From Bacillota bacterium (GTDB lineage Bacteria > Bacillota > UBA994), in contig WSXW01000002.1 of assembly GCA_009773495.1 (NCBI GenBank), positions 1-64,000 on the forward strand: a stretch of DNA of 64,000 bases. Direction: 5' to 3'. The translations under genes were made by a program, and so were the position numbers. Below, piece by piece: positions 1 to 64,000 of the stretch. The notes beneath the pieces were generated by a model. The model ran no database searches, was not told where the DNA came from, and was given only the letters and a program-made list of their open reading frames with translations. Numbering within the stretch: the first letter of the stretch is position 1; the number at the start of each line of letters is the position of its first letter.

Positions 1-233
1 ATTAGATTGTGGTAATATTATATCATAAAAGCACATACATGTCCACATGTTCTCATATATGTTAATGTATGCACGGGCTTTTGAGACAGCCCCCTACAAC
101 GGGTCGGCGCGGCGTTCTTTGTAGCAACGCGCTATAGCACGTTGTAAGCATCCTGCGGCGTGCATACCTATTAACCATCGGACCTCAAAACCGACAACGT
201 TGTACTTGGTGTTTAGAACAAGGAGGTCGAGTA

Positions 234-1802
234 ATGAGTTCATTACGCTTGACTAACGGCAAGATCTTTACAGGTAACCCGACTGCCCCTTGGGCGGAGG
301 AATTGCTAATATTGAATGGCCGCATTGCCTGGGTAGGCGACGGGGAAGCCCCTTCGCTCCCCGGGGTCGAGACGTTAGACCTTGGTGGTCGGCTTGCCCT
401 GCCTGGGCTTGTTGATGCTCATGTGCATTTTCTGTGGTACGCTTTAGGTTTAGATAGCGTGCGCATGGTGGGGGTTGAAAGCCTTGATCAAGCGCTAGCT
501 CTAGTGGCAGAGCGAATTCGCAACTCCGGTCCAGGTGAGTGGATAGTGGGTGACAGCTATAACCATAATGTGTGGGGAATGGAGCGTGAGCCCAATCGCT
601 ACGACCTCGACCGTGTAGCACCTGATCACCCCGTGTTTATTTCTAGCAAGTGTGGACATACCGCCTGGGTGAACTCCAAGGCTTTAGCGTTAGCAGGGGT
701 GACAGCTGTTACTCCCAACCCTGAGGGTTCCAGGATTGACCGCGATTCACAAGGAGAACCAACTGGCTTGCTCCGCGAATCTGCACAAGGGCTCGTGGGT
801 AGTGTTATACCCGACCCCGACCCTGCTAAGGCCTGCATGATGCTCAAGCGGGCTATCGGCATTGCCCACAGCATGGGGCTCACAGGCATACATAACTGTG
901 AAGGGCGCGATTCCTTGCGACACTTTGGTAAGTTAGCCCGCGAGGGTGAACTCAATTTCCGCGTCGTTCACCATGTCCCGGCCGACTCCCTAGACGAAGC
1001 TATCACCCTGGGCCTCACTTCTGGTGTAGGTGGCGAATGGGTAAGAATAGGCGGGGTGAAGCTCTTTATAGACGGGGCGCTAGGTTCACAAACTGCGTTG
1101 ATGTTTGAGCCTCACGAAGGCTCCGAAAACCTAGGTATTCAAACCATGGCAGAGGACGAGCTTAAGGAGCTAGTGTTGAAGGCGGCTCAGGGGGGTATAT
1201 CTTCGGCCATTCACGCCATTGGCGATAGGGCAAATAACATGGTACTTAACATGTACGAAACAGCACTTAAGGACGGGGATCCGATTCTTCGCCACAGAAT
1301 TGAACACGTGCAACTCCTTACAGAACATGATGTTGCACGCTTGGGGAGCTCTAACATCATCGCCTCGGTCCAGCCGACGCATGTTTTAGGGGATATTGAC
1401 CTAGTGCATAAGTACTGGGGACAACGCGGGCGTTACGCCTATCCCTTTAAGAGCCTCTTAAAAACTGGCGCAGTATTGGTGTTTGGTTCTGACTGCCCAG
1501 TTGAGAGCATGGACCCCATTCTTGGGATTCATGCTGCTGTTAACAGACAGCGTCCAAGTGGTTACCCCGAGGAAGGCTTTTATCCAGAAGAGCGTCTCAC
1601 AGTAGCAGAGGCAGTCCGCGCCTACACCTTTGGACCAGCGTACGCATCCTACCAGGAAGATACATGTGGAACTCTCGAATGTGGCAGGCTAGGTGACCTT
1701 GTTGTACTCGAACAGGACATTTTCACTATTCCTCCACAAGAGATACACACAGTTAAAGTCAGAGTTACTGTTGTGGGCGGCAAGGTAGTCTACCAGTCTT
1801 AG
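234..1802 (+). CDS. Amidohydrolase family protein (YtcJ-like)
   Basis: A 522-residue metal-dependent hydrolase of the amidohydrolase superfamily, YtcJ-like branch, which hydrolyses amide or related C-N bonds; the substrate cannot be told. Seen: the HVH metal motif at residues 63-65 in GLVDAHVHF, the later motifs HAIGDRANN (about 326), RHRIEHVQLL (about 353) and GSDCPVESMDP (about 416), which supply further metal and catalytic residues in this family. Length is normal and no signal peptide is seen, so it is probably cytoplasmic. The ATG at 234 follows AAGGAGG at a good distance. It stands alone, 52 bases before the next gene. Confidence 0.9.
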   Translation: MSSLRLTNGKIFTGNPTAPWAEELLILNGRIAWVGDGEAPSLPGVETLDLGGRLALPGLVDAHVHFLWYALGLDSVRMVGVESLDQALALVAERIRNSGPGEWIVGDSYNHNVWGMEREPNRYDLDRVAPDHPVFISSKCGHTAWVNSKALALAGVTAVTPNPEGSRIDRDSQGEPTGLLRESAQGLVGSVIPDPDPAKACMMLKRAIGIAHSMGLTGIHNCEGRDSLRHFGKLAREGELNFRVVHHVPADSLDEAITLGLTSGVGGEWVRIGGVKLFIDGALGSQTALMFEPHEGSENLGIQTMAEDELKELVLKAAQGGISSAIHAIGDRANNMVLNMYETALKDGDPILRHRIEHVQLLTEHDVARLGSSNIIASVQPTHVLGDIDLVHKYWGQRGRYAYPFKSLLKTGAVLVFGSDCPVESMDPILGIHAAVNRQRPSGYPEEGFYPEERLTVAEAVRAYTFGPAYASYQEDTCGTLECGRLGDLVVLEQDIFTIPPQEIHTVKVRVTVVGGKVVYQS

Positions 1803-1854
1803 CACCTTGGGAGCGCCGTATTTGCGAGTGAGAGTGTGCCGGGAGGAGTAGCTA

Positions 1855-2550
1855 ATGAGAGAAACAGACTTATTTCCGCCAGTGGCGGAGTATCTGCTGC
1901 AACTGGGGTTTACTGTTAGGAGCGAAGTGCGCGGCTGCGATATAACTGCCGTCAAGGACAATGAGCTTGTTATTGTGGAATTAAAAACGAGCTTCTCTAT
2001 AGATCTACTCATCCAAGCCACGACACGGCAGCGAGCTGCCGACACGGTCTATGTCGCCATACCCCGCCCGGCTAAGGGACTAAAGGGCAAGCATTGGCAG
2101 GGAGTTGTCCACCTTGTCAAACGTCTGGAGTTGGGGCTATTGTTGTTAAGCTTCACTGGCAGCAAAGCCCGGGTCGAGGTTGCAGTGGACCCAAGTTCTT
2201 TTACGCGAAAGAGTGGAGGACAAAGTCGCAAAGCCATACTATCAGAGATCGCTGGCCGTTCTCAGGATTATAACCAGGGCGGTAGCACGCGGCAGAAGCT
2301 GATGACTGCCTATCGTGAGAACGCCATACAGATTGCCTGCCTGCTAAACGACTTGGGCCCCCTCACCACAAGAAAGCTGCGCGATCTTGGCACCGGTAGT
2401 AAGACTCAAGCAATATTGTACCGAGACCATTATAAGTGGTTTCGGCGTGTGGCTACTGGGACGTATGACCTCACAGAATTGGGCAGGCAAGAGCTAGAGC
2501 GCTACCCAGAACTCGTGGAGATGTGCCGAAGAACTATACAGCTACCCTAA
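1855..2550 (+). CDS. DUF2161-type PD-(D/E)xK nuclease-like protein
   Basis: A 231-residue protein resembling the DUF2161 family. The N-terminal part shows a PD-(D/E)xK-type core: D29 in RGCDIT and the E42-L-K44 triad in VIVELKTSF, followed by a helix rich in Q and R as in restriction-like folds. Residues from about 150 on look like a winged-helix segment (LGPLTTRKLRDLG). The family is uncharacterised; a nucleic-acid cleavage role is inferred from the fold only. The start has GGAGGAG just upstream. No partner methylase is nearby, so a restriction role is not supported. Confidence 0.75.
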   Translation: MRETDLFPPVAEYLLQLGFTVRSEVRGCDITAVKDNELVIVELKTSFSIDLLIQATTRQRAADTVYVAIPRPAKGLKGKHWQGVVHLVKRLELGLLLLSFTGSKARVEVAVDPSSFTRKSGGQSRKAILSEIAGRSQDYNQGGSTRQKLMTAYRENAIQIACLLNDLGPLTTRKLRDLGTGSKTQAILYRDHYKWFRRVATGTYDLTELGRQELERYPELVEMCRRTIQLP

Positions 2551-2558
2551 TGGCGTGG

Positions 2559-2564
2559 TATAAT
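2559..2564 (+). promoter_or_regulatory. Extended -10 promoter element (TGGTATAAT)
   Basis: A consensus TATAAT preceded by TG one base upstream (an extended -10), lying just after the previous stop codon and 60 bases before the DedA start. No good -35 is seen, as is common with extended -10 promoters. Confidence 0.55.
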
Positions 2565-2623
2565 CCCATTAGTTGGGAAAGACCGGGAACTAAGGGTCTA
2601 TTTTTGTGGCAAGGGGTGAGATA

Positions 2624-3226
2624 ATGGCAGATACTCTGCTCGAAGTAGCTAGTCTACGGTTCGCGCAGCTAGGCTATATTATAGTCTTTTTTGGCAGTTT
2701 GGCAGAGGGCCTGTCTCTTCCTTTCCCGTCTATAATACTGCTAATTATGGCCGGTGCTGCCGTGGCTACAGGGCGCATGTCCTTCTGGGCTGTGGCCATG
2801 CTGGCATCATTAGCTTATACCATGGGGGCAGTCATCCCTTACTCTATCGGGTTAAACCTGCCCCGGCTCAAAAAGTATGCTTGGGCGGCTAGGTTCGCAG
2901 AAAGAACGACGAAGCCGATGTATCAAATGGACGAGCTTTTTGCCAAACACGGCAGTAAGATAGTTGCTCTTAGCAGGCCGTTCCTCATCGGAAACTGCAT
3001 TTCCTATGTAGCGGGTCTAGCTCATATGTCTCCTGTTAAATTTGTTTTGTACACATTTGTTGGCATTCTTCCCTGGGCCACAGCCGCTACTTTAGCAGGT
3101 TTACTGTTTGGTTCTAATCTAGATAAAGCAGTTTCGATGTTCACGCATTACTTCTTCTGGGCTTTTGGCGCTGTAGTTGTTGCTGTAGTCCTCTACGCAT
3201 ATGCTAAAAAACGGTGGTTTATTTAA
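2624..3226 (+). CDS. DedA family membrane protein
   Basis: About 200 residues with four to five hydrophobic segments, in the arrangement of DedA/SNARE-associated proteins (VTT-like fold), which flip lipids or support envelope homeostasis. Seen: the N-terminal re-entrant-like segment with E and S/P residues (FFGSLAEGLSLPFPS), the central Arg-containing helix start (SRPFLIGNCISYVAG) and a C-terminal membrane helix ending in KKR. The ATG at 2624 is preferred over the GTG at 2606, because AAGGGGTGAG sits between them at the right distance from the ATG. A terminator follows. Confidence 0.85.
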   Translation: MADTLLEVASLRFAQLGYIIVFFGSLAEGLSLPFPSIILLIMAGAAVATGRMSFWAVAMLASLAYTMGAVIPYSIGLNLPRLKKYAWAARFAERTTKPMYQMDELFAKHGSKIVALSRPFLIGNCISYVAGLAHMSPVKFVLYTFVGILPWATAATLAGLLFGSNLDKAVSMFTHYFFWAFGAVVVAVVLYAYAKKRWFI

Positions 3227-3247
3227 CACCCCTAATACACGAAAGCG

Positions 3248-3273
3248 GCGCGCCCTATCCGGGCGTGCTTTTT
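3248..3273 (+). terminator. Intrinsic terminator after the DedA gene
   Basis: An 8-bp stem, GCGCGCCC paired with GGGCGTGC (one G-U), a 5-base loop, and a run of five T at 3269-3273. Confidence 0.8.
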
Positions 3274-3460
3274 GTTGTTGAAGTGGAGACAGGGGTCTTG
3301 GCCTCTTTGGGATTATTTTCATATGGCACTGTCAGGCAATGCGCGCAGGAATCAGAGGGTTGGGTGACGTAATTACATGTGTATAGTGTACTGTGTTCGC
3401 CTCAACACACGAGGAACCAGGGACGAAGAACTAGGAACGACTAGGTAAGGAGTTGACTCT

Positions 3461-4702
3461 ATGCGCATTTTACATACCTCCGACTGGCACTTAGGCCGTA
3501 CCTTAGAGGGTCGCAGCCGACAAGCAGAGCAGGAACAGTTTATAGATGAACTGTGCCGTATTGCTGAAGAGGAAAATATTCAATTAATCCTGGTTGCAGG
3601 AGATGTTTTTGATACATACAGTCCCCCCGCTTACGCCGAAGAACTGTACTGTCATGCTTTAGAACGCTTAGCACAAGGTCGTAAAAGGGCAGTAGTAGTT
3701 ATTGCAGGTAATCACGATAGCCCAGAGAGACTATCTGCCGTGAGACCATTAGCTTTGCGACATGGGGCTTTCATAGCGGGAAGGCCTGGCGAAACTATAG
3801 TTGATAATTTTGTCGATGACGGGGTAAAACTGATACACTCTGGCCCTGGTTGGTTCGAGCTTGCCTTACCCTCTGTAGCATATTCCACCATTGTTTCGAT
3901 GTTGCCATATCCGTCTGAGTCTAGATTGCAGCAAATTTTCTCACAAGAGCTAAACGAAGTGAAGATAAGGGGAGCATATTCTAAGACAGTAAACGACATT
4001 CTTCTCAGGCAAAGCAGCGCCTATCGTCCGAATAGCGTTAACATAGCCATGTCCCATCTCTTTGTTATGGGGGGGATGTCGAGCGAGTCCGAGCGGCCTA
4101 TAGAGATTGGTGGAGCTTGCACGGTTGATGTGAATCATCTGCCTGCACAGGCTCAATATACAGCCCTAGGTCATTTGCATCGTGCGCAAGAAGTGAAGCA
4201 TGCGCCAAGCAGGGCCTTTTATTCTGGTTCACCCCTCGCTTATAGCTTTTCGGAGGCAGGTCAGGCCAAGGCCGTTTACATTATTGATGTTATGCCGGGC
4301 GGCCCCGCCCAAGTGAGTGCAGTCCATCTCACCTCCGGTGTCCCATTGGAGCGGTGGCGTTGCATGGGAGGGATTGATGAGGCTTTAGCACGGTTAGAGG
4401 ATCTTGGGGGTAGACCTCTCTGGCTTGATTTAGAGGTGCATTCCTCTAGATTCCTAACCCTTGAAGAAACTGCACGCCTCCGGCAATCCCATAGCGGGCT
4501 CATCACTATCAGATGCGTTGTTCAGGGAGCTGAAATTCAAGAACAACCGGTCTCGTTAGCAAGCTTATCTGTATCCGAGTTATTCGTGCGTTACTATAAA
4601 CACCGCAAAGGTGGAATCGAACCTACGCCTGAGTTGGTACAGCTGTTTACAAAGCTTGCTAATATGGCGGCAACTGGTGAGGAAACAGGGGTGATTAACT
4701 AA
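3461..4702 (+). CDS. sbcD: Exonuclease SbcD (Mre11-like nuclease subunit)
   Basis: A 413-residue Mre11-type manganese nuclease, partner of SbcC, which opens hairpins and trims blocked DNA ends. Seen: the phosphoesterase motifs SDWHLGR (D8, H10), GDVFD (about 48), GNHDSPER (about 88), an AMSHLFVMGG stretch and ALGHLHRAQ. It ends within TAATG, sharing one base with the sbcC start, so the two are translationally coupled. The start has AAGGAG 8-9 bases upstream. Length is typical. Confidence 0.95.
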   Translation: MRILHTSDWHLGRTLEGRSRQAEQEQFIDELCRIAEEENIQLILVAGDVFDTYSPPAYAEELYCHALERLAQGRKRAVVVIAGNHDSPERLSAVRPLALRHGAFIAGRPGETIVDNFVDDGVKLIHSGPGWFELALPSVAYSTIVSMLPYPSESRLQQIFSQELNEVKIRGAYSKTVNDILLRQSSAYRPNSVNIAMSHLFVMGGMSSESERPIEIGGACTVDVNHLPAQAQYTALGHLHRAQEVKHAPSRAFYSGSPLAYSFSEAGQAKAVYIIDVMPGGPAQVSAVHLTSGVPLERWRCMGGIDEALARLEDLGGRPLWLDLEVHSSRFLTLEETARLRQSHSGLITIRCVVQGAEIQEQPVSLASLSVSELFVRYYKHRKGGIEPTPELVQLFTKLANMAATGEETGVIN

Positions 4703-7700
4703 TGAGGCCTCTGCGTTTGGTGGTATCCGGGCTGAACAGTTTTAAGGAAGAGCAAACGGTAGACTTCACCTATCTATGTGATGGAAATGTCTTTGGTATA
4801 TTCGGGCCCACTGGTAGCGGCAAAAGCACACTAATCGACGCAATAACTCTTGCCCTCTATGGGAGAGTGGAGCGTGCTCCAGGTAAGGTCCAGGGCATTG
4901 TTAATAAGGGAACCGACTCAGCTTCTGTTATGTTTGAGTTTGAGCTCGGGGGCGTGGAGAATAAAGCCTATAGGGTAGAACGCAAGTATGTGGTCAAGGA
5001 AGATAATATCTCATGCCGCTTGGCGCGCATCAGTGAAATAACAGCAGAGGGCAGCATTGTGCTCGCAGACAAAGTCACTCAGGTGGATGCCAAAGTTGAA
5101 GAAATATTAGGCCTGACAGTAGACGATTTTACCAGAGCTGTGGTCTTGCCCCAAGGCAAATTCGCTGAGTTTCTGAGCCTCAAGGGTACCGAGCGACGGG
5201 AAATGCTAGAGCGCATATTTAACCTCGGCGAATATGGAGAACGCTTGGTCAACCTCACCTCCACCCAATACAAAGAGGTAGATTCAGACGTGCGAAGCTT
5301 GCATAGTGAGCAAGCCGGTCTCGGCGATGCCTCAAAAGAGGCGGTCAAAGTAGCTGAAGCAGCTCTTCGACAGAGTGTCAGCGAGGTAACCGCAACCCTT
5401 TTTAGACTAAATAACCTCCTAGCAGAGAAGGAACAAGCTCGGGTTGTAGTTGATCTCCAACACGCACTCGGGGCAGCAGAGAGGAATCTGTCGGTTCTAG
5501 ATGGTCAGCAAGATGAAATGTCACTTCTCAAGCACAAGCTGCAGCAGCTGACCGCAGCGGAGACAGTAGAGCCGCAGGTGCGCCTGTATGTCGAGAGTGA
5601 ACAGGTGTACACAGAGGCTCGGGACAAGCTTAGCTCAGCCGAAGTGCAGTTAGAAAAGCACCGCTTACTGGAGAGGGAGCGGGCAGTTGCATACCAGAAA
5701 GCTGTTAACGACAGGCAAGTTGGGGAGCCTGCCTTAACTATGCGGTTGAGTGACCTTAAGCAAGCGGTAGCTATCGAACACAAGGTAGAGGAGTTAAGGG
5801 CTATAGAAAAACGGGAGTCAGAGGTGCTGACTCAGTCGTGTGGTACTTTAGAGGCTCTACGGGACCAACTGAAAGATATTGGTGTCAGTGAGCGCACCAC
5901 AGAGGATAGCTTAGTGGTGCTTAGTAGAGAGCTGGCCCTTTGCATTGTCACTCCTGAAGATCGTGCAAGTATAGAGCGTGCGACGGTGAGCGAGAACAAT
6001 TGGAAGCAGGCTGCCACACAAGAACAGGAGCTAAAATTGGAGTTAGACCAACGTCAGGCGTCATTATCGCGGGCCCAAGATACTTTGAACGAAGCAAAGG
6101 ATAAGGCTGCGCTTGCTAATAGCGAGCACGGCCGATTTGTACTCTCGTGTCAAGAACTTGAAACTAAAGTTCCGCTAGAGGTCAGCGCCGAAATGCGTGA
6201 GACGGTGAGTCAGCAGCGAATAAGGTTACAGCAGGTGAAGGCTCTCGCTGGTGAGCATGAGCGCGTCAATCTGCGTAGAGAGACTGTCAGACATAAGCTG
6301 ATTCAGCTAGAGGCCGATTCTGTTACAGAACAGAAGACTATCATACAGTTGAAGAATAGGGGAATTGCCCTCGTGCAACAGGTATATGATGCCGAGGCTG
6401 CCCTCGAACGGGCCAAGCAGCAAACAGCCGCAGAAACATTAGCTGCTAGCCTTGAAGTGGGGCAGGCGTGTCCTGTCTGTGGCTCCATTGAGCACCCTGC
6501 CCCTAACAGAGGTGCAGAGGCAAGTGACTACGGACCCTTGGAGCATGACTTGCGCCTAGTTCGCGATGAGGCGCAGCGCAATATGCAGGAACTGGCCTCA
6601 TTGCAGGCGAGAGCTACCGCAACTGCGAAAGAAAAGTCTGACGTAACCCTGAGCCTTACAGAAATCGATAGTGAGTTAAGGCGCCTTAACAAGGAGCTAG
6701 AAACGAGCCGTAGCATATTCCCTACGGCTTGGATCGATTTGTTCCTAGCGGAGCTAGAGTATCAGGTGTTGTCCGACGCAGAACACCTTGAACGCGCCAC
6801 TCTGGAACGCAGCCTGTGGTCAACACGGCTTGAGACAGAGAGACAGGGAGAGCGGGTCACGCGTGATAAACTCGGACTAGCAAACCAGGCGTTAGCTTTA
6901 GCAGAACAGCATGCGTCTACCCTTGCTAGAGAAGTTGGAGCGATAATGGACAAGCTCAAGCGCGCTGAGGAGAGGGCGTACGAGTTAAGGCGCTATTATG
7001 ACCGCGACCTGCTGGAATTAGGAACCGAAGACTTAAATGGTCTGAAGACCGAAATAGCAGGTAAGGACCGCAGATATAGGGGACACAGTCAAACGCAAAT
7101 AGAGTTAGAACAGAGGCGAGGCGAACTGCAGCAGTCGAGCCGTGAGCTAGAGCGAAGGCTTGCCGTTGAGCAGGAGGCTGTAGCCGTTCAGACTACGAAA
7201 ATAGAGAGTCTGCAGGTTCAGCTTTCTGCCCTCGCCCAAGATCTTTATAGTATTACTGAAGGCATCTCAGCCATAATTCTTTGCCAAGAAGTAGAACGGC
7301 AACTCATAGAATTCAAGGAGGCCGAGGCCTTGTGCCAAGCGGACTTAACGGAAGCTCGTGCTCGGCAAGAAGAGGCAGGCAAGGCGATGGCTGCCTGCCT
7401 TGCCGCACTAGAGGCGGCAGAGGTAAGTTGCGAGAAGGCTCTGCTACAGATGGAGCGAGCGCTGGAGTCTGCGGGTTTTGCCTCACGAGAGCTGGCCTCG
7501 CTAGTGCTCTGTGACCTTCCCTATAAGGCTCAGTGGCAGCAAGAGGTGCAGGAATATATGGAGCGAAGAGCAGTTGCCACTGCAGATGTCACTAAGCTAC
7601 GCAGTCAGCTCGCTGGGCGAGCCATTACTGCGCTAGAGTGGGAAGGGTTAGAACAGCAATGTTTGGAGCAAAAGACTAAGTACGATAACGATCTGCAGCG

Positions 7701-8298
7701 GCAGGGTCAGACGGAAGCTCGCCTATTAGATGTACAACACCGTAATCTGCGTTTCGAAGAGCTAGAAACACTACGCTGCACACACGCCCGCCAGCGAGAC
7801 ATGCTCCAAGAAATAGTATCGTTGCTCAGAGGTAACGCCCTAGTAGAGTTTATGGCGTCAGAGCACCTGCATTCTATTGCTGGGGCAGCGACAGAGTGGT
7901 TGCGTGTTCTTACTTCACACCGTTATGGCTTAGAAGTTGACCCTGATGGTGGCTTCTTAATCAGGGATGACGGGAACGGGGGGCTTAAGCGCCCCGTGCA
8001 CACCCTGTCTGGTGGCGAGACATTTATAGCTTCATTGGCATTAGCTTTAGCGCTTTCGGCACAAATACAGCTCCGCGGTAAGTACCCGCTAGAGTTCTTC
8101 TTTTTGGATGAGGGCTTTGGGACTCTCGACCCGGATCTCTTGGAAACCGTAATGGCCTGCCTAGAGCGAATGCAGGGGCAACGCATGTCTATTGGTATTA
8201 TTAGCCATGTACCTGAACTGAGGGAACGCATCCAACGGAAGGTAATCGTTACGGCTGCAGAACGCGGGGGTAGGGGTAGTAGGCTGAGGGTGATTTAG
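4702..8298 (+). CDS. sbcC: Exonuclease SbcC (Rad50-like ATPase subunit)
   Basis: A 1198-residue SMC-like ATPase. Seen: N-terminal Walker A GPTGSGKSTLIDAI (about residues 34-47), Q-loop region LPQGKFAEFLSLKGTERR, two very long Glu/Arg/Gln-rich coiled-coil arms, the zinc-hook CPVC at about residue 589 between them, and at the C terminus the ABC signature LSGGETF and Walker B FFFLDEGFGTLD. It dimerises through the zinc hook and drives SbcD. The arms are intact with no frameshift. It is the last gene of the sbcDC pair. Confidence 0.95.
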   Translation: MRPLRLVVSGLNSFKEEQTVDFTYLCDGNVFGIFGPTGSGKSTLIDAITLALYGRVERAPGKVQGIVNKGTDSASVMFEFELGGVENKAYRVERKYVVKEDNISCRLARISEITAEGSIVLADKVTQVDAKVEEILGLTVDDFTRAVVLPQGKFAEFLSLKGTERREMLERIFNLGEYGERLVNLTSTQYKEVDSDVRSLHSEQAGLGDASKEAVKVAEAALRQSVSEVTATLFRLNNLLAEKEQARVVVDLQHALGAAERNLSVLDGQQDEMSLLKHKLQQLTAAETVEPQVRLYVESEQVYTEARDKLSSAEVQLEKHRLLERERAVAYQKAVNDRQVGEPALTMRLSDLKQAVAIEHKVEELRAIEKRESEVLTQSCGTLEALRDQLKDIGVSERTTEDSLVVLSRELALCIVTPEDRASIERATVSENNWKQAATQEQELKLELDQRQASLSRAQDTLNEAKDKAALANSEHGRFVLSCQELETKVPLEVSAEMRETVSQQRIRLQQVKALAGEHERVNLRRETVRHKLIQLEADSVTEQKTIIQLKNRGIALVQQVYDAEAALERAKQQTAAETLAASLEVGQACPVCGSIEHPAPNRGAEASDYGPLEHDLRLVRDEAQRNMQELASLQARATATAKEKSDVTLSLTEIDSELRRLNKELETSRSIFPTAWIDLFLAELEYQVLSDAEHLERATLERSLWSTRLETERQGERVTRDKLGLANQALALAEQHASTLAREVGAIMDKLKRAEERAYELRRYYDRDLLELGTEDLNGLKTEIAGKDRRYRGHSQTQIELEQRRGELQQSSRELERRLAVEQEAVAVQTTKIESLQVQLSALAQDLYSITEGISAIILCQEVERQLIEFKEAEALCQADLTEARARQEEAGKAMAACLAALEAAEVSCEKALLQMERALESAGFASRELASLVLCDLPYKAQWQQEVQEYMERRAVATADVTKLRSQLAGRAITALEWEGLEQQCLEQKTKYDNDLQRQGQTEARLLDVQHRNLRFEELETLRCTHARQRDMLQEIVSLLRGNALVEFMASEHLHSIAGAATEWLRVLTSHRYGLEVDPDGGFLIRDDGNGGLKRPVHTLSGGETFIASLALALALSAQIQLRGKYPLEFFFLDEGFGTLDPDLLETVMACLERMQGQRMSIGIISHVPELRERIQRKVIVTAAERGGRGSRLRVI

Positions 8299-8360
8299 GG
8301 GTTAGCGCTTTCCGCTATTGAGTTAGTTCTTCAGTACTATTTTAATTTAGGTGGCCACGA

Positions 8361-8411
8361 GGGCACGGCAGTGCCGTGCCCCTACACTGGAGGGCACAGC
8401 ACGTCGTGCCC
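8361..8411. repeat. Pair of GC-rich palindromes (REP/MITE-like)
   Basis: A near-perfect 21-base palindrome (GGGCACGGCA, one base, TGCCGTGCCC) at 8361-8381, followed 10 bases on by a second, imperfect one (8392-8411) with GGGCAC/GTGCCC arms. The two share the same outer word, so this looks like a dispersed intergenic hairpin element rather than a terminator, as no T-run follows the first. It lies between convergent genes. Confidence 0.6.
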
Positions 8412-8455
8412 TTTTAGCGTAGACGTGGGGACCATGGGCTGTTGCATCATTCGGG

Positions 8456-8572
8456 AGTGTATATCAACTAGCAATTCCGATGGATATTGGTGCAATGATC
8501 CCGGAGGATGATTCGGTGAGGCTGCTCAGTGCCGTGCTAGAAAGGATGGATTATTACCCAACAGCCTCCTAA
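8456..8572 (+). pseudogene. IS1182-type transposase N-terminal remnant
   Basis: One frame between 8456 and the stop at 8570-8572 encodes a segment containing IPEDDSVRLLSAVLERMDY, which matches the conserved N-terminal region (DUF772 type) of IS1182-family transposases as I remember it. After MDY the homology ends and a stop follows nine bases later. No start codon with a ribosome binding site, no catalytic domain and no terminal repeats are seen. The call rests on recognising this short motif. Confidence 0.6.
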
Positions 8573-8615
8573 TCGGTAAATGTTCCCGCAAAGGTGTGGT
8601 TCTTTCCCTGATCTG

Positions 8616-8668
8616 AACAAAAATGAGCGTGCCGCTCTACGTTTACGAATAAACGTTTTGCGACACGC
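8616..8668 (-). terminator. Terminator of the cysteine-synthase-family gene
   Basis: On the minus strand, a long hairpin (GCGTGTCGC with GCGGCACGC outside, ACGTTTA-TTCG-TAAACGT inside) starts 7 bases after the stop codon at 8675 and is followed by TCATTTTTG. Confidence 0.7.
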
Positions 8669-8674
8669 CTAGCG

Positions 8675-9619
8675 TTATTTACAGCCTCCAAAGAGTTCTG
8701 GTGTGCTAAGATAGCGTTCTCCGCCATCCGGTAATATCGTAACTATTACACTGCCTTCAGGCAGGTGCTTGGCGATTTCTAGGCTTGCGCAGACGTTAGT
8801 CCCGGAGGAAATCCCCACAAATAGGCCTTCTTCCTGCGCTAAACGCCTGGTCATCTCATAGGCATCAGGGCAGGTCACGGTTATTACTTCGTCATAGACG
8901 CGTGTGTCCAATATATCGGGTATAAAACCATCGCCGATGCCTTGCTGCTTGTGGCTGCTTACTATACATCCGGACAATATGGCCGCGTTCTTAGGCTCAA
9001 CGGCAACCACAGAGATATTAGGGTAGGCTTTTTTGAGTCTGTGCCCAGCGCCAGTTATGGTGCCTCCAGTGCCTATGGCAGCAACAAATGCCTGCGGTGT
9101 TATCTCCCCCAGCTGCGCTATAATTTCCTCAGCTGTACCGTTATAATGGGCCTGACAGTTAGCCTGGTTAGTAAACTGCCCAGCCAAAACATAACGAGGG
9201 TCACTAGCTAATAGTTCCTTGGCCTTAGCTTCTGCCATAGCAAATGTTTCGGTGATGTCCTTACCAACAGGAGTCAGCACAATATTTGCCCCATAGCTCT
9301 CTATAATGTGGCGGCGTTCTTCGCTCATGCATTCAGGCATGATGATGGTACATTTGTAGCCTTTAACAGCAGCCACTAGAGCCAGCCCAATCCCTTGATT
9401 GCCGCTGGTAAATTCCAAAATGATTGAATCAGGCCGCAAGAGGCCTTGGGCCTCAGCGCCTAGTATCATGTTGAGTGCTGTCCTGGTTTTGATGCTCCCA
9501 CCTGGATTAAGTCCCTCCACTTTGACCAGTATGGTCCGACCTAAATCAGCTGTGATTCTATTAAGCCTGACTAGGGGAGTATTACCAATAGTCTCTAAGA
9601 TATTGCTCGTAATAAACAT
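8675..9619 (-). CDS. PLP-dependent cysteine synthase family protein
   Basis: About 314 residues, fold type II PLP enzyme related to O-acetylserine sulfhydrylase/cystathionine beta-synthase. Seen: N-terminal IGNTPLVRLN, the PLP-lysine region GGSIKTRTA, the substrate loop TSGNQGIG, the phosphate-binding loop GTGGTITGAG and the C-terminal GISSGTN. Two positions differ from the usual OASS pattern: KTR in place of KDR, and SGNQG in place of SGNTG, so the acceptor substrate may not be O-acetylserine. The ATG at 9619 is chosen because GGAGGG precedes it; an upstream in-frame ATG at 9646 has no ribosome binding site. No serine acetyltransferase is adjacent. Confidence 0.85.
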   Translation of the reverse strand: MFITSNILETIGNTPLVRLNRITADLGRTILVKVEGLNPGGSIKTRTALNMILGAEAQGLLRPDSIILEFTSGNQGIGLALVAAVKGYKCTIIMPECMSEERRHIIESYGANIVLTPVGKDITETFAMAEAKAKELLASDPRYVLAGQFTNQANCQAHYNGTAEEIIAQLGEITPQAFVAAIGTGGTITGAGHRLKKAYPNISVVAVEPKNAAILSGCIVSSHKQQGIGDGFIPDILDTRVYDEVITVTCPDAYEMTRRLAQEEGLFVGISSGTNVCASLEIAKHLPEGSVIVTILPDGGERYLSTPELFGGCK

Positions 9620-9746
9620 GCTCACCCTCCATAAAAGTAGTATCAATAAAAGTAGTAGTTGCTTACTAGTATCTTCTCTGTTATCGAGACAAATCCTTTA
9701 GTGCAATTTATACTTAACCGATATTCCCTGTAGGGACAATGAGTGT

Positions 9747-9775
9747 TTGACGTGGTAATTGCAAAGTGATATTGT
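9747..9775 (+). promoter_or_regulatory. Promoter of the proS T-box transcript
   Basis: TTGACG and TATTGT separated by 17 bases, just upstream of the T-box leader. The spacing and position fit a housekeeping sigma promoter. Confidence 0.55.
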
Positions 9776-9787
9776 ATAAAGTAATAG

Positions 9788-10003
9788 CCGAGAAGGGGAA
9801 CAGCTTATTCAACATGGTTTAGAGAGCCGATGTTTGGTGAAAATCGGTCCGTGTGAATGTGCAACCCACCCCAGAGCTGCAGGCGTTGAGCCGTGCCGGA
9901 CCCACCGTTAACGGGGCTTGAGTGGGCCTATTATAGGTCAATCAGGGTGGTACCACGGGTTTAATCCCCGTCCCTAAGTTTTTAGGGGCGGGGTGTTTTA
10001 TTT
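9788..10003 (+). ncRNA. T-box leader, probably proline-specific
   Basis: A T-box riboswitch upstream of prolyl-tRNA synthetase genes. Seen: an early AGAGAGCCGATGTTTGGTGA segment typical of Stem I, the T-box core AGGGTGGTACCACGG at 9944-9958, which pairs with uncharged tRNA acceptor ends, and a terminator directly after it. A CCC triplet at 9865-9867 followed by a purine is the best candidate specifier codon (proline); this assignment is inferred. Low charged tRNA-Pro would favour antitermination and expression of the downstream synthetase genes. Confidence 0.88.
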
Positions 10004-10004
10004 T
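9966..10004 (+). terminator. T-box-controlled terminator
   Basis: A 12-bp stem (CCCCGTCCCTAA with TTAGGGGCGGGG, one G-U pair), a 4-base loop, then TGTTTTATTTT. It competes with the antiterminator formed by the T-box core. Confidence 0.85.
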
Positions 10005-10024
10005 GCTGACAAGGACGGGTGGTT

Positions 10025-11040
10025 ATGCGCGCTAGTAGATTATTTGGACGGACGCTGAGGGAAGCCCCTGCAGATGCTGACACTCAGAGTTATAGGCTGA
10101 TGGTCCGGGCTGGTTTGCTTAAGCGGATTGGTTCGGGGATTTTTGCTTATTCTCCTCTCCTTTGGCGGGTGGGGCGCGCTTCTATGCAAGAATCGGGCTA
10201 AGCGTATCAATGGTGTCCTCAGATGTAGGGATGATGGGTGGGGCAGAGGCACATGAGTATCAATACCTCACGGCAGTAGGTGAAGATCATGTGGTGGTCT
10301 GTAAATCTTGTGGTTATAATGCTAACATCGACGCGGCTAAGCATAAGCTCTCAAGCGTTTCAGAGCCCACGAGTCAGCGTGTTGAAGAGGTGTACACTCC
10401 AGGTTGTAAAGACAACAAAAATGACCACCATCTAAAAAACGTTGACCCAAGAAGTTTTACTGGCACGTGCGTAGACGATCTCTCATTGCCCACTGAACAA
10501 AGCTTATGTGTGGTCTGTGATTCACCTCTTAGTCAAAGCAGGGGCATAGAAGTGGGCAATATCTTTAAACTAGGTGAGAAGTACTCGCGTCTCATGGGAG
10601 CCACCTATCTTGACAATAGGGGTACGGAGAACTTCCTGGTGATGGGGTGTTACGGTATTGGGATTGGGAGGACTATAGCCTGTATAGTTGAGCAGCATAG
10701 TGACGAGCGAGGAATTATCTGGCCTAAAGGCATCGCACCCTATGCCATTCACATCCTGGCTTTAGGTAACAAAACAGAGGTTACAGAGCTAGCTGAGTCC
10801 TTATACGCCGATCTACAAAAGGCTGGCCTTGAGGTCTTATACGATGATCGCGAGCAAACGCCTGGAGTAAAATTTGGAGACGCTGATTTACTAGGCATGC
10901 CTATTCAGGTGGTAGTAAGCAAACGTTCTATTGATGCAGGTGGAGTGGAGGTACGCCTGCGTAAAGAATCAAATTCTAAAGTGGTGCCCTACGGGGCTGT
11001 TCTTGAGGCGCTAAAGGCACATATAAACGTTGGAGATTAG
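10025..11040 (+). pseudogene. Decayed bacterial-type prolyl-tRNA synthetase
   Basis: Broken remains of a bacterial ProRS. One frame (10025-10201) gives the N terminus with TLREAPADADTQSYRLMVRA, then runs into a stop. The homology resumes in another frame at about 10180 (FYARIGLSVSM, then GGAEAHEYQ) and continues to 11040. Compared with a normal enzyme of about 570 residues, the motif 1/motif 2 block (roughly 130 residues) and most of the editing INS domain are missing, while motif 3 (GCYGIGIGRT) and the anticodon-binding domain (DDREQTPGVKF) remain. Loss of motif 2 means it cannot aminoacylate. The 3' part (10162-11040, TTG start) is still an open frame of 292 codons. It lies between the T-box leader and an intact proS. 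Confidence 0.85.
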
Positions 11041-11058
11041 AACAGGAGGAATTTATTC

Positions 11059-12513
11059 ATGGCTGAAGATCTAAAGTTAACTCCCCAGTCCAATGACTTT
11101 TCTGCGTGGTATTTAGAGGCTATTCAACGCGCGGGTCTGATGGATTACGCTCCCGTTAGGGGCTGCATCGTGTTCAAGCCTGATGGTTATGAGCTATGGG
11201 AGCGCATCCAAGCGGGGCTTGACAGCCGCTTTAAGGCTACTGGCCACCGTAACGCATACTTCCCCATGCTTATCCCTGAGAGCTTCTTCCAGAAGGAAAA
11301 GGAGCATATCGAAGGCTTTAATCCCGAGCTCCCCTGGGTGACTGAAGCTGGCGGTGAAAAACTCGAAGAGAGATTAGCGCTACGTCCTACCTCTGAGACG
11401 ATGATTGGCTACATGTACAGCAAGTGGATTCAAAGCTACCGCGACTTGCCGTTACTCCTGAATCAATGGTCAAATGTATTCCGTTGGGAGAAACGTACTA
11501 TGCCGTTTCTCCGAACCTCTGAATTTTTGTGGCAGGAAGGCCATACGGCCCATGCCGACGAGCCAGAGGCTCGCGAGGAGACCATGCGCATGCTAGACGT
11601 ATATGCGGACTTCGCCGAGAACGAAATGGCTGTCCCGGTTTGGAGAGGGCAGAAGACTCCTTCGGAGCGCTTTGCCGGTGCAGTGGATACCTATTCTATA
11701 GAGGCTATGATGAAGGACGGCAAGGCTCTACAGGCAGGGACGTCGCACTTCCTTGGCCAGAATTTTGCCAAGGGTTTCGATATCAAGTTCTTGGATCGCG
11801 ACAATCAGCTTAAATATGTTCATACTACTTCGTGGGGCGTATCTACGCGTTTAATCGGAGCCCTAGTAATGGTACACGGCGACGATAAGGGTATCGCCTT
11901 GCCCCCAAAGCTAGCTCCCATTCAGGTTGTGATGATCCCCATTGGTCCTCCGAAATTGCGAGAAAAGGTCATGGAGAAGTTCGGGCCAGTCTACGATGCA
12001 CTTAAGTCAGCAGGCGTTCGTGTAGCGACTGACCTTAGGGATGAGACCCCGGGTTGGAAGTTCAATGACTGGGAAATGCGGGGTGTGCCAATCCGGCTCG
12101 AACTAGGACCGCGTGATGTAGAAAACAATCAGTGCGTACTAGCTCGCCGCGACACAGGCGACAAAACAACCGCCAGTCTAGAAAATGTCATCTCACGCGT
12201 CAAGATGCTAATAGATGAGATTCAGATTAATATGTATAAGAAGGCACTAGCCTTCCGCAACGGAAACTGTCATCTTGGGATTGAAACTATGGATGACCTT
12301 CAGGCTCATATCGCCAAAACTGACGCGAGTGGTGAGCTTGTTGGGTGGGTGCTTGCTGGTTGGTGTGGGCACCCTATTTGCGAGGCGAGGATTAAGGAAG
12401 AGACTAAGTTCACATCGCGCAATATTCCGGCTGAACCCCCTGTGCGTAAAGAAAAGTGCATTGCTTGCGATAAGGAAGCAACCCATACTTTCTGGATTGC
12501 TAGAGCGTACTAA
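11059..12513 (+). CDS. proS: Prolyl-tRNA synthetase, archaeal/eukaryal type
   Basis: A 484-residue class II synthetase that charges tRNA-Pro. It lacks the bacterial INS editing insertion. Seen: motif 2 region NVFRWEKRTMPFLRTSEF, the proline-site region, motif 3 region STRLIGALVMVHGDDKG, the anticodon-binding domain (TDLRDETPGWKF), and a C-terminal zinc-binding tail with four Cys (CGHPIC and CIAC) ending in a terminal Tyr, as in the archaeal type. A clear AGGAGGAA precedes the ATG, 18 bases after the decayed bacterial copy. It is expressed from the same T-box leader, so it presumably replaced the bacterial enzyme after horizontal transfer. Confidence 0.95.
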   Translation: MAEDLKLTPQSNDFSAWYLEAIQRAGLMDYAPVRGCIVFKPDGYELWERIQAGLDSRFKATGHRNAYFPMLIPESFFQKEKEHIEGFNPELPWVTEAGGEKLEERLALRPTSETMIGYMYSKWIQSYRDLPLLLNQWSNVFRWEKRTMPFLRTSEFLWQEGHTAHADEPEAREETMRMLDVYADFAENEMAVPVWRGQKTPSERFAGAVDTYSIEAMMKDGKALQAGTSHFLGQNFAKGFDIKFLDRDNQLKYVHTTSWGVSTRLIGALVMVHGDDKGIALPPKLAPIQVVMIPIGPPKLREKVMEKFGPVYDALKSAGVRVATDLRDETPGWKFNDWEMRGVPIRLELGPRDVENNQCVLARRDTGDKTTASLENVISRVKMLIDEIQINMYKKALAFRNGNCHLGIETMDDLQAHIAKTDASGELVGWVLAGWCGHPICEARIKEETKFTSRNIPAEPPVRKEKCIACDKEATHTFWIARAY

Positions 12514-12521
12514 GGCGTAAC

Positions 12522-12553
12522 ACAAAGGAGCTGACGCAAGTCAGCTCCTTTGT
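12522..12553. terminator. Bidirectional terminator between proS and Nudix gene
   Basis: A perfect 14-bp stem (ACAAAGGAGCTGAC with GTCAGCTCCTTTGT) and a 4-base loop, between convergent genes. Confidence 0.8.
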
Positions 12554-12605
12554 CGTGCAAAACGGAAACGGCAAGTGTCTACCGCGGCCTTCAGCGACTT
12601 CCGCG

Positions 12606-13088
12606 TCAACGTATCCCGGCGTTTTCACTCAGTCTGTCGTGCCAATCGCGCCACACGTCTTTGATTAATATGACCTGGGGATGATGTATTCCCTGAGGAA
12701 GTGCATCACGAGCGAAGAGACCCCAATTATCCACTTCAGGACTGGGTATAAACGTGCCTCCAATAAACCTCCCCACCATAATAATATCCATACGTGAGCG
12801 GTCAACGTCTGCCTTGTACACGCCAATTATTTCTACTTCCAGCCCAGACTCCTCTTTGATTTCTCGTAACAGGCCGGCACTAGGCTGCTCAGCTCGATTC
12901 AACCCACCCGTGGGAACTCCCCAGGGAATTGGGCGGTAGGTGTGATGAAAGCATAGCACCTTGCCATCGCGATCAAAGAACACGCCCACTAACCCCACGT
13001 TAAAACGGTGGCTAAGTAGACGGGAAATATGGCACTTGAGTTTCTCTGGAATGACATGCTTCCAGAGAGTTAAGAGGCATTTTTGCAT
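12606..13088 (-). CDS. Nudix hydrolase
   Basis: A 160-residue Nudix protein that hydrolyses a nucleoside diphosphate linked to another moiety; substrate unknown. The Nudix box is seen as GGLNRAEQPSAGLLREIKEE followed by SGL, with the REIKEE core that binds Mg2+. An N-terminal extension of about 40 residues resembles those of Nudix proteins with a hydrophobic lead. AAGGATG lies upstream of the ATG. It is a single-gene unit convergent to proS. Confidence 0.88.
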   Translation of the reverse strand: MQKCLLTLWKHVIPEKLKCHISRLLSHRFNVGLVGVFFDRDGKVLCFHHTYRPIPWGVPTGGLNRAEQPSAGLLREIKEESGLEVEIIGVYKADVDRSRMDIIMVGRFIGGTFIPSPEVDNWGLFARDALPQGIHHPQVILIKDVWRDWHDRLSENAGIR

Positions 13089-13111
13089 AAGTCACATCCT
13101 TGTGGTTTGTT

Positions 13112-13280
13112 GTGAGTCATAAGTCATAAGACATGAGTCATTAGGGGAACGCGACTTCAGGCTATAGACATCAGACGTCAGCCATCAGGGGACCGTCTTC
13201 TGAAGCCTGACGACTGACGGCTAACCTACTGGGAACTGGGAACTGAGCACTGAGAGCTAGGATCGAGGAGCTAGGCACAC
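13112..13280. repeat. Degenerate short-word repeat tract
   Basis: This intergenic stretch is built of near-copies of short words: GAGTCATAAGTCATAAGACATGAGTCAT, then GACATCAGACGTCAGCCATCAGG, then CTGACGACTGACGGCT, then GGGAACTGGGAACTGAGCACTGAGAGCTAGGATCGAGGAGCTAGG, each shown here in pieces. Units of 6-10 bases drift gradually. No coding frame is convincing. Confidence 0.6.
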
Positions 13281-13369
13281 GCTATGCGCTCTCCACACTC
13301 CGCGCCATGTGCAAGTGCTCTTCTAGAATGCTATAATCTCACTAATACATATAATTACGGAGGTGCTCC

Positions 13370-14581
13370 ATGATTAGTATACGACGGATTTACGACAGAT
13401 TAGAGAAATTGGCGTCATTCAACGCTACACCGAATCAGGGTATTACTCGCTTAAGCTTCACGCCAGAGGACAAGCAAGCGCGCGAATGGTTCATGGCAGA
13501 AGCAAAGAGAATGGGTATGGATGTTCGAATTGATGGGGCTGGCAATACTTTTGCTCGCCTTGGCGGCAAGGGTAAAGCCATTTTATGTGGCTCTCATTTA
13601 GATACTGTTCCCCATGGGGGAAAATATGACGGAGCCCTTGGGGTTGTGGCAGCCCTTGAGGTTGCTGAGACTCTGCACGAGTCGGGGTTGGCGCTCAAGC
13701 GACCCTTCGAAGTAGTGGTATGGTCTGATGAGGAGGGCGGCCGATTCGGCACTGGGCTGTTGGGGTCACGTGCTGCCATTGGTTTTCTCACCGAACAAGA
13801 ATTAAGTACTATTAGAGATAAAAGTGAGATTCTGCTTGGCGACGCCTTGCGGCCCTTCGCCGTGGGGCAGCTAGAGAGCGCGAAGCTTGATGTCGAGAAC
13901 TATGAGTGTTACCTCGAAGTTCATATAGAACAAGGCTCTCGCCTTATGGACGAGGGATATCAAGTTGGTGTTGTCGAAGGCATTGTAGGAATTTCGCGTC
14001 TAGTTGTAACTATTAAGGGGCAAGCCAACCATGCTGGTACTACGCCCATGAATAAGCGTCGCGATGCTCTTTTTGCGGCAGCGCAGGTGGTATTGGGAGT
14101 GCGTGGTATCGGTCTAAAGCATATGCCGGGTGTGGCAACAGTAGGGCAAATCAAAGCTCTGCCAGGTGCCGTAAACGTGATACCGGGTGAAGTGACCCTT
14201 TCGATTGAAGTGAGAGACCTTAGCCAAGACACTATTGATACAATGGTACAGGAAGCCCGTAAACTAGTCGCAGGGGTATGTCAGGAGGCGGGTATGCAGT
14301 GGGAGGACGTTCTCCTGAAAAATAGTGAGCCTAGCCTGACTGACGCAAATCTAAAGAAGCTCATGTGGCAAGAAATTGAGGCACTAGGGCTCAAGGGTCT
14401 GAGTATGCCTAGTGGGGCAGGGCATGACGCACAGTCACTAGCCCTAATCATGCCTGCAGCCATGCTATTTGTTCCCAGCATTGATGGCATCAGTCATAGT
14501 CCCTTAGAGGAATGTAGACCCGAGGACATAGAAGCTGGTGTGTCGGTCCTCTACAAGACGGTGGAGAGGCTGATCACCTAA
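13370..14581 (+). CDS. M20 family amidase (hydantoinase/carbamoylase type)
   Basis: A 403-residue zinc amidohydrolase of the N-carbamoyl-L-amino-acid hydrolase/allantoate amidohydrolase group. Seen: metal motifs GSHLDTVPHGGKYDG (about 80-95), the Glu pair in WSDEEGGRFG, HIEQG (about 189), the dimerisation-domain HAGTTPM, and the late GAGHDAQ. The family removes the carbamoyl or ureido group from amino acids or allantoate; no hydantoinase or allantoinase gene is nearby, so the substrate is open. GGAGGTG precedes the ATG, and a TATAAT lies at 13332-13337. Confidence 0.88.
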   Translation: MISIRRIYDRLEKLASFNATPNQGITRLSFTPEDKQAREWFMAEAKRMGMDVRIDGAGNTFARLGGKGKAILCGSHLDTVPHGGKYDGALGVVAALEVAETLHESGLALKRPFEVVVWSDEEGGRFGTGLLGSRAAIGFLTEQELSTIRDKSEILLGDALRPFAVGQLESAKLDVENYECYLEVHIEQGSRLMDEGYQVGVVEGIVGISRLVVTIKGQANHAGTTPMNKRRDALFAAAQVVLGVRGIGLKHMPGVATVGQIKALPGAVNVIPGEVTLSIEVRDLSQDTIDTMVQEARKLVAGVCQEAGMQWEDVLLKNSEPSLTDANLKKLMWQEIEALGLKGLSMPSGAGHDAQSLALIMPAAMLFVPSIDGISHSPLEECRPEDIEAGVSVLYKTVERLIT

Positions 14582-14713
14582 GTGGGCATTGTGCTTTACC
14601 CAGTTGTCTGGTTGCTGCTAATTCCCTTCCGACTTCTCGGTATCGGGGTAGAGGGAGTACTAGCACTTATCAGGGCTATCATAATGCTACCTGCAAAACT
14701 ATTAGGATTTTAA
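14582..14713 (+). CDS. Small hydrophobic protein (43 aa)
   Basis: A short frame beginning with GTG directly after the preceding stop codon and ending just before a strong terminator. The predicted product is very hydrophobic with a few Arg and Lys (LYPVVWLLLIPFRLLGIG, then a second amphipathic stretch LIRAIIMLPAKLLGF), so it could be a single- or double-pass membrane peptide. A GGAGAGG lies 11-17 bases upstream inside the previous gene. Too short for family assignment; the position between a stop and a terminator supports it being real. Confidence 0.45.
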   Translation: MGIVLYPVVWLLLIPFRLLGIGVEGVLALIRAIIMLPAKLLGF

Positions 14714-14717
14714 GCAT

Positions 14718-14754
14718 AAAAGTTGGGTGTCTCAAGCTGAGACACCCAACTTTT
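14718..14754 (+). terminator. Strong intrinsic terminator
   Basis: A perfect 17-bp stem (AAAAGTTGGGTGTCTCA with its complement), a 3-base loop, ending in TTTT. Confidence 0.85.
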
Positions 14755-14894
14755 GCATGAACCGGGACACGAGGGGACCCGAGGCACTACGTCCCATCCT
14801 CCTGTACCGATGATCCAATAGGTCCTGTGAGTCCCCGCTTAATTACGTCTTCTGCCTATCCCGCCCCATCCCGCTGAATGTCTTTTATTTCACC

Positions 14895-15872
14895 TTACAA
14901 ACCCAATCCCTGCGTTGTATGTCCTTCGTCCAACGCTTTAGGCCGGGCAGCAGATCTGCCTTTGATCATGGTCAACCATACACCACTAATTATTAGTACT
15001 CCACCGACTATCATAGCTGGCGTCAGTACTTCTCCGAGAAGTGCTACAGACCATATTATTGAGAACACGGGGATTAAAAAGAGTGTGACCGCGGCTTGTG
15101 AGGCTTGAATGCGTTGTAACAGATAGAAATAGGCCACAACAGAGACAGATGTGGGGACGACGCTAAGATAAGCAATTATTAGTTTGTGGCTTGTGGTTAA
15201 GGTCCCCCAGCTCTGACCTCGGTCTAGGATGAGCGCTACTACCGCTAACCCAAGCGCACCTATAGTCGTAGTCCAGGCTACTACTATGGGGGGCTCTTCA
15301 TGATGAAGCACTTGCTTACTGAGGATCGTGTAAATGCTGTAGCTCAGGGCGGCGCCAATTACCAATAAGTTGCCGGAGCTTTGGCCCCAGTCCGTAAACC
15401 ACTGACCATTTGTTGTAACGAAATACACACCGATAAATGCGGCGAGCAAACCCAAAACCTTGCGTTTGGTTAGGGGCTCGCCCAAAATTACGGCAGACAA
15501 GAGGACTGCGAAAATTGGGTCCGTCGTGCCCAGTAGGCTAGTACTGCTGGCTGTGCTTAGATTGAGCCCTAGGTTTTGCAGAAAGTTATTCATAAATATA
15601 CCGATAAAGCCGAGGACTAAGTAGGTTTTCCACCGCCGCCTTAGCGAAGCAAATACTTCTTGTGAAGAGAAAACGTAAACTGCGTAGCCTAACAAGCATA
15701 CAGAGCCCACGCTAAAGCGCAGGGCAGCTAATGATGTAGGGGGAATAGCCCCAAGAACGAGCTTAGATAAGGGAAATACAGTAGACCATATGATAACAGG
15801 GGTAAGTAGGAGGACGCTGAGATGTGTTTCACGCTTAGGTCGCCCTTGAGAGGCCGTATTTGACATGTTCAA
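14895..15872 (-). CDS. EamA/DMT family transporter
   Basis: A 325-residue inner-membrane protein with about ten hydrophobic segments in two EamA repeats (LVLGFIGIFMNNFLQNLG in the first, TFLFLIPVFSIIWSVALLGE-like text in the second). The family exports metabolites or amino acids; substrate unknown. The start is TTG at 15872 with AAAGGGG 8 bases upstream; an ATG two codons on is the alternative. A tail of charged residues follows the last membrane helix. It is preceded by a hairpin that ends the hcp transcript. Confidence 0.88.
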   Translation of the reverse strand: MNMSNTASQGRPKRETHLSVLLLTPVIIWSTVFPLSKLVLGAIPPTSLAALRFSVGSVCLLGYAVYVFSSQEVFASLRRRWKTYLVLGFIGIFMNNFLQNLGLNLSTASSTSLLGTTDPIFAVLLSAVILGEPLTKRKVLGLLAAFIGVYFVTTNGQWFTDWGQSSGNLLVIGAALSYSIYTILSKQVLHHEEPPIVVAWTTTIGALGLAVVALILDRGQSWGTLTTSHKLIIAYLSVVPTSVSVVAYFYLLQRIQASQAAVTLFLIPVFSIIWSVALLGEVLTPAMIVGGVLIISGVWLTMIKGRSAARPKALDEGHTTQGLGL

Positions 15873-16034
15873 GCTACTACCCCTTTCTATTTATCGAGCG
15901 GCATCCCCAAAAGAAATCCAGCCACGAGAGCGCATGAACTGGTTTTTTGATCATTGCCTCTCCACTTTGTAAACTATCATGCCTCATTATACAGGATTAT
16001 TACAGAAGAGGCTTATTAGAAGCAACAATACCGG

Positions 16035-16079
16035 ACAGGCGTAGTTTCCTTCAAGTGAAGAAAACTACGCCTGTTTTTC
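16035..16079. terminator. Hairpin between hcp and the EamA gene
   Basis: A 13-bp stem (ACAGGCGTAGTTT with AAACTACGCCTGT). It lies just after the hcp stop codon, but the T-run (TTTTTCTT) is on the plus-strand side, so termination of hcp by it is less certain. Confidence 0.5.
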
Positions 16080-16085
16080 TTGGTG

Positions 16086-17387
16086 CTACGCCTTGGCGTC
16101 TCCCAACATTTCTGCCATATCGTCAGCAGCGTTGCTGATAAGCTTGAGGTTGAAGTGCGTCTGTAGGGCATTGAGCACGCCTGGGGTGATGAAGTCTGGG
16201 GGAGTAGGTCCGATGTAGATATTCTTTACACCTATGCTGAAGAGACCTAAAAGGATAGCTACTGCCTTTTGCTCAAACCATGAAAGCACTACGCTTACGG
16301 GTAGGTCATTTACGCCACAACTGAAAGCATCTGCTAAGGCTGCGGCAATCTTGACGGCAGAACCGCTGTTGTTGCACTGACCTAGGTCAATGTAGCGAGG
16401 AATGCTTGTCCCAGGTACCGAGCCGAAGTCTACGTCGTTAAAGCGGAACTTACCACAAGAGGTAGTAAGGATAACACAGTCCTGCGGTAGCGAGGTTGCT
16501 AGGGTTCTGTAGTATTCCCCACCCTTGCCGGGAGCATCGCAGCCCGCAATTACAAAGAAGCGGCGGATCTTGCCAGTCTTTACTGCCCCGATAATTTCTG
16601 GGGCAATAGATAGGACTGTCTGGTGGTGGAAGCCGGTAGTCAATGTCTTGCTACTGGCAACGTTCGCAGCAGGAAGCTCTAGGGCCCTATTGATGATTGG
16701 CGTGAAGTCATTGTTTTCAATCTTTAGCACACCTTCGAGACCAGTTACATCGTAGGCGAAGAAGCGGTCGGAGTAAGTACCTTTGATTGGCATAATGCAA
16801 TTGGTGGTGCCAAGAATAGAGCCAGGGAACTCTTCGAATACCTTGCGTTGGTCATACCAAGCCTTGCCTACGTTACCCTTCAGGTGAGCATATTTCTTTA
16901 AGTGTGGGTAGCCGTGGGCAGGCAGCATCTCGGAGTGGGTGTAGATGTTAATGCCCTTGCCTACGCTCTGCTCTAGAAGCATCTCGAGAGCGAGTAGGTT
17001 ATGACCAGTTACAAGAATGCACTTGCCCTCAACCTTATCCTGGGAGACTACTGCAGGTTGAGGAACACCGAGACGGTCTAGATGCGCTTTGTCTAAGAGA
17101 TCCATGACCCTAAGAGTAGCGCCACCGACCTTCATAGCTAGCTTAAGATGGTCGTCAAGGCTAAAGTTTACATTAGTAAGGGTAGTGTAGAGTGCCTCTT
17201 GAGTAACTGCATCCACTTCGGGGTCAGTGTAGCCGAGTTGACGGGCGTGAGTAGCATAAGCAGCGATACCCTTTAATGCAAAAATGACTGTGTCTTGGAG
17301 GCTGGCGATGTCCTCATTTTTCCCGCAGACACCTATCTTGGTGCAGCCACCTTTGGGGGTTTGCTCACATTGATTGCAAAACATCAT
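16086..17387 (-). CDS. hcp: Hybrid-cluster protein (short, class III-like)
   Basis: About 433 residues, with the [4Fe-4S] motif C-x2-C-x7-C-x5-C at the N terminus (CNQC, then C, then GVCG) and the hybrid Fe-S-O cluster ligand regions VTGHNLLALEMLLEQ, GTTNCIMPIKG, IAGCDAPGKGGEYYRTL and LTTSCGKFRF. At about 430 residues it is shorter than the 540-550 of class I/II enzymes, which suits class III, lacking one helical bundle. Hcp acts in nitrosative-stress defence (NO or hydroxylamine reduction). The start is one of two adjacent ATGs after AAAGGAG; the longer frame to 17408 has no ribosome binding site. A palindromic CRP/FNR-type site lies upstream. Confidence 0.93.
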   Translation of the reverse strand: MMFCNQCEQTPKGGCTKIGVCGKNEDIASLQDTVIFALKGIAAYATHARQLGYTDPEVDAVTQEALYTTLTNVNFSLDDHLKLAMKVGGATLRVMDLLDKAHLDRLGVPQPAVVSQDKVEGKCILVTGHNLLALEMLLEQSVGKGINIYTHSEMLPAHGYPHLKKYAHLKGNVGKAWYDQRKVFEEFPGSILGTTNCIMPIKGTYSDRFFAYDVTGLEGVLKIENNDFTPIINRALELPAANVASSKTLTTGFHHQTVLSIAPEIIGAVKTGKIRRFFVIAGCDAPGKGGEYYRTLATSLPQDCVILTTSCGKFRFNDVDFGSVPGTSIPRYIDLGQCNNSGSAVKIAAALADAFSCGVNDLPVSVVLSWFEQKAVAILLGLFSIGVKNIYIGPTPPDFITPGVLNALQTHFNLKLISNAADDMAEMLGDAKA

Positions 17388-17464
17388 GTGTAAAAGAACT
17401 CCTTTCAAACTTTCAAATTTAACCGTGTTACATAAATACTATAGCTATGGGTGGAGTATAACTC

Positions 17465-17480
17465 TGTGACAAATGTCACA
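17465..17480 (-). promoter_or_regulatory. CRP/FNR-type operator upstream of hcp
   Basis: TGTGACAAATGTCACA, with 7-bp inverted arms around two central bases, 78 bases upstream of the hcp start. This matches the TGTGA-N6-TCACA form used by CRP/FNR-family regulators; in many anaerobes the regulator HcpR controls hcp. The regulator assignment is inferred. Confidence 0.6.
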
Positions 17481-17575
17481 AAGCGTTTAAAAATTAAAAA
17501 AGCTCTAACAGTGACTCCATGTAGCACCATCCTTTCCTATAAAGGATGAATGACATAGGGGGGAAGGACATCACT

Positions 17576-18853
17576 CTAGGAGCGTACATTCGAGGAGCGG
17601 GTTTTTATGCCTAGCTTCCAAATCATCAGTATCATGCCGCCTAGCCTGAGCAAAGTGGCAAAGGTGAATACTGTAGCCATGTTTGTGGTCTGGTAGAGGG
17701 CAACCCCTAGCAGGGGAGTCACAAAGCCAGTGATACCCATCATAGTGTTAAAAACTGCGATGTAGCTAGGTCGGGTCGTTTCATCAGGCGAGATGTCAAG
17801 CAGCACATTGAAGAGCACCATACCAAAGCCAGCTCCTGCAAAACCATTCAGAATACTTAAGGGTATCAGCGGCCACGGTCGCACAATAAAGTTGTGTAGC
17901 CAGGGTTGGGGCATAAATAGTCCAATGCTTAGGAAGAGCGCCAGCTTAGGTCCGAATTTGTCAGCGAAATGGCCCCACCAGCGGTACGTAAGGACACTTA
18001 CTAATTGGCTAATTACCGTAATAGCGCCGATATACGTTTTACTTAGCAGTAGTACCTTGACGTGTAAGATGGTCCACATCGCAGCCGAAATGTTAAAGCC
18101 CAAGTGCACTACAAATAGGGCTATAGCAAAAAACAGAAAATTCTTATCCCGAAGTGTCTGACGGATGCCACTCCATCGATTTACGAGCGGCTTAGCCGTA
18201 GTAACGGCAGGGGGATTTTCCTTTATCTTAAGCAGGTACCACGTTGAGATCATAAGGGCAGTAAAAGACAATACAAGGAGGGTCACAAAATTATAGGGGT
18301 ACAGTATTGAGTCGAGCAGGGGACCAGCGCTAAAGGTGCATAGCATTGTCACAATTCCGAGCAACATATTGCGGTCGCTAAAGATGCGCCCGCGAAGCTG
18401 AGTTGGAAATATGTCGCCCATCATGGCAGCCCAGGAAACGTTGGCAACAGTTCCCGGAAAGTTAATAAGGGAGACTAAGGCAATAAATACCCAGGCTCTC
18501 AGTGTTGGGGTGAGCGGTAGAAAAGGTATGAAGGCAAATAATAGGTAGCCAGAGCGAAAAGCTAAGCTGAAAGGCACGAGGACCTTAAGCCTTTGTGGGT
18601 GGCGTTCTGTTATTACTGCCGCGGGAATTTGCGAAAGCAGGGCTACTAATGCGGGTAGGGAGGATAGCCAGCCTAGCATCGCATCGCTCGCACCTAAGCT
18701 TATTGCATATACTCCCATGAAAGAGGCGGTAAGGCCTGTCATGACTGAGTACCAAGCTCCATCCCAGATGCTATTAAGAATATTATGGCGCGTGCGCTCT
18801 TCGCCGGCATAGGCGGTAAACATATAGTGAAAACGGAAAAGTATATTCCTCAT
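17576..18853 (-). CDS. Major facilitator superfamily transporter
   Basis: A 425-residue protein with about twelve hydrophobic segments. The typical MFS loop pattern after helix 2 is degenerate (TERHPQRLKVLVPF), and a basic GHFADKFGPK occurs after helix 8. It begins with a charged, aromatic N terminus containing EERTRHN, common in a group of Bacillota MFS proteins of unknown substrate. AAGAAGGA precedes the ATG. A hairpin sits in the short leader. Confidence 0.85.
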   Translation of the reverse strand: MRNILFRFHYMFTAYAGEERTRHNILNSIWDGAWYSVMTGLTASFMGVYAISLGASDAMLGWLSSLPALVALLSQIPAAVITERHPQRLKVLVPFSLAFRSGYLLFAFIPFLPLTPTLRAWVFIALVSLINFPGTVANVSWAAMMGDIFPTQLRGRIFSDRNMLLGIVTMLCTFSAGPLLDSILYPYNFVTLLVLSFTALMISTWYLLKIKENPPAVTTAKPLVNRWSGIRQTLRDKNFLFFAIALFVVHLGFNISAAMWTILHVKVLLLSKTYIGAITVISQLVSVLTYRWWGHFADKFGPKLALFLSIGLFMPQPWLHNFIVRPWPLIPLSILNGFAGAGFGMVLFNVLLDISPDETTRPSYIAVFNTMMGITGFVTPLLGVALYQTTNMATVFTFATLLRLGGMILMIWKLGIKTRSSNVRS

Positions 18854-18875
18854 AGCTGTGTCCTTCTTTCGCGCT

Positions 18876-18910
18876 TAAAACCACCCCGCTACTTAGGCGA
18901 GGTGGTTTTA
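18876..18910 (-). promoter_or_regulatory. Leader hairpin upstream of the MFS gene
   Basis: A 10-bp outer stem (TAAAACCACC with GGTGGTTTTA) plus a short inner stem, ending with TTTTAA on the minus strand only about 20 bases before the MFS start. It could be a terminator for an upstream transcript or an attenuator; the sequence alone does not decide. Confidence 0.4.
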
Positions 18911-19125
18911 ACTAATAACCACCCTTTCTTGTTGAGGGGAGTGCCCTTATATATACGTACCGCACTGGTACACAAAATTCCTGCTTTACAGGCTGATTTA
19001 ACCAAGGTCCACCTTCAACGCCGTGTCTGTGTGGTGTAGGATAAGGTTAAGAAGAAAGGAGGGTGCAGGTTTTCAGTACTTACATATTGAACATTCTAGC
19101 ACACGAATAACAGGAGGTATCATAC

Positions 19126-19932
19126 ATGAACAATCTTAAAGTATTTATCTCTGTCGACATGGAAGGCATAACCGGGGTTACCAAGTGGACTGAGACCAAT
19201 GTAGGCCAGCACGATTATGAATACTACCGCACTTTAATGACACAGGAAGCAAATGCAGCCATCGAGGGGGCTATAGCTGCCGGGGCTACAGAAATAGTAG
19301 TGCGCGATGCCCACGACTCCGGCTGTAACCTAATACCTGACAAGTTACACCGTTACGCAAAGCTCATTCGGAGTTGGTCGGATGGACCGCTCAGTATGAT
19401 GGAGGGCATCGACCGCGGCTTTGATGCCGCACTATTAATTGGGTATCATGCCAAAGCTAATACGCCTAACGCAGTGCTAAAGCATACCATGAGCCTATGT
19501 ATCTCTGACCTACGAGTAAATGGCGTCTCGCTATCCGAGGGAGCTTGGAATGCCTTGATCGCAGGTTATTACGGCGTGCCTATTGCCTTTGTTTCGGGAG
19601 ACGAGGCCGTTTGTGATTATTCGAGAGAACTCTTAGGTGACATAGAGACAGTAGCAGTTAAAGAGGGCTTGGGAGTTGCCACTTTGAACCTGCACCCGAG
19701 TGTGGCCCAAGAGCAGATTCGTCAGGGTGTAACGAAGGCTCTGTCACAGGTAGATAAGTATAAGCCGTTTACCTTTGCCCCAGAGTATTTCTTAGAGATT
19801 ACTTTCACCCAAGAAGATCGTGCGGCGCGTGGCCAGTGGTACCCAGGGGCCGAAAGGGTTGATGCCAATACGGTAGGCTTTAGGTCTAGCGACTTTTTCG
19901 AATGCATGAGGTTCTTTCATCTCGTAGGCTGA
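19126..19932 (+). CDS. dppA: D-aminopeptidase DppA (M55)
   Basis: A 268-residue zinc peptidase of the M55 family, which releases N-terminal D-amino acids from D-Ala-containing peptides. Seen: ISVDMEGITGV near the N terminus (metal Asp and Glu), the metal His in VRDAHDSG (about 62) and GYHAKA (about 107), and a GDEAVCD loop. Length is normal. AGGAGGT precedes the ATG. It is followed at 110 bases by arginine deiminase, consistent with amino-acid use. No dpp transport genes are adjacent. Confidence 0.92.
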   Translation: MNNLKVFISVDMEGITGVTKWTETNVGQHDYEYYRTLMTQEANAAIEGAIAAGATEIVVRDAHDSGCNLIPDKLHRYAKLIRSWSDGPLSMMEGIDRGFDAALLIGYHAKANTPNAVLKHTMSLCISDLRVNGVSLSEGAWNALIAGYYGVPIAFVSGDEAVCDYSRELLGDIETVAVKEGLGVATLNLHPSVAQEQIRQGVTKALSQVDKYKPFTFAPEYFLEITFTQEDRAARGQWYPGAERVDANTVGFRSSDFFECMRFFHLVG

Positions 19933-20042
19933 GGAGGAAGAGGCAACTGTACACTCCCTCGCCGTTGTGCTTCGACTTTTCTGACTTGTTGGACCTGTTT
20001 AAGGAGAAGCTAAAACTCAGTAACAACATGGAGTGATTTCTT

Positions 20043-21254
20043 TTGAGTGGATTATTAAAGGTGACATCAGAAGTAGGCGCCTTAAAAAAGGTCTTAGTCC
20101 ATAGGCCGGGGATGGAACTTCGCAACTTAACGCCCCGTTACTTAGGAGACTTATTGTTCGATGAGATTCCTTGGCTTGAAGGAGCCCAGGAAGAGCATGA
20201 TGGTTTTGTAGACGCAATGCGCAAATGTGACGTGGAAGTGTTCTATCTAGAACACATGTTAATCGACCTGTTAATAGATCAACGCCTCAAGGAAGAACTG
20301 ATTAACGAGCAGTTAAGCTTTAGCCCTCTGATGCGACCAGATGTGTTGCGTTATGTGCGGGGTTACTTGAATAACCTTACTAGTAAGGACCTAATTAGCA
20401 CGCTTATGGCTGGGATCAGGAAGACTGATATTAAGCATCTCAAGCCAGAGCAGACGCTGAGTGATTTGACGGTCGGGAGTTATCCTTTCTTGTTAGCACC
20501 GTTACCTAGTCTCTATTTTACGAGGGACCATGGTACCATGATCGGAAGCTGCCTTATGGCTGGCGAGATGTACAACTTTTCGCGGCGTAGAGAAGTAGTT
20601 TTTCTCAAGTTCTTAGAGCGCTATCACCCTGTATTTGAGGACACATATCTCTGTTTTAACCAGGAACTGCCGACTGGCCTCGAGGGTGGTGATGTACTAG
20701 TATTGAGCGATAAGGTTTTGGCGTTAGGCCTCAGTGAGCGTACTACCGAAGAAGCAATCGAATCAGCGGCTGAAGGATTGCTGATTGATAAGCAAACTGT
20801 GGAGACGATTTTAGTCATTGCTATTCCTGCGAAGCGGGCTTACATGCATCTCGACACCGTTTTCACTATGGTCGATTGGGATAAGTTTTTGATCTACCCT
20901 GGTGTCGAGGACGCTATATCCGTATACCGATTAGAACGAGGCCCTTCAGGTAAGGTAAAAGCTACCAGCGAGATTTCTCTTGCGCATGCGCTGGCGCAGG
21001 TATTAGGTCTCTGCTCCGTACAGCTAATTCGCTCAGGCGGCGATGACCCCCTTACCGCTGCGCGTGAGCAGTGGGGGGACAGCACTAATACCGTGGCTGT
21101 AGCGCCAGGTAAAGTCATAACCTATAATCGCAACCAGGTAACCAACGAAATACTGCGCACAAATGGGGTAGAGGTAGTGGAAATAGAAGGGTCTGAATTG
21201 GTGCGAGGCCGCGGTGGACCACATTGCATGACATTGCCTCTCCTGCGGGAGTAG
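20043..21254 (+). CDS. arcA: Arginine deiminase
   Basis: A 403-residue guanidino-modifying enzyme converting arginine to citrulline and ammonia. Seen: [15 protein letters not shown] at the N terminus, FTRDHG, the substrate Glu-x-Gly region LEGGDVLVL, the catalytic His in [10 protein letters not shown], and the C-terminal catalytic Cys in [10 protein letters not shown]. It starts with TTG; TGGAGTG lies upstream at suitable distance. The carbamoyltransferase and carbamate kinase genes of the usual arc operon are not in the window. Confidence 0.95.
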
Positions 21255-21421
21255 GGGAGAGATCTAGGAAACGGTACCAAGAGCTATAAGTTGGGAGCCA
21301 GCATTCCGTATGTTTTATAGTTCGTGATTCACGTTTAGTGATTCTACCTAGCTCCTAGACTTACTCACTCGTTTGCAGTACCATCAATGTATGTATGCAA
21401 CAATTGAAGGGAGAGGAACCA

Positions 21422-21943
21422 ATGGTAACCCTTAAAGTAAACCTTGAGGCCATGGAGGCTATGCTCTACTACTGGGAAGCTACCAAGGATAAGGAGAAGG
21501 TAAATGAGCGTTTCCTAAACGATACCGCTAACCTGCCTGCTCTGAGGCATACATACGATACGGAGTTTGATGCTGAGGCGTTTCGTAAGGTGCTTAGTGC
21601 CATTACCAACCGCGAGCCCTTCCGCCCTGCCAATCGTAAAGAGGGCCGTTTCTTTAACAATAACCTGTGGATGTTAGAGGACCTCAGCTTAACCCGTGAG
21701 ATGATTAAACCCATAAAGGTGCTTAATCTGGATGCTTTAGCCCAAAAATTAAGCGGGGAGGTTAACAGCAATCGTGTCATCACGGTCTATTTCTCACCAT
21801 TACATCTAGAGGAGAAGTACACTAAAGAAAACGCCCTAATTCTCAACTTCTTTTGCCTACACCCAGACTTTTTAGGCGGGGTAGTTTTCTCTGGAGAACC
21901 GCTGGAGCAGTATATCGAAAACGCACTAAGAAAAATGCTTTAG
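21422..21943 (+). CDS. Hypothetical protein, 173 aa
   Basis: I do not recognise this family. The product is soluble-looking with no signal peptide, with an N-terminal helical region (NLEAMEAMLYYWEATKDKEK) and a hydrophobic strand pair (ITVYFSP, ILNFFCLHP). The ATG at 21422 is chosen because GGGAGAGG precedes it; a longer frame from 21395 has none. A strong terminator overlaps its stop codon, so it ends its own transcript. Confidence 0.75.
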   Translation: MVTLKVNLEAMEAMLYYWEATKDKEKVNERFLNDTANLPALRHTYDTEFDAEAFRKVLSAITNREPFRPANRKEGRFFNNNLWMLEDLSLTREMIKPIKVLNLDALAQKLSGEVNSNRVITVYFSPLHLEEKYTKENALILNFFCLHPDFLGGVVFSGEPLEQYIENALRKML

Positions 21944-21984
21944 CTATAATAGAGCAGCCCTTGGCGGGGCTGCTCTATTATAGC
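21943..21984 (+). terminator. Strong intrinsic terminator
   Basis: A perfect 18-bp stem (GCTATAATAGAGCAGCCC with its complement) and a 6-base loop; it begins at the last base of the stop codon. Confidence 0.8.
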
Positions 21985-22088
21985 GGAATTAGTAATATTT
22001 TGGGAGATAAAAAATAGTAAAACTTTGGGCAGGGAAAACGTCACTATAGAAGAATGTAACTACTAATATTTAGATAAGGAGGACTAGA

Positions 22089-22643
22089 ATGGAGTATAGA
22101 GTGTTAACAGGACTTGACGTTGAAGACTTCAAGCGAATTGCCATCGGACATTTCTGTGACGCTGTATACATTGCATCAAAGGCAGAAACCGAGGATCAGG
22201 TAGTGCTTATGCTTACACTCGAGCCTTTAGTGCCACCCTGTTTTAAGTCACAGGTTTTTGATGACGTGTGGCTTATGGAGTATGCCCGTTTTGCAGAGCA
22301 GGGGTATTCCATGGGGGTTTATAATGATGACCACAGGTTGATTGGCATTGCTCTAGCGGAAAAGAGAGAACGGAGCAAAACACTGTGGGTATGGGAGCTC
22401 CACGTAGATAAAGAGTACAATCGTCAGGGCATCGGCAGAACCCTTATGGACGAAATGGCGCATTTGGCGAGTAACAATGGGTTCGATCGTTTAGCCATTA
22501 GAATTCAAAATACAAATGTAGCGGCCGTGAAATTTTGTCGTGCCATCGGCTTGGCTATAGAAGCAGTTGACCTATCTAGCCTCACGAATAGCCAGTCAGC
22601 TGATGGCGATGTAATGATATACATGAAGCGCAAGCTACCTTAG
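22089..22643 (+). CDS. GNAT family N-acetyltransferase
   Basis: A 184-residue acyl-CoA-dependent acetyltransferase. The acetyl-CoA binding motif is seen as NRQGIGRTLMDEMAHLA, after a WELHVDKEY strand, and a late NVAAVKFCRAIGL typical of the family. The substrate is unknown. A very strong AAGGAGG precedes the ATG. It stands alone after a terminator. Confidence 0.88.
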   Translation: MEYRVLTGLDVEDFKRIAIGHFCDAVYIASKAETEDQVVLMLTLEPLVPPCFKSQVFDDVWLMEYARFAEQGYSMGVYNDDHRLIGIALAEKRERSKTLWVWELHVDKEYNRQGIGRTLMDEMAHLASNNGFDRLAIRIQNTNVAAVKFCRAIGLAIEAVDLSSLTNSQSADGDVMIYMKRKLP

Positions 22644-22834
22644 ACAAACAATAAAGAGCTCGCTCTATCTGTTCACTGTCCGCGACCTCTAGGGGCGGTG
22701 CTAATTCGGGGAATGAGCTGCTTCGGATTCGTGAGGCTAAACATCTGTCAATAGAAAGTTCAGGGTAGCAGGTAAAAACTACGTTGGCGCGAATTGTACA
22801 GAGAGACTAACTTATTTGTCAGGGAGGTAAGAAA

Positions 22835-24313
22835 ATGAATATCAAACTAGTTCAAGGAGACATCGTCAATATTGCAGCTGACACTATTGTAGTTAGCATG
22901 GTTGAGGGAGCCGAGCTTACAGGAGCTGCAGCTGCAGTCGATAAGGCCTGCCAAGGCCTTATCAGCAATGTTGTTGCGCAGGGCGAATTTAAGGCTAAAC
23001 TTAATGAAACCATCGTGCTCTACCCTCAAGGTCTGCAAGCCAAGAAACTTGTGGTTGTGGGCCTAGGTGAGGCTGCTAAGCTTACAATAGAGAAGATACG
23101 CCAAATAGCTGGAACTGCTATCAAGACTGCTTCTAAGGGCAAGGCCGGAACCGTGGCTACGGTAGTACATGGAGCGGGAGTGAGCAGTTTTGAGGTTGAG
23201 GCTCTGGCAGAAGCACTGGCCGAAGGCACTGTACTGGCGCTCTATCGTTACGAGGACCTTAAGGCTAAGAAAACAGAAAGCTCTTTAAGCGAAGTGCTAC
23301 TTGTTGAACAAGCCGGGTGCAAGCAGTGCTCCATTGAGTCGGGCATTAAGAAGGGTGAGATTCTTGCCCAAGCCACGAACTTGGCTCGTACACTTGTGAA
23401 CGCACCGGGTAACCATATGACGCCTACCCATATGGCAGAGACAGCCTTAAGAATTGCCCAAGAAACTGGGCTCAAGTGCACTATATTAGAACGCGCAGAT
23501 ATGGAAGTTCACGGTATGGGCGCACTGCTTGGTGTTGCCCAAGGTAGCGTTCAGCCTCCCAAGTTAATTGTGCTACGCTATGAAGGTAACCCTGGTGGTG
23601 AGACTCTGGCCATAGTCGGTAAGGGCCTTACTTTTGACAGTGGCGGTATTTCGCTAAAGCCGGGCGAAGGTATGTGGCTCATGAAAGACGATATGGCGGG
23701 TGGTGCCGCAGTACTTGGTGCCATGCAGGCCATTGGCTACCTCAAGCCTAAGTCCAACGTACTAGGAATAGTCGTTGCTTCGGAAAATATGCCTGCTGGC
23801 GGCGCTCTTAAGCCAGGTGATGTTGTTCGTGCTATGAATGGTAAGACCATCGAGATCATTAGTACTGACGCCGAAGGGCGCTTAATTCTAGCTGATGGGG
23901 TTGCCTATGCTGTAGCGCAAGGAGCTAACAAGGTTGTGGACGTTGCTACCCTTACCGGTGCCTGTGGAGTAGCGCTTGGGCAGTTTTATTCCGCCATCGT
24001 AGCTAACGACGAAGAGTTGGTTGCCCAGATTAAGGCGGCGGCAGCTATTAGCGGCGAGCGGTTCTGGCAAATGCCAGGCGATGATGATTACAAAGAGCTC
24101 ATTACGAGCCCTGTAGCGGATCTCAAAAACAGTGGCGGTCGCATGGGTGGCGTAATGACTGGCGGCCTCTTCATAGGTGAGTTTGTCGGTAATACTCCAT
24201 GGGCGCATTTAGACATTGCACCTACGGCCTACACCGAAACCGAAAAACCCTACCAACCAAAAGGCGCAACTGGTGTAGCAACTCGCACATTAGTAGCCCT
24301 AGCGTGTAAGTAA
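22835..24313 (+). CDS. pepA: Leucyl aminopeptidase (M17)
   Basis: A 492-residue two-metal cytosolic aminopeptidase, active as a hexamer. Seen: the metal-binding KGLTFDSGGISLKP, KDDMAGGAAV and the signature STDAEGRLILADGVAYA (the family NTDAEGRL motif). The N-terminal macro-like domain (about residues 1-160) is complete. It removes N-terminal residues, mainly Leu. GGGAGG precedes the ATG. With dppA and arcA it fits peptide and amino-acid breakdown. A perfect terminator follows. Confidence 0.95.
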   Translation: MNIKLVQGDIVNIAADTIVVSMVEGAELTGAAAAVDKACQGLISNVVAQGEFKAKLNETIVLYPQGLQAKKLVVVGLGEAAKLTIEKIRQIAGTAIKTASKGKAGTVATVVHGAGVSSFEVEALAEALAEGTVLALYRYEDLKAKKTESSLSEVLLVEQAGCKQCSIESGIKKGEILAQATNLARTLVNAPGNHMTPTHMAETALRIAQETGLKCTILERADMEVHGMGALLGVAQGSVQPPKLIVLRYEGNPGGETLAIVGKGLTFDSGGISLKPGEGMWLMKDDMAGGAAVLGAMQAIGYLKPKSNVLGIVVASENMPAGGALKPGDVVRAMNGKTIEIISTDAEGRLILADGVAYAVAQGANKVVDVATLTGACGVALGQFYSAIVANDEELVAQIKAAAAISGERFWQMPGDDDYKELITSPVADLKNSGGRMGGVMTGGLFIGEFVGNTPWAHLDIAPTAYTETEKPYQPKGATGVATRTLVALACK

Positions 24314-24350
24314 AACTAGAAACCCCGCTTCGGCGGGGTTTCTAGTTTTA
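24311..24350 (+). terminator. Terminator of pepA
   Basis: A perfect 18-bp stem closed by a TTCG tetraloop, with a short T-run in the 3' arm. It starts within the stop codon. Confidence 0.88.
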
Positions 24351-24425
24351 CGTGGTTATAGAAATAAAAATATTTTCCTGAGTCTTGGAGGAATTACGAA
24401 GTGGGCAATGAATATTATTTTAAAA

Positions 24426-24443
24426 GATTTTAAATTTAAAATC
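24426..24443 (+). promoter_or_regulatory. AT-rich palindrome, candidate operator
   Basis: GATTTTAAATTTAAAATC is a perfect 18-base palindrome 36 bases before the GntR gene. It is a candidate autoregulatory site for the catabolic operon; this is inference, as palindromes occur by chance in AT-rich DNA. Confidence 0.35.
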
Positions 24444-24478
24444 TAAAATTTAATTTGCAGATGGGGAGTATCATTGTG

Positions 24479-25156
24479 ATGGATACGAAGCATTATCAGA
24501 ACCAGACACTTGTTGAGGTAGCATATAAGGCGCTGAAGCGAGACATTGCTGAGAGGGCGTTCTTGCCTGGGCAAAAGCTGATAACTAGGGAATTACATGA
24601 GCGGTACGGTATTAGCGAAACACCTATCAAACTAGCCTTAAATAGACTCATTACGGAAGGCTTAATAGAGAGCATCCCTCGGAGAGGGTTTAGTGTGAAG
24701 AATATTGACTGGGAAGATATAGATGAGCTTCTAGACGTAAGGAAGATGTTAGAGACGTATTATAGCAGTCAAATTTTGGATAACTTTCAGAAGGACATTC
24801 ATATGCAACGGCAATTCTTGGAGAACATCACTGAGCACAAGCGCATTGTAGAGCATGGGGTCGACATCAACGACTATTTCCAAGTCTATTCGCTGGATTA
24901 TGAGTTTCATCAAATGTTTATAAGATGTGCTGGGAATAAGCGCATTGCCCAAGTTTATGACAACCTAGGTACCCATGTGTATGCCTACTATATTTATGGC
25001 AAGCAGAGCAAAGAGGCAACTATTGATGGGGTCAGAGAGCATGAGGATATTTACGAGGCGCTGGTAGCGCGGGATGAGGTCAGACTGCAGCAGTGTGTAG
25101 AGATGCACTTAGAAAATGCCAAGGTGAAAATTAGAAACGTGCTCAAGAATGAGTGA
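24479..25156 (+). CDS. GntR family regulator (FCD domain)
   Basis: About 225 residues: an N-terminal winged helix (RDIAERAFLPGQKLITRELH, then SETPIKLALNRLITEGLI) and a C-terminal all-helical FCD ligand-binding domain with the Asp/His pattern (DVRKMLE, EFHQMFIRCAGN, EHEDIYEALVARD). It heads the sugar-acid operon and probably represses it until the substrate or an intermediate binds. The start is ATG 24479 or the GTG before it, both after GGGGAG; the longer upstream frame would include the ribosome binding site. Confidence 0.9.
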   Translation: MDTKHYQNQTLVEVAYKALKRDIAERAFLPGQKLITRELHERYGISETPIKLALNRLITEGLIESIPRRGFSVKNIDWEDIDELLDVRKMLETYYSSQILDNFQKDIHMQRQFLENITEHKRIVEHGVDINDYFQVYSLDYEFHQMFIRCAGNKRIAQVYDNLGTHVYAYYIYGKQSKEATIDGVREHEDIYEALVARDEVRLQQCVEMHLENAKVKIRNVLKNE

Positions 25157-25174
25157 TACGGCGGGAGGTGAACG

Positions 25175-25999
25175 GTGGGCATGGATTTGCAGGTAGATTT
25201 GCGTAATAAGGTAGCAGTGCTGACAGGCGGGGCGGGAGTTTTGTGCGCTGGAATGGCCGAGGCTCTGGCGGGCAGTGGAGCCAAAGTGGCCGTTTTAGAC
25301 CTAAGGGAAGAGGCGGCTGAAAAAGTTGCGCAGGAGATAAGGGCGACGAGAGGCCTGGCCATAGGCGTTGGTGTTGACGTGCTCTCGAAGCAGTCCTTGG
25401 AGTCTGCCCGGTCGAGAATTCTTCTAGAACTCGGCACAGTCGACATTCTCATCAATGGCGCGGGTGGCAATATGCCACAAGCGACGACAAGTCCCGAGAG
25501 GTCCTTCTTTGACTTGACGGCAGAAGACATCCGCAAGGTGCTTGAGCTAAACTTTATGGGAACGGTACTCGCCACGCAAGTTTTCGGTGAAGTCATGGTA
25601 AAGAAAAATAAAGGCGTTATCATAAATATTTCCTCAATGGCGGCGTACACTCCGCTCACGCGAACTATCGCCTACAGTGCCGCCAAAGCTGCCGTGTCGA
25701 ATGTTACGCAGTGGCTGGCCGTGCACTTTAACCAAGAATATTCCAAAGAGATTCGCGTCAATGCCATAGCCCCGGGTTTCTTAATTACCGACCAAAACAG
25801 GTACCTGTTAATGGATGATGCGACTGGGGAAGCCACTCCGCGCGGGCAAGCCGTACTAGCGGCTACCCCCATGGGGAAATACGGGAGAATGGAGGATTTA
25901 TTGGGGGCGGTGTTGTTTCTTTGTTCAGAAGCGTCATCCTTCGTGAATGGAGCCATAATCCCCCTTGACGGCGCCTTTTCTGCGTATTCGGGGGTGTGA
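25175..25999 (+). CDS. SDR oxidoreductase (mannonate-oxidoreductase-like)
   Basis: A 274-residue short-chain dehydrogenase. Seen: the NAD(P) motif TGGAGVLCAGMA, the NGAGG strand, catalytic Ser in NISSMAAY and YSAAK, and PGFLITDQNRYL, with a C-terminal FSAYSGV. This pattern is that of the SDR-type D-mannonate/fructuronate oxidoreductases (YjmF-like). It would interconvert a sugar acid and its keto form. It starts with GTG after GGGAGGTG, 18 bases after the regulator, and ends 15 bases before the next gene. Confidence 0.88.
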   Translation: MGMDLQVDLRNKVAVLTGGAGVLCAGMAEALAGSGAKVAVLDLREEAAEKVAQEIRATRGLAIGVGVDVLSKQSLESARSRILLELGTVDILINGAGGNMPQATTSPERSFFDLTAEDIRKVLELNFMGTVLATQVFGEVMVKKNKGVIINISSMAAYTPLTRTIAYSAAKAAVSNVTQWLAVHFNQEYSKEIRVNAIAPGFLITDQNRYLLMDDATGEATPRGQAVLAATPMGKYGRMEDLLGAVLFLCSEASSFVNGAIIPLDGAFSAYSGV

Positions 26000-26014
26000 A
26001 GGGGAGGATCAAAC

Positions 26015-27286
26015 ATGGAAAACAGATATCTGGTGGCCAAAACTGTAGATGGTCTTGCCCCTGCAGAGATTGAGCTGGCAATCAAGGAGTACTTCAATGG
26101 GTCTACCAAGGCGAAAAAGGTGTTAATTGTGCCACCGGATATTTCAAGGTTAAATTCTTATGCAGGTCCCCTTGTCAATATGCTATGTAAACATTTTCCT
26201 GATACGGAAATAGACATAATGCCTGCGTTGGGTACGCATACCCCTATGTCGGATAGAGAAATCAAGAAAATGTATGGCGATCTTCCGCACAGTAGATTTC
26301 TAATTCATGATTGGCGCAATGACACTGTCAATGTCGGGCAGGTTGCGGCAAGCTACGTGCAAGAGATATCCGGGGGCGTGATGGAGCAAGGCATTATTGT
26401 AGACGTCAATAAGAGACTGCTCGACCCGACATATGACTTCGTAATATCAGTGGGTCAGGTTGTTCCGCATGAGGTGGCTGGCTTTGCTAACTACACTAAG
26501 AATATTGTGGTGGGGTGTGGTGGCAGTAGCATGATAAATCAAAGTCACTATTTGGGTGCTTTGTACGGCATGGAACGTATTATGGGCCGGGTAGATAACC
26601 CGGTGCGCAAGCTCTATAACTACGCGGTGAGCCAATTTTTGTCCGATGTACCAGTGATCTATATGTTGACTGTCACAACATTTAGTGAAACAGGGCTCAA
26701 AGTCGAGGCGCTCTCTATCGGTGGAGGCGACGAGCTCTTTGCCGAAACAGCAAAAATTAGTGCACAGAAAAACATGACTCTTTTAGAGCAGCCTCTACAA
26801 AAGGTGGTTGTCTACCTAGACCCGGAGAAGTTTAAGACAACTTGGGTGGGCAACAAGGCCATCTATAGAACTAGAATGGTCATCGCAGATGGCGGAGAAC
26901 TAGTAGTGATTGCCCCTTCTCTGGAAGCGTGTGGCGAGGATAGAGAAAATGACAGGTTGATCAAGAAGTTTGGCTATTTACCGCAACATGAAGTCTTAGC
27001 GGCGGTAAGCGAGGATGAGGAATTAGGGAAAAATCTGTCGGTGGCTGCCCACCTCATACACGGCTCTAGCGAAGGCCGGTTTAAGGTGACTTATGCGCCA
27101 GGGAAAATGTCCAAAGAGCTTATTGCGTCGCTCAATTACGATTACCTGCCACTAGATGATGCCTTACATAAATATGATGTCGATAACATGTGCGAGGGGT
27201 TCAATGTAATAGACGGGGAAGAGATATTTTATATCAGTAATCCCGCTCTCGGTCTTTGGACTACCAAGTTCAGGTTCAACAGCTAG
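26015..27286 (+). CDS. LarA-family nickel-dependent racemase/epimerase homologue
   Basis: A 423-residue homologue of lactate racemase LarA, which uses the nickel-pincer nucleotide cofactor to interconvert 2-hydroxyacid stereoisomers. Seen: D42 and R45 in PPDISR, H75 in GTHTPM, then H152 in PHEVAG, K162 in YTKNI and H178 in QSHYL. The spacings H-10-K and K-16-H equal those of LarA (H174, K184, H200 from memory of the family), and D-3-R also matches. So the cofactor Lys and Ni-ligand His are kept. The LarB, LarC and LarE cofactor-making genes are not in the window. Its place in a kinase/aldolase operon suggests a sugar-acid epimerase rather than a lactate racemase. GGGGAGG precedes the ATG. Confidence 0.88.
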   Translation: MENRYLVAKTVDGLAPAEIELAIKEYFNGSTKAKKVLIVPPDISRLNSYAGPLVNMLCKHFPDTEIDIMPALGTHTPMSDREIKKMYGDLPHSRFLIHDWRNDTVNVGQVAASYVQEISGGVMEQGIIVDVNKRLLDPTYDFVISVGQVVPHEVAGFANYTKNIVVGCGGSSMINQSHYLGALYGMERIMGRVDNPVRKLYNYAVSQFLSDVPVIYMLTVTTFSETGLKVEALSIGGGDELFAETAKISAQKNMTLLEQPLQKVVVYLDPEKFKTTWVGNKAIYRTRMVIADGGELVVIAPSLEACGEDRENDRLIKKFGYLPQHEVLAAVSEDEELGKNLSVAAHLIHGSSEGRFKVTYAPGKMSKELIASLNYDYLPLDDALHKYDVDNMCEGFNVIDGEEIFYISNPALGLWTTKFRFNS

Positions 27287-27306
27287 AGTAAAGGGGATTG
27301 TTTTGT

Positions 27307-28794
27307 ATGCTGATTCTTGTCTTGGAGGCTTCCACGGCGTCGGCCAAGGCCATGTTGTACGACGATCGTCTAGGCATCGTTGGCATTTTGCCTAGGAACT
27401 ACTCTCTGGATGCCGGCGATACGGTGACGTATGACGCCGACAAACTGATGTGGGAAACGCTCCGAGCAGGGCGAGAGCTCTTAGCGCAAAAGGGAATAGA
27501 CCATGTAGACATGATTGCCACGTGTAGTATTTGGAGTCATTCTCTTTTGATGCTTGACAACAATAAGCGCCCGGTCGGGCGTCTTAGCACCTGGGCTGAC
27601 ACAAAGCCATGGCCGACCACCGAAAAATACAGGCGCGACATTAAACTTTTCGTCTCCCTATATAAGCGCACCGGTTGCCCCATTCACACCACATATACTC
27701 TCTGGAAATATATCCATGAAAAAGAGTCTGGCTCTACTGATGGCGTGGCTTTCATCGCTTCTATGCCGGAGTATCTTTTTTATAAGCTCACCGAGGAGTT
27801 TGCAGTTTCTAAGAGCACTGCCTCGGCCAGTGGCTTCTTGAATCTGTATTCGTTGGAGTGGGACAAAGAGGTATTAAGCCTAGCAGGGGTTGATGAAAAA
27901 ATGCTCCCCAAGCTAGTGGGGTCAGAATATACTGCGCCTCTAACCAAGGGAGCGGCAGAAATTTTAGGCCTACTAGAAGGCATTCCAGTTCTTATAACCG
28001 GCGCGGATGGTTGCATGAACCATGTAGCAGCAGGCGGATTTAGCGAGGATATTATGACTCTCTCCATAGGTACTAGCGCTGCCATGCGCCTAGCGACCGA
28101 TAGGCCGATCCTTGCCGACTACCCTGCCACGTGGTGCTATGTCGGCGTGGAAAACATGTGGGTGGCGGGGAGTGCCACGGCCGGTGCGGGTAATTGTGTG
28201 GACTGGATAGGCAAAAAGATTCTCGGAATTAAGAACAGCCTTTCGCTCAAGGAATTAGATGCTGGCGCAGAAAAGGCCCTCTTGAGGGGGGATGCCCCTA
28301 TCTTTTTGCCGTTCTTAGCAGGAGAGCGCTGCCCGGCCTGGGATGACACCAAGAGTGCTATGTTTTGTGAACTGCGCATCAACCATGACATCTATGATCT
28401 CTACTATGCCGTTCTGGAAGGCGTGCTTTTCAATCTCAGGCAGTGTTATGAGATTACCATTCCCATCATCGGTCGTTCCCCAAAATTCATCAGTATTTCC
28501 GGTGGCATCGAAGAGTCACCGCTGTGGTTATCAATGGCGGCTTCGATCTTTGGTTTGCCCGTGCATACCAATGGGCTGATGCATACTTCATTGCTCGGCA
28601 CCGCCTATATGGGGTTAAAAGCTGCAGGTGTCATGGACTCAGTAAGAGACATAGCTCCCCAGATAGGGGGCAGCTATGAGCCGGAGTGTGACAGAGCAGA
28701 GTTTTTTACTAAGCGCTTTCAGAGGTATTTAAAATACTATGCATGGGAAACTTTAGGCCGGTCTGCGCGGGACAAGGATGGTGACTACAGGTGA
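27307..28794 (+). CDS. FGGY family carbohydrate kinase
   Basis: About 495 residues, actin-like ATPase kinase. Seen: N-terminal ILVLEASTASAKAMLYD (phosphate 1 loop, D/E variants), GADGCMNHVAAGG and SIGTSAAMR in the second half, catalytic Asp in the AGAGNCVDW region, FLPFLAGERCPAWD (as in gluconate/xylulose kinases) and the adenosine motif ISGGIEESPLWL. Likely phosphorylates the sugar acid or its keto form. The ATG at 27307 follows AAGGGG with 10 bases; the TTG at 27298 is too near. Its stop overlaps the next start (GTGA). Confidence 0.9.
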   Translation: MLILVLEASTASAKAMLYDDRLGIVGILPRNYSLDAGDTVTYDADKLMWETLRAGRELLAQKGIDHVDMIATCSIWSHSLLMLDNNKRPVGRLSTWADTKPWPTTEKYRRDIKLFVSLYKRTGCPIHTTYTLWKYIHEKESGSTDGVAFIASMPEYLFYKLTEEFAVSKSTASASGFLNLYSLEWDKEVLSLAGVDEKMLPKLVGSEYTAPLTKGAAEILGLLEGIPVLITGADGCMNHVAAGGFSEDIMTLSIGTSAAMRLATDRPILADYPATWCYVGVENMWVAGSATAGAGNCVDWIGKKILGIKNSLSLKELDAGAEKALLRGDAPIFLPFLAGERCPAWDDTKSAMFCELRINHDIYDLYYAVLEGVLFNLRQCYEITIPIIGRSPKFISISGGIEESPLWLSMAASIFGLPVHTNGLMHTSLLGTAYMGLKAAGVMDSVRDIAPQIGGSYEPECDRAEFFTKRFQRYLKYYAWETLGRSARDKDGDYR

Positions 28795-29726
28795 AAGTGC
28801 TAATTACCCCTAAATCGTTCAAGAACTACAAGGGAAAGACCTACCCACTTCTCGAAAGTGCGGGCTGGCAAATCATCGAAAATAACACGGGCAGGACATT
28901 ATCCGAGAATGAGGTTATTGAGCTAGCGGGAGAGGGTGTATATGGTATCATCGTCGGCATCGATATCTTGTCTGAGCGGGTGCTTAAGAACTGTAGAGAC
29001 TTAAGGGCAATTTCGAAGTACGGTGTCGGCTTAGACAATATCGATTTAGCGGCCGCAGCGAGACTCAACATCAAGATAATGAATGCGGTGGGTAGCAATA
29101 ATATCTCGGTCGCAGAGTTGACGCTAGCCCTTATGTTCGAAGCCGCCCGCAGGGTTTCGGTCCTCGGCGCAAACGTTAAGGCACACCGCTGGGAAAGACT
29201 TATGGGCATGGAGTTGACAGGGAAGACCGTCGGCTTGATCGGTGGTGGGCAAATAGGAAAGGAAGTAGCAAAACGGGCCAGAGGATTAGGTATGTACGTG
29301 AGCATATTTGACCCTTATTTTAAGGACTCTGCTTTTCTTGAGGAGCATCAGATCCACTTGTGCGGGTCGCTACACGACCTATTGAGAGTATCAGACGTGG
29401 TGTCCCTGCATTTGCCTTTGACTACAGACACCAAATACATCTTGAACAGCGAGACTCTCAGTCTCATGAAACCGACAGGCGTCTTGCTCAACACTTCCCG
29501 GGGCGAGCTAGTAGACGAAGCTGCACTTTATGTGGCGCTCAAAGAAAAGGTGATTGCCTTTGCCGCCCAAGATGTGTTTTCCATGGAACCGCCAGCGCCA
29601 GATGAAAAGCTGCTATCCTTGGACAATTTCCTATTGACACCCCATGCGGGAGCTTACACGGCGGAAGCAATTGAGAGAATGGCACTCCATTCTACACACA
29701 ATCTCCTTAGAATGCTCAACACTTAG
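28791..29726 (+). CDS. D-2-hydroxyacid dehydrogenase (phosphoglycerate-dehydrogenase-like)
   Basis: A 311-residue NAD(P)-dependent dehydrogenase. Seen: the nucleotide motif GLIGGGQIGKEVAKRA, active-site Arg in NTSRGELVDEAAL, the Glu in VFSMEPP and the His in LTPHAGAYT. No ACT or regulatory domain is present, so it is not likely the serine-pathway enzyme. In the operon it probably oxidises a phosphorylated hydroxyacid intermediate. It starts with GTG overlapping the kinase stop by four bases. Confidence 0.88.
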   Translation: MKVLITPKSFKNYKGKTYPLLESAGWQIIENNTGRTLSENEVIELAGEGVYGIIVGIDILSERVLKNCRDLRAISKYGVGLDNIDLAAAARLNIKIMNAVGSNNISVAELTLALMFEAARRVSVLGANVKAHRWERLMGMELTGKTVGLIGGGQIGKEVAKRARGLGMYVSIFDPYFKDSAFLEEHQIHLCGSLHDLLRVSDVVSLHLPLTTDTKYILNSETLSLMKPTGVLLNTSRGELVDEAALYVALKEKVIAFAAQDVFSMEPPAPDEKLLSLDNFLLTPHAGAYTAEAIERMALHSTHNLLRMLNT

Positions 29727-29752
29727 CTACAGCGGCTGGTTGGAGGTTAAAA

Positions 29753-30397
29753 ATGAAAAAATGGCACGTTTTAAACAGCATAGTCAGCGTAGGATTGGTA
29801 GCGGTCGTGAGAGCAGAGAATAGCGAAATGGCGACGAGCATTGCCTCTGCTTGCTTGGAGGGGGGATTGTCGGCTATAGAAATAACGTATACAGTTCCTG
29901 GTGCGACGGACATTATCAGTAAGCTTAGCCATACTCATGGCCACAATATTATCTTAGGGGCTGGAACGGTGCTTGACCCAGAAACAGCCCGACTGGCCAT
30001 TCTGGCCGGTGCGCAATACATAGTCAGCCCGAGTTTCAACCTGGACACGGCTCGCCTGTGCAATCGCTATCAGGTGCCATACATGGCTGGCGTCATGACC
30101 ATTCGGGAAGTCATCGAGGCGCTAGAGAATGGTGTCGATATCTTAAAAGTTTTTCCGGGTGAGATCTTTGGGCCACAAATTATTAAGTCCATCAAAGGAC
30201 CACTGCCGCAAGCCAATTTATTGCCAACAGGCGGCGTTTCGCTTGAAAATGTCGAACAATGGATATCCGCAGGAGCGATCGCAGTGGGAGTCGGTGGCCA
30301 GTTGACGGCCGGGGCCAAAACAGGCAACTATGGAGCAATAACCGAGTATGCAAGCAAGATGATTGCAAAGATACGGTCGGCCAGAGCAAAGAGTTAG
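29753..30397 (+). CDS. eda: 2-keto-3-deoxy-6-phosphogluconate/KHG aldolase
   Basis: A 214-residue class I aldolase of the KDPG/KHG family that splits a 2-keto-3-deoxy (or keto-hydroxy) acid to pyruvate plus an aldehyde. Seen: VAVVRAENSEMA, the Glu in SAIEITYTVPGA, GAGTVLDPE, the Schiff-base Lys in VDILKVFPGE (about residue 131), and LLPTGGVSLENVEQWISAGA. Length is normal. GGAGG precedes the ATG. It is the final catabolic step of the operon before the transporter. Confidence 0.92.
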   Translation: MKKWHVLNSIVSVGLVAVVRAENSEMATSIASACLEGGLSAIEITYTVPGATDIISKLSHTHGHNIILGAGTVLDPETARLAILAGAQYIVSPSFNLDTARLCNRYQVPYMAGVMTIREVIEALENGVDILKVFPGEIFGPQIIKSIKGPLPQANLLPTGGVSLENVEQWISAGAIAVGVGGQLTAGAKTGNYGAITEYASKMIAKIRSARAKS

Positions 30398-30556
30398 CGG
30401 TGTGAGCAACTGTTGTTGCGTAGGCTGCACCGTCAAAAATGTTGGCGCAAGAGGAGGAGGTGTGCTCTGGGTCAAATTATGTTGAGTGTGCGTTGGATGT
30501 GATAGGGGAGCGTAAATTGAGCTAAATGTGAAACGAGAAAATAGGAGGGAAAACAG

Positions 30557-31573
30557 GTGACAACAAAACGCTCACGAAAAGGTCTTACCGTCTTGATGGT
30601 AGTGGCCTTAGCCACGGCGATGCTGTTAGTCAGCGGGTGTCAAGAGGAAGAGCAGGAGAAGTTTGTGCTTAGGTTTAACCATGTATTAGCACCGACGGAG
30701 CCCTATCATCAAGGATTCCTAGATTGGGCTAAGCGCGTATCCGAGCGGACTAATGGGGGCCTGACAATCGAAGTTTCTCCGAGTGCCCAACTCGGCAAAG
30801 AAGAAGACATCATCGAGCAGCTAAGAATGGGAGCTAATATAGGGCAAAATACTGACTCTGCCCGCCTTGGCATGTACGTGCCAGCCATCGCTGTCTTAAA
30901 TGCGCCGTATTTCGTCGACAACATCGACGAGGTCACCAAGCTTAGAGATCTGCCAGCTGTCCAGCAATGGCTGAAAGAACTTGAGTTTAAATTTGGTATT
31001 AAGGTTTTGTCATTTAACTGGGTACAGGGCCATCGGTACATGATAACTAACGTACCGATCAGACATCCAGACGATCTCAAGGGTCTCCGTATCAGAACCC
31101 CTGGGGTACCAATTTGGCAGGAATCTATCCGCGCCATTGGCGCGACTCCTGTATCACTTCCCTTTGGAGAAGTCTATACGGCGATGCAGACAGAGGCTAT
31201 TGACGGTGCTGAACTCGTGTATCGCAACGTGACTGGGGCAAAACTCTTTGAGATTGCCGATTACCTGAGCGAGACGGGGCATATTTTGTTGATCAACTTC
31301 TCCATCGTGGGGAGAGCGTGGTTTGACAGCCTACCTGCTGAATATCAGAAGATACTTATTGAGGAGAATGAAAAAGCCGGCCTAGAGACCTCGAGAAAAA
31401 TGGAAGCGGATATAGCTGTGGCGAGGGCAGAACTTGTGCAAAATGGCATGACCATCATCACTGATGTTGACGTGGCGGCCTTTAGGGCAGCCGGCGAGGC
31501 AGCCTACGCTGCACTAAATCTCACAGCGGCACGCGACAAAATATACGAACAGCTAGGCAAAACAAGGCCCTAA
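30557..31573 (+). CDS. dctP: TRAP transporter substrate-binding protein DctP
   Basis: A 338-residue lipoprotein: a lipobox LLVSGC at about residues 23-28 indicates membrane anchoring on the outer face. The DctP fold motifs follow: FNHVLAPTEPYHQG, a Gln/Asp binding cleft, and the conserved Arg in GLRIRTPG, which salts to the carboxylate of the ligand. TRAP systems import organic and sugar acids using ion gradients. GTG start after AGGAGGG. First of three transporter genes in the operon. Confidence 0.93.
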   Translation: MTTKRSRKGLTVLMVVALATAMLLVSGCQEEEQEKFVLRFNHVLAPTEPYHQGFLDWAKRVSERTNGGLTIEVSPSAQLGKEEDIIEQLRMGANIGQNTDSARLGMYVPAIAVLNAPYFVDNIDEVTKLRDLPAVQQWLKELEFKFGIKVLSFNWVQGHRYMITNVPIRHPDDLKGLRIRTPGVPIWQESIRAIGATPVSLPFGEVYTAMQTEAIDGAELVYRNVTGAKLFEIADYLSETGHILLINFSIVGRAWFDSLPAEYQKILIEENEKAGLETSRKMEADIAVARAELVQNGMTIITDVDVAAFRAAGEAAYAALNLTAARDKIYEQLGKTRP

Positions 31574-31677
31574 TCACTCGTCGTAGTGATACGGGTGGCA
31601 TGTCGGCCCTGCGTTATCGCGGGGCTGGATGCCGCCTGTAAATCCGGCTAGCTGTGCAGAGAGGTGGTTAGGAAATT

Positions 31678-32154
31678 ATGGCAATCGTATCAAGGGTCTA
31701 TGACTTCATTTGCCGAACTGAACTGTTCATCACTAAAGCTTTTATAGCTGCGCTCACCGGGCTGGTCTTCTTCTCGGCCCTAGCAAGAACCTTGCGCCAC
31801 CCCGTGAGCTGGGCCATAGACATAGCGATTTTTCTTTTCGTCTGGTGCGTTTTTTTCAGTGCTGATATAGCTATGCGCAAAGATAAGCTGGTAACAGTCG
31901 ACATCGTGACTGTTTATCTGCCCCCAAAAATCCAGCGCGCCCTTAAATTAGTTAATTATCTTATTATCAGCTTATTTTTGTTTTTTTTAATATATTATAG
32001 TATTCATTTATCCTATACTAGCAGATTTGTGCGCTTTCAAGGGATAACTTGGTTCAGCTACACCTGGGTTGTCTTGAGTGTGCCTGTTGGGTGTACGTTG
32101 TTACTCATCACATCTATCTTGAAGATGTGGAAGTGTTATAAAAATGGACCCTAA
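31678..32154 (+). CDS. dctQ: TRAP transporter small permease DctQ
   Basis: A 158-residue membrane protein with four hydrophobic segments and the family pattern WAIDIAIFLFVWCVFFSADI followed by a charged RKDKLVTVDIV. It holds the large permease and binding protein in the import complex. GAGAGGTGG precedes the ATG; the gene follows dctP at 104 bases and precedes dctM at 42 bases. Confidence 0.9.
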   Translation: MAIVSRVYDFICRTELFITKAFIAALTGLVFFSALARTLRHPVSWAIDIAIFLFVWCVFFSADIAMRKDKLVTVDIVTVYLPPKIQRALKLVNYLIISLFLFFLIYYSIHLSYTSRFVRFQGITWFSYTWVVLSVPVGCTLLLITSILKMWKCYKNGP

Positions 32155-32196
32155 GGCAAATCAAATATCAGCGGCAGTTAGCAGGAGGACGACCAG

Positions 32197-33480
32197 ATGA
32201 CTCTAGTGTTTTTTCTTTTTCTGCTGTTTATGATGATGGGCATGCCCGTCGCCTATGCTATTGGCATATCAGGGACTGTCTTTTTTCTGCAGCTGGGGAC
32301 GCTGCCTCTGACTATACCGGTGCAGCTTTTTCTCACACAGTCGCAAAATTTCGTTTTGCTGGCCATTCCACTGTTCGTGTTTGCAGGCAATCTCCTCAAC
32401 GAAACGGGCATAACTGTTCGCTTACTAAAACTCTCATCCATCTTGGTAGGGCATTTCCGAGCTGGCTTGGCACAGGTTACAGTAGTTTTATCGGCTATGA
32501 TGGGCGGCATCTCGGGTTCGGCCATTGCCGATGCCTCTATGCAAGGACGCATTTTGCGAGACGGAATGATCGCGAGAGGTTATTCTAGGGGCTTCTCCGC
32601 CGGCATCATCGGCACAAGCGCCCTCATCGTGACCATGATTCCACCAAGCATTGGCCTCGTCTTGTATGGAAGCATTGGCGAGGTTTCTATCGGTCGTCTC
32701 TTTGCCGCAGGCATCGTACCGGGTCTCCTCATAACAGTTTTTTTGTTTGCGGGTGTGGAATTTGTCGCTAGAAGGAAAGGCTACCAACCGGAACGGCAGA
32801 CCAGAGCCCCAGTTAAAGAGATGGCAGTTACTTTTGTCGAATGTATCTGGGCTTTTCTCTTCCCCATTATTTTGATGGCTGGGTTGCGGCTTGGTTTTTT
32901 CACTCCGTCAGAAGCTGGTGCTTTTGCGGCAGTCTATGCCATAGTGATTGGGGTATTTGCGTACAAAGAATTTACCTGGGGAAAATTTTTAAAAACCTTA
33001 GAGTCCACAGCCATTGATATTGGCATGATTATGCTCGTCATCAGCATGTCTGCAATTTTCAGCTACGGTATAACGTGGGACGGGTTGCCACAGGCGCTAG
33101 CTCAGTTCCTGTTGGGGATATCATCCATCCCTTGGGTGATAATGCTTATTATCATTCTGTTCTTGCTTGTTGCCGGGATGTTCATGGACTCTACGGTCTT
33201 AATTTTACTTCTCACCTCCATACTTGTTCCTGTCGCCGGCACTTTGGGCATTGATCTGGTGCATTTTGGCATTGTGATGGTCTTAACGCTTACGGTGGGG
33301 CTCCTCACTCCCCCTCTTGGCGTCGTCATGTTTGTCGTTTGCTCGATATTTGAATGTTCTATCTGGGAATTTATGAAAGAATCGTGGGTATTTATGGCGC
33401 TCGTAGTGCTTGCAGTAATGCTGGTCATTTTCTTTCCCGGGCTCGCATTATTCTTGCCCAACTTATTTTTTGGAACATAA
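32197..33480 (+). CDS. dctM: TRAP transporter large permease DctM
   Basis: A 427-residue membrane protein with about eleven to twelve hydrophobic segments. Seen: GMPVAYAIGISG near the N terminus, the GNLLNETGIT loop, the SGSAIADAS stretch and the two-fold repeated GLLTPPLGVVMFV pattern of DctM/SiaM large permeases. It forms the sodium-coupled transport path. GGAGG precedes the ATG. Followed by the second SDR at about 30 bases. Confidence 0.92.
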   Translation: MTLVFFLFLLFMMMGMPVAYAIGISGTVFFLQLGTLPLTIPVQLFLTQSQNFVLLAIPLFVFAGNLLNETGITVRLLKLSSILVGHFRAGLAQVTVVLSAMMGGISGSAIADASMQGRILRDGMIARGYSRGFSAGIIGTSALIVTMIPPSIGLVLYGSIGEVSIGRLFAAGIVPGLLITVFLFAGVEFVARRKGYQPERQTRAPVKEMAVTFVECIWAFLFPIILMAGLRLGFFTPSEAGAFAAVYAIVIGVFAYKEFTWGKFLKTLESTAIDIGMIMLVISMSAIFSYGITWDGLPQALAQFLLGISSIPWVIMLIIILFLLVAGMFMDSTVLILLLTSILVPVAGTLGIDLVHFGIVMVLTLTVGLLTPPLGVVMFVVCSIFECSIWEFMKESWVFMALVVLAVMLVIFFPGLALFLPNLFFGT

Positions 33481-33512
33481 GGCGAGGCGCTTGATTAAGG
33501 AGGATGTTAGTG

Positions 33513-34274
33513 ATGTATTTTCATAATCAGGCGGTGCTCATAACTGGCGCCGGCGCAGGCATAGGTCGTAAAACTGCCGTGTTATTCGCTGAGCGGGGCG
33601 CAAAAGTGGCAGTCAATGATTTGCGCGCATCAGCTGGTGGTGAGGAGACACTGCAGTTGGTGCGGAACTTGGGCGCTGAAGGCATCTTTGTGGCGGGAGA
33701 CGTCTCTGTAGCCTTGGATGCTGAGAAGATGGTCAACGAAACTGTTTCGGCATTTGGCAAAATTGATATCTTGATCAACAATGCAGGGATTGTCCTGCCA
33801 GGTCGCGTAGACAATATGTCGGAAGACGACTTTGATAGAACGATGCGGGTAAATGTGAAAGGCGCCTTCTTGGTAGCCAAATATGCCGTTTTGGAGATGA
33901 AAAAGCGTGGTGGAGGGGCTATTGTAAATATCGCTTCTGTCGCTGCCCTCAAAGGCATACAGGACAGAAGTGCTTATTGTGCCTCCAAAGGCGCTCTCGT
34001 CTCTCTCACTAGGGCGATGGCCGCCGATTATTTAAAAGAGAACATCCGCGTTAACTGCGTTTGCCCCGGCACCACTTATACACCGTCCTTAGAGGAGAGG
34101 ATACAGGCACACAAAGACCCAGAAGCGATGCGAGCCGAATTCATTAGCAGGCAACCCATGGGGCGTCTTGGCAAAGAAGAAGAAATAGCCCATGCTGTTT
34201 TGTTTGCTTGCTGCGCTGAAGCCGCCTTTATGAACGGCAGCATCGTCAGCATTGACGGCGGTGCCTTAATCTAA
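33513..34274 (+). CDS. SDR oxidoreductase (FabG/keto-deoxy-sugar-acid dehydrogenase-like)
   Basis: A 253-residue short-chain dehydrogenase. Seen: TGAGAGIGRKTA, NNAG, catalytic Ser in NIASVAAL and YCASKGAL, and PGTTYTPS, with the C-terminal MNGSIVSIDGGA. It resembles SDRs that oxidise 2-keto-3-deoxy sugar acids, but general FabG-like roles cannot be excluded. The ATG at 33513 (or the adjacent GTG) is used because AAGGAGG ends just before an ATG at 33504 that is too close. It is the last gene of the operon. Confidence 0.82.
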   Translation: MYFHNQAVLITGAGAGIGRKTAVLFAERGAKVAVNDLRASAGGEETLQLVRNLGAEGIFVAGDVSVALDAEKMVNETVSAFGKIDILINNAGIVLPGRVDNMSEDDFDRTMRVNVKGAFLVAKYAVLEMKKRGGGAIVNIASVAALKGIQDRSAYCASKGALVSLTRAMAADYLKENIRVNCVCPGTTYTPSLEERIQAHKDPEAMRAEFISRQPMGRLGKEEEIAHAVLFACCAEAAFMNGSIVSIDGGALI

Positions 34275-34381
34275 TACAAAAGTAACCCCGGAGTCATCGC
34301 GAGAGTCCAGGTGGCCGCCTTCGTGAAGTTCTTACAGGCTAAAGATAAAAGCCCGGATGAAGCTGTCACCTGTACCTAAAG

Positions 34382-34588
34382 ATGGAGAAAAGTTTATCCG
34401 CCGGGACTATTAACACCTACATTTCTTCAATCAGGTTTTTCTTCATACACATGCTAGGTAAGGAGTGGGACAAGAAAAAGATTCGCGGATGCAAGTATAC
34501 GCCGGATGATTGGTTGTTTACTGGCCAAAATCCCGCAGATCATGTTAACGTCAAGACCATCAAGAATACCCTAATTAAGCCCGGCTAG
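34382..34588 (+). pseudogene. Tyrosine recombinase remnant
   Basis: A 68-codon frame that joins an N-terminal recombinase segment (SAGTINTYISSIRFFF, the SAM-like core-binding domain) directly to a C-terminal-looking piece (DDWLFTGQNPADH). About 130 residues that should lie between are missing, with the catalytic Arg and most of the His/Tyr box. Upstream (about 34318-34378) another frame has similar text that stops, suggesting a frameshifted beginning. The specific family is uncertain; it is not functional. Confidence 0.6.
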
Positions 34589-34664
34589 GAACGGTGGGGA
34601 ACAAAAAAACGGGGAGCCACGGGATTGAAACCCCATTGCCACCCCGCGACTTCATTCTTCTGGG

Positions 34665-34751
34665 CAATCGGAAATTTTGCATGTTCTGTGTAAGGCTTAG
34701 CTTATGCTAGATGACGGAAGTTGAGCCTTTTTAACGCAAAACTTCCGATTG
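34665..34751. repeat. Inverted-repeat element (MITE-like)
   Basis: Arms at 34665-34680 and 34736-34751 (16 bases, 15 match: CAATCGGAAATTTTGC and its complement with one change) around about 55 bases, with looser inner pairing. It carries no coding capacity. It lies at the broken end of a nitroreductase fragment, so it could be a small mobile element that cut that gene. Confidence 0.55.
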
Positions 34752-34873
34752 AACCCTTTTAGAATCGTCCCTTTTGTTACTCCGAGCCACACGCTACCAA
34801 GACCTAATCCAGTAGCAGCTAGAAGTATGTTCTGGACCGGGGCAGGGGAGTCAGCATCCCTAAATAGCTCCAT
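34697..34873 (-). pseudogene. Nitroreductase fragment
   Basis: A 58-codon minus-strand frame. Its first about 33 codons include APVQNILLAATGLGLGSVWLGV, the conserved C-terminal-half motif of FMN nitroreductases. The remainder reads through the inverted-repeat element and no longer matches. The N-terminal flavin-binding half is missing upstream, although an AGAGGGG precedes the ATG by chance or as a relic. Not functional. Confidence 0.6.
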
Positions 34874-34908
34874 TTTAACCCCTCTTTTAAGAAGTATTAT
34901 ACCAATTT

Positions 34909-34931
34909 AGTTGTTCCACCATGGAACAACT
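34909..34931. promoter_or_regulatory. Palindrome AGTTGTTCCA/TGGAACAACT
   Basis: A perfect 10-bp inverted repeat around CCA, about 55 bases before the YcdB/SLH gene. It could be an operator or a terminator stem for the minus-strand fragment; the sequence does not decide. Confidence 0.4.
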
Positions 34932-34984
34932 TTCCTTGCATTGCGTCTAACAAGTGTATCCAATTTCTTTAAGGGGGAGATATC

Positions 34985-37162
34985 TTGAAAAAACTCTTAA
35001 CGGCTATTCTTGTGGCTGTGATGGTGGTTTCATCGGTACTGCCAGTCGCAGCGCAGGAGAACGCCAGCCTGCCGGAGGCAATTAAGCTTGCCAAGAGCCT
35101 ATTCTCAACAGATAGCTTTACGCAATTCTGGTCTCACCAGGAAACCTACAATGGTCGCACAACTTACCAGCTTTACTGGAGCGAAGAAAATGGCGTAGAT
35201 AAGTCGCCAGCTCACTTGACTGTGCGGGTAGATGCGCAGCGACTACTGATTACAGGCTACAATTATCAACCAGCCTACCAAGAACAGGCCTACCCACCCC
35301 TTCCGAAGATGGGGGAAAATGAGTGCCTGACAGTGGCAGAGGCCTTCGCGGCTAAACTCGCACCTGAGCATTTTGCCCAAATGAAGCTAGAAAAGGTGGA
35401 TAAACCCCAGATTCGCATTGAAAAGCGCTCCGGGCCTCTGTCATATATCTTCCGTTATGTGCACTATATTAACGGAATCGCATTTCAGCCTAATAATATG
35501 CATGTAAGCGTGAATGGTGACACCGGTGAAATTCAAGATTACTACCTCACCTGGGAAGATTATGAATTTCCGAGCACCGAGGGTACACTTACCCTCGCGG
35601 ATGCTCAAGAGGTTTTTAAAACTAAAGGTCTTAAATTAGTGTATTCCCGTCGATACAGCTGGCGCGAGCAGACCAATAAACCATATTTGGCCTATACACT
35701 CGAAAATGGTAGCGCCATGCAGATCGACGCCGTTACCGGTGAAATTACCTATGGCGGTTACCGTGTTTATAATACCTCCTTGACGAAGGATATGCCGGCG
35801 GTAATGGGACTCTCTCGCGAGCAGGCGTTTACTCCATGGGAACTAGAGGAAATTGATACGGTTGCAGGGCTGCTCACTGTAGAACAAGGTGAAGCTATTG
35901 CCCGTGAGATAATCAGTCTGTCGGAGAAGGCACAACTGCGCAGTTCTAGGCTGATGGAGGACAAATCAGAAAATTTACGTTTCTGGAATCTAGAGTGGGA
36001 GTACATGATTGAAGACTATTATGTGGGCGCTAGCGCACGGCTTAACGCCGCTGACGGGGAGATTCAGAATTTTCACTTCTGGGAGAAGACTTCCCCCCAA
36101 GAGGGCGAACCTAAACTTACGTACGAGGAAGCTCTTGCAGTAGCCAGCGAGTTCCTGCAAAAGTGGTTACCTGCAAAGTACGAAGATACAGAGCTCACTT
36201 CAAGGTACAAACATCAAGATGGACAACGCTTGCCTCACACCTATAGCTTCACCTTTGAGCGGAGAATCAATGGCCTGCCTGTAGTTGGCGACAGTATGAA
36301 CGTGAATGTACAATACGATAAGCGTGTCACTAGCTTCTACTCCAACTGGTACAACGGTGAATTCCCCTCTGCTGAGGGTGCGCTTACTGTCGAGGAGATG
36401 AACGACATCTTCCTACAGAATGTGGGCCTTAAGATCGAGTATGTTCACCATTTCGATTCTGCTTCTAGCTCGGAGTTTAATGTATATTCTAGTGCGAGGT
36501 ATGCTCAGCCGACTATAAAGCTCGTCTATAAGGCCAATGAGCTTAACTCCTACAGCTTTAACCCCGTTACTGGGAAGAGCATGGACTACTACGGCAAAGA
36601 CATCGTACCTGTCACAAAGCCAGAGTATAACGATATCGCTGGCCACTGGGCACAGGCCGCTATTGTCCGCTTAGTAGACTTGGGCCTGTTACGTTTAGAA
36701 GGTTCTGAGTTCAGGCCAGACGAGGCGATTAAGCTTGGAGACTTGCTTATGATGCTGTCAGATGCCTCTGGTGATCAGAACAGTGAACCCATCCTACCAT
36801 TGTGGCTTAAAAAGCATAATACTAGTAACTATGCTGATGCACTGTGGTACGGAGTAGCACGGGGTATCATTAGGGAGAAGGATAAGGATATAGACCCAGA
36901 GACTCTAGTTACTCGCGAAGTCTTGGCGTTCTACCTTGCTAGGATGCAAGGGTACAGCGAGGCTACTAGTCTCAAGGGTATCTGGACTGCTCCTTACTCA
37001 GACTTTGCTTTAGTCAGCACTGAGCGCCAGGGCTCTGTGTCCATCGTGCATGCTCTGGGGTTAATGGGCAGTGGTGGCAATGGCCAGTTCTTGCCTAAAC
37101 AAGAGGCAACTCGTGCACAAGTAGCTGTAATTCTCTCCCGTATGCTAGATAAGACTAACTAA
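34985..37162 (+). CDS. Secreted YcdB/YcdC-domain protein with SLH repeats
   Basis: A 725-residue exported protein. Residues 1-25 form a signal peptide (KKLLTAILVAVMVVSS, cleaved near VAAQE). The central part has repeated PepSY/YcdB-YcdC-like units, each with a VNGDTGEIQDYY or LNAADGEIQNFHF-type strand and a LTVEQGEAIA or LTYEEALAVA helix. The C-terminal about 170 residues carry SLH-type repeats (YNDIAGHWAQAAIVRLVDLG, then a final segment with FLPKQEATRAQVAVIL), which anchor proteins to cell-wall polymers. Probable role: cell-surface or propeptide-like function. Start is TTG after AAGGGGGA. Confidence 0.88.
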   Translation: MKKLLTAILVAVMVVSSVLPVAAQENASLPEAIKLAKSLFSTDSFTQFWSHQETYNGRTTYQLYWSEENGVDKSPAHLTVRVDAQRLLITGYNYQPAYQEQAYPPLPKMGENECLTVAEAFAAKLAPEHFAQMKLEKVDKPQIRIEKRSGPLSYIFRYVHYINGIAFQPNNMHVSVNGDTGEIQDYYLTWEDYEFPSTEGTLTLADAQEVFKTKGLKLVYSRRYSWREQTNKPYLAYTLENGSAMQIDAVTGEITYGGYRVYNTSLTKDMPAVMGLSREQAFTPWELEEIDTVAGLLTVEQGEAIAREIISLSEKAQLRSSRLMEDKSENLRFWNLEWEYMIEDYYVGASARLNAADGEIQNFHFWEKTSPQEGEPKLTYEEALAVASEFLQKWLPAKYEDTELTSRYKHQDGQRLPHTYSFTFERRINGLPVVGDSMNVNVQYDKRVTSFYSNWYNGEFPSAEGALTVEEMNDIFLQNVGLKIEYVHHFDSASSSEFNVYSSARYAQPTIKLVYKANELNSYSFNPVTGKSMDYYGKDIVPVTKPEYNDIAGHWAQAAIVRLVDLGLLRLEGSEFRPDEAIKLGDLLMMLSDASGDQNSEPILPLWLKKHNTSNYADALWYGVARGIIREKDKDIDPETLVTREVLAFYLARMQGYSEATSLKGIWTAPYSDFALVSTERQGSVSIVHALGLMGSGGNGQFLPKQEATRAQVAVILSRMLDKTN

Positions 37163-37206
37163 GCGCTAAGAGGGTGCGATGCCAGCCTCTAGTATTTGCA
37201 CATGGC

Positions 37207-37458
37207 TTATGGCACATAGCGCATAGGGGGCGAATGGTTGGTTTCAAATAAAAGAAACTGTGGCTCTAAAGCGGCCGGGATTAGTAGTTCTTTAATTAAG
37301 TGTATCTGGGCTGGGTCGTAGAAATCCCCACGGACTAAGTCCCAGGTCCTTTCGACGAGGTGTAGTTTGTCGAGAGTTTTGGCCGCTAACAAACGGTCGT
37401 GGTCAGAGCTATAACTCTGCAGTATTTCCTCACGGGTACGTACCACCAGTTTAATCAC
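37207..37458 (-). CDS. Hypothetical protein, 83 aa
   Basis: A minus-strand frame following pckA by 48 bases but separated from it by a hairpin. The product is charged in its first half (VVRTREEILQSYSSDHDRLL) and hydrophobic in the second (LIKELLIPAALEPQFLLFE). It starts with GTG in a TTTGAGGTG context, so the ribosome binding site is weak. I do not recognise a family. It may be real, but the support is only length and plausible composition. Confidence 0.4.
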   Translation of the reverse strand: MIKLVVRTREEILQSYSSDHDRLLAAKTLDKLHLVERTWDLVRGDFYDPAQIHLIKELLIPAALEPQFLLFETNHSPPMRYVP

Positions 37459-37467
37459 CTCAAAGAC

Positions 37468-37495
37468 AACGGCTTACCGAGCGCGGTAAGCCGTT
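37468..37495. terminator. Terminator after pckA
   Basis: A perfect 12-bp stem (AACGGCTTACCG with CGGTAAGCCGTT) with a 4-base loop, immediately after the pckA stop codon. T-rich on the plus-strand side. Confidence 0.65.
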
Positions 37496-37506
37496 TGTTT
37501 AATTCC

Positions 37507-39084
37507 TTACGCTTCGGCGGGTCCTACTGCGGCAATTTCCTGGGCGACAGTCGCGAATTGGGCAAAGTTTTCGCAGAAACGTCTAGCCAGAGAGTTGGCA
37601 GTGCGGTCGTAAAAATTCTTATCCTGCCAATTGTTGCGCGGAGTTAGCAGTTCCTGTGGAACTCCGGCAACAAAGTCGGGTACTAAGACTTGAAAGATAG
37701 GATCACGGCGGTATTCGCAGCGATCGAGCTCGCCGTTTAAGATCGATGTAATAATCGCTCGCGTATAGGCGATGGAGATGCGCTTGCCAACACCATACCC
37801 TCCACCGGTCCAGCCGGTGTTCACAAGAAATACCCGAGCACCGCTCTGCTCAATCTTTTCACCGAGCAGCTTAGCATAAATACTAGCATGCATAGGCATA
37901 AATGGAGCTCCGAAGCATGTCGAGAATGTTGCTTGTGGCTCGGTAATGCCCCGCTCAGTGCCTGCCAACTTGCTGGTGTAACCAGACATAAAATGATACA
38001 TGGCCTGCTCCTTGCTGAGTTTGGCTACAGGAGGCAGAACACCAAAGGCGTCAGCGGTCAGGAACACAATAGTACGGGGGATGCCTCCTAAGCCGGACCG
38101 TGAAGCATTAGGGATATACTCCACTGGGTAACAGGCGCGAGTATTCTCTGTAAGGCTCTCATCGTTGTAATCAGGAACACAGTTTTGAGAATCAATCACA
38201 ACATTTTCTAACAGGGAGCCAAAACGTAGCGCGTTCCAGATTTGGGGTTCTTGTTCTTGTGAGAGGTGGATGCACTTGGCATAGCAACCACCCTCAAAGT
38301 TGAATACCCCGTTATCCGCCCAGCCATGCTCGTCATCTCCGATGAGCATGCGATCCGGGTCAGCTGAGAGGGTAGTCTTACCCGTGCCAGAGAGACCAAA
38401 AAACAGCGCAACATCATCGTATATGCCGATATTGGCGGAGCAATGCATCGGTAGGACCCCTCGCTTGGGGAGCAAATAGTTAAGCACGGAGAATACGGAC
38501 TTTTTCATTTCTCCAGCATAGCCGGTGCCCCCGATGATAACTAGACGGCGCTCAAAACTTATTATGACAAAAGCTTCAGAATTTGTGCCATCGACAGCTG
38601 GGTCAGCTTTAAGCCCTGGGGCTGATATTACGGTAAAGCTAGGCTCGAAATTGACAAGTTCTTCAGGCTGGGGCCTACGGAAAATCTGGGTCGCAAAAAG
38701 ATTATGTGAAGCTAACTCGTTGACGACCCGGATGTTTAAACGGTATTCTTCATCCGCGCCTACGTAACCGTCAAACACATAGATTTCGCGGTCGTTAAAG
38801 TACGCTGTGATTTTTTCGAAAAGTTTGTCAAACTTGAGGGGCGAAAACGGTAAATTCACCTTGCCCCAATCGATGTCGTCGTGTACAGTCGGCTCATCAA
38901 CAATGAAGCGATCGTTAGGAGATCTACCAGTATACTTCCCGGTTATAACGTTAAGCGCGCCTGTGGCAGAAAAGGTGCCTTCGCCGTTTAACACTGATTT
39001 TTCCACGAGCAACGGCACAGCTAGATTGCGATGGATACACTGTGCAGTGTTTATGCCGAGAGAGCCTAAAATTTCTATGCTCAT
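37507..39084 (-). CDS. pckA: Phosphoenolpyruvate carboxykinase (ATP)
   Basis: A 525-residue ATP-dependent PEP carboxykinase, interconverting oxaloacetate and PEP. Seen: [13 protein letters not shown], the substrate loop, kinase-1a loop [14 protein letters not shown] (Walker A, about 245), kinase-2 region GDDEHGW, the [10 protein letters not shown] metal site and TGWTGGGYG. Length is normal. AAAGGAG precedes the ATG. Such an enzyme feeds gluconeogenesis from amino acids or C4 acids, in keeping with the amino-acid genes nearby. Confidence 0.96.
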
Positions 39085-39309
39085 CTAATGTCGCTCCTTT
39101 GCGTATACATAGTGTACTTTATTTGCGTGGGAAACACATAGTGATTGAAGTTATCTACTACATAATACTACATTTTGCAGCGAATAAGTCAACACATTGA
39201 GCTAAATAGTGTAGCACATTTGAGCGAATGTTTTTTCTAGTATTTTTCTTAGGCCTAAGATGTTGACAGGTACATGCATTACAATTAGAGAAAGAAGTTG
39301 AGGGGCTGA

Positions 39310-39375
39310 ATGAGTGCTATTAAAACCCGCAATCTCACTAAGAAATATCACATCGCAGGAGCTGACTCAATGTGA
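39310..39375 (+). pseudogene. ABC-transporter ATPase N-terminal stub
   Basis: ATG after GAGGGG, encoding MSAIKTRNLTKKYHIAGADS then M and a stop. The first 14 residues match the usual N terminus of ABC ATPases (xIxTRNLTKKY). The text ends immediately at a hairpin that overlaps the stop, so the rest of the gene has been deleted and only the start and the terminator remain. The call rests on a very short match. Confidence 0.5.
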
Positions 39376-39390
39376 ACTGAGCCAGCTCCT
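39357..39390 (+). terminator. Hairpin joined to the ABC stub
   Basis: A 13-bp stem with one mismatch (AGGAGCTG-x-CTCA with TGAG-x-CAGCTCCT), an 8-base loop, then TTGGG. Confidence 0.5.
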
Positions 39391-39480
39391 TGGGCGCTAG
39401 GGGAGATGGGCAATGGGACACGAGATGCCGAGAAAAATGCATAATAATTTGTGTGAATCTGCGTTTCCCTCTCTCGAATT

Positions 39481-40728
39481 TTAAACAGGAGGGCAGTTGA
39501 CGGAGGTCCAGTCAGGATTTTCATTCCCGCCTAGGGATGTAATCTGTATGGGTAGACCAGTAAAACCTACAACCGACAGCTGAGGGTGAACCATGAGGCA
39601 GTTGCTGTATAGAACGCGAGTGCTATTCGGGCCCCAGGTCAGTTGATCACCGAAGCAAGCTGTATCGGTCAAATCTTGAACAAAGGTACCATTAGCATCT
39701 ACCACACGGATTATACCTCGCAAGCCTGCCGGTCCTTCCTCGGTAGAGGCATTGTATGCGAGATACAGACCATTCAGTGACCATACGGGGTTGAAGTCGC
39801 GACCCAAAGGCCCTGCTGGTGTTTCAAACTCCTCTCGGGTTGCGAGGTCTACTATTTTCACCATAGAGATACTGACTCCTGGGAAGGTGTAGGCTGCCCT
39901 ACTACCATCCGAAGATAGTACGACGCTTTGGATCACTCCGCCTTCGGTGTTGCGCGTAACCTGCCTGAGTCCGGTTCCATCTGCGTTTATTATGTATAGC
40001 TGGCTTAACCCTGTGCGAGATGACTCAAAGAGGATACGGCGGCCGTCGGGTAAGTAGTTTACCTCGGTCCCTTCGGTGATAAACTGCGTCTGCCCTGTGG
40101 CGATCTCGATGGTTATAATCGCGGGCACGATTTCGCGCCTGCTAAACGCAATGGCAGTGCTGTTGGGAGACCAATCAAAGTGAGTAAATATCTGGAGGTT
40201 TTCTATGAGACGAACTGCATTTAAAGTCCGAGGGTCAACTATCCACAGCGCGTTACCTCTACCAATGAAGGCAATGAGGTTTCCATTAGGCGACCAAGCG
40301 GGCACGGAAGACTCTAGCGCTAGGTTAAAGGTAATCCGGCGCGCCCGTTGGTCCTGTGGGGTACGAACGTAGATATCGGGTCGGCCTGTGCGATTAGACA
40401 CCCACGCTATGCACCCCATACCTTGAGGTAAAACGATAGGTATTACAAGCACTTGATTTGGAAAAATGGTGTACGGCGGTCGAATGATGTTTGCAGTTGC
40501 AAGCACCTCGATTGAGACATCGAATCTTTGTGAGATAGCCCATAGGCTGTCGCTAGGCTGAACCTTAACCCGAATGGGGCCGAGTACTGGAATAAGCAAC
40601 TTTTCTCCCACCAAAAGCCTGTTGGGATCGGGTAATCGGTTTGCAGCGACAATCAAATCGACTGTGGTACGGAACCGCCGAGCTATGAGGAAAAGCGTGT
40701 CTCCTCGCTCCACAGTGTAAATATACAA
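39481..40728 (-). CDS. LysM double-domain protein with TolB-like propeller
   Basis: About 415 residues without a signal peptide. Two LysM modules open it: YTVERGDTLFLIARRF and VKVQPSDSLWAISQRF, each with an N-x-L/I-P ending (LLIPV, LVIPI). The rest is a TolB/WD40-type beta-propeller with repeated WSPNGNLIAFIGR, WSPNSTAIAFSRR, LSSDGSRAAYTF and SLNGLYLAYNAS blades. LysM binds peptidoglycan or chitin; lack of a signal peptide resembles spore-coat LysM proteins. The TTG start at 40728 follows GGGGGTG at about 7 bases; the longer frame to 40839 has no ribosome binding site. Confidence 0.85.
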   Translation of the reverse strand: MYIYTVERGDTLFLIARRFRTTVDLIVAANRLPDPNRLLVGEKLLIPVLGPIRVKVQPSDSLWAISQRFDVSIEVLATANIIRPPYTIFPNQVLVIPIVLPQGMGCIAWVSNRTGRPDIYVRTPQDQRARRITFNLALESSVPAWSPNGNLIAFIGRGNALWIVDPRTLNAVRLIENLQIFTHFDWSPNSTAIAFSRREIVPAIITIEIATGQTQFITEGTEVNYLPDGRRILFESSRTGLSQLYIINADGTGLRQVTRNTEGGVIQSVVLSSDGSRAAYTFPGVSISMVKIVDLATREEFETPAGPLGRDFNPVWSLNGLYLAYNASTEEGPAGLRGIIRVVDANGTFVQDLTDTACFGDQLTWGPNSTRVLYSNCLMVHPQLSVVGFTGLPIQITSLGGNENPDWTSVNCPPV

Positions 40729-40929
40729 AGCTATCACCCCCAAAATTGACTGATATAGCATATGCCTAATGTCAGCATTTGGACACTTGTCCCAGAGGAA
40801 AAAGCGGGGATGGAAGGGAAAGTATATATGCACAAACAAAAAGCAAAAAACAATTCAAAGTGTAGGCGAACCGCTGTCCACTATCCGCACCGTCAGCCAC
40901 CGGCCGCCAGCCATGGAACACAATGGAAC

Positions 40930-40951
40930 CGAGATCTGAGATCTGAGATCT
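40930..40951. repeat. Short tandem repeat AGATCTG
   Basis: About three near-copies of GAGATCT/CTGAGATC in a row, within a longer stretch (40868-40980) of drifting short words (CCGTCAGCCACCGGCCGCCAGCC, shown in part). No gene is seen here. Confidence 0.6.
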
Positions 40952-40993
40952 ACTTCGCCATGCGCAATGTGCAATTTAAGAGGAGGTCCCCCC

Positions 40994-43900
40994 ATGTCCC
41001 TACGTTTTATTCTCGGACGAGCCAATTCTGGCAAGAGTACTCTTATATATGATGAAATTACTAGGCAGGTGCAGTCTGAACCGGACGGCCCGCCTCTTTG
41101 GTTACTAGTTCCTGAACAGGCGACTTTTCAGGTGGAGCAGGCCTTAGCAGAACGACTTGGTGGCATAATGCGCGTACGCGTAGTTAGCTTCAAACGGTTA
41201 GCTTACAACGTCATGAACCACGTAGCGGGGGCAGCCCTCACACCTATCAGCGACCTGGGTCGACGCATGCTCGTACGTAAGATAATCGAGGAGCACAAGC
41301 GCGACCTTAAGCTCTTTGCGCGAGCGGCTAGCTATCCTGGCTTCGCTGACAAGGTGGTAGAGCTTATTTCTGAGCTAAAGCGTTATCGGGTTAAACCACA
41401 GCAGCTCAACGAACTATTAACATGCGAGGCGGCTATAGCTTTGCCCCCTACGCTCAGGAGCAAATTGCACGACCTGAGCATTATCTATAGCCATTTGGCG
41501 GCAAAGTATGTAGGGGTTGCCTTTGACACTGAGGATTGCCTAGAATGGCTGGCTGAGCATGTATCTGCCTTTGCTCCCCTTAGTCATACGCAAGTCTGGG
41601 TGGATGGTTTTACTGGCTTTTCTCCCCAAGAGTACGGCACTATCGAACGATTGCTGAGGATGTCTGACGTGCACATGTGCGTTACTGTGGAGCCTAATTG
41701 CATTGAGGAGCAACTTGTAGAGGGTCACCCATTTTATGGTCCCTGGGAAACCATTGTTCAAGTGCGCTCCTTGGCAACACACGCCGGGGTACCAATAACA
41801 GTAGTGGCGCTAGGTCCAGATTATTCATCAGAAAAGGTGACGGACTTAAGCTACTTGGAGCAAGCATATTTCGAGCGCGACAGTGTACCTTTTACGGGTT
41901 CGGTATTAGGAATCGAACTGAATGCTGTTGCTACCCGTCGCGCTGAAGTTGAGGTTGTAGCGAGAGAGATAGTTCGCTTGTGCCGCGAAGAAGGCTACAG
42001 ATATCGTGACCTTTGCCTCATAGTACGCGACGTAGCTCTATACGATTCCTTTGTAAGAACAGTGTTTACCACTCACGATATCCCCGTGTTTATTGATAAA
42101 AAACGAAAGGTTCGCCATCACCCATTGCTGGACTTAATTCGTGCCTCATTAGAGGCTGTATTGCAGGATTTTCCTTATGAGCCGGTGATGCGTTGCCTGA
42201 AGTCAGGTCTCTTTTCGCTCGCTGGCGACGAAGTGGATTTTCTTGATAACTTTGTCCTTGCCACAGGTATACGTGGGAATCGTTGGCTAGACGACTCGGA
42301 TTGGCGCATACCTAAGAGCCTGAGCCTAGGACAGGAAAATAATGAGGGCTTGTCTGCCCTCATTAACTCTGCTAGGAAAAAGGTATCTGCGCACTTTCGC
42401 GCCCTAGCTAGGGGGCTTAGGGCAGCTACTGACGTGCAGGAGTATAGTCAGGCCATCTACACTTTTCTTGAGGGCTTAGATGTCCCTGCTACGTTAGGAG
42501 CTTGGGCCGAAGAAGCAGCACGAGAAGGCGATCTAGATACTGTTGGCTTACATCTGCAGGTGTTTGACTCTGTCAGTCAGCTCCTGCAAGAAGTAGAGAC
42601 GACGCTAGGCGATGAGTACATTATGTTACCGGAGTTTGCTCGAATCCTAGAAACAGGTTTGGAAGGCATAAGCCTAGGGCTCATCCCCCCTGGTCTAGAT
42701 CAGGTTATAGTGGCTGAGCTAGGAAGGTCGCGTAGCCCGCTAGTACGGGGAGCGTTTGTGCTGGGCGTAAACGAAGGTATTATGCCCGCTAAGTCACAGG
42801 TCGAGGGCTTATTGTCTGATGAAGAAAGGGAATGCCTGAGCAGTTTCAATGTGGCACTAGGTCCCACATCTCGCCGTCAGCTATTTGATGAGGACTACCT
42901 TGTTTACACCGGATTAACTAGGCCGCGAGAATTCCTACGCATCAGTTATGCAGTGTCCGATGTGGATGGCGCACCTTTATCGCCATCACTTGTGATCAAG
43001 CGCATCAGAGAAATTTTTCCTAATTTATCGATATCGTCTATTGGAGGGGAGCCGCCGAGTATCCCCGCAGTCGCTCTATCATATCTGCAACATCACCGTA
43101 GCGCAGTAGGCTTTCTGGCAACAGAACTGCGCAGAGCAAAAAGCGGAAACGAGGTATCAGATCTGTGGTGGGATGTTTTTACTAGCCTGCTTGAGCACCC
43201 TACGGGTAGAACCTCAGTGGCTACAGCAGTGCGTGGCTTATATCATCAAGTGAGGCTTGATCCCTTGTCTGCCCACCTTGTCAGTCAGCTATATGGAAAG
43301 ACGATACGCGGCAGCGTTTCTAGACTGGAGCGTTTTCGCGCGTGCCCCTTCTCCTATTTTGCAGCCTATGGCCTTAAGCTGAGGGAGAGGCCAATCTATC
43401 GCTTGGCGGCTGTCGACTTAGGAAATTTCTTTCATGCTGCTCTTGACCGCTTTGTAGATGCGTTGTGCAGTCAAAAACTAGATTGGGCGGCTCTTAGCCG
43501 TGACCAGTATAAGAGCATAACTCAGGAAGTAGTTGATGCTATAATACCAGAGTTAGACAGCGATGTACTTCTCAGTACCGCTCGTTACCGGCATTTGACG
43601 CAGCGGTTACAACGAGTTGTAGAACGTTCAGCTAGAGTCTTAGGTCATCATGCTGAGCGCGGGAGTTTTCGACCCATTGGTGTAGAGGTCGGCTTTGGGG
43701 GGCATGGCGACGCGCTGCCGGCGCTCAAAATAGAGCTTGCAGATGGGACCACCCTTGAGATAGTTGGGCGCATTGACCGCATAGATACGGCCGAGGCTGA
43801 GGGAAGGCTTTACTTGCGGATTATTGATTACAAATCTGGGCACAGCAGGCTGACTCCCCTTGAGGTGTATTACGGGCTTAAAATACAGTTACTAACATAC

Positions 43901-44434
43901 CTCGAAGTCGCGCTGGTCAATGCTCTGACACTGCTAGGCCGAGAGGCTATCCCAGCGGGAGCACTCTATTTTAGGCTACAGGATCCGCTGCTAGTAACTG
44001 ATGGGCCCTTAGATTTTTCAGCAAGTGAAGAGATGTCCCTAAAGGAGTTTAAAAATAGCGGCTTAGTAGTAGCTGATAGCGAGGCGATTGAGTTAATGGA
44101 ACAAGGTCTACAGGGCTGGTCCCAAGTGCTCCCAGTCATGGCTAAGGCCGATGGAACTTATGCCGGCGATGGGGCATGGGATATGGATAAGCTCAAGCTT
44201 ATGTTGGCACACGTGCGGAACTTAAACAAAGCTGCAGGCGAGTCCATAGTTAGGGGGACTATTGATATTGCGCCTTATCGATTGTCTTTCTCTACAGCTT
44301 GTCAATATTGTGAGTATTTACCAATCTGTCAGTTTGACTGTCAACTTCCAGACGGATCGTATCGTGAGCTAGCCAAAATGGCCTCAGAAGAGGTTTGGTC
44401 AATCCTCGACGCAGAGAGGGGTGATGAAGAGTGA
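40994..44434 (+). CDS. addB: ATP-dependent nuclease subunit B (AddB)
   Basis: About 1146 residues, the AddB/RexB subunit of the recombination helicase-nuclease. Seen: N-terminal P-loop GRANSGKSTLIYDE, a helicase-like body, and the C-terminal nuclease region IIDYKSGHSR. The four iron-sulfur Cys are kept: RACPFSYF (about 784) and ACQYCEYLPICQF (about 1103, 1106, 1112), spaced as in Bacillus AddB. The ATG at 40994 follows AGGAGGT; the frame from 40967 lacks a ribosome binding site. Its stop overlaps the addA GTG. Confidence 0.95.
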   Translation: MSLRFILGRANSGKSTLIYDEITRQVQSEPDGPPLWLLVPEQATFQVEQALAERLGGIMRVRVVSFKRLAYNVMNHVAGAALTPISDLGRRMLVRKIIEEHKRDLKLFARAASYPGFADKVVELISELKRYRVKPQQLNELLTCEAAIALPPTLRSKLHDLSIIYSHLAAKYVGVAFDTEDCLEWLAEHVSAFAPLSHTQVWVDGFTGFSPQEYGTIERLLRMSDVHMCVTVEPNCIEEQLVEGHPFYGPWETIVQVRSLATHAGVPITVVALGPDYSSEKVTDLSYLEQAYFERDSVPFTGSVLGIELNAVATRRAEVEVVAREIVRLCREEGYRYRDLCLIVRDVALYDSFVRTVFTTHDIPVFIDKKRKVRHHPLLDLIRASLEAVLQDFPYEPVMRCLKSGLFSLAGDEVDFLDNFVLATGIRGNRWLDDSDWRIPKSLSLGQENNEGLSALINSARKKVSAHFRALARGLRAATDVQEYSQAIYTFLEGLDVPATLGAWAEEAAREGDLDTVGLHLQVFDSVSQLLQEVETTLGDEYIMLPEFARILETGLEGISLGLIPPGLDQVIVAELGRSRSPLVRGAFVLGVNEGIMPAKSQVEGLLSDEERECLSSFNVALGPTSRRQLFDEDYLVYTGLTRPREFLRISYAVSDVDGAPLSPSLVIKRIREIFPNLSISSIGGEPPSIPAVALSYLQHHRSAVGFLATELRRAKSGNEVSDLWWDVFTSLLEHPTGRTSVATAVRGLYHQVRLDPLSAHLVSQLYGKTIRGSVSRLERFRACPFSYFAAYGLKLRERPIYRLAAVDLGNFFHAALDRFVDALCSQKLDWAALSRDQYKSITQEVVDAIIPELDSDVLLSTARYRHLTQRLQRVVERSARVLGHHAERGSFRPIGVEVGFGGHGDALPALKIELADGTTLEIVGRIDRIDTAEAEGRLYLRIIDYKSGHSRLTPLEVYYGLKIQLLTYLEVALVNALTLLGREAIPAGALYFRLQDPLLVTDGPLDFSASEEMSLKEFKNSGLVVADSEAIELMEQGLQGWSQVLPVMAKADGTYAGDGAWDMDKLKLMLAHVRNLNKAAGESIVRGTIDIAPYRLSFSTACQYCEYLPICQFDCQLPDGSYRELAKMASEEVWSILDAERGDEE

Positions 44435-47400
44435 GCCAGTGGACCACATCTCAATTGAGAGCGATTAGCGCGAGAGGCAGCAACTTGCTTGTCTCTGCAG
44501 GGGCAGGAGCGGGGAAAACCGCCGTGCTTGTTGAAAGAATCATCGGTCTAGTTCTTGACTCGGAGAATCCCGTAGGCGTGGATCGCTTATTAGTCGTAAC
44601 GTTTACCAACGCTGCAGCGGCAGAAATGCGCGAGAGGATTGGTGCTGCCTTAGTAGCTAGGCTCAAAGAAGACCCTGCTAATAGTTATTTGCTCCGTCAA
44701 ATAGCCCTCTTGGGTAAGGCCAGTATTACCACCTTGCATTCGTTTTGCCTAGAACTAATGCGCCAACATTTTTACCACTTGAGCCTAGACCCAAGTTTTC
44801 GGGTGTCGGATGAAATCGAGTCAGACCTCATCCGCGCCGATGTCTTAGAGAGTTTATTAGAGAAGCATTATTTTGTATTAGATGAGGCATTTTGTGCTCT
44901 AATCGAGGGCTTTGGAGGGCGCAACGATGATCGGGGCGTACAGCAACTGATCCTTACTATAGCTGCTTATGCTTTGAGTCAGCCAAGGCCCCGCGCCTGG
45001 TTGCTGGAAGTAAGACAGAAGTTTGACTTAACCGATAAGCACTCTGTATGTCAGTTACCGTGGTATGACGAGGTGCTAGCAGAAATTACCCAAGCTGCAG
45101 AAGATGCCCGGTCTTATTTACAGAAAGCGCAGAGCGTCGCCCTGCTACCGGCGGGGCCCGGGCACTATGGGCCGGTGCTAGCGGGAGAATTGCTGAGCAT
45201 CGACCGCATTGCTTTAGTGAGCACGGATGGGTGGGATGACCTGCGCGAGGCTGTACTAGGCATAGATTTCGTGCGGCTACCTACAAAGAAGGGTGGAGAC
45301 ACAGCCTTGCGTGATGTCGCAAAGCTATACCGCGACAAAGCAAAGAAGGCAGTTAAGAGCTTACAGGAGACCTATGCTGGTCAGAGCGAAGAACAGGTAT
45401 TAGCTGGACTTGTTGCTGCTGCTCCACAGGTGCAAAAACTATGCGATTTAGTCGAGGAGTACTTTGACCTCTACGCCAAAGCCAAGCTGGCCAAAGGCTT
45501 AGTGGACTTTGCTGATCTTGAGCATATGGCTCTCGCTATCCTTGATGATGAGGGAGAACCGTCTGCAGTCGCGCTAGAATTGCGGGAGAAATATGCCGAG
45601 GTGTTAGTCGACGAGTACCAGGACATTAACGGCGTGCAAGAGTGTATTCTAGGCCTGATATCTCGTGGAAATAATCGGTTTATGGTGGGAGATATTAAGC
45701 AGAGCATCTATGGCTTTCGTCTGGCCGAACCGGGTGTGTTTAGGGCTAAAGAAGAGGCTTTTTTAGAGAAGCCGGAGATTGGCGAGTGTATTCACTTGTC
45801 TGAGAATTTCCGCAGTCGCCCGGCGGTACTGTGCGCCGTTAATTATCTATTTCGCCAGTTGATGTCGGGTAGAGGAGTTGGAGCGGTAGACTATGGTGAG
45901 AAGGCAGAGCTTTGTCCTGGGGCAGTGTATCCAGAACATCAGGCTACAGCATCTCCCCACGTTGAGTTAGCTCTGCTTGACCGCCGCGTGGTAGATGACG
46001 AAGAGGAAGCAGACTTAGATGTTACGGCCCGCGAAGCGCGCGTCGTGGCCAAAAAAGTGTTGGAACTTGTGCAAGGCGGGGCGCTAAATGTTTGGGATAA
46101 GGTTCTTAAATGCTACCGCCCAGCCCAGTATAGGGACATAGTGGTATTGCTAAGAGCAACGAGTAACCGAGCCGACACATTCATCGACGTATTCACGCAG
46201 TTGAGTGTGCCGGCATACGCAGATACAAATTCGGGGTACTTTGAAGCCATTGAGATTATGAATATGCTGAATCTACTAAGAGTTATAGATAACCCGCGTC
46301 AGGATATTCCCTTGACGGGCGTGTTGCGTTCGCCATTCGTGAGCCTAAGCGGAGAAGAACTGGCCGAGGTACGCATGGCAGAACCTCGCTTAGGGTACTG
46401 GGATGCGGTGCTTGCAGCCAGTCAGCTCGAAAACGACATTGGATATAAGCTTATTGCTTTTCTGACTCAATTAAACAGCTGGCGTAAGTTAGCACGTCGG
46501 GGTGGATTGCCTGAACTAGTGTGGCAGATCTATGAAGATACGGGTTATTACCTCTACGTGGGAGCCTTGCCAGGTGGGCTAGCTCGACAAGCCAACCTCC
46601 GTGCGCTGTACGATCGTGCCTGCCAGTACGAGTCAACATCCTTCCGAGGATTATTTCGCTTCTTGCGTTTCATAGAGCGCCTGCAGGAACAAAGCGGCGA
46701 TCTCGGTACAGCTAAAACCTTGGGCGAGAACGAAGATGTAGTGCGTGTTATGAGCATCCACAAGAGTAAAGGGTTAGAGTTCCCCATCGTATTTGTGGCT
46801 GGTTTGGGAAATAAATTTAACCTCAAAGATTTAAATCAGCCTGTGCTTATACACAAGGAACTTGGCTTAGGACCACAAGTCGTAGATTTAGCGGCGCGAT
46901 GTCTCTATCCAACCTTGCCTAGGCTTGCTATTAGGCGACGCCTGCGGGGCGAAAGTTTGTCCGAGGAGCTTAGAGTTCTCTACGTGGCTATGACCCGGGC
47001 TAGAGAAAAACTCTACCTAGTAGGTTCTATTAATAAGCGAGATGAGGCTATTAACACTTGGCAGGAAGCGGTTCAGGAACTTGATGATACTTTACTTCCT
47101 GCGAGTATGACGAGTAGTGCAAAGTGTTACCTTGACTGGATAGGGCCAGCTTACTACCGGCACAGTGATCTGAATCCACAGTCACCGTATGCCGACATAG
47201 ACGGCGCTCGTTTCTGTACCTTACATGTACAAGCAGAATCAGGCGGCGCGGGCCAAGTGGCTCTAGAAACAATGGCAGAGTTTCAGACTGTTGCCTCCCT
47301 ACTACCGTTGCCGGATCATGGTTATGGCGATGTACTTCGGCAGCGTTTCAATTGGGTTTATGCGGCGCAGGCAGCTACTACGGTGCCAGCCAAAATGTCT

Positions 47401-48030
47401 GTCTCCGAGTTGAAGCGTAAATTAGCTGTAGAAATGGATGCAGTGCCCTATCAATCGTTAGCGCGGCAGCGCCCGTCGTTTATTCGTGGCCAGCAGGGGC
47501 TGACAGCCTCGGAAATTGGCACAGCGATGCATATGCTCATGCAGCACGTAGACTTAAAAGAGACAATTACATATGACTATCTTACAGGCCTTAGAGCCGA
47601 TATGTTAACGTGCAATTTGCTTACGGTGGCAGAGGCAGAGGCTATAGACTTAAGCCTCATCAACCAATTTTTTACTTCAGCTCTTGGTCAGCGCATGTTA
47701 CGCTCGCCCAAAGTTTGGCGCGAGCTGCCATTCAGTCTGCGTATTCCGGCCAATGAAATATACCCCGGCGTAGAAGGAGAACACATTTTCATTCAGGGTG
47801 TAATCGATTGCCTGTTTGAAGAAGGGGATAGGGTAGTATTAGTAGATTTCAAGAACGATAAGGTATCTGCTAGCGGGCTCCAAGCCGCTGCCGATAGCTA
47901 TAGAATTCAGTTAGAGTTATACACTCGAGCTATTAGGGAGCTGCTGAAACGCGAGGTGCACGAGGCCTACTTATATCTCTTTGCAGCCGGAGTTCCCGTG
48001 CGTGTTGATGTAACCCCAGCTAGAGTCTAG
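44431..48030 (+). CDS. addA: ATP-dependent helicase/nuclease subunit A (AddA)
   Basis: A 1199-residue UvrD-like helicase plus RecB-type nuclease. Seen: Walker A AGAGAGKTAVLVERI near residue 25, Walker B EVLVDEYQDIN, the QSIYGFR motif, SIHKSKGLEFPIVFV, VAMTRAREKLYLVG and, at the C terminus, the nuclease core IQGVIDCLFEEGD and VLVDFKNDK. It starts with GTG and overlaps addB by four bases, so the pair is coupled. A terminator follows 13 bases on. Confidence 0.95.
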   Translation: MSQWTTSQLRAISARGSNLLVSAGAGAGKTAVLVERIIGLVLDSENPVGVDRLLVVTFTNAAAAEMRERIGAALVARLKEDPANSYLLRQIALLGKASITTLHSFCLELMRQHFYHLSLDPSFRVSDEIESDLIRADVLESLLEKHYFVLDEAFCALIEGFGGRNDDRGVQQLILTIAAYALSQPRPRAWLLEVRQKFDLTDKHSVCQLPWYDEVLAEITQAAEDARSYLQKAQSVALLPAGPGHYGPVLAGELLSIDRIALVSTDGWDDLREAVLGIDFVRLPTKKGGDTALRDVAKLYRDKAKKAVKSLQETYAGQSEEQVLAGLVAAAPQVQKLCDLVEEYFDLYAKAKLAKGLVDFADLEHMALAILDDEGEPSAVALELREKYAEVLVDEYQDINGVQECILGLISRGNNRFMVGDIKQSIYGFRLAEPGVFRAKEEAFLEKPEIGECIHLSENFRSRPAVLCAVNYLFRQLMSGRGVGAVDYGEKAELCPGAVYPEHQATASPHVELALLDRRVVDDEEEADLDVTAREARVVAKKVLELVQGGALNVWDKVLKCYRPAQYRDIVVLLRATSNRADTFIDVFTQLSVPAYADTNSGYFEAIEIMNMLNLLRVIDNPRQDIPLTGVLRSPFVSLSGEELAEVRMAEPRLGYWDAVLAASQLENDIGYKLIAFLTQLNSWRKLARRGGLPELVWQIYEDTGYYLYVGALPGGLARQANLRALYDRACQYESTSFRGLFRFLRFIERLQEQSGDLGTAKTLGENEDVVRVMSIHKSKGLEFPIVFVAGLGNKFNLKDLNQPVLIHKELGLGPQVVDLAARCLYPTLPRLAIRRRLRGESLSEELRVLYVAMTRAREKLYLVGSINKRDEAINTWQEAVQELDDTLLPASMTSSAKCYLDWIGPAYYRHSDLNPQSPYADIDGARFCTLHVQAESGGAGQVALETMAEFQTVASLLPLPDHGYGDVLRQRFNWVYAAQAATTVPAKMSVSELKRKLAVEMDAVPYQSLARQRPSFIRGQQGLTASEIGTAMHMLMQHVDLKETITYDYLTGLRADMLTCNLLTVAEAEAIDLSLINQFFTSALGQRMLRSPKVWRELPFSLRIPANEIYPGVEGEHIFIQGVIDCLFEEGDRVVLVDFKNDKVSASGLQAAADSYRIQLELYTRAIRELLKREVHEAYLYLFAAGVPVRVDVTPARV

Positions 48031-48042
48031 GACATACCATGA

Positions 48043-48076
48043 CGAAAGGGCCAGATCATTTGATCTAGCCCTTTCG
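48043..48076. terminator. Terminator between addA and the AI-2E gene
   Basis: A stem of about 15 bp with one mismatch (CGAAAGGGC-CAGATCA with TGATCT-AGCCCTTTCG) between convergent genes. Confidence 0.7.
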
Positions 48077-48109
48077 CACTTTTCCGTACCACTACCAGTG
48101 GTGTGGTTC

Positions 48110-49219
48110 CTATTTCGGGGTCTTGGTGACTGGTTCGCGATACAATACCACCAGCGAATAAATATGGCTGGCGATAACGCGTAGCACGGCAAAGGTTGGT
48201 ATGGCGAGTAAAATGCCGAGGAACCCGCCAATTTTGCCAGCCGCAAGGATAACTAGGATGATTGTCACAGGATGGCTAGAGAGTTTTTTCCCCATGATGC
48301 GGGGCGATATGAGCATACTCTCTAGCTGCTGCACTACAATCATAACGACTAAGGCGCGTAGGGCCATGCCTGGCGAACTGATAAGACCTACTATGATTGC
48401 AGGGGCAGTACCGATGATGGGGCCCACTAGCGGCACCACATTAGTTATCGTGGCCACGAGGGCGAGGATTAAGGCGTAGTCAAGCCCGATAACTAGGTAG
48501 CCTATGAGGGCCAATATGCCCACGCACAGACTCACGAGGGCTTGGCCTTGAATGTAGGAGCTTATAGCATTATCCATGTCTCTGAGTACGCTTCTGGCTT
48601 CTTTACGGTGGCGTGCTGGGAGGTATTCCACGAGCGTGTCGGGTAGTTTGTGACCGTCAAGCAACATGTAAAAGAGGATAAATGGGATGATTAAAAGAGT
48701 GGTAATTACGCTAGTGGTTATGCCGATGATGGGGGTAATATTCGCTGCCAGGGTGTTTAGTATGTTGCTTACTAAATTCGTAAAGTGGTTAATAAGGTCA
48801 TCTAGCGCGACAGATCCTCCGCCTAGCAGCCTCTCTACCCATTCGGTTTCCTGTAGCTCTAACAGGCGGGCGCGAAGCTCATCCACAATACGCGGTGCAT
48901 CGCCTACAAGGCTCGCAAATTGACGTTGAAAAACAGGGCCTGCAACACTGATGAGTAGTACAAAAATGCTGATTATAGTGCAGTAAAGTAAAACTATAGC
49001 CAGCGCGCGTGGCACTTTTTGTTGGTGTAGCCAGTCTACTACGGGATAGAACCAGTAATAAAGCAGCCCCGATAAAAAAACAGGAAAGAATAAGGCCCTA
49101 ATAATCAATAACGCAGGTTGGAATATAAAAGAGACTTGGCTACCTACCAGTATTATAACGAATATTAGTAATACCCAGATTGCAAAGCGAAAAGGTCTGG
49201 AGTTTAGCAATCGTTTCAC
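48110..49219 (-). CDS. AI-2E family permease
   Basis: A 369-residue membrane protein of the AI-2E/TerC-like PF01594 family with about eight hydrophobic segments. Seen: the N-terminal tandem helices FRFAIWVLLIFVIILV and FFPVFLSGLLYYWFY, and the conserved C-terminal YVIGLDYALILALVA-type region followed by NVVPLVGPIIGTAP and a late SPRIMGKKLSSHPV. Members export small solutes or act as Na+/H+ antiporters; the specific role is not known. No upstream partner; the start is ATG. Confidence 0.88.
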   Translation of the reverse strand: MKRLLNSRPFRFAIWVLLIFVIILVGSQVSFIFQPALLIIRALFFPVFLSGLLYYWFYPVVDWLHQQKVPRALAIVLLYCTIISIFVLLISVAGPVFQRQFASLVGDAPRIVDELRARLLELQETEWVERLLGGGSVALDDLINHFTNLVSNILNTLAANITPIIGITTSVITTLLIIPFILFYMLLDGHKLPDTLVEYLPARHRKEARSVLRDMDNAISSYIQGQALVSLCVGILALIGYLVIGLDYALILALVATITNVVPLVGPIIGTAPAIIVGLISSPGMALRALVVMIVVQQLESMLISPRIMGKKLSSHPVTIILVILAAGKIGGFLGILLAIPTFAVLRVIASHIYSLVVLYREPVTKTPK

Positions 49220-49254
49220 ATCCTATCTCTTTTGCCAGAGGAGGTTACTTAATG

Positions 49255-49704
49255 TTACTCTCTAACTACTACAATCATCTCAACTTCTGCAGCAATTCCC
49301 TCCGGCAGTTCATTGACACCAATGGCTGAGCGTGCATGGCGACCAGCGTCGCCGAATACTGCTACTAGCAGGTCTGAGGCGCCGTTCATGGCGGCAGGCT
49401 GCAGTGTGAACCCAGGCGCACTGCGAATAAAGCCTAACACCTTAAAAACATGGTCAATGTTATCTAATGTACCTAATTCCGCTTGGAGGCAGGCCAGGCA
49501 GTGTAAGCATGCTTCTCTAGCGGCTGCGTAACCTTGCTCTATGGTAAGGTCGCCGCCGACATAGCCGATAATTGCCCGAGACCCTTGGCCTGAGGTATAT
49601 ACAAGGTTTCCAGCTCGGCGCGTTGGTAAGTAGTTACCAAGGGAGTTGGGTATAGGCGGCAATTGGATGCCGAGTTCCTGCAAACGTCTCTCGATTTGTC
49701 CCAC
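49255..49704 (-). CDS. RidA/YjgF family protein
   Basis: About 149 residues; RidA-type deaminase family that hydrolyses reactive enamine/imine intermediates from PLP enzymes. Seen: NYLPTRRAGNLVYTSGQGS and the late HARSAIGVNELPEGIAAEVE with the conserved Arg and the EVEM ending. The GTG at 49704 has GAGGAG 8 bases upstream and is preferred to the GTG at 49713, which overlaps the ribosome binding site. Adjacent to a microprotein gene and a terminator. Confidence 0.85.
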   Translation of the reverse strand: MGQIERRLQELGIQLPPIPNSLGNYLPTRRAGNLVYTSGQGSRAIIGYVGGDLTIEQGYAAAREACLHCLACLQAELGTLDNIDHVFKVLGFIRSAPGFTLQPAAMNGASDLLVAVFGDAGRHARSAIGVNELPEGIAAEVEMIVVVRE

Positions 49705-49745
49705 TGATAGCACTCCTCACATGAATTATCCCCTTTTTCTTCTAT

Positions 49746-49775
49746 GAAAAATGACCAGGCTAAGTCCCTGGTCAT
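49746..49775 (-). terminator. Terminator of the 26-aa peptide gene
   Basis: A 9-bp stem (ATGACCAGG with CCTGGTCAT), a 7-base loop, then TTTTC on the minus strand. Confidence 0.75.
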
Positions 49776-49781
49776 CGCTAG

Positions 49782-49862
49782 TTAGTAGACCTTTTTTTCT
49801 TTCTTGGGCTTATCTTGTTTAGGCTTTTTAGTTTCTTTTTTAGTTTCTTTTTCTTTTACCAT
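49782..49862 (-). CDS. Lysine-rich microprotein, 26 aa
   Basis: ATG preceded by GGGAGGTCC at about 8 bases, then 26 codons and a stop, followed directly by an intrinsic terminator. The product is almost wholly charged: MVKEKETKKETKKPKQDK then PKKEKKVY. Such Lys/Glu-rich peptides occur in many Bacillota and may bind nucleic acid or remain disordered; no family is recognised. The ribosome binding site, ATG, stop and terminator in the right order make a real gene likely. Confidence 0.7.
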   Translation of the reverse strand: MVKEKETKKETKKPKQDKPKKEKKVY

Positions 49863-49972
49863 TTGCTAGGACCTCCCTTCTATACAATTGGGACCATGAC
49901 TCTGTCCCCCTATTTGTTTAGCTCTGCATCAGAGTATAACATCCTATCACAAGTATACCATAGCTACTTAAA

Positions 49973-50878
49973 CTAGGGTAGAAGGCGTAAGTGTTGCTGT
50001 AGGGCCAGCATATCCTCTGGTAGGGGGCAGCTCAAATGAATGGTAGATTTGATAATGGGATGGGTAAAGCAGATTTCCGCGGCATGTAGGGCCTGGCGGG
50101 TGATGAGTGGGGAGGGTTTACCATAAACATCGTCGCCAATCAGAGGATGACCGATATGGGCCAAGTGAACCCGGATCTGATGAGTGCGCCCGGTTACGAG
50201 CTCAGCACGAACTAACGAGGCGTCGTTAAATGGCTCCAGTAGTTCCCAGAATGTAAGCGCAGTCTTGCCTTCAGTGGTTATAATGCGGGCTCGGCTACCG
50301 TTTCCGACCCGGGCAATAGGCGCTTCAATGCGTCCGTGTGAGCCAGTGACTCTACCTGTGACCAGGCACAGGTACTTCTTGGTCCACTCTCTAGTGTGAT
50401 GCTGTGCCGTCAATGTCTCTTGGATATAGGGGTTCTTCGCTACTACCACGAGACCTGACGTATCTCGGTCTAGGCGGTGTACAGGACGAAAAACATAGGG
50501 GTTTCCTTGTCTGGACCAGTGGTTAATGATCGCGTTCGCCAATGTCCCTGACATGTATCCTTTTGTAGGGTGAACGACTAAGCCAGCTGGCTTGTTAACC
50601 ACTAGAAGATGCTCGTCTTCGTATACTACAGCAATAGGGATATCCTCGGGCCCAATTTCCTGTTCTAGTTCCTCTCTTAACACAATTGTTAATAGATCTC
50701 CTTGCGCTACAGTGTCACGAACATAACAAGGCAGACCGTTCTTTAAGACAGAACCACTCCGCTTTAGGCGAGTAAGCACCTGGCGGGCCATACCGAGTTC
50801 CTGAGTAAGAACATCACGGACCGTGCGGCCGTGCCACTGTTCTAATACCTGATGGGTTAATATATGTTGTATCGGCAC
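49973..50878 (-). CDS. RluA family pseudouridine synthase
   Basis: A 301-residue pseudouridine synthase converting uridine to pseudouridine in rRNA or tRNA. Seen: an N-terminal S4-like segment (MARQVLTRLKRSGSVLKNG), the catalytic Asp in PVHRLDRDTSGLVVVAKN, and VRAELVTGRTHQIRVHLAHI with the family-wide GRTHQIR. Length and domain order fit RluA-type (RluD/YhcT group). It starts with GTG in GAGGTGATGTT. Target RNA unknown. Confidence 0.92.
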   Translation of the reverse strand: MPIQHILTHQVLEQWHGRTVRDVLTQELGMARQVLTRLKRSGSVLKNGLPCYVRDTVAQGDLLTIVLREELEQEIGPEDIPIAVVYEDEHLLVVNKPAGLVVHPTKGYMSGTLANAIINHWSRQGNPYVFRPVHRLDRDTSGLVVVAKNPYIQETLTAQHHTREWTKKYLCLVTGRVTGSHGRIEAPIARVGNGSRARIITTEGKTALTFWELLEPFNDASLVRAELVTGRTHQIRVHLAHIGHPLIGDDVYGKPSPLITRQALHAAEICFTHPIIKSTIHLSCPLPEDMLALQQHLRLLP

Positions 50879-51001
50879 AACATCACCTCAAAACCATTGT
50901 ACAGCAAAAGGAGGCTCCCCGCGATGTTGTAGTCGCTAAGCACTAAACACAAATCACTCTAGGAGTCCCTGAGCAGACATAAGAAGAGAACATTGTTAGC
51001 C

Positions 51002-52666
51002 TTATATTTCAAGTTGTTGGTAAAATATGTCGGCCATGCGTAGCAACACTATGAAGCTCACAGCCGCTATGGCTAGGTGGGCGGCGGTTAGTACTAACAA
51101 TATGCCTGAACCCTCTAGCACACCTGACAAGGCTCGGAAAGAGAAATAGGTAATTACACCTGATGGCACCATGAGAATAAGTGGGGTTACGGCGTTGAGG
51201 TTATTCTTGACAGCGTGCTGAGGGTTAGTCCAAGTCAGGAAGGGGTGCCAGATATCGAATAACATCCCGAGCAACTGAGGCATGGCACCTACCGTTATAC
51301 CCAGCAGCCCTGCGCCAAGAACATACATAATGTGTGGCGCAAACATATAATAGTACAGGCCGCTGATCAGAACAGCGATTATTAGTGATGCCAAACCTGC
51401 ATGTATTAGTTTGGCAATAACCTGCAGGCGGGGCTGTATAGGGAGAACCTTAGAGATCCACAGATGTTTACCCTCGCGACTAATAGATGTGCTAGCTAAG
51501 GTATTTAGACTGCTCAGTGCGGCGATCATGCCCGCAAAGATGAGAGTAGAGGCAACTAAGCCATTAGGAGCACTTTTGGCCCATTTCGCTAGCTCCTGCA
51601 GGCCTTGTCCGCCGGTAAATGCAGGGACGAAGGCCATCAGAGGGACAAGGATGACGGCAATAAAGCCATTAAGCACCCAGATGGGCACACGTAAGAACAG
51701 TCTCCATTCTCTCAGAAATAAGGCCTTCAGAGCAGGAGTTGAGGTAGCTCGCTTAGATAGAACCTGCTGAGTAAAGGCGATATTCTTTCTTTCGTGCTCC
51801 GCCCCTCCGATTAAACCGCCGTAAAATACACGTTGCCCCACGGACAGAAACGCCCAGACACCTAGGACAGAGGAGAATACTAGGTAAGTAAGACTAACGA
51901 AGCCTTCGGCTTGGCCAGCACGCGAAATGGCTCTAGTGGCCCACACACTAGGTGGAAAAGCGCTACCTAACAGTCGGACCAAATCTACACGGTTCTGTAA
52001 TATGGCCTCAATGTCAACATCATTAATGACAGCAGACTGAAATAAGAATTGCACGTACATTATTACGGCCAGAAGTATCAAGCTCGAGAGCACAATCATG
52101 ATGTCCCTGTGACGCCGGTTGAGGCCGCGCATGAGTGTAACGACGATAATTCCCGCAATTGAGAGAGGAACCACAGGCAATAACAAGAATACCACCACTG
52201 CTGAAATCCAGCCTGCCGTACCTAGCGGCACGTACTGATTGTAGGCAATCATAGCGGGGATGACAATAAATAGAGCAGGGAGATACTCGGTGATATTGGC
52301 AATTAAGAACTTGGAGGCCAGAATAGCTTTTTCTTTAAGTGGTAACGGGACTAATGTCTCTAAGTCATTAGAGAAGTAGAAGAGAGAAATAAGGGTAAAG
52401 AGCCCCATGAAGAGCGCAAGAACTTGAGTGCCAAGTATAGGTAGGGTCAGGCCCATATCTGCTTGGCCCGGAGGGGCACTCGCAATTAAGCCTCTAGCAA
52501 GGAAAAAGGCGCCACTGCTTAAGCTGGTGACGAGGGTCATAGCTGCGAACCCAATCACGATTGGTTCCCATAGTTTTTGTCTATTGCGCACATACTTAAT
52601 CCGCATGGAAGTCAGGCCAAAGTAATTAGCGATTGATAGCCTTAGGAGCGCAAAAAAGCTCTTCAT
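51002..52666 (-). CDS. ABC-2-type exporter permease
   Basis: A 554-residue membrane protein with about twelve hydrophobic segments and the EFLALFYFSNDLETLVPLP-like early loop seen in bacterial ABC-2 exporter permeases of the ABC-type drug/lipid class. It is coupled to the ATPase gene by an ATGA overlap, so the two form an exporter. Substrate is unknown. The ATG is at 52666 in GGAGCTGACCGAAAAATG. Confidence 0.85.
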   Translation of the reverse strand: MKSFFALLRLSIANYFGLTSMRIKYVRNRQKLWEPIVIGFAAMTLVTSLSSGAFFLARGLIASAPPGQADMGLTLPILGTQVLALFMGLFTLISLFYFSNDLETLVPLPLKEKAILASKFLIANITEYLPALFIVIPAMIAYNQYVPLGTAGWISAVVVFLLLPVVPLSIAGIIVVTLMRGLNRRHRDIMIVLSSLILLAVIMYVQFLFQSAVINDVDIEAILQNRVDLVRLLGSAFPPSVWATRAISRAGQAEGFVSLTYLVFSSVLGVWAFLSVGQRVFYGGLIGGAEHERKNIAFTQQVLSKRATSTPALKALFLREWRLFLRVPIWVLNGFIAVILVPLMAFVPAFTGGQGLQELAKWAKSAPNGLVASTLIFAGMIAALSSLNTLASTSISREGKHLWISKVLPIQPRLQVIAKLIHAGLASLIIAVLISGLYYYMFAPHIMYVLGAGLLGITVGAMPQLLGMLFDIWHPFLTWTNPQHAVKNNLNAVTPLILMVPSGVITYFSFRALSGVLEGSGILLVLTAAHLAIAAVSFIVLLRMADIFYQQLEI

Positions 52667-53388
52667 TTTTCGGTCAGCTCCAGGAAGATGCTCTCAAGGG
52701 ACGCCTTCTCAGCAGCGGAAGTTCTCAAATCTTCCATTGTGCCGCAGGAGATAAGTTGCCCCTTTTTGATGATACCTACGCGATGGCAGAGACGTTCAGC
52801 TACGTCAAGGATGTGTGTAGAAAAAAATACAGTCATTCCTTGGCGGCAGTGTTCATTCATGAGCTCCTTAAAGAGGTGAGCCGAACGCGGATCTAATCCT
52901 ACCATTGGTTCGTCAAGAATTAGCAGGGGAGGCTCATGGATTAATGCGGCTGTGAGAGCTAGCTTCTGCTTCATTCCATGGGAAAAACTTCCTACTAGGT
53001 CTCCCATAGCCTTGCTGATTTCAAACATCTCTATGAGTTTTCCAAGGCGTTTTTGACGAGTAGTGCTGTCCACTCGATGTACATCAGCGATAAAATTGAC
53101 GTACTCAATGCCTGTAAGTTTATCATAGAGGTCTGGATTATCAGGTACGAACCCTAAGCTGCTCTTTGCTGCTAGCGTCTGCTTGAGAGTATCGTATCCA
53201 TTGACGGTAATAGATCCCTGATCTTGTTTAAGGAGCCCCACAATCATTTTAATAGATGTGGTTTTCCCTGCACCATTTGGCCCTAGGAACCCAAAGATTT
53301 CACCAGGTTTGACTTCTAGATTGAGGTCGTCTACGGCCTTGACCTTGCCCTTCTGATAGGCCTTAGACAAGCCCTGAATTTTTAACAT
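52663..53388 (-). CDS. ABC exporter ATP-binding protein
   Basis: About 241 residues. Seen: Walker A GPNGAGKTTS (about 38), the VGSFSHGMKQKL signature (LSGG variant SHGMKQ) and Walker B LLILDEPMVGLD, plus FFSTHILD as the H-loop. It powers the neighbouring permease. The ATG at 53388 follows GAGGAGG at about 8 bases; an upstream ATG at 53427 is inside the leader. The overlap ATGA couples it to the permease gene. Confidence 0.95.
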   Translation of the reverse strand: MLKIQGLSKAYQKGKVKAVDDLNLEVKPGEIFGFLGPNGAGKTTSIKMIVGLLKQDQGSITVNGYDTLKQTLAAKSSLGFVPDNPDLYDKLTGIEYVNFIADVHRVDSTTRQKRLGKLIEMFEISKAMGDLVGSFSHGMKQKLALTAALIHEPPLLILDEPMVGLDPRSAHLFKELMNEHCRQGMTVFFSTHILDVAERLCHRVGIIKKGQLISCGTMEDLRTSAAEKASLESIFLELTEK

Positions 53389-53614
53389 AGTACATTCCTC
53401 CTCGTTACCGGTATTACGCATGAGCAAGCTACTAGTTTCGTGTCCTGCTATATGGGAAAAATGTTGTGTATCAATGTGTTAGTACACTAATATTATGGTC
53501 CGGAGAGTTTCCAAAGTCAGCAGGGCGTAAACAATTTTTGAGTTCACAGCAGGGATTTTTGTGAGAGTAGTGAATACTGTATTATGGAACAAATGCCTGA
53601 AAGGGGATTAATAC

Positions 53615-54091
53615 GTGATTCGAAAGGCACAGGCTGCGGATATCCCTGAGGTCCAGGCGGTGGCTAGGGTTGCTTGGGAGCATACCTATAAAAAAATAAT
53701 GAAGCCTGCTACGCGAAGCCATTTTTTGGATGAATTTTACAATTATAATGCCTTATATAAAGCTTTAAATATCCAACCGGGTGGCATATGGGTAGCAGAA
53801 CAGCAGGGGAGAGTAGTGGGTTTTATACAGGTCGTCCCGATGCTAGATCGTAGTGGACTTGAGTTGAGTCGCCTTTACGTATTACCCCATTACCAGCGTC
53901 AAGGTATTGGCCAGTTATTGCTAAACCACGTTGCTGCCGAGTACCCATCCAGTTCGTGGTGGGCTCTAGTTGAGCGAGACGATAATAGCGCTGTGGAGTT
54001 TTATCGAAAGAACGACTTTGAACAACGCCGTGATCTCATATTAAATATCTTCGGCGAAGACCTCAATTTTCTAGAGTTCTTCAGAAAGTAG
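53615..54091 (+). CDS. GNAT family N-acetyltransferase
   Basis: A 158-residue GNAT protein. The acetyl-CoA motif is YQRQGIGQLLLNHVA, followed by DNSAVEFYRKNDFEQRR typical of the family. N-terminal part IRKAQAADIPEVQAVAR is the usual first motif. Substrate unknown. GTG start after AAAGGGG. Expressed alone and closed by a long terminator. Confidence 0.88.
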   Translation: MIRKAQAADIPEVQAVARVAWEHTYKKIMKPATRSHFLDEFYNYNALYKALNIQPGGIWVAEQQGRVVGFIQVVPMLDRSGLELSRLYVLPHYQRQGIGQLLLNHVAAEYPSSSWWALVERDDNSAVEFYRKNDFEQRRDLILNIFGEDLNFLEFFRK

Positions 54092-54117
54092 GATGGCCAT
54101 TGGCCATCCTACTTTTA
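54087..54117. terminator. Bidirectional terminator
   Basis: A perfect palindromic stem (AGTAGGATGGCCA with its complement, one loop base) and TTTT on the plus side, between the convergent GNAT and chemoreceptor genes. Confidence 0.8.
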
Positions 54118-54119
54118 TG

Positions 54120-55682
54120 CTATATTATGAATCGGGATATCTTGTGCTGCATTTGCTCAGCCATTTGTGCTAATCCTTGGGCCGATGCGGCCATCTCTTG
54201 CGATGTAGAGCTGACCTCTTGTATGGCAGCAGCTAGTTGCTCCGCCCCTTGACTGGCTTGGTCGGAGCCAGCAGCGACTTCCTTAATGGACAAACTTAGT
54301 TCACTGACCATATGACTAATCTCCCCTAATGTTGAGCTTGCAGAGGCGACTGTCTTCTCTGCCTTTTGAATAGCGGTTGACACTTCGTTCACTGCTTCGT
54401 TGGCTGAGTTTGCACCTGATACAATGCCATTAATGATTTTTGCAATCTCCTTTGTAGCCGTACTTGACTGTTGGGCCAGTTGACGTACTGCATCAGCTAC
54501 TACCGCAAATCCACGACCATGCTCACCAGCACGGGCAGCCTCAATGGCTGCATTAAGGGCCAATAGATTAGTCTGTTCTGCAATGTTGCGAATCTCATTG
54601 GTAATTACTGCTATTTCGTTAGTCTGTACAGCTAGCGATCGCATGGATACAGTAGTTGCGCTAGCTAAGTTAGTTACTGTACCCATCATCCCTATGGCGT
54701 TTTTCGCGGCACTTTCTCCTTTTATTGCGTCTGCGGCCATGGTCTTTGCAGTCGAAGCAACTTCGACTGCGGAGGCGCTGCCCTGAGAAACTGAGGCCGC
54801 TACACTAGCACTGGTCGAGGCCATCTCTTGAGCTGAAGCGGCGACTTCTTCGCTCGCTGAGGCCAGTTCCTCACTGTGAGCGCTAAGGTCTGTAGCTACC
54901 TGCGTTATACTAAGGATGAGCTGGCTAAGGCTTGCCGCCATTTGGTTAGTGCTGTTTGCTAATAGTCCCAACTCGTTGTTGGCAGAGATATTAACCCGCG
55001 CTCGCAAGTCGCCCTGCGCAATTTTTTCAACTACAGAGGAAATATGTAAAATAGGAAATATTATGGCTTGACGAGAATACATAAAGGCCAAGGCTGTGAT
55101 TACGAGAGCAATGATAGCCCCATATATAGTCATATTTTTAGTTGAAGTCGCTACGGCGCGGTGGATGTTTGCTGTAGGAACCCCTGAGAAAAGCATACCG
55201 ATCGTCTGCCCTTGGGAGTTACTTATGGGGACATATAGTGTCTGATGCGGCTGACCGAGTATTTCTGCCTGCCCGACATAATTTTGGCCTTCCTGGAGGA
55301 CCTGCTTCGCAACAGCATCAGAAACGGGGGTCCCTATAGCTCGTACCCCATTATCTGTGACATTGGTAGATACTCGAATATTCTGAGCGAAGAGAGTAAA
55401 AAGGGCCCCGGTCGCTTTGCCTAACGTATCAACTACGTCGTAGTTTTCGTTTATTAGGACACTCCCTTTTCTGAGTAGGCCCTCCTGCAATGACCAGTCA
55501 CCGGGATAGTGCTCATTAAGGAGGATTCGTAAGATTTCGACATTGGACGCATTGTTTAGTTTGTACTCGTCGCTTAACCTGTTCTGAACTCCAGTAATGG
55601 CTACGTAAGTGAGAGCCACGCCTGTGACTGCGACGCTAAAGATAAGTATAGCAGCAATGGTTAAAGACACTGAACTGCGCAA
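54120..55682 (-). CDS. Methyl-accepting chemotaxis protein
   Basis: About 520 residues: N-terminal membrane helix, an extracellular single-Cache-like sensor (about residues 35-185), a second helix ([17 protein letters not shown]), a HAMP linker and a methyl-accepting signalling domain with two long helices and the hairpin tip [20 protein letters not shown]. It senses an unknown ligand and signals to CheA. The TTG at 55682 is preferred because GGAGGAG abuts the upstream TTG at 55691. No che genes are in the window. Confidence 0.9.
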
Positions 55683-55810
55683 TATACACAACTCCTCCGA
55701 TGTAGAATCCTTGTCTAGCTTTCGACAAATCTCGACATCTTCCTGCTAGAGACAGATAGATTAACACATAAGTGTCCAAATAACGCGTAACGGAGTTGTA
55801 AGTGAAGAAA

Positions 55811-55845
55811 GTCCTTGGCTCAGCCTTCTGGGGCCAGCCAAGGAC
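55811..55845. terminator. Hairpin between chemoreceptor and DUF378 gene
   Basis: A 10-bp stem (GTCCTTGGCT with AGCCAAGGAC) and a 15-base loop, followed by TTTCTT on the minus strand. It probably ends the DUF378 transcript. Confidence 0.5.
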
Positions 55846-55952
55846 TCTTGAGCTTGGTTAGTTTATATGATAAGTCCCGGGGTGTTTCTGAACCGCCGTA
55901 TACCGAACGGTACGTTAATCATCCCTCCTACTCGGCTAATACTATCTAAATA

Positions 55953-56168
55953 CTATTGTCTGTTGGTATTGTGAGATCGGTCGCGAGCAAGAAAAGAGAC
56001 TGAGTACAGACCTGCCAAGCCCACCAGGGAGTAGACTATGCGACTGAGTAGGGCGTCCTGCCCACCAAAAATAGTAGCCACAAGATCGAAACCAAATAGA
56101 CCTATAAGCCCCCAATTAAGTGCTCCAATTATGACCAAGATGAGAGCAGCTGTATCCACTAAGTTCAC
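55953..56168 (-). CDS. DUF378 family small membrane protein
   Basis: A 71-residue protein with two hydrophobic helices, matching DUF378 (YuzA-like): VDTAALILVIIGALNWGLIG, then the FGFDLVATIFGG loop, and VYSLVGLAGLYSV. Function unknown. AAGGAGT precedes the ATG. Confidence 0.88.
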   Translation of the reverse strand: MNLVDTAALILVIIGALNWGLIGLFGFDLVATIFGGQDALLSRIVYSLVGLAGLYSVSFLARDRSHNTNRQ

Positions 56169-56273
56169 ACTCCTTATTTTTTGTTAGTATCACCCAGTAA
56201 ACGAAGAATATTCATAGGTGGATTCTTTCTGTCTGGGCAAGACTAAAATAAGATGTGAAGGTATGTTACTTCA

Positions 56274-57500
56274 TTACACGGGTCTGAGGTATGTGAACTG
56301 TTTCTTGCCTTTGCGTATGGCTATTTTCCCGTCCTGGAGGTGGGAATCGGTAATGAGTGCATCGGGGGAGTCGATTCTCTTTTCGTTGATATAGATACCC
56401 CCGCCCTGAATTAGTCGCCGGCCCTCGCCCTTACTGACCGTAATACCGGTAACAACAAGGAGCTCAGCGATATTCACTCCTGCGACCAGCAAGCGTGCCT
56501 CAACTTCAACTGTAGGGATACCAGCGGCCTCTCCCGCCCCACTAAATAGAGCTTCGGCAGCTTGCTTGGCCTTCAGAGCCTCAGCCTCTCCATGGGCAAG
56601 TTTTGTCGCCTCCATGGCTAGTATCTTTTTGGCCTCATTGATCTCCCGGTCCTTTAATGCTCCTAGCCTTCGCACTTCTTCCATGGGCAAGAAGGTGAAA
56701 ATTGCTAGGAAGCGTTCAACATCGAGATCGTGGGTATTGCGCCAGTATTGGTAGAAGTCGTAGGGGCTAGTACGATCAGTAGCGAGCCATACTGCACCTT
56801 CTTCTGTTTTACCCATTTTTTTGCCGCCACTGGTTGTTAATAACGGAAAGGTGATTCCATAAGTTTCTATGTGTCCAACGCGGCGAATGAGGTCTGCGCC
56901 TGCAAGTATGTTTGACCACTGGTCATCTCCACCCATCTGCAGTCTACAGTCGAATTGGTGCTGGAGATACAGATAATCATAGGATTGAAGCAGCATGTAG
57001 TTGAATTCAATGAAAGAGAGTCCTTTTTCCATGCGGCCCTTATAGCATTCAGCGGACAGCATGCGATTGACTGAGAAATGCACCCCGGTGTCACGCAGGA
57101 AGTCGATGTAGTTTATGTTACTTAACCAATCGGCGTTGTTGAGAGTTAAGGCCTTTCCATTACCAAAATCAAGGTAACGTCCGATTTGCGCACTAATGCC
57201 CTTAACGTTTTGGGCAATCTGCTCACGAGTGAGCATTTGCCGCAGCTCTGTTTTGCCGCTTGGGTCTCCAATCAAAGCTGTACCGCCGCCGAGGATAGCT
57301 ATAGGACGATGACCGTGACGTTGCATATGAGCCAGAGCCATAATTGCAACGATGTGACCTACATGCAGGCTGTCTGCTGTAGGATCAAACCCGGTATACA
57401 CCGTCACACTTTGGTCACTCAGGAGCTTGCGGAGTGGTTCATCATGTGTAGTCTGTTTTATAAAGCCTCGTTCTGCAAGTACATCTATTACGTTTACCAT
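56274..57500 (-). CDS. tyrS: Tyrosyl-tRNA synthetase
   Basis: A 408-residue class I synthetase charging tRNA-Tyr. Seen: YTGFDPTADSLHVGHIVAIM (HIGH form HVGH), GGGTALIGDPSGKTELR, the binding loop, KMGKTEEGAVWL (KMSKS loop, usual variant) and a C-terminal S4 domain (LVVTGITVSKGEGRRLIQGG). Length is normal. Only about 60 bases separate it from a divergent gene, so there is no T-box leader. GGGAGTG precedes the ATG. Confidence 0.96.
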   Translation of the reverse strand: MVNVIDVLAERGFIKQTTHDEPLRKLLSDQSVTVYTGFDPTADSLHVGHIVAIMALAHMQRHGHRPIAILGGGTALIGDPSGKTELRQMLTREQIAQNVKGISAQIGRYLDFGNGKALTLNNADWLSNINYIDFLRDTGVHFSVNRMLSAECYKGRMEKGLSFIEFNYMLLQSYDYLYLQHQFDCRLQMGGDDQWSNILAGADLIRRVGHIETYGITFPLLTTSGGKKMGKTEEGAVWLATDRTSPYDFYQYWRNTHDLDVERFLAIFTFLPMEEVRRLGALKDREINEAKKILAMEATKLAHGEAEALKAKQAAEALFSGAGEAAGIPTVEVEARLLVAGVNIAELLVVTGITVSKGEGRRLIQGGGIYINEKRIDSPDALITDSHLQDGKIAIRKGKKQFTYLRPV

Positions 57501-57592
57501 ATGATCACTCCCGGAACATTTGCCTGAATTGTATCATAGCCCATCACTTACAGCAACGAAAGGTGGGTACACTAAATACGGGAGGTGAGGAA

Positions 57593-57751
57593 ATGAAGCA
57601 TACAACAACAGGTCTCATTGTCGCCGGACTAGGCGCAACTGTTGCAGGGGCCGCGCTGCTCATGAAGAAGGGGCGCGTCCGTGATGGCGCTGTAGGCTTT
57701 GGACTGGCGCACGTTGTTCTCGGTGCTCTGGACGCAATACGCAAAGAGTAA
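57593..57751 (+). CDS. Small membrane protein, 52 aa
   Basis: A 52-residue product with one hydrophobic stretch (TTGLIVAGLGATVAGAALLM) then a basic loop (KKGRVRDG) and a second amphipathic helix (GLAHVVLGALDAIRKE). The ATG at 57593 follows GGGAGGTG and is preferred to the upstream start of a longer frame. A terminator follows. I do not recognise a family; a single- or double-pass membrane peptide is likely. Confidence 0.7.
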   Translation: MKHTTTGLIVAGLGATVAGAALLMKKGRVRDGAVGFGLAHVVLGALDAIRKE

Positions 57752-57754
57752 CAA

Positions 57755-57777
57755 AAGGCCTCGCGAGAGGCCTTCTA
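57755..57777 (+). terminator. Terminator of the 52-aa gene
   Basis: An 8-bp stem (AAGGCCTC with GAGGCCTT), a GCGA loop and a short T/C tail. Confidence 0.7.
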
Positions 57778-57976
57778 ATAGTCCCGCTTTACTAGCCCCT
57801 GGCACCACGATAACTATCTTCACAGGAGAAAGGAAAAATAGCATTACCCAACACGAAAGACTAAATGCATCTGAACTCGCGCAAGCCTAAATGCAACGAC
57901 GTAACAGATAATCGGTTGCGTTTACTTTGTCAAATAGCACAATATCACTGTCCGACGACACAAAGTGTAGTTCTCG

Positions 57977-58006
57977 TTGGCAAGCCTTAGATTGCTATGG
58001 TATAAT
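57977..58006 (+). promoter_or_regulatory. Promoter of the guanylate-kinase-like gene
   Basis: TTGGCA and TATAAT 18 bases apart, 31 bases before the TTG start. It lies within the longest upstream frame, so it rules out the start at 57927. Confidence 0.65.
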
Positions 58007-58037
58007 GCCTACAACTGATTTGAGGGAGATGTGGGGA

Positions 58038-58652
58038 TTGCGAGATTCAATTCTATTTGTGATAACTGGGCCCTCAGGGTCAGGCAAAGGAACAATAATG
58101 CGTGCTATTGTTGAGCGCTATCCTGACATTGTAAAGATAGCGACGTTTACTACAAGGCAGCCCCGCCCTAATGAGGAACACGGCTTTGATTATCAGTACG
58201 TGTCAGTTGATGATTTTCTCGGAAAAGTTGCCAGTGGAGAGATCTCCGAGCATGAGCAGGTCTACAAGGACCACTACTACGGTTCGCCTAGCTTCAACCC
58301 TGATCAGGGCTCTGACCGCTTGATGGAGCTCGATTATAAAGGTATGTTTAAGTACAGAAAAATAACCAAACGGTTAGTTAGTATATTTATTGCGCCACCT
58401 TCTTTTTGTGAAATGGTGGAGCGTATTATCCACCGCAGCAATGAGTCGAACCTTAACAACAGGGTAAACAATGCCTTCGAACAAATGAACTATGCCGAAT
58501 ACTATGATTATGTAATAGTAAATGAGAAAATGGACGATGCTTGTGCTGAGGCTATAGCGATTGTCTGTGCTGAACGGTGTAGACGCGATAAACCCTTACG
58601 GACGCGACAGATTCAGCGAATGTGCAACGAAAGAGGGCTAGCTCACAAATAA
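58038..58652 (+). CDS. Guanylate-kinase-like protein
   Basis: About 204 residues with a P-loop GPSGSGKGT near the N terminus and a KIATFTTRQPRPNEEHGFDY segment like the GMP-binding region of guanylate kinase. The usual VHGNYYGTP is replaced by VYKDHYYGSP, and the middle part (DPDQGSDRLMELDYKG, KYRKITKRL) is divergent from canonical Gmk, so GMP kinase activity is uncertain. The TTG at 58038 follows AGGGAG by 9 bases; an ATG at 58029 is too near. A promoter at 57977-58006 supports this start, and a terminator overlaps the stop. Confidence 0.75.
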   Translation: MRDSILFVITGPSGSGKGTIMRAIVERYPDIVKIATFTTRQPRPNEEHGFDYQYVSVDDFLGKVASGEISEHEQVYKDHYYGSPSFNPDQGSDRLMELDYKGMFKYRKITKRLVSIFIAPPSFCEMVERIIHRSNESNLNNRVNNAFEQMNYAEYYDYVIVNEKMDDACAEAIAIVCAERCRRDKPLRTRQIQRMCNERGLAHK

Positions 58653-58666
58653 CGTGAGCTAGCCCT
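58634..58666 (+). terminator. Terminator of the guanylate-kinase-like gene
   Basis: A perfect 13-bp stem (AGGGCTAGCTCAC with its complement) spanning the stop codon and ending in TTT. Confidence 0.75.
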
Positions 58667-58701
58667 TTGCCTTTTGGCGCCCTGAGGGGTCCTGAGGGGC
58701 T

Positions 58702-59784
58702 CTACACTTGTGACAGTAACCGATTTGCGACATCGGGTGGGATCACTTTCCGTACATGCAAAGCGGTCTCCCCGAGGCAAAGCTCCAGGGGTACCGCTAT
58801 ATAGCGAAGTTCTTGATCGAATAGACACCGAACCCGTGGCAATAGGGGCTGCCCATGTGGTGTTTCGAGGGCAAGTGCAATGCGACCATCGCTTAACTCC
58901 ACCATGACCCCTGTTGGATAGGCCGCTACATTGCTCAAGAATGCACGTACCAGTGCAATATCAAAGTGAACATTGCCGATAGCTGCTAAAAATTCATATG
59001 CTTCATGGGGCGGGAAGCCTGCACGGTACTGACGGTTAGAGATCAAAGCATCAAAGACATCGGCCATGGCTGTTATTTGACTTTCCTCACTTACTTCCTT
59101 GCCTTTTAGACTTCTTGGATAGCCGCTGCCATCCAAGCGCTCATGGTGCTGGTAAGCCATGTCGCGGGCAAAGGGGAAATTGATGAGCATCTTATACCCA
59201 TGGGCCGAGTGCGCTTTAACCAACTCATATTCTTCAGGTGTTAATGAATCTGGCTTATCAAGGATGCGTCTAGGTAGTTGTGTCTTACCGACATCGTGCA
59301 GCATCGCACCTAATCCGAGATTGCACAGGCGGCCTTTAGAATAAGACAGGCTAATACCTGTGAGTAGGGCTAGTAAGCATACGTTGACAGAGTGTGAGAA
59401 GAGGTAGTCGTCCTCAAGCCGGATATCCGCGAAGTTCACGACAGTATTACGGTTTTGGAGTAATTCTTCTACTAAACCAGTAACTAATTGGAATAATTTG
59501 TTTGTTTTAAGTACGACACCCGCGCTTCCCGCCTCGTCTAGCAGGCTACGTACCCGTACCATGGTGTTAATCCGAATATCCTCGGAGATAACGTCTCGCA
59601 AGGGGGGAAGACGGAGCTTATCTTCTTGTACGTATAAGCACGGTATACTCAGGCTCTTTAGTCGCTCTATGTAGTGGGGAGTGAGCACACACTGCTCCTT
59701 GAGAAGTACATGACCTTGACTACTGTAAATGCTACGGCCTACGACCATCCCAGGAGTTAAGTGATCTATTTCAACCCTACGCAT
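58702..59784 (-). CDS. HD-GYP domain phosphodiesterase
   Basis: A 360-residue protein with an N-terminal region rich in charged residues and the HD-GYP core: HSVNVCLLALLTGISL, MLHDVGKTQLPRRIL, AYQHHERLDGSGYPRSL and ITAMADVFDALISNR. Members hydrolyse the second messenger c-di-GMP. Its ATG lies directly after the stop of an upstream paralogue. The C-terminal about 80 residues (LSDGRIALALETPHG) are a PilZ-like or unknown beta domain. Confidence 0.9.
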   Translation of the reverse strand: MRRVEIDHLTPGMVVGRSIYSSQGHVLLKEQCVLTPHYIERLKSLSIPCLYVQEDKLRLPPLRDVISEDIRINTMVRVRSLLDEAGSAGVVLKTNKLFQLVTGLVEELLQNRNTVVNFADIRLEDDYLFSHSVNVCLLALLTGISLSYSKGRLCNLGLGAMLHDVGKTQLPRRILDKPDSLTPEEYELVKAHSAHGYKMLINFPFARDMAYQHHERLDGSGYPRSLKGKEVSEESQITAMADVFDALISNRQYRAGFPPHEAYEFLAAIGNVHFDIALVRAFLSNVAAYPTGVMVELSDGRIALALETPHGQPLLPRVRCLFDQELRYIAVPLELCLGETALHVRKVIPPDVANRLLSQV

Positions 59785-60888
59785 TTAACGAGCCCTCGAG
59801 GCACGTAGCTTGGCTATTTCCTGTTCGGGAAGGACACGTTTAACTATTAACGAGGGATCATCGAGGGTGTGCACTTCGATGGGGGTTGTTACAGGCTGTG
59901 TATCTTGGTCGTAAAGAAGCTTGACCCGCGGATACTGACAAAAACCACGTGGCGTATCAATTACAATACCAATCCTTCCATCGGACAGCTCAATAATCGA
60001 TCCTGTAGGATATGCTGCAATGTTCTCAAGAAATTTCTGAATTAGGGTTAGAGAGAAAGCTTGATTGCCTGAGCCCGCAATTAATTCGACCGCTTCATGA
60101 ATTGGATAAGCGGCACGATACACGCGATCAGATGTAACAGCATCAAATACATCACACACCGAGGCGATCTGTGCATTGTAGGAGATAGCGTCACCCTTTT
60201 TACCATTGGGATAGCCTGAACCATCATAGCGTTCGTGATGCTCGTGGGCTACATCTCTAGCGTGCGTCATGTCTCTCAGGATGCTATACCCTTCAGATGT
60301 ATGTGTCTTGACAACGGAGAATTCGGTGTTTGTTAGCGGACCTGGCTTATACAGTATGTTGCGTGGCAACACACCCTTGCCGACGTCGTGTAGGATGGCC
60401 CCTACGCCCAAATGCACTAACTGTTTGTTGTTTAAGCCAGCGGAAATGCCAGTAATCAAAGATAATACACACACGTTTACAGAATGTCCAAAGAGGTAAT
60501 CGTCCTCAAGGCGTATATCGATGAGATTGACCATAAGGTCGGGCTGGGACATTAATTCAGAAACAATCTGGTCTACATTTCGGGCAACCTCTTTAGTACG
60601 AAGCATGATACGGCTTGCCGGATTGGGTTGTTCAAGATCCGTAACAAGGTCCCGCACTCGAGAAATCGCATTCATACGTGTTACATCGGTGACAACATCA
60701 TCAATCTGATAGCCATCTAGTAGACCATCATCGATGTATAGTGATGGTACCCCTAGCTGTCGCAACTGTTCAATATAGCGTCTGCTAAGGACTACGTTTT
60801 GTTGGATGAGAACGTACCCGGAGCTACCATAGATTGGCCGTGCTACTTTCATTCCAGGTTTAAGAGCCGCTACGGGAATCTTTCGCAT
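59785..60888 (-). CDS. HD-GYP domain phosphodiesterase (paralogue)
   Basis: A 367-residue paralogue of the next gene with the same order: charged N terminus, HD-GYP core (HSVNVCVLSLITGISA, ILHDVGKGVLPRNIL, AHEHHERYDGSGYPNGK, VCDVFDAVTSDR) and a C-terminal LSDGRIGIVIDTPRG segment. The shared C-terminal segment argues for tandem duplication. Its stop codon is followed immediately by the downstream ATG (TAAATG), so the two are co-translated. c-di-GMP phosphodiesterase activity is expected. Confidence 0.9.
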   Translation of the reverse strand: MRKIPVAALKPGMKVARPIYGSSGYVLIQQNVVLSRRYIEQLRQLGVPSLYIDDGLLDGYQIDDVVTDVTRMNAISRVRDLVTDLEQPNPASRIMLRTKEVARNVDQIVSELMSQPDLMVNLIDIRLEDDYLFGHSVNVCVLSLITGISAGLNNKQLVHLGVGAILHDVGKGVLPRNILYKPGPLTNTEFSVVKTHTSEGYSILRDMTHARDVAHEHHERYDGSGYPNGKKGDAISYNAQIASVCDVFDAVTSDRVYRAAYPIHEAVELIAGSGNQAFSLTLIQKFLENIAAYPTGSIIELSDGRIGIVIDTPRGFCQYPRVKLLYDQDTQPVTTPIEVHTLDDPSLIVKRVLPEQEIAKLRASRAR

Positions 60889-61061
60889 GTCGCTACATCT
60901 CCATTAACCGTATTTCCCATGTATAAATTCGCCGTCATCGTCGGAATTCCTTGTTATTTGACAAGACTCCAGAGAACACCTAATGTATACGAGAGTTTCC
61001 CTGTACAGTATAATTAGTATCAATTGACAGGGTGCGTATTATATTCAAGGGAGGCCTGTAT

Positions 61062-62195
61062 GTGATTAGTAGCGAAACTCATTTTCCATGTAGCACACCC
61101 CGCCAACCCCAAGGCAGAAAGTATCTCGGTGGGCGGATAAATCCTAACGAAATTCAACCTAATCCCACGGTGGTAGACCTGATTGAAAACACCTTCCTTG
61201 CCTACAACGCTGGCAGAATAAGAGAAGCATGTCACCTGCTGGCCTGTAAGATTCTCATAGAAGATGTAACAGTAGGCATGAGTCTAGCTGGAGCCTTAAC
61301 GCCGGCGGGACTCGGGATTAGTGCCATTATTCCTCTCATAAAGGCGGGCTTTGTGGACTGGATTGTTTCTACCGGGGCCAATCTTTACCATGACGCTCAT
61401 TTCGGCATAGGTTTACCGCTCCACCAAGGGTCGCCCTTTTATGATGACGTCGCCTTGCACGATGAAGGTTTAGTGCGGATTTATGATGTTGTTTTTGAGT
61501 ACGATGTTTTGTTATCCACAGATACTTTCTTCCGTGAAATCATTTCTCTACCAGAGTTTCAACGTACCATGAGCACGGCGGAGTTCCATCACCTCTGCGG
61601 CAAGTACATTGCAGAGCGAGAACGTGTGCTAGGAATCGGTACGCGTTCTATACTCTCCGCTGCCTATCAGGCCGATGTGCCAGTCTACACTTCTTCCCCA
61701 GGAGATAGCTCCATTGGTATGAATGTCGCAGCGAAGGCCATGTTAGGGAATAAGCTGCAGTTTGACGTTTCAGCCGATGTTAATGAAACTGCTGCCATAG
61801 TCTTTGACACCAAACGGAAGGGCGGCAGGAGCGCTGTGCTTATTTTTGGCGGTGGTAGCCCCAAGAACTTTATGATGCAAACGGAGCCACAGATTCAAGA
61901 AGTATTGGGCTTAGAGGAGGAGGGGCATGATTACTTCATTCAGGTGACGGATGCTCGTCCCGATACAGGTGGGTTGTCGGGTGCGACGCCTGCAGAGGCT
62001 GTCAGCTGGGGGAAAATCGATCCCACACAATTGTCGGACACAGTGGTGGTTTATTCCGACACCACTATTGCGATGCCGCTCATGGCATCGTATGCGCTCA
62101 GCATAGTTCAGCCTCGTCAGCATTCGCGGCTTTTCAAACGGCGAGCAGAACTGATGGCTAATCTGCGCCGCGCTGCGTACGGAGAGAAGAAGTAA
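61062..62195 (+). CDS. Deoxyhypusine-synthase-like protein
   Basis: About 377 residues resembling deoxyhypusine synthase, which in archaea and eukaryotes modifies eIF5A with spermidine. Seen: [21 protein letters not shown]-site loops ([23 protein letters not shown]), and the C-terminal catalytic Lys region [12 protein letters not shown] followed by [13 protein letters not shown]. Bacteria have no eIF5A; some DHS homologues make homospermidine, which is the likelier role. The GTG at 61062 follows GGGAGG; the earlier ATG has none. A TATAAT at 61009-61014 lies upstream. A terminator follows. Confidence 0.85.
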
Positions 62196-62198
62196 CAC

Positions 62199-62235
62199 AA
62201 AGTGGGTGGGTCACCGTTGTGAACCACTCACTTTT
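62199..62235. terminator. Bidirectional terminator
   Basis: An imperfect stem of about 14 bp (AAAGTGGGTGGGTCAC with GTGAACCACTCACTTT) and TTTT on the plus side, between convergent genes. Confidence 0.65.
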
Positions 62236-62264
62236 CTGCGCACGGATTTCATTGCATCCGACGT

Positions 62265-63566
62265 TTAATTGCCGACCGTTATAGTAGGCCATACAGGACT
62301 TATATTTTGAGTTTGAATAGCTAAAAAAATAGACTCCATGGCTATGCCGCTCACCATACATATTCCTGCTAATAGTCCGCCTACGTGCGGGGCGAATCGA
62401 GCTATAAGTAAAGACGTGATCAATATCGTCACAACATTTACAGCCTTCCCTGCGGTAAGGTACTTTGTTTGACCAGCAATTATTAGCAATCCAGCGCAGT
62501 ACTCTGATATGCAAGTGAGAATAGGCATTAGTGAGAGGAGAGCGATAGCGCGTAGTGCCTGAACGGCAAGCTCCGGGGGTACACCTATCATGCGTGTTAG
62601 CGCCATTGTACCCAAGGGGGTTACGGATACTATAAAGAGAATAACGGTACCGAGGGACCCCATTAACAGCGAAAACTTAAGAACTGAAATACGGTGTTCA
62701 GCCTCGCGAGCAAAAACAATTACTAATTGATGGACGTTAAAAGCAACCGCCACAAAAATGTAACTAAAGCTCCATGCTATCTGGTACGAGGCTAGCGCTA
62801 AGGAGGGGTCTGCGGTACGAGCAAGTCCTGCATTAATAACTGGACGGATAAAGGTATTAGTAACGGAAGCGAGAGCAAGGGGTAGAAAAAAAACCATGGC
62901 CTGGGTCGTAGTTATTGCTTCTCCATCGGACTCAGGCAATTCCTTGCCAATATTGCGCCCCGTAATATAGGCCATCAGGCCTTCCGTGCCAATGCCAGCG
63001 CCTAGGATGAGTGCCCCCACAGCTCCGCCGGTGAGGGTAAGGTGCTGCAACACGGTAGCTAGTACAAGCATTACTCCTAGTCTAAACAACATATTCGTGG
63101 TTAGTTGAGCGGTGCGTTTATGAACTATCAGTAGCCCCTGGTAGAAGGATCTAGAGGCAGAAAAAGCGGGTAAGACCATGAACACACGGAAGCTGCGCAC
63201 AGTATCGGGGTAGAGTTCGGGGGGCACCCTCAGAATATCAAGAAATGCTATTCTGCTTAAAGGCGTAAACGCAAGGGCTAGCATTAATGTAGTTAGGCAC
63301 GCCCATACGATAAGAGAGGCCTGTTTTACGGCATAATAGGAGCCCTTATCCTTAAAAAGTGCGACGCACATGCGCTGTATTGTATAGCATGGCGATTCAA
63401 ACATGACAGCTAAACTTTGAGCGACTGCAAAAGCCGCTAGAGCTGCTGCAGCATCAGGCGTCCGAGCTAAACCAGAATTTACAATGGAATGTGAGGCCAT
63501 CATCAAAATAGATGTTGCAGCTAAGGGTAGGTAGAACTTGGCCATGTCAATTTGCCTGCTTGTCAT
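62265..63566 (-). CDS. ANK/MATE-like transporter
   Basis: A 433-residue membrane protein of about twelve helices. The N- and C-terminal halves repeat each other: FYLPLAATSILMMASHSIV with GLARTPDAAAALAAFAVA, and FFLPLALASVTNTFIRPVI with GLARTADPSLALASYQIA. The family resembles bacterial progressive-ankylosis (ANKH)/MOP-type exporters, which export pyrophosphate, citrate or drugs; substrate open. The ATG at 63566 follows GAGGTGAG at good spacing, with the earlier GTG inside it. Confidence 0.75.
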   Translation of the reverse strand: MTSRQIDMAKFYLPLAATSILMMASHSIVNSGLARTPDAAAALAAFAVAQSLAVMFESPCYTIQRMCVALFKDKGSYYAVKQASLIVWACLTTLMLALAFTPLSRIAFLDILRVPPELYPDTVRSFRVFMVLPAFSASRSFYQGLLIVHKRTAQLTTNMLFRLGVMLVLATVLQHLTLTGGAVGALILGAGIGTEGLMAYITGRNIGKELPESDGEAITTTQAMVFFLPLALASVTNTFIRPVINAGLARTADPSLALASYQIAWSFSYIFVAVAFNVHQLVIVFAREAEHRISVLKFSLLMGSLGTVILFIVSVTPLGTMALTRMIGVPPELAVQALRAIALLSLMPILTCISEYCAGLLIIAGQTKYLTAGKAVNVVTILITSLLIARFAPHVGGLLAGICMVSGIAMESIFLAIQTQNISPVWPTITVGN

Positions 63567-63636
63567 TGCGCTCACCTCAAGATGAATATATCATCACTGG
63601 GGTACTTTCGTCATGCTAAACTTTCGATAGCAAAGG

Positions 63637-63665
63637 CGAGGAGGGGCCTTAGCCCCTCCAAAAAT
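63637..63665. terminator. Hairpin after the 71-aa gene
   Basis: A stem GGAGGGG with CCCCTCC and a 6-base loop, but the A/T-rich tail is on the plus side; termination of the minus-strand gene by it is uncertain. Confidence 0.4.
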
Positions 63666-63686
63666 GTAACGTAAAGATTTTTCGTG

Positions 63687-63902
63687 TTAGAGAACGGTAG
63701 TGCCATTTAGCAGCAAGCAGTAGCGATCTAATTGACGCATAAGGTATCTGTGATTGTGGTGAGCGTAATGGGCTAGGAGCAACATGGTGTCGCGAACATC
63801 AGCGTTGGGAGCTTGACGGGCTAGGGCCCGGAAGCCAAGCATGGCACTCCTTTGATTGATGATCCCTCTACGGACGAGGCGGCAATATTCTGCACGTGTC
63901 AT
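63687..63902 (-). CDS. Hypothetical protein, 71 aa
   Basis: A small basic, helical protein (MTRAEYCRLVRRGIINQRSA then LGFRALARQAPNADVRDTM and LLLAHYAHHNHRYLMRQL). The His-rich last helix could bind metal or be a spore-associated helical bundle; I recognise no family. AAGGGGGG precedes the ATG. Followed by a hairpin. Confidence 0.65.
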   Translation of the reverse strand: MTRAEYCRLVRRGIINQRSAMLGFRALARQAPNADVRDTMLLLAHYAHHNHRYLMRQLDRYCLLLNGTTVL

Positions 63903-64000
63903 TGTAAATCCCCCCTTCCGTTAACACATTACGTGCTCGCAAGGAAAAGGGTAACTCTTGGTACTAGCTCCGGCAATATTTTTCTTTTAAATAGAATTAT

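Follow-up and report, generated by a model that had tools for sequence, protein, structure and literature searches.

The operon analysed here combines a LarA homologue, which by sequence is a member of group 18 of the nickel-pincer superfamily, with gluconate-forming enzymes and an unusual lower half: a D-2-hydroxyacid dehydrogenase (HADH) and a KDPG-type aldolase (Eda), in a genome where neither Gnd, Edd nor UxuA was found. The epimerase core taken alone, a group-18 LarA interconverting D-mannonate and D-gluconate, is highly likely, and the operon as a whole is probably a self-contained unit for the uptake and degradation of a hexonate or keto-hexonate. The gene set, protein families, LarA site, cofactor genes, gene linkage and lack of detected matches to alternative enzyme families were established by sequence analysis and comparative genomics.

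Operon organisation and conservation

The window (the whole 64-kb stretch of DNA that was analysed) contains ten co-directional genes between positions 24479 and 34274, in the order GntR, SDR1, LarA, FGGY, HADH, Eda, DctP, DctQ, DctM and SDR2 (Table 1). The first-pass annotation had listed the same genes in the same order and direction, and the end it gave for the operon is the stop of SDR2. The GntR reading frame is open from a TTG at 24455, and the ATG at 24479, preceded by GGGGAG, is the likelier start. The intergenic distances, in gene order, are 18, 15, 11, -4, 26, 159, 104, 42 and 23 nt; the earlier description of short gaps or overlaps is thus accurate for most junctions but not for Eda-DctP (159 nt) or DctP-DctQ (104 nt).

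Table 1. Operon genes and the candidate operator, with window positions and the evidence for each assignment
Feature	Position	Strand	Evidence
Candidate operator	24425..24444	.	perfect 20-bp palindrome AGATTTTAAATTTAAAATCT, upstream of gntR
GntR/FCD-family regulator	24479..25156	+	PF00392 55.5 bits; PF07729 59.9 bits
SDR1, D-mannonate oxidoreductase (fructuronate reductase) type	25175..25999	+	NF006132 367.8 bits (cut-off 281)
LarA homologue, group 18, predicted nickel-pincer-dependent D-mannonate/D-gluconate 2-epimerase	26015..27286	+	NF052594; site residues
FGGY kinase, probably gluconokinase	27298..28794	+	TIGR01314 gntK 217.5 bits (below cut-off)
HADH, D-2-hydroxyacid dehydrogenase, phosphoglycerate-dehydrogenase-like	28791..29726	+	PF02826 190 bits; TIGR01327 249.9 bits (below cut-off)
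Eda, KDPG/KHG-type class I aldolase	29753..30397	+	NF005119 296 bits (cut-off 238); TIGR01182 182 bits (cut-off 156)
DctP, TRAP solute-binding protein	30557..31573	+	PF03480 257.7 bits
DctQ, TRAP small permease	31678..32154	+	PF04290 78.1 bits
DctM, TRAP large permease	32197..33480	+	PF06808 348 bits; TIGR00786 399 bits
SDR2, short-chain dehydrogenase	33504..34274	+	PF13561 213.8 bits

Using a gene caller that weighs conservation, the full gene order was recovered in three relatives from its own family (L059, L060 and L063; protein identity 51-89%) and, in another family, in Clostridiales bacterium PH28_bin88 (L057/L070; 57-79%). Because the whole order is kept both within and beyond the family, the arrangement is not a product of chance. 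A further same-family locus, L061, is truncated by the end of its contig. Among the 25 families listed, none matched SDR2 as an equivalog above its cut-off; the place of SDR2 beside the TRAP genes is conserved in L070 and L071.

The candidate operator is the sole perfect palindrome of at least 18 bp in the window. It is identical in L060; the L059 and L061 versions match it at 18 of 20 bp, and L057 has half-sites. Scans for promoters and terminators returned site numbers not above those of shuffled sequences, and no RNA families were found near the operon.

Family and active site of the LarA homologue

The LarA homologue scored 582 bits against the NCBIfam model NF052594 ('nickel-dependent putative hexonate epimerase'), for which the cut-off is 500. 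The motifs reported in the first-pass annotation are present as D42-x2-R45 and H152-10-K162-16-H178, and D42, R45, H75, H152, K162, H178, W277 and K281 are invariant across the 16 homologues aligned. The catalytic histidine pair of the LarA superfamily and its NPN-binding arginine, lysine and histidine are found as H75, H152, R45, K162 and H178 (reference residues in LarA1: H108, H174, R75, K184 and H200). Selectivity of the GntE type is marked by glutamate, valine, alanine and histidine at LarA1 positions F175, F176, W358 and T359 (PMC11770544). All four are present, as E153, V154, A345 and H346, the last two being mapped via an AAH motif common to 4nar and not via LarA1 itself.

The nearest solved structure is 4nar, of the gluconate-epimerase type, which scores 172.9 bits, compared with 37 for LarA and 21 for Mar2. 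Lactate or malate racemase activity was rejected as a candidate function: the homologue scored 37-68 bits against the corresponding NCBI models, far under their cut-offs, and lacks the selectivity residues of those racemases. C2 epimerisation of a sugar acid, which had been proposed over lactate racemisation, is therefore well supported by the NF052594 match, the E153/V154/A345/H346 set, the resemblance to 4nar and linkage to Gnd. The genes for the nickel-pincer cofactor, larC, larE and larB, on whose presence that proposal had been made to depend, form a cluster elsewhere in the genome (G000:C1, L067:9355-12117), and all exceed their NCBIfam cut-offs.

A literature search found no assayed group-18 enzyme, and the D-mannonate/D-gluconate substrate is proposed here from gene neighbourhood, the window's LarA matching the group-18/NF052594 sequence family and its signature residues. 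Gnd (6-phosphogluconate dehydrogenase) lies within 10 kb of a group-18 LarA in 65 of 110 loci, the two genes being co-directional in 64 of those 65, and SDR1 lies within that distance in 56 of the 110. Genes for UxaE, UxuA, an EDD-type dehydratase, KdgK and Eda are also seen in group-18 loci. Because LarA adjoins Gnd so frequently, and often together with SDR1, interconversion of D-mannonate and D-gluconate is very probably the reaction of the group-18 family.

A predicted pathway and its possible exit

The operon contains the trio of fructuronate reductase, GntE and gluconokinase, with SDR1 above the NF006132 cut-off and the FGGY kinase below that of its model; the best PDB match of the kinase is the gluconate kinase 3gbt (E 2e-40). 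R237, E266 and H285 of HADH are invariant, as are the catalytic E43 and K132 of Eda.

Enzymes that might complete a known pathway were sought in the draft genome (76 contigs, 97.8% complete), each absence being based on one profile search per family. No match was obtained in the genome for an Edd/IlvD-type dehydratase (PF00920), Gnd (PF00393), UxuA, an altronate/galactarate (GD_AH) dehydratase or UxaC, and the one strong match to the enolase superfamily (MR_MLE) resembles Ala-Glu epimerase. Of the Entner-Doudoroff components, the KDPG aldolase is thus present (Eda) and 6-phosphogluconate dehydratase was not detected. A classic Entner-Doudoroff or oxidative pentose-phosphate exit was rejected on these grounds, as were mannonate dehydration by UxuA, an altronate-type or an enolase-superfamily enzyme, and entry through uronate isomerase.

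The following scheme is inferred as regards each substrate, the flux direction and the step by HADH and Eda. The TRAP transporter would import a sugar acid, and SDR1, with SDR2, would interconvert 5-keto and 5-hydroxy forms, supplying D-mannonate. LarA, carrying the nickel-pincer nucleotide from LarB, LarC and LarE, would invert C2 to give D-gluconate, which the FGGY kinase would convert to 6-phosphogluconate. HADH would then probably oxidise C2 (2R, the side created by LarA) to a 2-keto acid, because no known 6-phosphogluconate-consuming or aldolase-feeding enzyme was found elsewhere in the genome. Eda would cleave this acid to glyceraldehyde-3-phosphate and a three-carbon 2-keto acid, which would be hydroxypyruvate if C3 carries a hydroxyl group.

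C2 oxidation of 6-phosphogluconate followed by aldol cleavage is, we infer, the reading that best uses all of the genes, and an HADH-Eda exit of some kind is suggested tentatively. Its explicit form, a counterpart of the Entner-Doudoroff pathway that needs no dehydratase and in which HADH makes 2-keto-6-phosphogluconate and Eda splits it to glyceraldehyde-3-phosphate and hydroxypyruvate, is more speculative; just as speculatively, the oxidation could act on 6-phosphogluconate or on gluconate before its phosphorylation. If the same HADH also turned hydroxypyruvate into glycerate, as it might, the split would be redox-neutral. KDPG aldolases normally yield pyruvate, and a literature search found no example of a class I aldolase releasing hydroxypyruvate from a 3-hydroxy substrate.

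Gnd is absent from all six genomes carrying the operon and present in 22 of the 25 others. HADH is not a simple replacement for Gnd, because the two coexist in G176, G016, G289 and G299, and a one-for-one substitution was ruled out. HADH and Eda are found together in three genomes of other lineages (G176, G016 and G289) without EDD and UxuA, in support of such an exit; the EDD/IlvD-type genes present in G217 and G112 count against it.

By family, HADH fits the C2 oxidoreductase of a kgu-type 2-ketogluconate pathway, and by analogy it could work reductively, as KguD does. HADH would then reduce 2-ketogluconate or 2-keto-6-phosphogluconate and the SDRs would reduce 5-keto compounds, with these enzymes and LarA all leading to gluconate and 6-phosphogluconate, the latter being consumed by an unrecognised enzyme. 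The kgu operon of Pseudomonas provides a precedent, its KguD being a reductase of 2-keto-6-phosphogluconate (PMC11678583), and HADH is also found where Gnd is present (L037, L044 and L050) and beside FGGY and an EDD-type dehydratase (L064). In the window's genome, however, this arrangement would provide no outlet for 6-phosphogluconate and no substrate for Eda, and it is considered rather unlikely.

It is improbable that the substrate is instead a 3-deoxy-hexonate of the metasaccharinate type, with LarA equilibrating the C2 epimers, FGGY phosphorylating C6, HADH forming KDPG, and Eda releasing pyruvate and glyceraldehyde-3-phosphate. Such a substrate would make a dehydratase unnecessary, would account for a canonical-looking Eda beside an oxidoreductase in genomes lacking dehydratases, and would call for no unusual aldolase chemistry. 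However, the LarA-SDR1-FGGY module is related to Gnd- and UxaE-linked copies, which indicates mannonate and gluconate, SDR1 would have no role as a mannonate oxidoreductase, and neither literature nor sequence supports such a substrate here. Reversal of LarA, with gluconate passing via mannonate to KDG and then KDPG for Eda, is very improbable: group-18 LarA does occur with FGGY, HADH, TRAP genes and UxuA in genomes without Gnd (L053 and L055), but no UxuA, altronate-type dehydratase or recognised enolase-superfamily sugar-acid dehydratase was detected in the window's genome.

Relation to known systems

The first-pass annotation had called the operon undescribed-looking. This does not apply to the core, because fructuronate reductase, GntE and gluconokinase have been proposed to act together in Thermotoga (Rodionova et al. 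2012, in the passage of PMC6978723 that cites it), and the activity of Thermotoga GntE2 was later demonstrated in vitro (PMC7583248). It does apply to the HADH-Eda exit in the absence of detectable Gnd, Edd and UxuA, which is the part without a described counterpart. The UxaR regulon of Thermotoga maritima (gnd-uxaR-uxaE-uxaD-gntE-gntK; PMC3750489) likewise brings together a GntR-family regulator, an oxidoreductase, a LarA-type gluconate 2-epimerase and a gluconate kinase, in a genome that also encodes LarC. In Thermotoga, however, the operon includes gnd, and kdgA-kdgK-uxuB-uxuA form an operon of their own, whereas Gnd, UxuA and UxaC were not found in the window's genome; the operon described here contains HADH, Eda and a TRAP transporter, and its LarA belongs to group 18, Thermotoga GntE to group 20.

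The Pseudomonas kgu operon (kguE-kguK-kguT-kguD; PMC11678583) similarly places a kinase and a C2 oxidoreductase around 2-keto-6-phosphogluconate and 6-phosphogluconate, but it is reductive, lacks LarA and feeds an Edd/Eda pathway, of which Edd was not found here. In the galacturonate route of Lactobacillus suebicus, C2 epimerisation by 6-phosphomannonate 2-epimerase also joins mannonate to 6-phosphogluconate (PMC6978723), but it follows phosphorylation, and 6-phosphogluconate passes to Gnd and phosphoketolase.

The gene neighbourhoods give a concrete candidate substrate to group 18, an unassayed branch of the nickel-pincer superfamily. The analysis also points to a bacterial group that has a KDPG aldolase alongside enzymes forming gluconate, but in which no known route in or out was detected. 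The best PDB match of DctP is 2hpg (E 8e-109), which we take to be T. maritima UctP. Judged from this match, the transporter is possibly of the same TRAP type as that of the Thermotoga UctR/UctMPQ regulon, which serves an uncharacterised sugar pathway (PMC3750489). Should HADH and Eda indeed close the gap left where no known route was detected, sugar acids would have a new central pathway; otherwise there must be either a dehydratase that escaped recognition or a new substrate.

Organisation and conservation of the operon

All ten genes that the first-pass annotation had placed in the operon were found on the plus strand and in the order claimed. The majority of the intergenic gaps are shorter than 45 nt, the exceptions being Eda-DctP (159 nt) and DctP-DctQ (104 nt). 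A strong hairpin lies 3′ of the upstream leucyl aminopeptidase gene, and AGATTTTAAATTTAAAATCT, just 5′ of gntR, was the sole perfect palindrome of at least 18 bp when the 64-kb window was scanned. Because this site recurs 5′ of gntR in related loci (L059, L060 and L061, with half-sites in L057), it is a plausible candidate for the GntR operator.

Features of the operon and its flanks
Feature	Position	Strand
Arginine deiminase	20043-21254	
Hairpin	24314-24347	
Palindrome	24425-24444	
GntR regulator	24479-25156	+
SDR1 (D-mannonate oxidoreductase-type SDR)	25175-25999	+
LarA homologue	26015-27286	+
FGGY kinase	27298-28794	+
HADH (D-2-hydroxyacid dehydrogenase)	28791-29726	+
Eda (KDPG-type aldolase)	29753-30397	+
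TRAP DctP/Q/M	30557-33480	+
SDR2 (second SDR)	33504-34274	+
725-aa protein	34985-37162	
ATP-type PEP carboxykinase	37507-39084	
AddB-type nuclease	40967-44434	

The order GntR-SDR1-LarA-FGGY-HADH-Eda-DctPQM-SDR2 is intact in the same-family relatives L059, L060 and L063 (in L061, also of this family, the operon is cut by the contig end). The genome behind L057, from another family, has it too, at 57-79% identity; L057 and L070 seem to be one record (Clostridiales bacterium PH28_bin88, LAKY01000019). As the full order is kept both within the family and in another, the comparison indicates that the operon is a real, maintained unit. SDR2 adjoins the TRAP genes in L070 and in L071 (Actinomycetota MAG STD1_194), a distant, rearranged version (TRAP, SDR2, LarA, SDR1, HADH-like, Eda-like) in whose genome no UxuA was found. 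The 725-aa protein encoded directly 3′ of the operon combines a YcdB/YcdC repeat domain (DUF4901) with an S-layer homology domain; the other flanking genes are ordinary.

The LarA homologue and the proposed upper pathway

The proposal that the LarA homologue epimerises C2 of a sugar acid, not lactate, is well supported. The protein matched NF052594 (the NCBI model for LarA group 18, "putative hexonate epimerase") with 582 bits (cut-off 500), and the lactate and malate racemase models with at most 68 bits. Its nearest solved structure was 4nar, presumably the apo form of the T. maritima gluconate epimerase from the GntE in vitro study. Catalytic and cofactor-binding residues (D42, R45, H75, H152, K162, H178, W277, K281) were invariant in 16 LarA homologues, and the four selectivity positions carry E153, V154, A345 and H346, the residues usual in gluconate 2-epimerases (PMC11770544). 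A hexonate substrate for group 18 was proposed, without assay, by Desguin and colleagues (PMC7583248). Absence of larB, larC and larE had been named as grounds for rejecting the LarA reading, which survives since a larC-larE-larB cluster is present elsewhere in the genome, all three above cut-off. Two further LarA paralogues are encoded there (L003 on C44, L001 on C75): one belongs to nickel-pincer nucleotide group 22, of unknown function (488.6 bits, cut-off 400), and the other is nearest to malate racemases, below cut-off.

Neighbours were collected for 110 group-18 loci (the phylum contributed 30 and the genome collection 80, with a few loci in both). In 65 of them a gene for 6-phosphogluconate dehydrogenase (Gnd; the reference copy scores 716 bits against TIGR00873) lies no more than ~10 kb from LarA, mostly within 1.2 kb, and 64 of these 65 genes share the LarA strand; adjacency this frequent is not chance. 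SDR1 was present in 56/110, and further neighbours were the tagaturonate epimerase UxaE, UxuA, a mannitol-dehydrogenase-family oxidoreductase, an EDD-type dehydratase, KdgK and Eda. The simplest reading of group 18 would be a route from fructuronate to D-mannonate (SDR1), D-gluconate (LarA), 6-phosphogluconate (kinase) and then Gnd. A pathway of this kind was proposed in Thermotoga (Rodionova et al. 2012, as cited in PMC6978723), where the UxaR regulon comprises gnd-uxaRED-gntEK (PMC3750489) and GntE activity was demonstrated in vitro (PMC7583248). The SDR1/LarA/kinase core, predicted to run from fructuronate through mannonate and gluconate to 6-phosphogluconate, matches that proposal and is therefore of known type; the earlier description of the operon as undescribed stands for its lower half only.

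At L053 (11708-12883) and in the matching part of L055, group-18 LarA has UxuA, HADH, FGGY and TRAP genes beside it, and the genomes concerned lack Gnd; here the LarA reaction may proceed from gluconate towards mannonate, opposite to the usual reading. A ~418-aa protein is encoded close to the SDR1-LarA genes in six loci (L051:5144-6397, L042, L045, L047, L048 and L052), and searches with the L051 copy returned nothing from Pfam (E up to 1) or NCBIfam. L051 also carries a second, distant LarA homologue (10639-11970; 24% identity to the window LarA) directly 3′ of its group-18 copy.

Exit routes, import and the HADH-Eda pair

The window's genome comprises 76 contigs (2.52 Mb) and is 97.8% complete. 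Profiles for Gnd, the EDD/IlvD family, UxuA, the altronate/galactarate dehydratase domain and UxaC had no hits in it, and all of them recovered their targets in control genomes. With Gnd and these dehydratases unmatched, 6-phosphogluconate would be left without a recognised exit, and the KDPG for Eda without a recognised source. A single strong MR_MLE protein was not taken for a sugar-acid dehydratase: its best scores were to Ala-Glu epimerases (below cut-off), and its gene adjoins a peptidoglycan hydrolase-like gene.

Since UxaC was not detected, fructuronate is unlikely to arise from glucuronate in this organism, and the imported compound is therefore probably an aldonate or keto-aldonate. 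The solved protein nearest to DctP was 2hpg, presumably T. maritima UctP, a lead only. One TRAP-type regulon of T. maritima, UctR/UctMPQ, is uncharacterised (PMC3750489).

Gnd was found in 0/6 genomes with the full operon (including G217, whose contig stops within the FGGY gene) versus 22/25 other group-18 genomes; five of the six are of one family, so independent cases are few. Three genomes (G176, G016 and G289) have HADH and Eda inside the LarA operon, lack EDD and UxuA, and possess Gnd. Judged by this gene content, HADH and Eda are a recurring pair without a dehydratase.

Mannonate is a 2S acid and gluconate a 2R acid, the configuration taken by D-2-hydroxyacid dehydrogenases. LarA would thus convert 2S mannonate to the form suited to HADH, which would yield a 2-keto acid for cleavage by Eda; that the HADH product feeds Eda is an economical inference. 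HADH has the catalytic set R237/E266/H285 and is nearest to phosphoglycerate dehydrogenases, enzymes for phosphorylated 2-hydroxy acids. In alignment, Eda retains both catalytic residues, Glu and Lys, as well as the PTGG motif (the first residues of the T. maritima reference row were unchecked). If the substrate were 6-phosphogluconate, Eda would release glyceraldehyde-3-phosphate and hydroxypyruvate; if it were a 3-deoxy-hexonate, the usual pyruvate and glyceraldehyde-3-phosphate would result. Literature searches found no precedent for the former cleavage by a class I aldolase; hydroxypyruvate is accepted by class II aldolases (PMC7610986). Pseudomonas KguD catalyses the same type of reaction as that proposed for HADH, but in the opposite direction (PMC11678583), so the HADH step would be of a known type that may run either way.

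Follow-up and report, generated by a model that had tools for sequence, protein, structure and literature searches.

A sugar-acid operon with a KDPG-family aldolase and no recognised dehydratase: a probable dehydratase-free route through a nickel-dependent epimerase

KDPG-type aldolases normally depend on an upstream dehydratase. The window (the whole 64-kb stretch of DNA that was analysed, 64,000 nucleotides of the 97.8% complete genome G000) contains an operon with such an aldolase, which raises the question of how the sugar acid is prepared for cleavage. The original prediction offered two answers, a dehydratase encoded elsewhere, possibly under the same operator, or an aldolase acting on a non-deoxy keto-acid phosphate. 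The operon extends from about 24426 to 34274 and comprises ten genes and a probable operator:

24426..24443, no strand: probable operator, the 18-bp perfect palindrome GATTTTAAATTTAAAATC, directly upstream of the GntR gene
24455..25156, + strand: GntR/FCD-type regulator (PF00392 and PF07729 above cut-off), with an alternative start possible at the ATG near 24479
25175..25999, + strand: SDR1, fructuronate reductase/D-mannonate oxidoreductase type (NCBIfam PRK08277, 367.8 bits, cut-off 281)
26015..27286, + strand: LarAH group 18 (LarAH18), putative hexonate (mannonate/gluconate) 2-epimerase with nickel-pincer-nucleotide (NF052594, 582 bits, cut-off 500)
27298..28794, + strand: FGGY-family sugar(-acid) kinase, nearest to gluconokinase (PF00370/PF02782)
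28791..29726, + strand: D-2-hydroxyacid dehydrogenase (2HADH), proposed C2 dehydrogenase/reductase (PF02826/PF00389; best solved match 1wwk, a PGDH)
29753..30397, + strand: KDPG/KHG-family class I aldolase (PRK06552, 296 bits, cut-off 238; PF01081; Schiff-base Lys motif conserved)
30557..31573, + strand: TRAP transporter binding protein DctP (PF03480)
31678..32154, + strand: TRAP transporter small subunit DctQ (PF04290)
32197..33480, + strand: TRAP transporter large subunit DctM (PF06808)
33504..34274, + strand: SDR2, predicted short-chain dehydrogenase (PF13561)

All ten genes are found in unchanged order in the related loci (L) and genomes (G) L001 (G004), L002, L097 (G003) and L099 (G007), so that the operon represents more than a chance assembly; in G005 its genes are split across two contigs (L098, L177). 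Domain and family models bear out the SDR at 25175-25999, the FGGY kinase, the D-2-hydroxyacid dehydrogenase and the KDPG/KHG aldolase named in the original prediction. Both SDRs listed there exist, but the second lies at the operon end and thus outside the segment 25175-30397 to which it was ascribed, and the LarA-family gene at 26015-27286 was omitted, though central. The enzyme described as phosphoglycerate-dehydrogenase-like belongs to the D-2-hydroxyacid dehydrogenase family; it carries GID where 1wwk has RS, and GxD is found in all 14 aligned sequences. As the Arg-Ser phosphate motif preceding the substrate loop, which we take to be a feature of 3-phosphoglycerate dehydrogenase, is absent, this role was rejected.

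The operon indeed encodes no dehydratase, as none of its ten proteins scores above the cut-off of any dehydratase family, and E. coli UxuA, UxaA, Edd and DgoD as queries found nothing across the whole 64-kb window. A dehydratase elsewhere in the genome received no support from the known families: UxuA is absent from G000 and from all eight genomes of the order, IlvD/Edd from G000 and likewise from the operon carriers G003, G004 and G007, and GD_AH (altronate/galactarate-type dehydratase) from G000, whose enolase family consists of just one epimerase-like protein and one probable enolase. The enolase-family protein G000:C39 was rejected as the missing dehydratase on account of its cell-wall hydrolase-like neighbour (recognised by eye) and its dipeptide-epimerase-like scores; the best of these, 255 bits against the L-Ala-D/L-Glu epimerase model, is below that model's cut-off of 500, and the scores on sugar-acid dehydratase models are far lower still. 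For an Entner-Doudoroff or isomerase pathway with KDPG, the required enzyme was accordingly not found in the genome among the known sugar-acid dehydratase families. Against the dehydratase-free reading preferred below stand the operon carrier G005 with two IlvD proteins, one of them adjoining a galactarate-dehydratase-like gene, and G002 with two GD_AH matches.

The operator likewise leads to no second gene set. The palindrome is identical in L001, L097 and L098 and diverged in L099 and L002; in the 64-kb window its pattern has one match at up to 3 mismatches (0.04 expected), and genome-wide the sole copy at up to 2 mismatches is that of this operon. Two further places in the genome appear at 3 mismatches, where a reversed control gives equally many, and their loci hold no sugar-acid genes. 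With this search and the four dehydratase searches being negative, a co-regulated dehydratase elsewhere was rejected.

A known dehydratase-free route, which the original prediction did not consider, consists of a LarA-type epimerase, a kinase and 6-phosphogluconate dehydrogenase (Gnd). The first half of this GntE-Gnd route is found in the operon, the last enzyme is missing from the genome; Gnd was detected in none of the eight genomes of the order with a model that also picks up Gnd of the short NAD type, at E values of 2e-22 and 8.6e-23. The additional lack of Gnd sharpens the dehydratase puzzle: the original prediction correctly noted a gap but underestimated its size.

Comparison with characterized pathways delineates what is peculiar to the operon. 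The isomerase (Ashwell) uronate pathway proceeds via UxaC-UxuB-UxuA-KdgK-Eda. It shares with the operon the fructuronate reductase-type SDR and the KDPG-type aldolase, whereas the operon is devoid of UxuA, uses an FGGY instead of a PfkB-type kinase and contains LarAH18. UxaC (PF02614) was found in 0/8 genomes of the order, a count that does not extend to the BH0493-type isomerase, to which the Pfam models are blind. According to the available excerpts of PMC7583248 and PMC6978723, the Thermotoga maritima GntE and Lactobacillus suebicus galacturonate routes convert fructuronate to mannonate and, by 2-epimerase and kinase, further to 6-phosphogluconate without a dehydratase, as the operon would. 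Both are described there as leading into the pentose phosphate/phosphoketolase route, which L. suebicus enters via the 6-phosphogluconate dehydrogenase that G000 lacks; the operon instead pairs a 2-hydroxyacid dehydrogenase with a KDPG-type aldolase. The 2-ketogluconate (kgu) pathway, as outlined in excerpts of PMC6651773, has a kinase and a reductase linking 2-keto-6-phosphogluconate and 6-phosphogluconate, both of which are also predicted for the operon, but requires Edd or Gnd downstream, neither of which was found in G000.

LarAH18 resembles the hexonate/D-gluconate 2-epimerases of LarAH groups 18, 19 and 20 in that it matches the group 18 model and retains the cofactor and catalytic residues. 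Its H75, H152, K162 and H178, invariant in 7 aligned sequences, align with LarA H108, H174, K184 and H200, whose roles in NPN binding and catalysis are taken from the accessible part of PMC7583248. The protein is a putative hexonate epimerase assigned from its sequence to a group whose activity is itself hypothesised in that part of PMC7583248. LarC, the one NPN synthesis gene considered, is present in G000 and absent from the carriers G003, G004, G005 and G007. Of 80 related loci, 49 have Gnd no more than 3.1 kb from LarAH18 (median 920 bp), and in none is UxuA or Edd a neighbour of LarAH18; this suggests that the usual role of LarAH18 is probably the conversion of mannonate to gluconate, feeding 6-phosphogluconate. 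An SDR1-like gene is found within 7 kb of LarAH18 in 31/80 loci; a uronate isomerase is present in 23/80.

Since no dehydratase is present in the operon or, as far as searchable, in the genome, the sugar acid is probably split by another route, through the nickel-dependent epimerase. In the preferred reading, the TRAP transporter would import a hexuronate-derived acid (D-fructuronate or equivalent), which SDR1 would reduce to D-mannonate; LarAH18 would convert D-mannonate to D-gluconate, or perform the same epimerisation after phosphorylation, and the FGGY kinase would yield 6-phosphogluconate. In place of Gnd or a dehydratase, 2HADH would oxidise 6-phosphogluconate at C2, and the aldolase would cleave the resulting 2-keto-6-phosphogluconate into glyceraldehyde-3-phosphate and hydroxypyruvate, the latter then being reduced to glycerate. 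We assign a probability of roughly 0.36 to this complete pathway, our best reading. Its upper half, from import to 6-phosphogluconate, we infer from homology and strong neighbourhood evidence. The kinase reaches 217 bits on the gluconokinase model TIGR01314 (cut-off 648), and 41-44% identical kinases lie beside LarAH18 in L005, L006, L010 and L023. The lower half, C2 oxidation and aldol cleavage, is put forward as a hypothesis, because the aldolase active site is ordinary and because these enzymes occur alongside Gnd in one relative. For cleavage, the KDPG aldolase family requires no more of its substrate than a ketone at C2 and a hydroxyl at C4. The second original answer, hydroxypyruvate formation from a non-deoxy keto-acid phosphate, is thus possible and has become part of the preferred reading. 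Chemical precedent is provided by other pyruvate aldolases using hydroxypyruvate and glyceraldehyde (excerpt of PMC6651773, citing de Berardinis 2017); among open-licence papers we found no report of aldolase cleavage of 2-keto-6-phosphogluconate to hydroxypyruvate.

The ordinary appearance of the aldolase leads to the main rival, in our view slightly less likely than the preferred reading, that KDG/KDPG for a normal KDPG aldolase is made by a dehydratase unrelated to the families searched or encoded in the small unassembled part of the genome. The enzyme exceeds the PF01081 and PRK06552 cut-offs and has the Schiff-base Lys and the Glu, presumably the catalytic residues of KDPG/KHG aldolases. 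At the position of E. coli Ser184, which we take to be the phosphate-binding Ser, Gly is found in the window, L001 and L097 as well as in L157 and L160, and Ser in L002 and L099; the only clade-wide change is a Gln after this phosphate-loop Gly/Ser. Altered specificity could not be read from these residues and was rejected. In the related operons L157 and L160, moreover, an IlvD/Edd type adjoins 2HADH, FGGY, TRAP, LarA and KDPG aldolase genes, and a 64% identical aldolase in L005 lies near an ordinary UxaA gene. The rival is countered by the absence of the known families described above, by the single operator copy and by the improbability that four assemblies lost one gene by chance.

Quite unlikely is a second alternative, in which imported 2-ketogluconate, or its 6-phosphate, enters the gluconate pool through reduction by 2HADH, while the aldolase is devoted to KDG/KDPG or 4-hydroxy-2-oxoglutarate of other origin and does not cleave 6-phosphogluconate. 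2HADH co-occurs with intact exits, UxuA (L150, L151), Gnd (L153) or IlvD/Edd-type dehydratases (L157-L160, L167), which also speaks against the preferred reading, as it may simply act as such a reductase; in L150, L151 and L153 it accompanies LarA and FGGY with no KDPG aldolase nearby, and PRK06552 members are annotated as acting also on 2-keto-4-hydroxyglutarate. However, gluconate and 6-phosphogluconate would be left without an exit, Gnd and Edd being absent. L161 unites Gnd, KDPG aldolase and 2HADH, and a simple replacement of Gnd by 2HADH is contradicted by L153, L161 and L175, each with both. It is very improbable that SDR2 or another dehydrogenase replaces Gnd by oxidising 6-phosphogluconate at C3, with decarboxylation to ribulose-5-phosphate: SDR2 belongs to the conserved operon, and a 64% identical gene occurs in the Gnd-LarAH18-FGGY-2HADH operon L153, but there it adjoins a Gnd and is thus no substitute, and the aldolase would remain unexplained.

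The preferred pathway could represent a new type of uronate/gluconate breakdown, in which LarAH18 and 2HADH prepare 2-keto-6-phosphogluconate for a KDPG-family aldolase acting as its natural aldolase, without dehydration or CO2 loss and redox-balanced until cleavage, and which would have arisen at least twice (window clade; G025/G290). It would constitute a third lower half of sugar-acid breakdown, besides the dehydratase/KDPG and 6-phosphogluconate dehydrogenase routes, and a natural role for an aldolase reaction on hydroxypyruvate. Should the pathway prove wrong, the neighbourhood data would still assign LarAH group 18 a specific reaction open to assay, the epimerisation of mannonate to gluconate en route to 6-phosphogluconate, and single out genomes whose means of consuming 6-phosphogluconate is in question. 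In favour of the pathway, L162 and L166 (G025, G290) combine SDR1-LarAH18-FGGY with 2HADH and KDPG aldolase, with no Gnd or dehydratase within the fetched stretch; they form a separate branch, the sisters of which, L046 and L065, carry Gnd.

The interval lies within a ten-gene operon whose first gene encodes a GntR/FCD regulator (24455) and whose last encodes a second SDR, with a DctP-DctQ-DctM TRAP transporter between these two:

25175-25999, SDR (SDR1)
26015-27286, LarA-family gene (LarAH18)
27298-28794, FGGY kinase
28791-29726, D-2-hydroxyacid dehydrogenase (2HADH)
29753-30397, KDPG/KHG-type aldolase
33504-34274, second SDR (SDR2)

None of the ten genes encodes a dehydratase, as originally predicted; the predicted gene list correctly comprised the SDRs, the kinase, the aldolase and (as a phosphoglycerate-dehydrogenase-like enzyme) 2HADH but omitted the LarA-family gene. 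The ten genes recur in identical order in L001, L097 and L099 (genomes G004, G003 and G007) and in L002, and the operon of G005 is broken by contig ends into L098 and L177.

LarAH18 scores 582 bits (cut-off 500) against NCBIfam NF052594, a nickel-dependent putative hexonate epimerase, carries those catalytic and cofactor residues that were checked, and matches PDB 4nar, labelled there "putative uronate isomerase". Its neighbourhood was analysed in the best 80 loci of 582 stretches encoding relatives, 28 of these loci having less than 3 kb on one side (rows marked short). Among these best 80, 6-phosphogluconate dehydrogenase (Gnd) is found within 7 kb of LarAH18 in 49 (the gap never exceeding 3.1 kb, with a median of 920 bp), an SDR1-type gene in 31, E. 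coli-type UxaC in 12, FGGY in 8, UxaA in 3, and UxuA and Edd in none. Uronate isomerases of the BH0493 type, identified by a profile score of 671 bits to the solved structures 2pnk/2q08, occur in 8 of the 80 loci, and those of either type in 23. Based on these counts, the common module reads as uronate isomerase, fructuronate reductase, LarAH18, gluconokinase and Gnd, without a dehydratase. It resembles dehydratase-free routes proposed for Thermotoga (PMC7583248) and shown in cell extracts of Lactobacillus suebicus, where phosphorylation comes first (PMC6978723). We consider such a route, as far as 6-phosphogluconate, probable for the operon (about 0.65).

Gnd (PF00393, a model which also detects the short NAD-dependent type, with E values of 2e-22 and 8.6e-23 for proteins from L161 and L175) is absent from all eight genomes of the order, and 6-phosphogluconate is therefore without a known exit there. 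The 2HADH and aldolase of the operon could form one: 2HADH would generate the C2 ketone needed by a class I aldolase, and the aldolase would then act on this compound, releasing hydroxypyruvate. The originally predicted hydroxypyruvate branch thus gains a concrete enzyme order and is possible, if tentative. It is weakened by the ordinary active site of the aldolase, near which a Gln after the phosphate-loop Gly/Ser was the sole clade-peculiar residue noticed, by a 64% identical aldolase near an ordinary UxaA gene in L005, and by the occurrence of 2HADH beside Gnd, namely in L161, where a KDPG aldolase accompanies the two, and in L153, where SDR2 does. Because of these Gnd-bearing stretches, 2HADH has some role independent of the aldolase, the obvious one being reduction of 2-ketogluconate or its phosphate. 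The main rival, only slightly less probable, is that an unrecognised dehydratase supplies the aldolase substrate. The Arg-Ser motif has a functional role in PGDH; since the Arg-Ser of the solved PGDH 1wwk is replaced by Gly-x-Asp in the 2HADH family, a PGDH role for 2HADH is unlikely.

A dehydratase of a known family encoded elsewhere, the other predicted option, is unsupported in the window's own genome (G000; 2.52 Mb, 76 contigs, 97.8% complete), where PF03786 (UxuA), PF00920 (IlvD/Edd) and PF04295 (altronate/galactarate type) have no match and PF13378 (enolase family) has two. One is a weak match to a 438-aa frame, which we take to be enolase; the other protein has L-Ala-D/L-Glu epimerase as top model (255 bits, cut-off 500), reaches at most 122 bits with sugar-acid dehydratase models and is encoded next to a cell-wall hydrolase-like gene. 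These four superfamilies are taken to cover the known sugar-acid dehydratases. Among the eight genomes of the order, UxuA occurs in none and IlvD/Edd in three (G005, G006, G008); of the five operon carriers of the order (G000, G003, G004, G005, G007), G005 alone encodes IlvD proteins. The two pass IlvD models and one adjoins a galactarate-dehydratase-like gene, so that dehydratase-like genes do occur in G005. Two GD_AH matches were obtained in G002, from which L002 derives. Alignment of the upstream regions of six carriers revealed a perfect 18-bp palindrome at 24426-24443, unchanged in four (the window, L001, L097, L098), whereas the copies of L099 and L002 have diverged. In G000 it occurs once at up to two mismatches; two more places at three mismatches, no more than in a reversed-pattern control, are surrounded, by eye, by phospholipid-synthesis, RNA-methyltransferase and nutrient-transport-like genes. 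The genome-wide palindrome search thus found no dehydratase sharing the operator; such a gene would have refuted the original prediction.

2HADH has matches at E ≤ 1e-70 in 30 of 398 genomes of the phylum. In 28 stretches (L150-L177; L152 and L176 overlap, L177 belongs to G005), searched with E. coli and window proteins, an exit gene is nearby in 11:

IlvD/Edd type: L157-L160, L167
UxuA: L150, L151
UxaA and DgoD: L171
Gnd type: L153, L161, L175

L162, L166, L165 and L177 contain a KDPG-type aldolase (42% or more) and no such exit gene in the stretch. L162 and L166, from one genus (G025, G290), combine 2HADH, a BH0493-type isomerase, KDPG aldolase, SDR1, FGGY and LarAH18. A tree of LarAH18, built from 86 of 88 rows, recovers the window clade as a single group of five (100/100) and places L162/L166 with the Gnd-bearing L046/L065 (98/84); owing to these separate positions, the arrangement of an aldolase without exit gene, known for L162/L166 from their stretches, appears to have arisen twice. 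L164 and L172 encode DctP and DctM (59-63% identical) with 2HADH, SDR1 and FGGY, and neither LarA nor aldolase within the stretch (L172 stops at a contig end), so that the imported compound is not bound to be a LarA substrate in every case, a further point against the proposed route.

LarC, which inserts nickel for the NPN cofactor, is encoded in G000 (G000:C1:60818-62023, L110) and in G006, G008 and G009, three members of the order that lack LarAH18; none was found in the four other operon carriers G003, G004, G005 and G007. By Pfam, UxaC is absent from all eight genomes of the order, a count blind to the BH0493 type, which matches no Pfam model even at E 0.1 and would be overlooked by Pfam-based uronate isomerase surveys. 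BH0493-type uronate isomerases are encoded at:

L162:10744-12000
L166:7343-8599
L005:11126-12382
L006:7407-8657
L023:17637-18887
L051:5599-6843
L003:594-1865

N-acetylglucosamine-6-phosphate deacetylase-like genes (by eye) share the LarAH18 loci of L003, L018 and L051, a hint that the substrate may be an amino-sugar acid in some lineages. At L161:7503-11702, a PTS component, an Ldh2-type dehydrogenase (PF02615), 2HADH, KDPG aldolase and an NAD-type 6-phosphogluconate dehydrogenase stand in a row; this may be a PTS operon for 2-ketogluconate or gluconate. In L162 a second, different LarA-family gene (16239-17573; nearest malate racemase LarAH6, under that model's cut-off) directly follows LarAH18, forming a tandem nickel-pincer pair; the contig of L166 stops after LarAH18.
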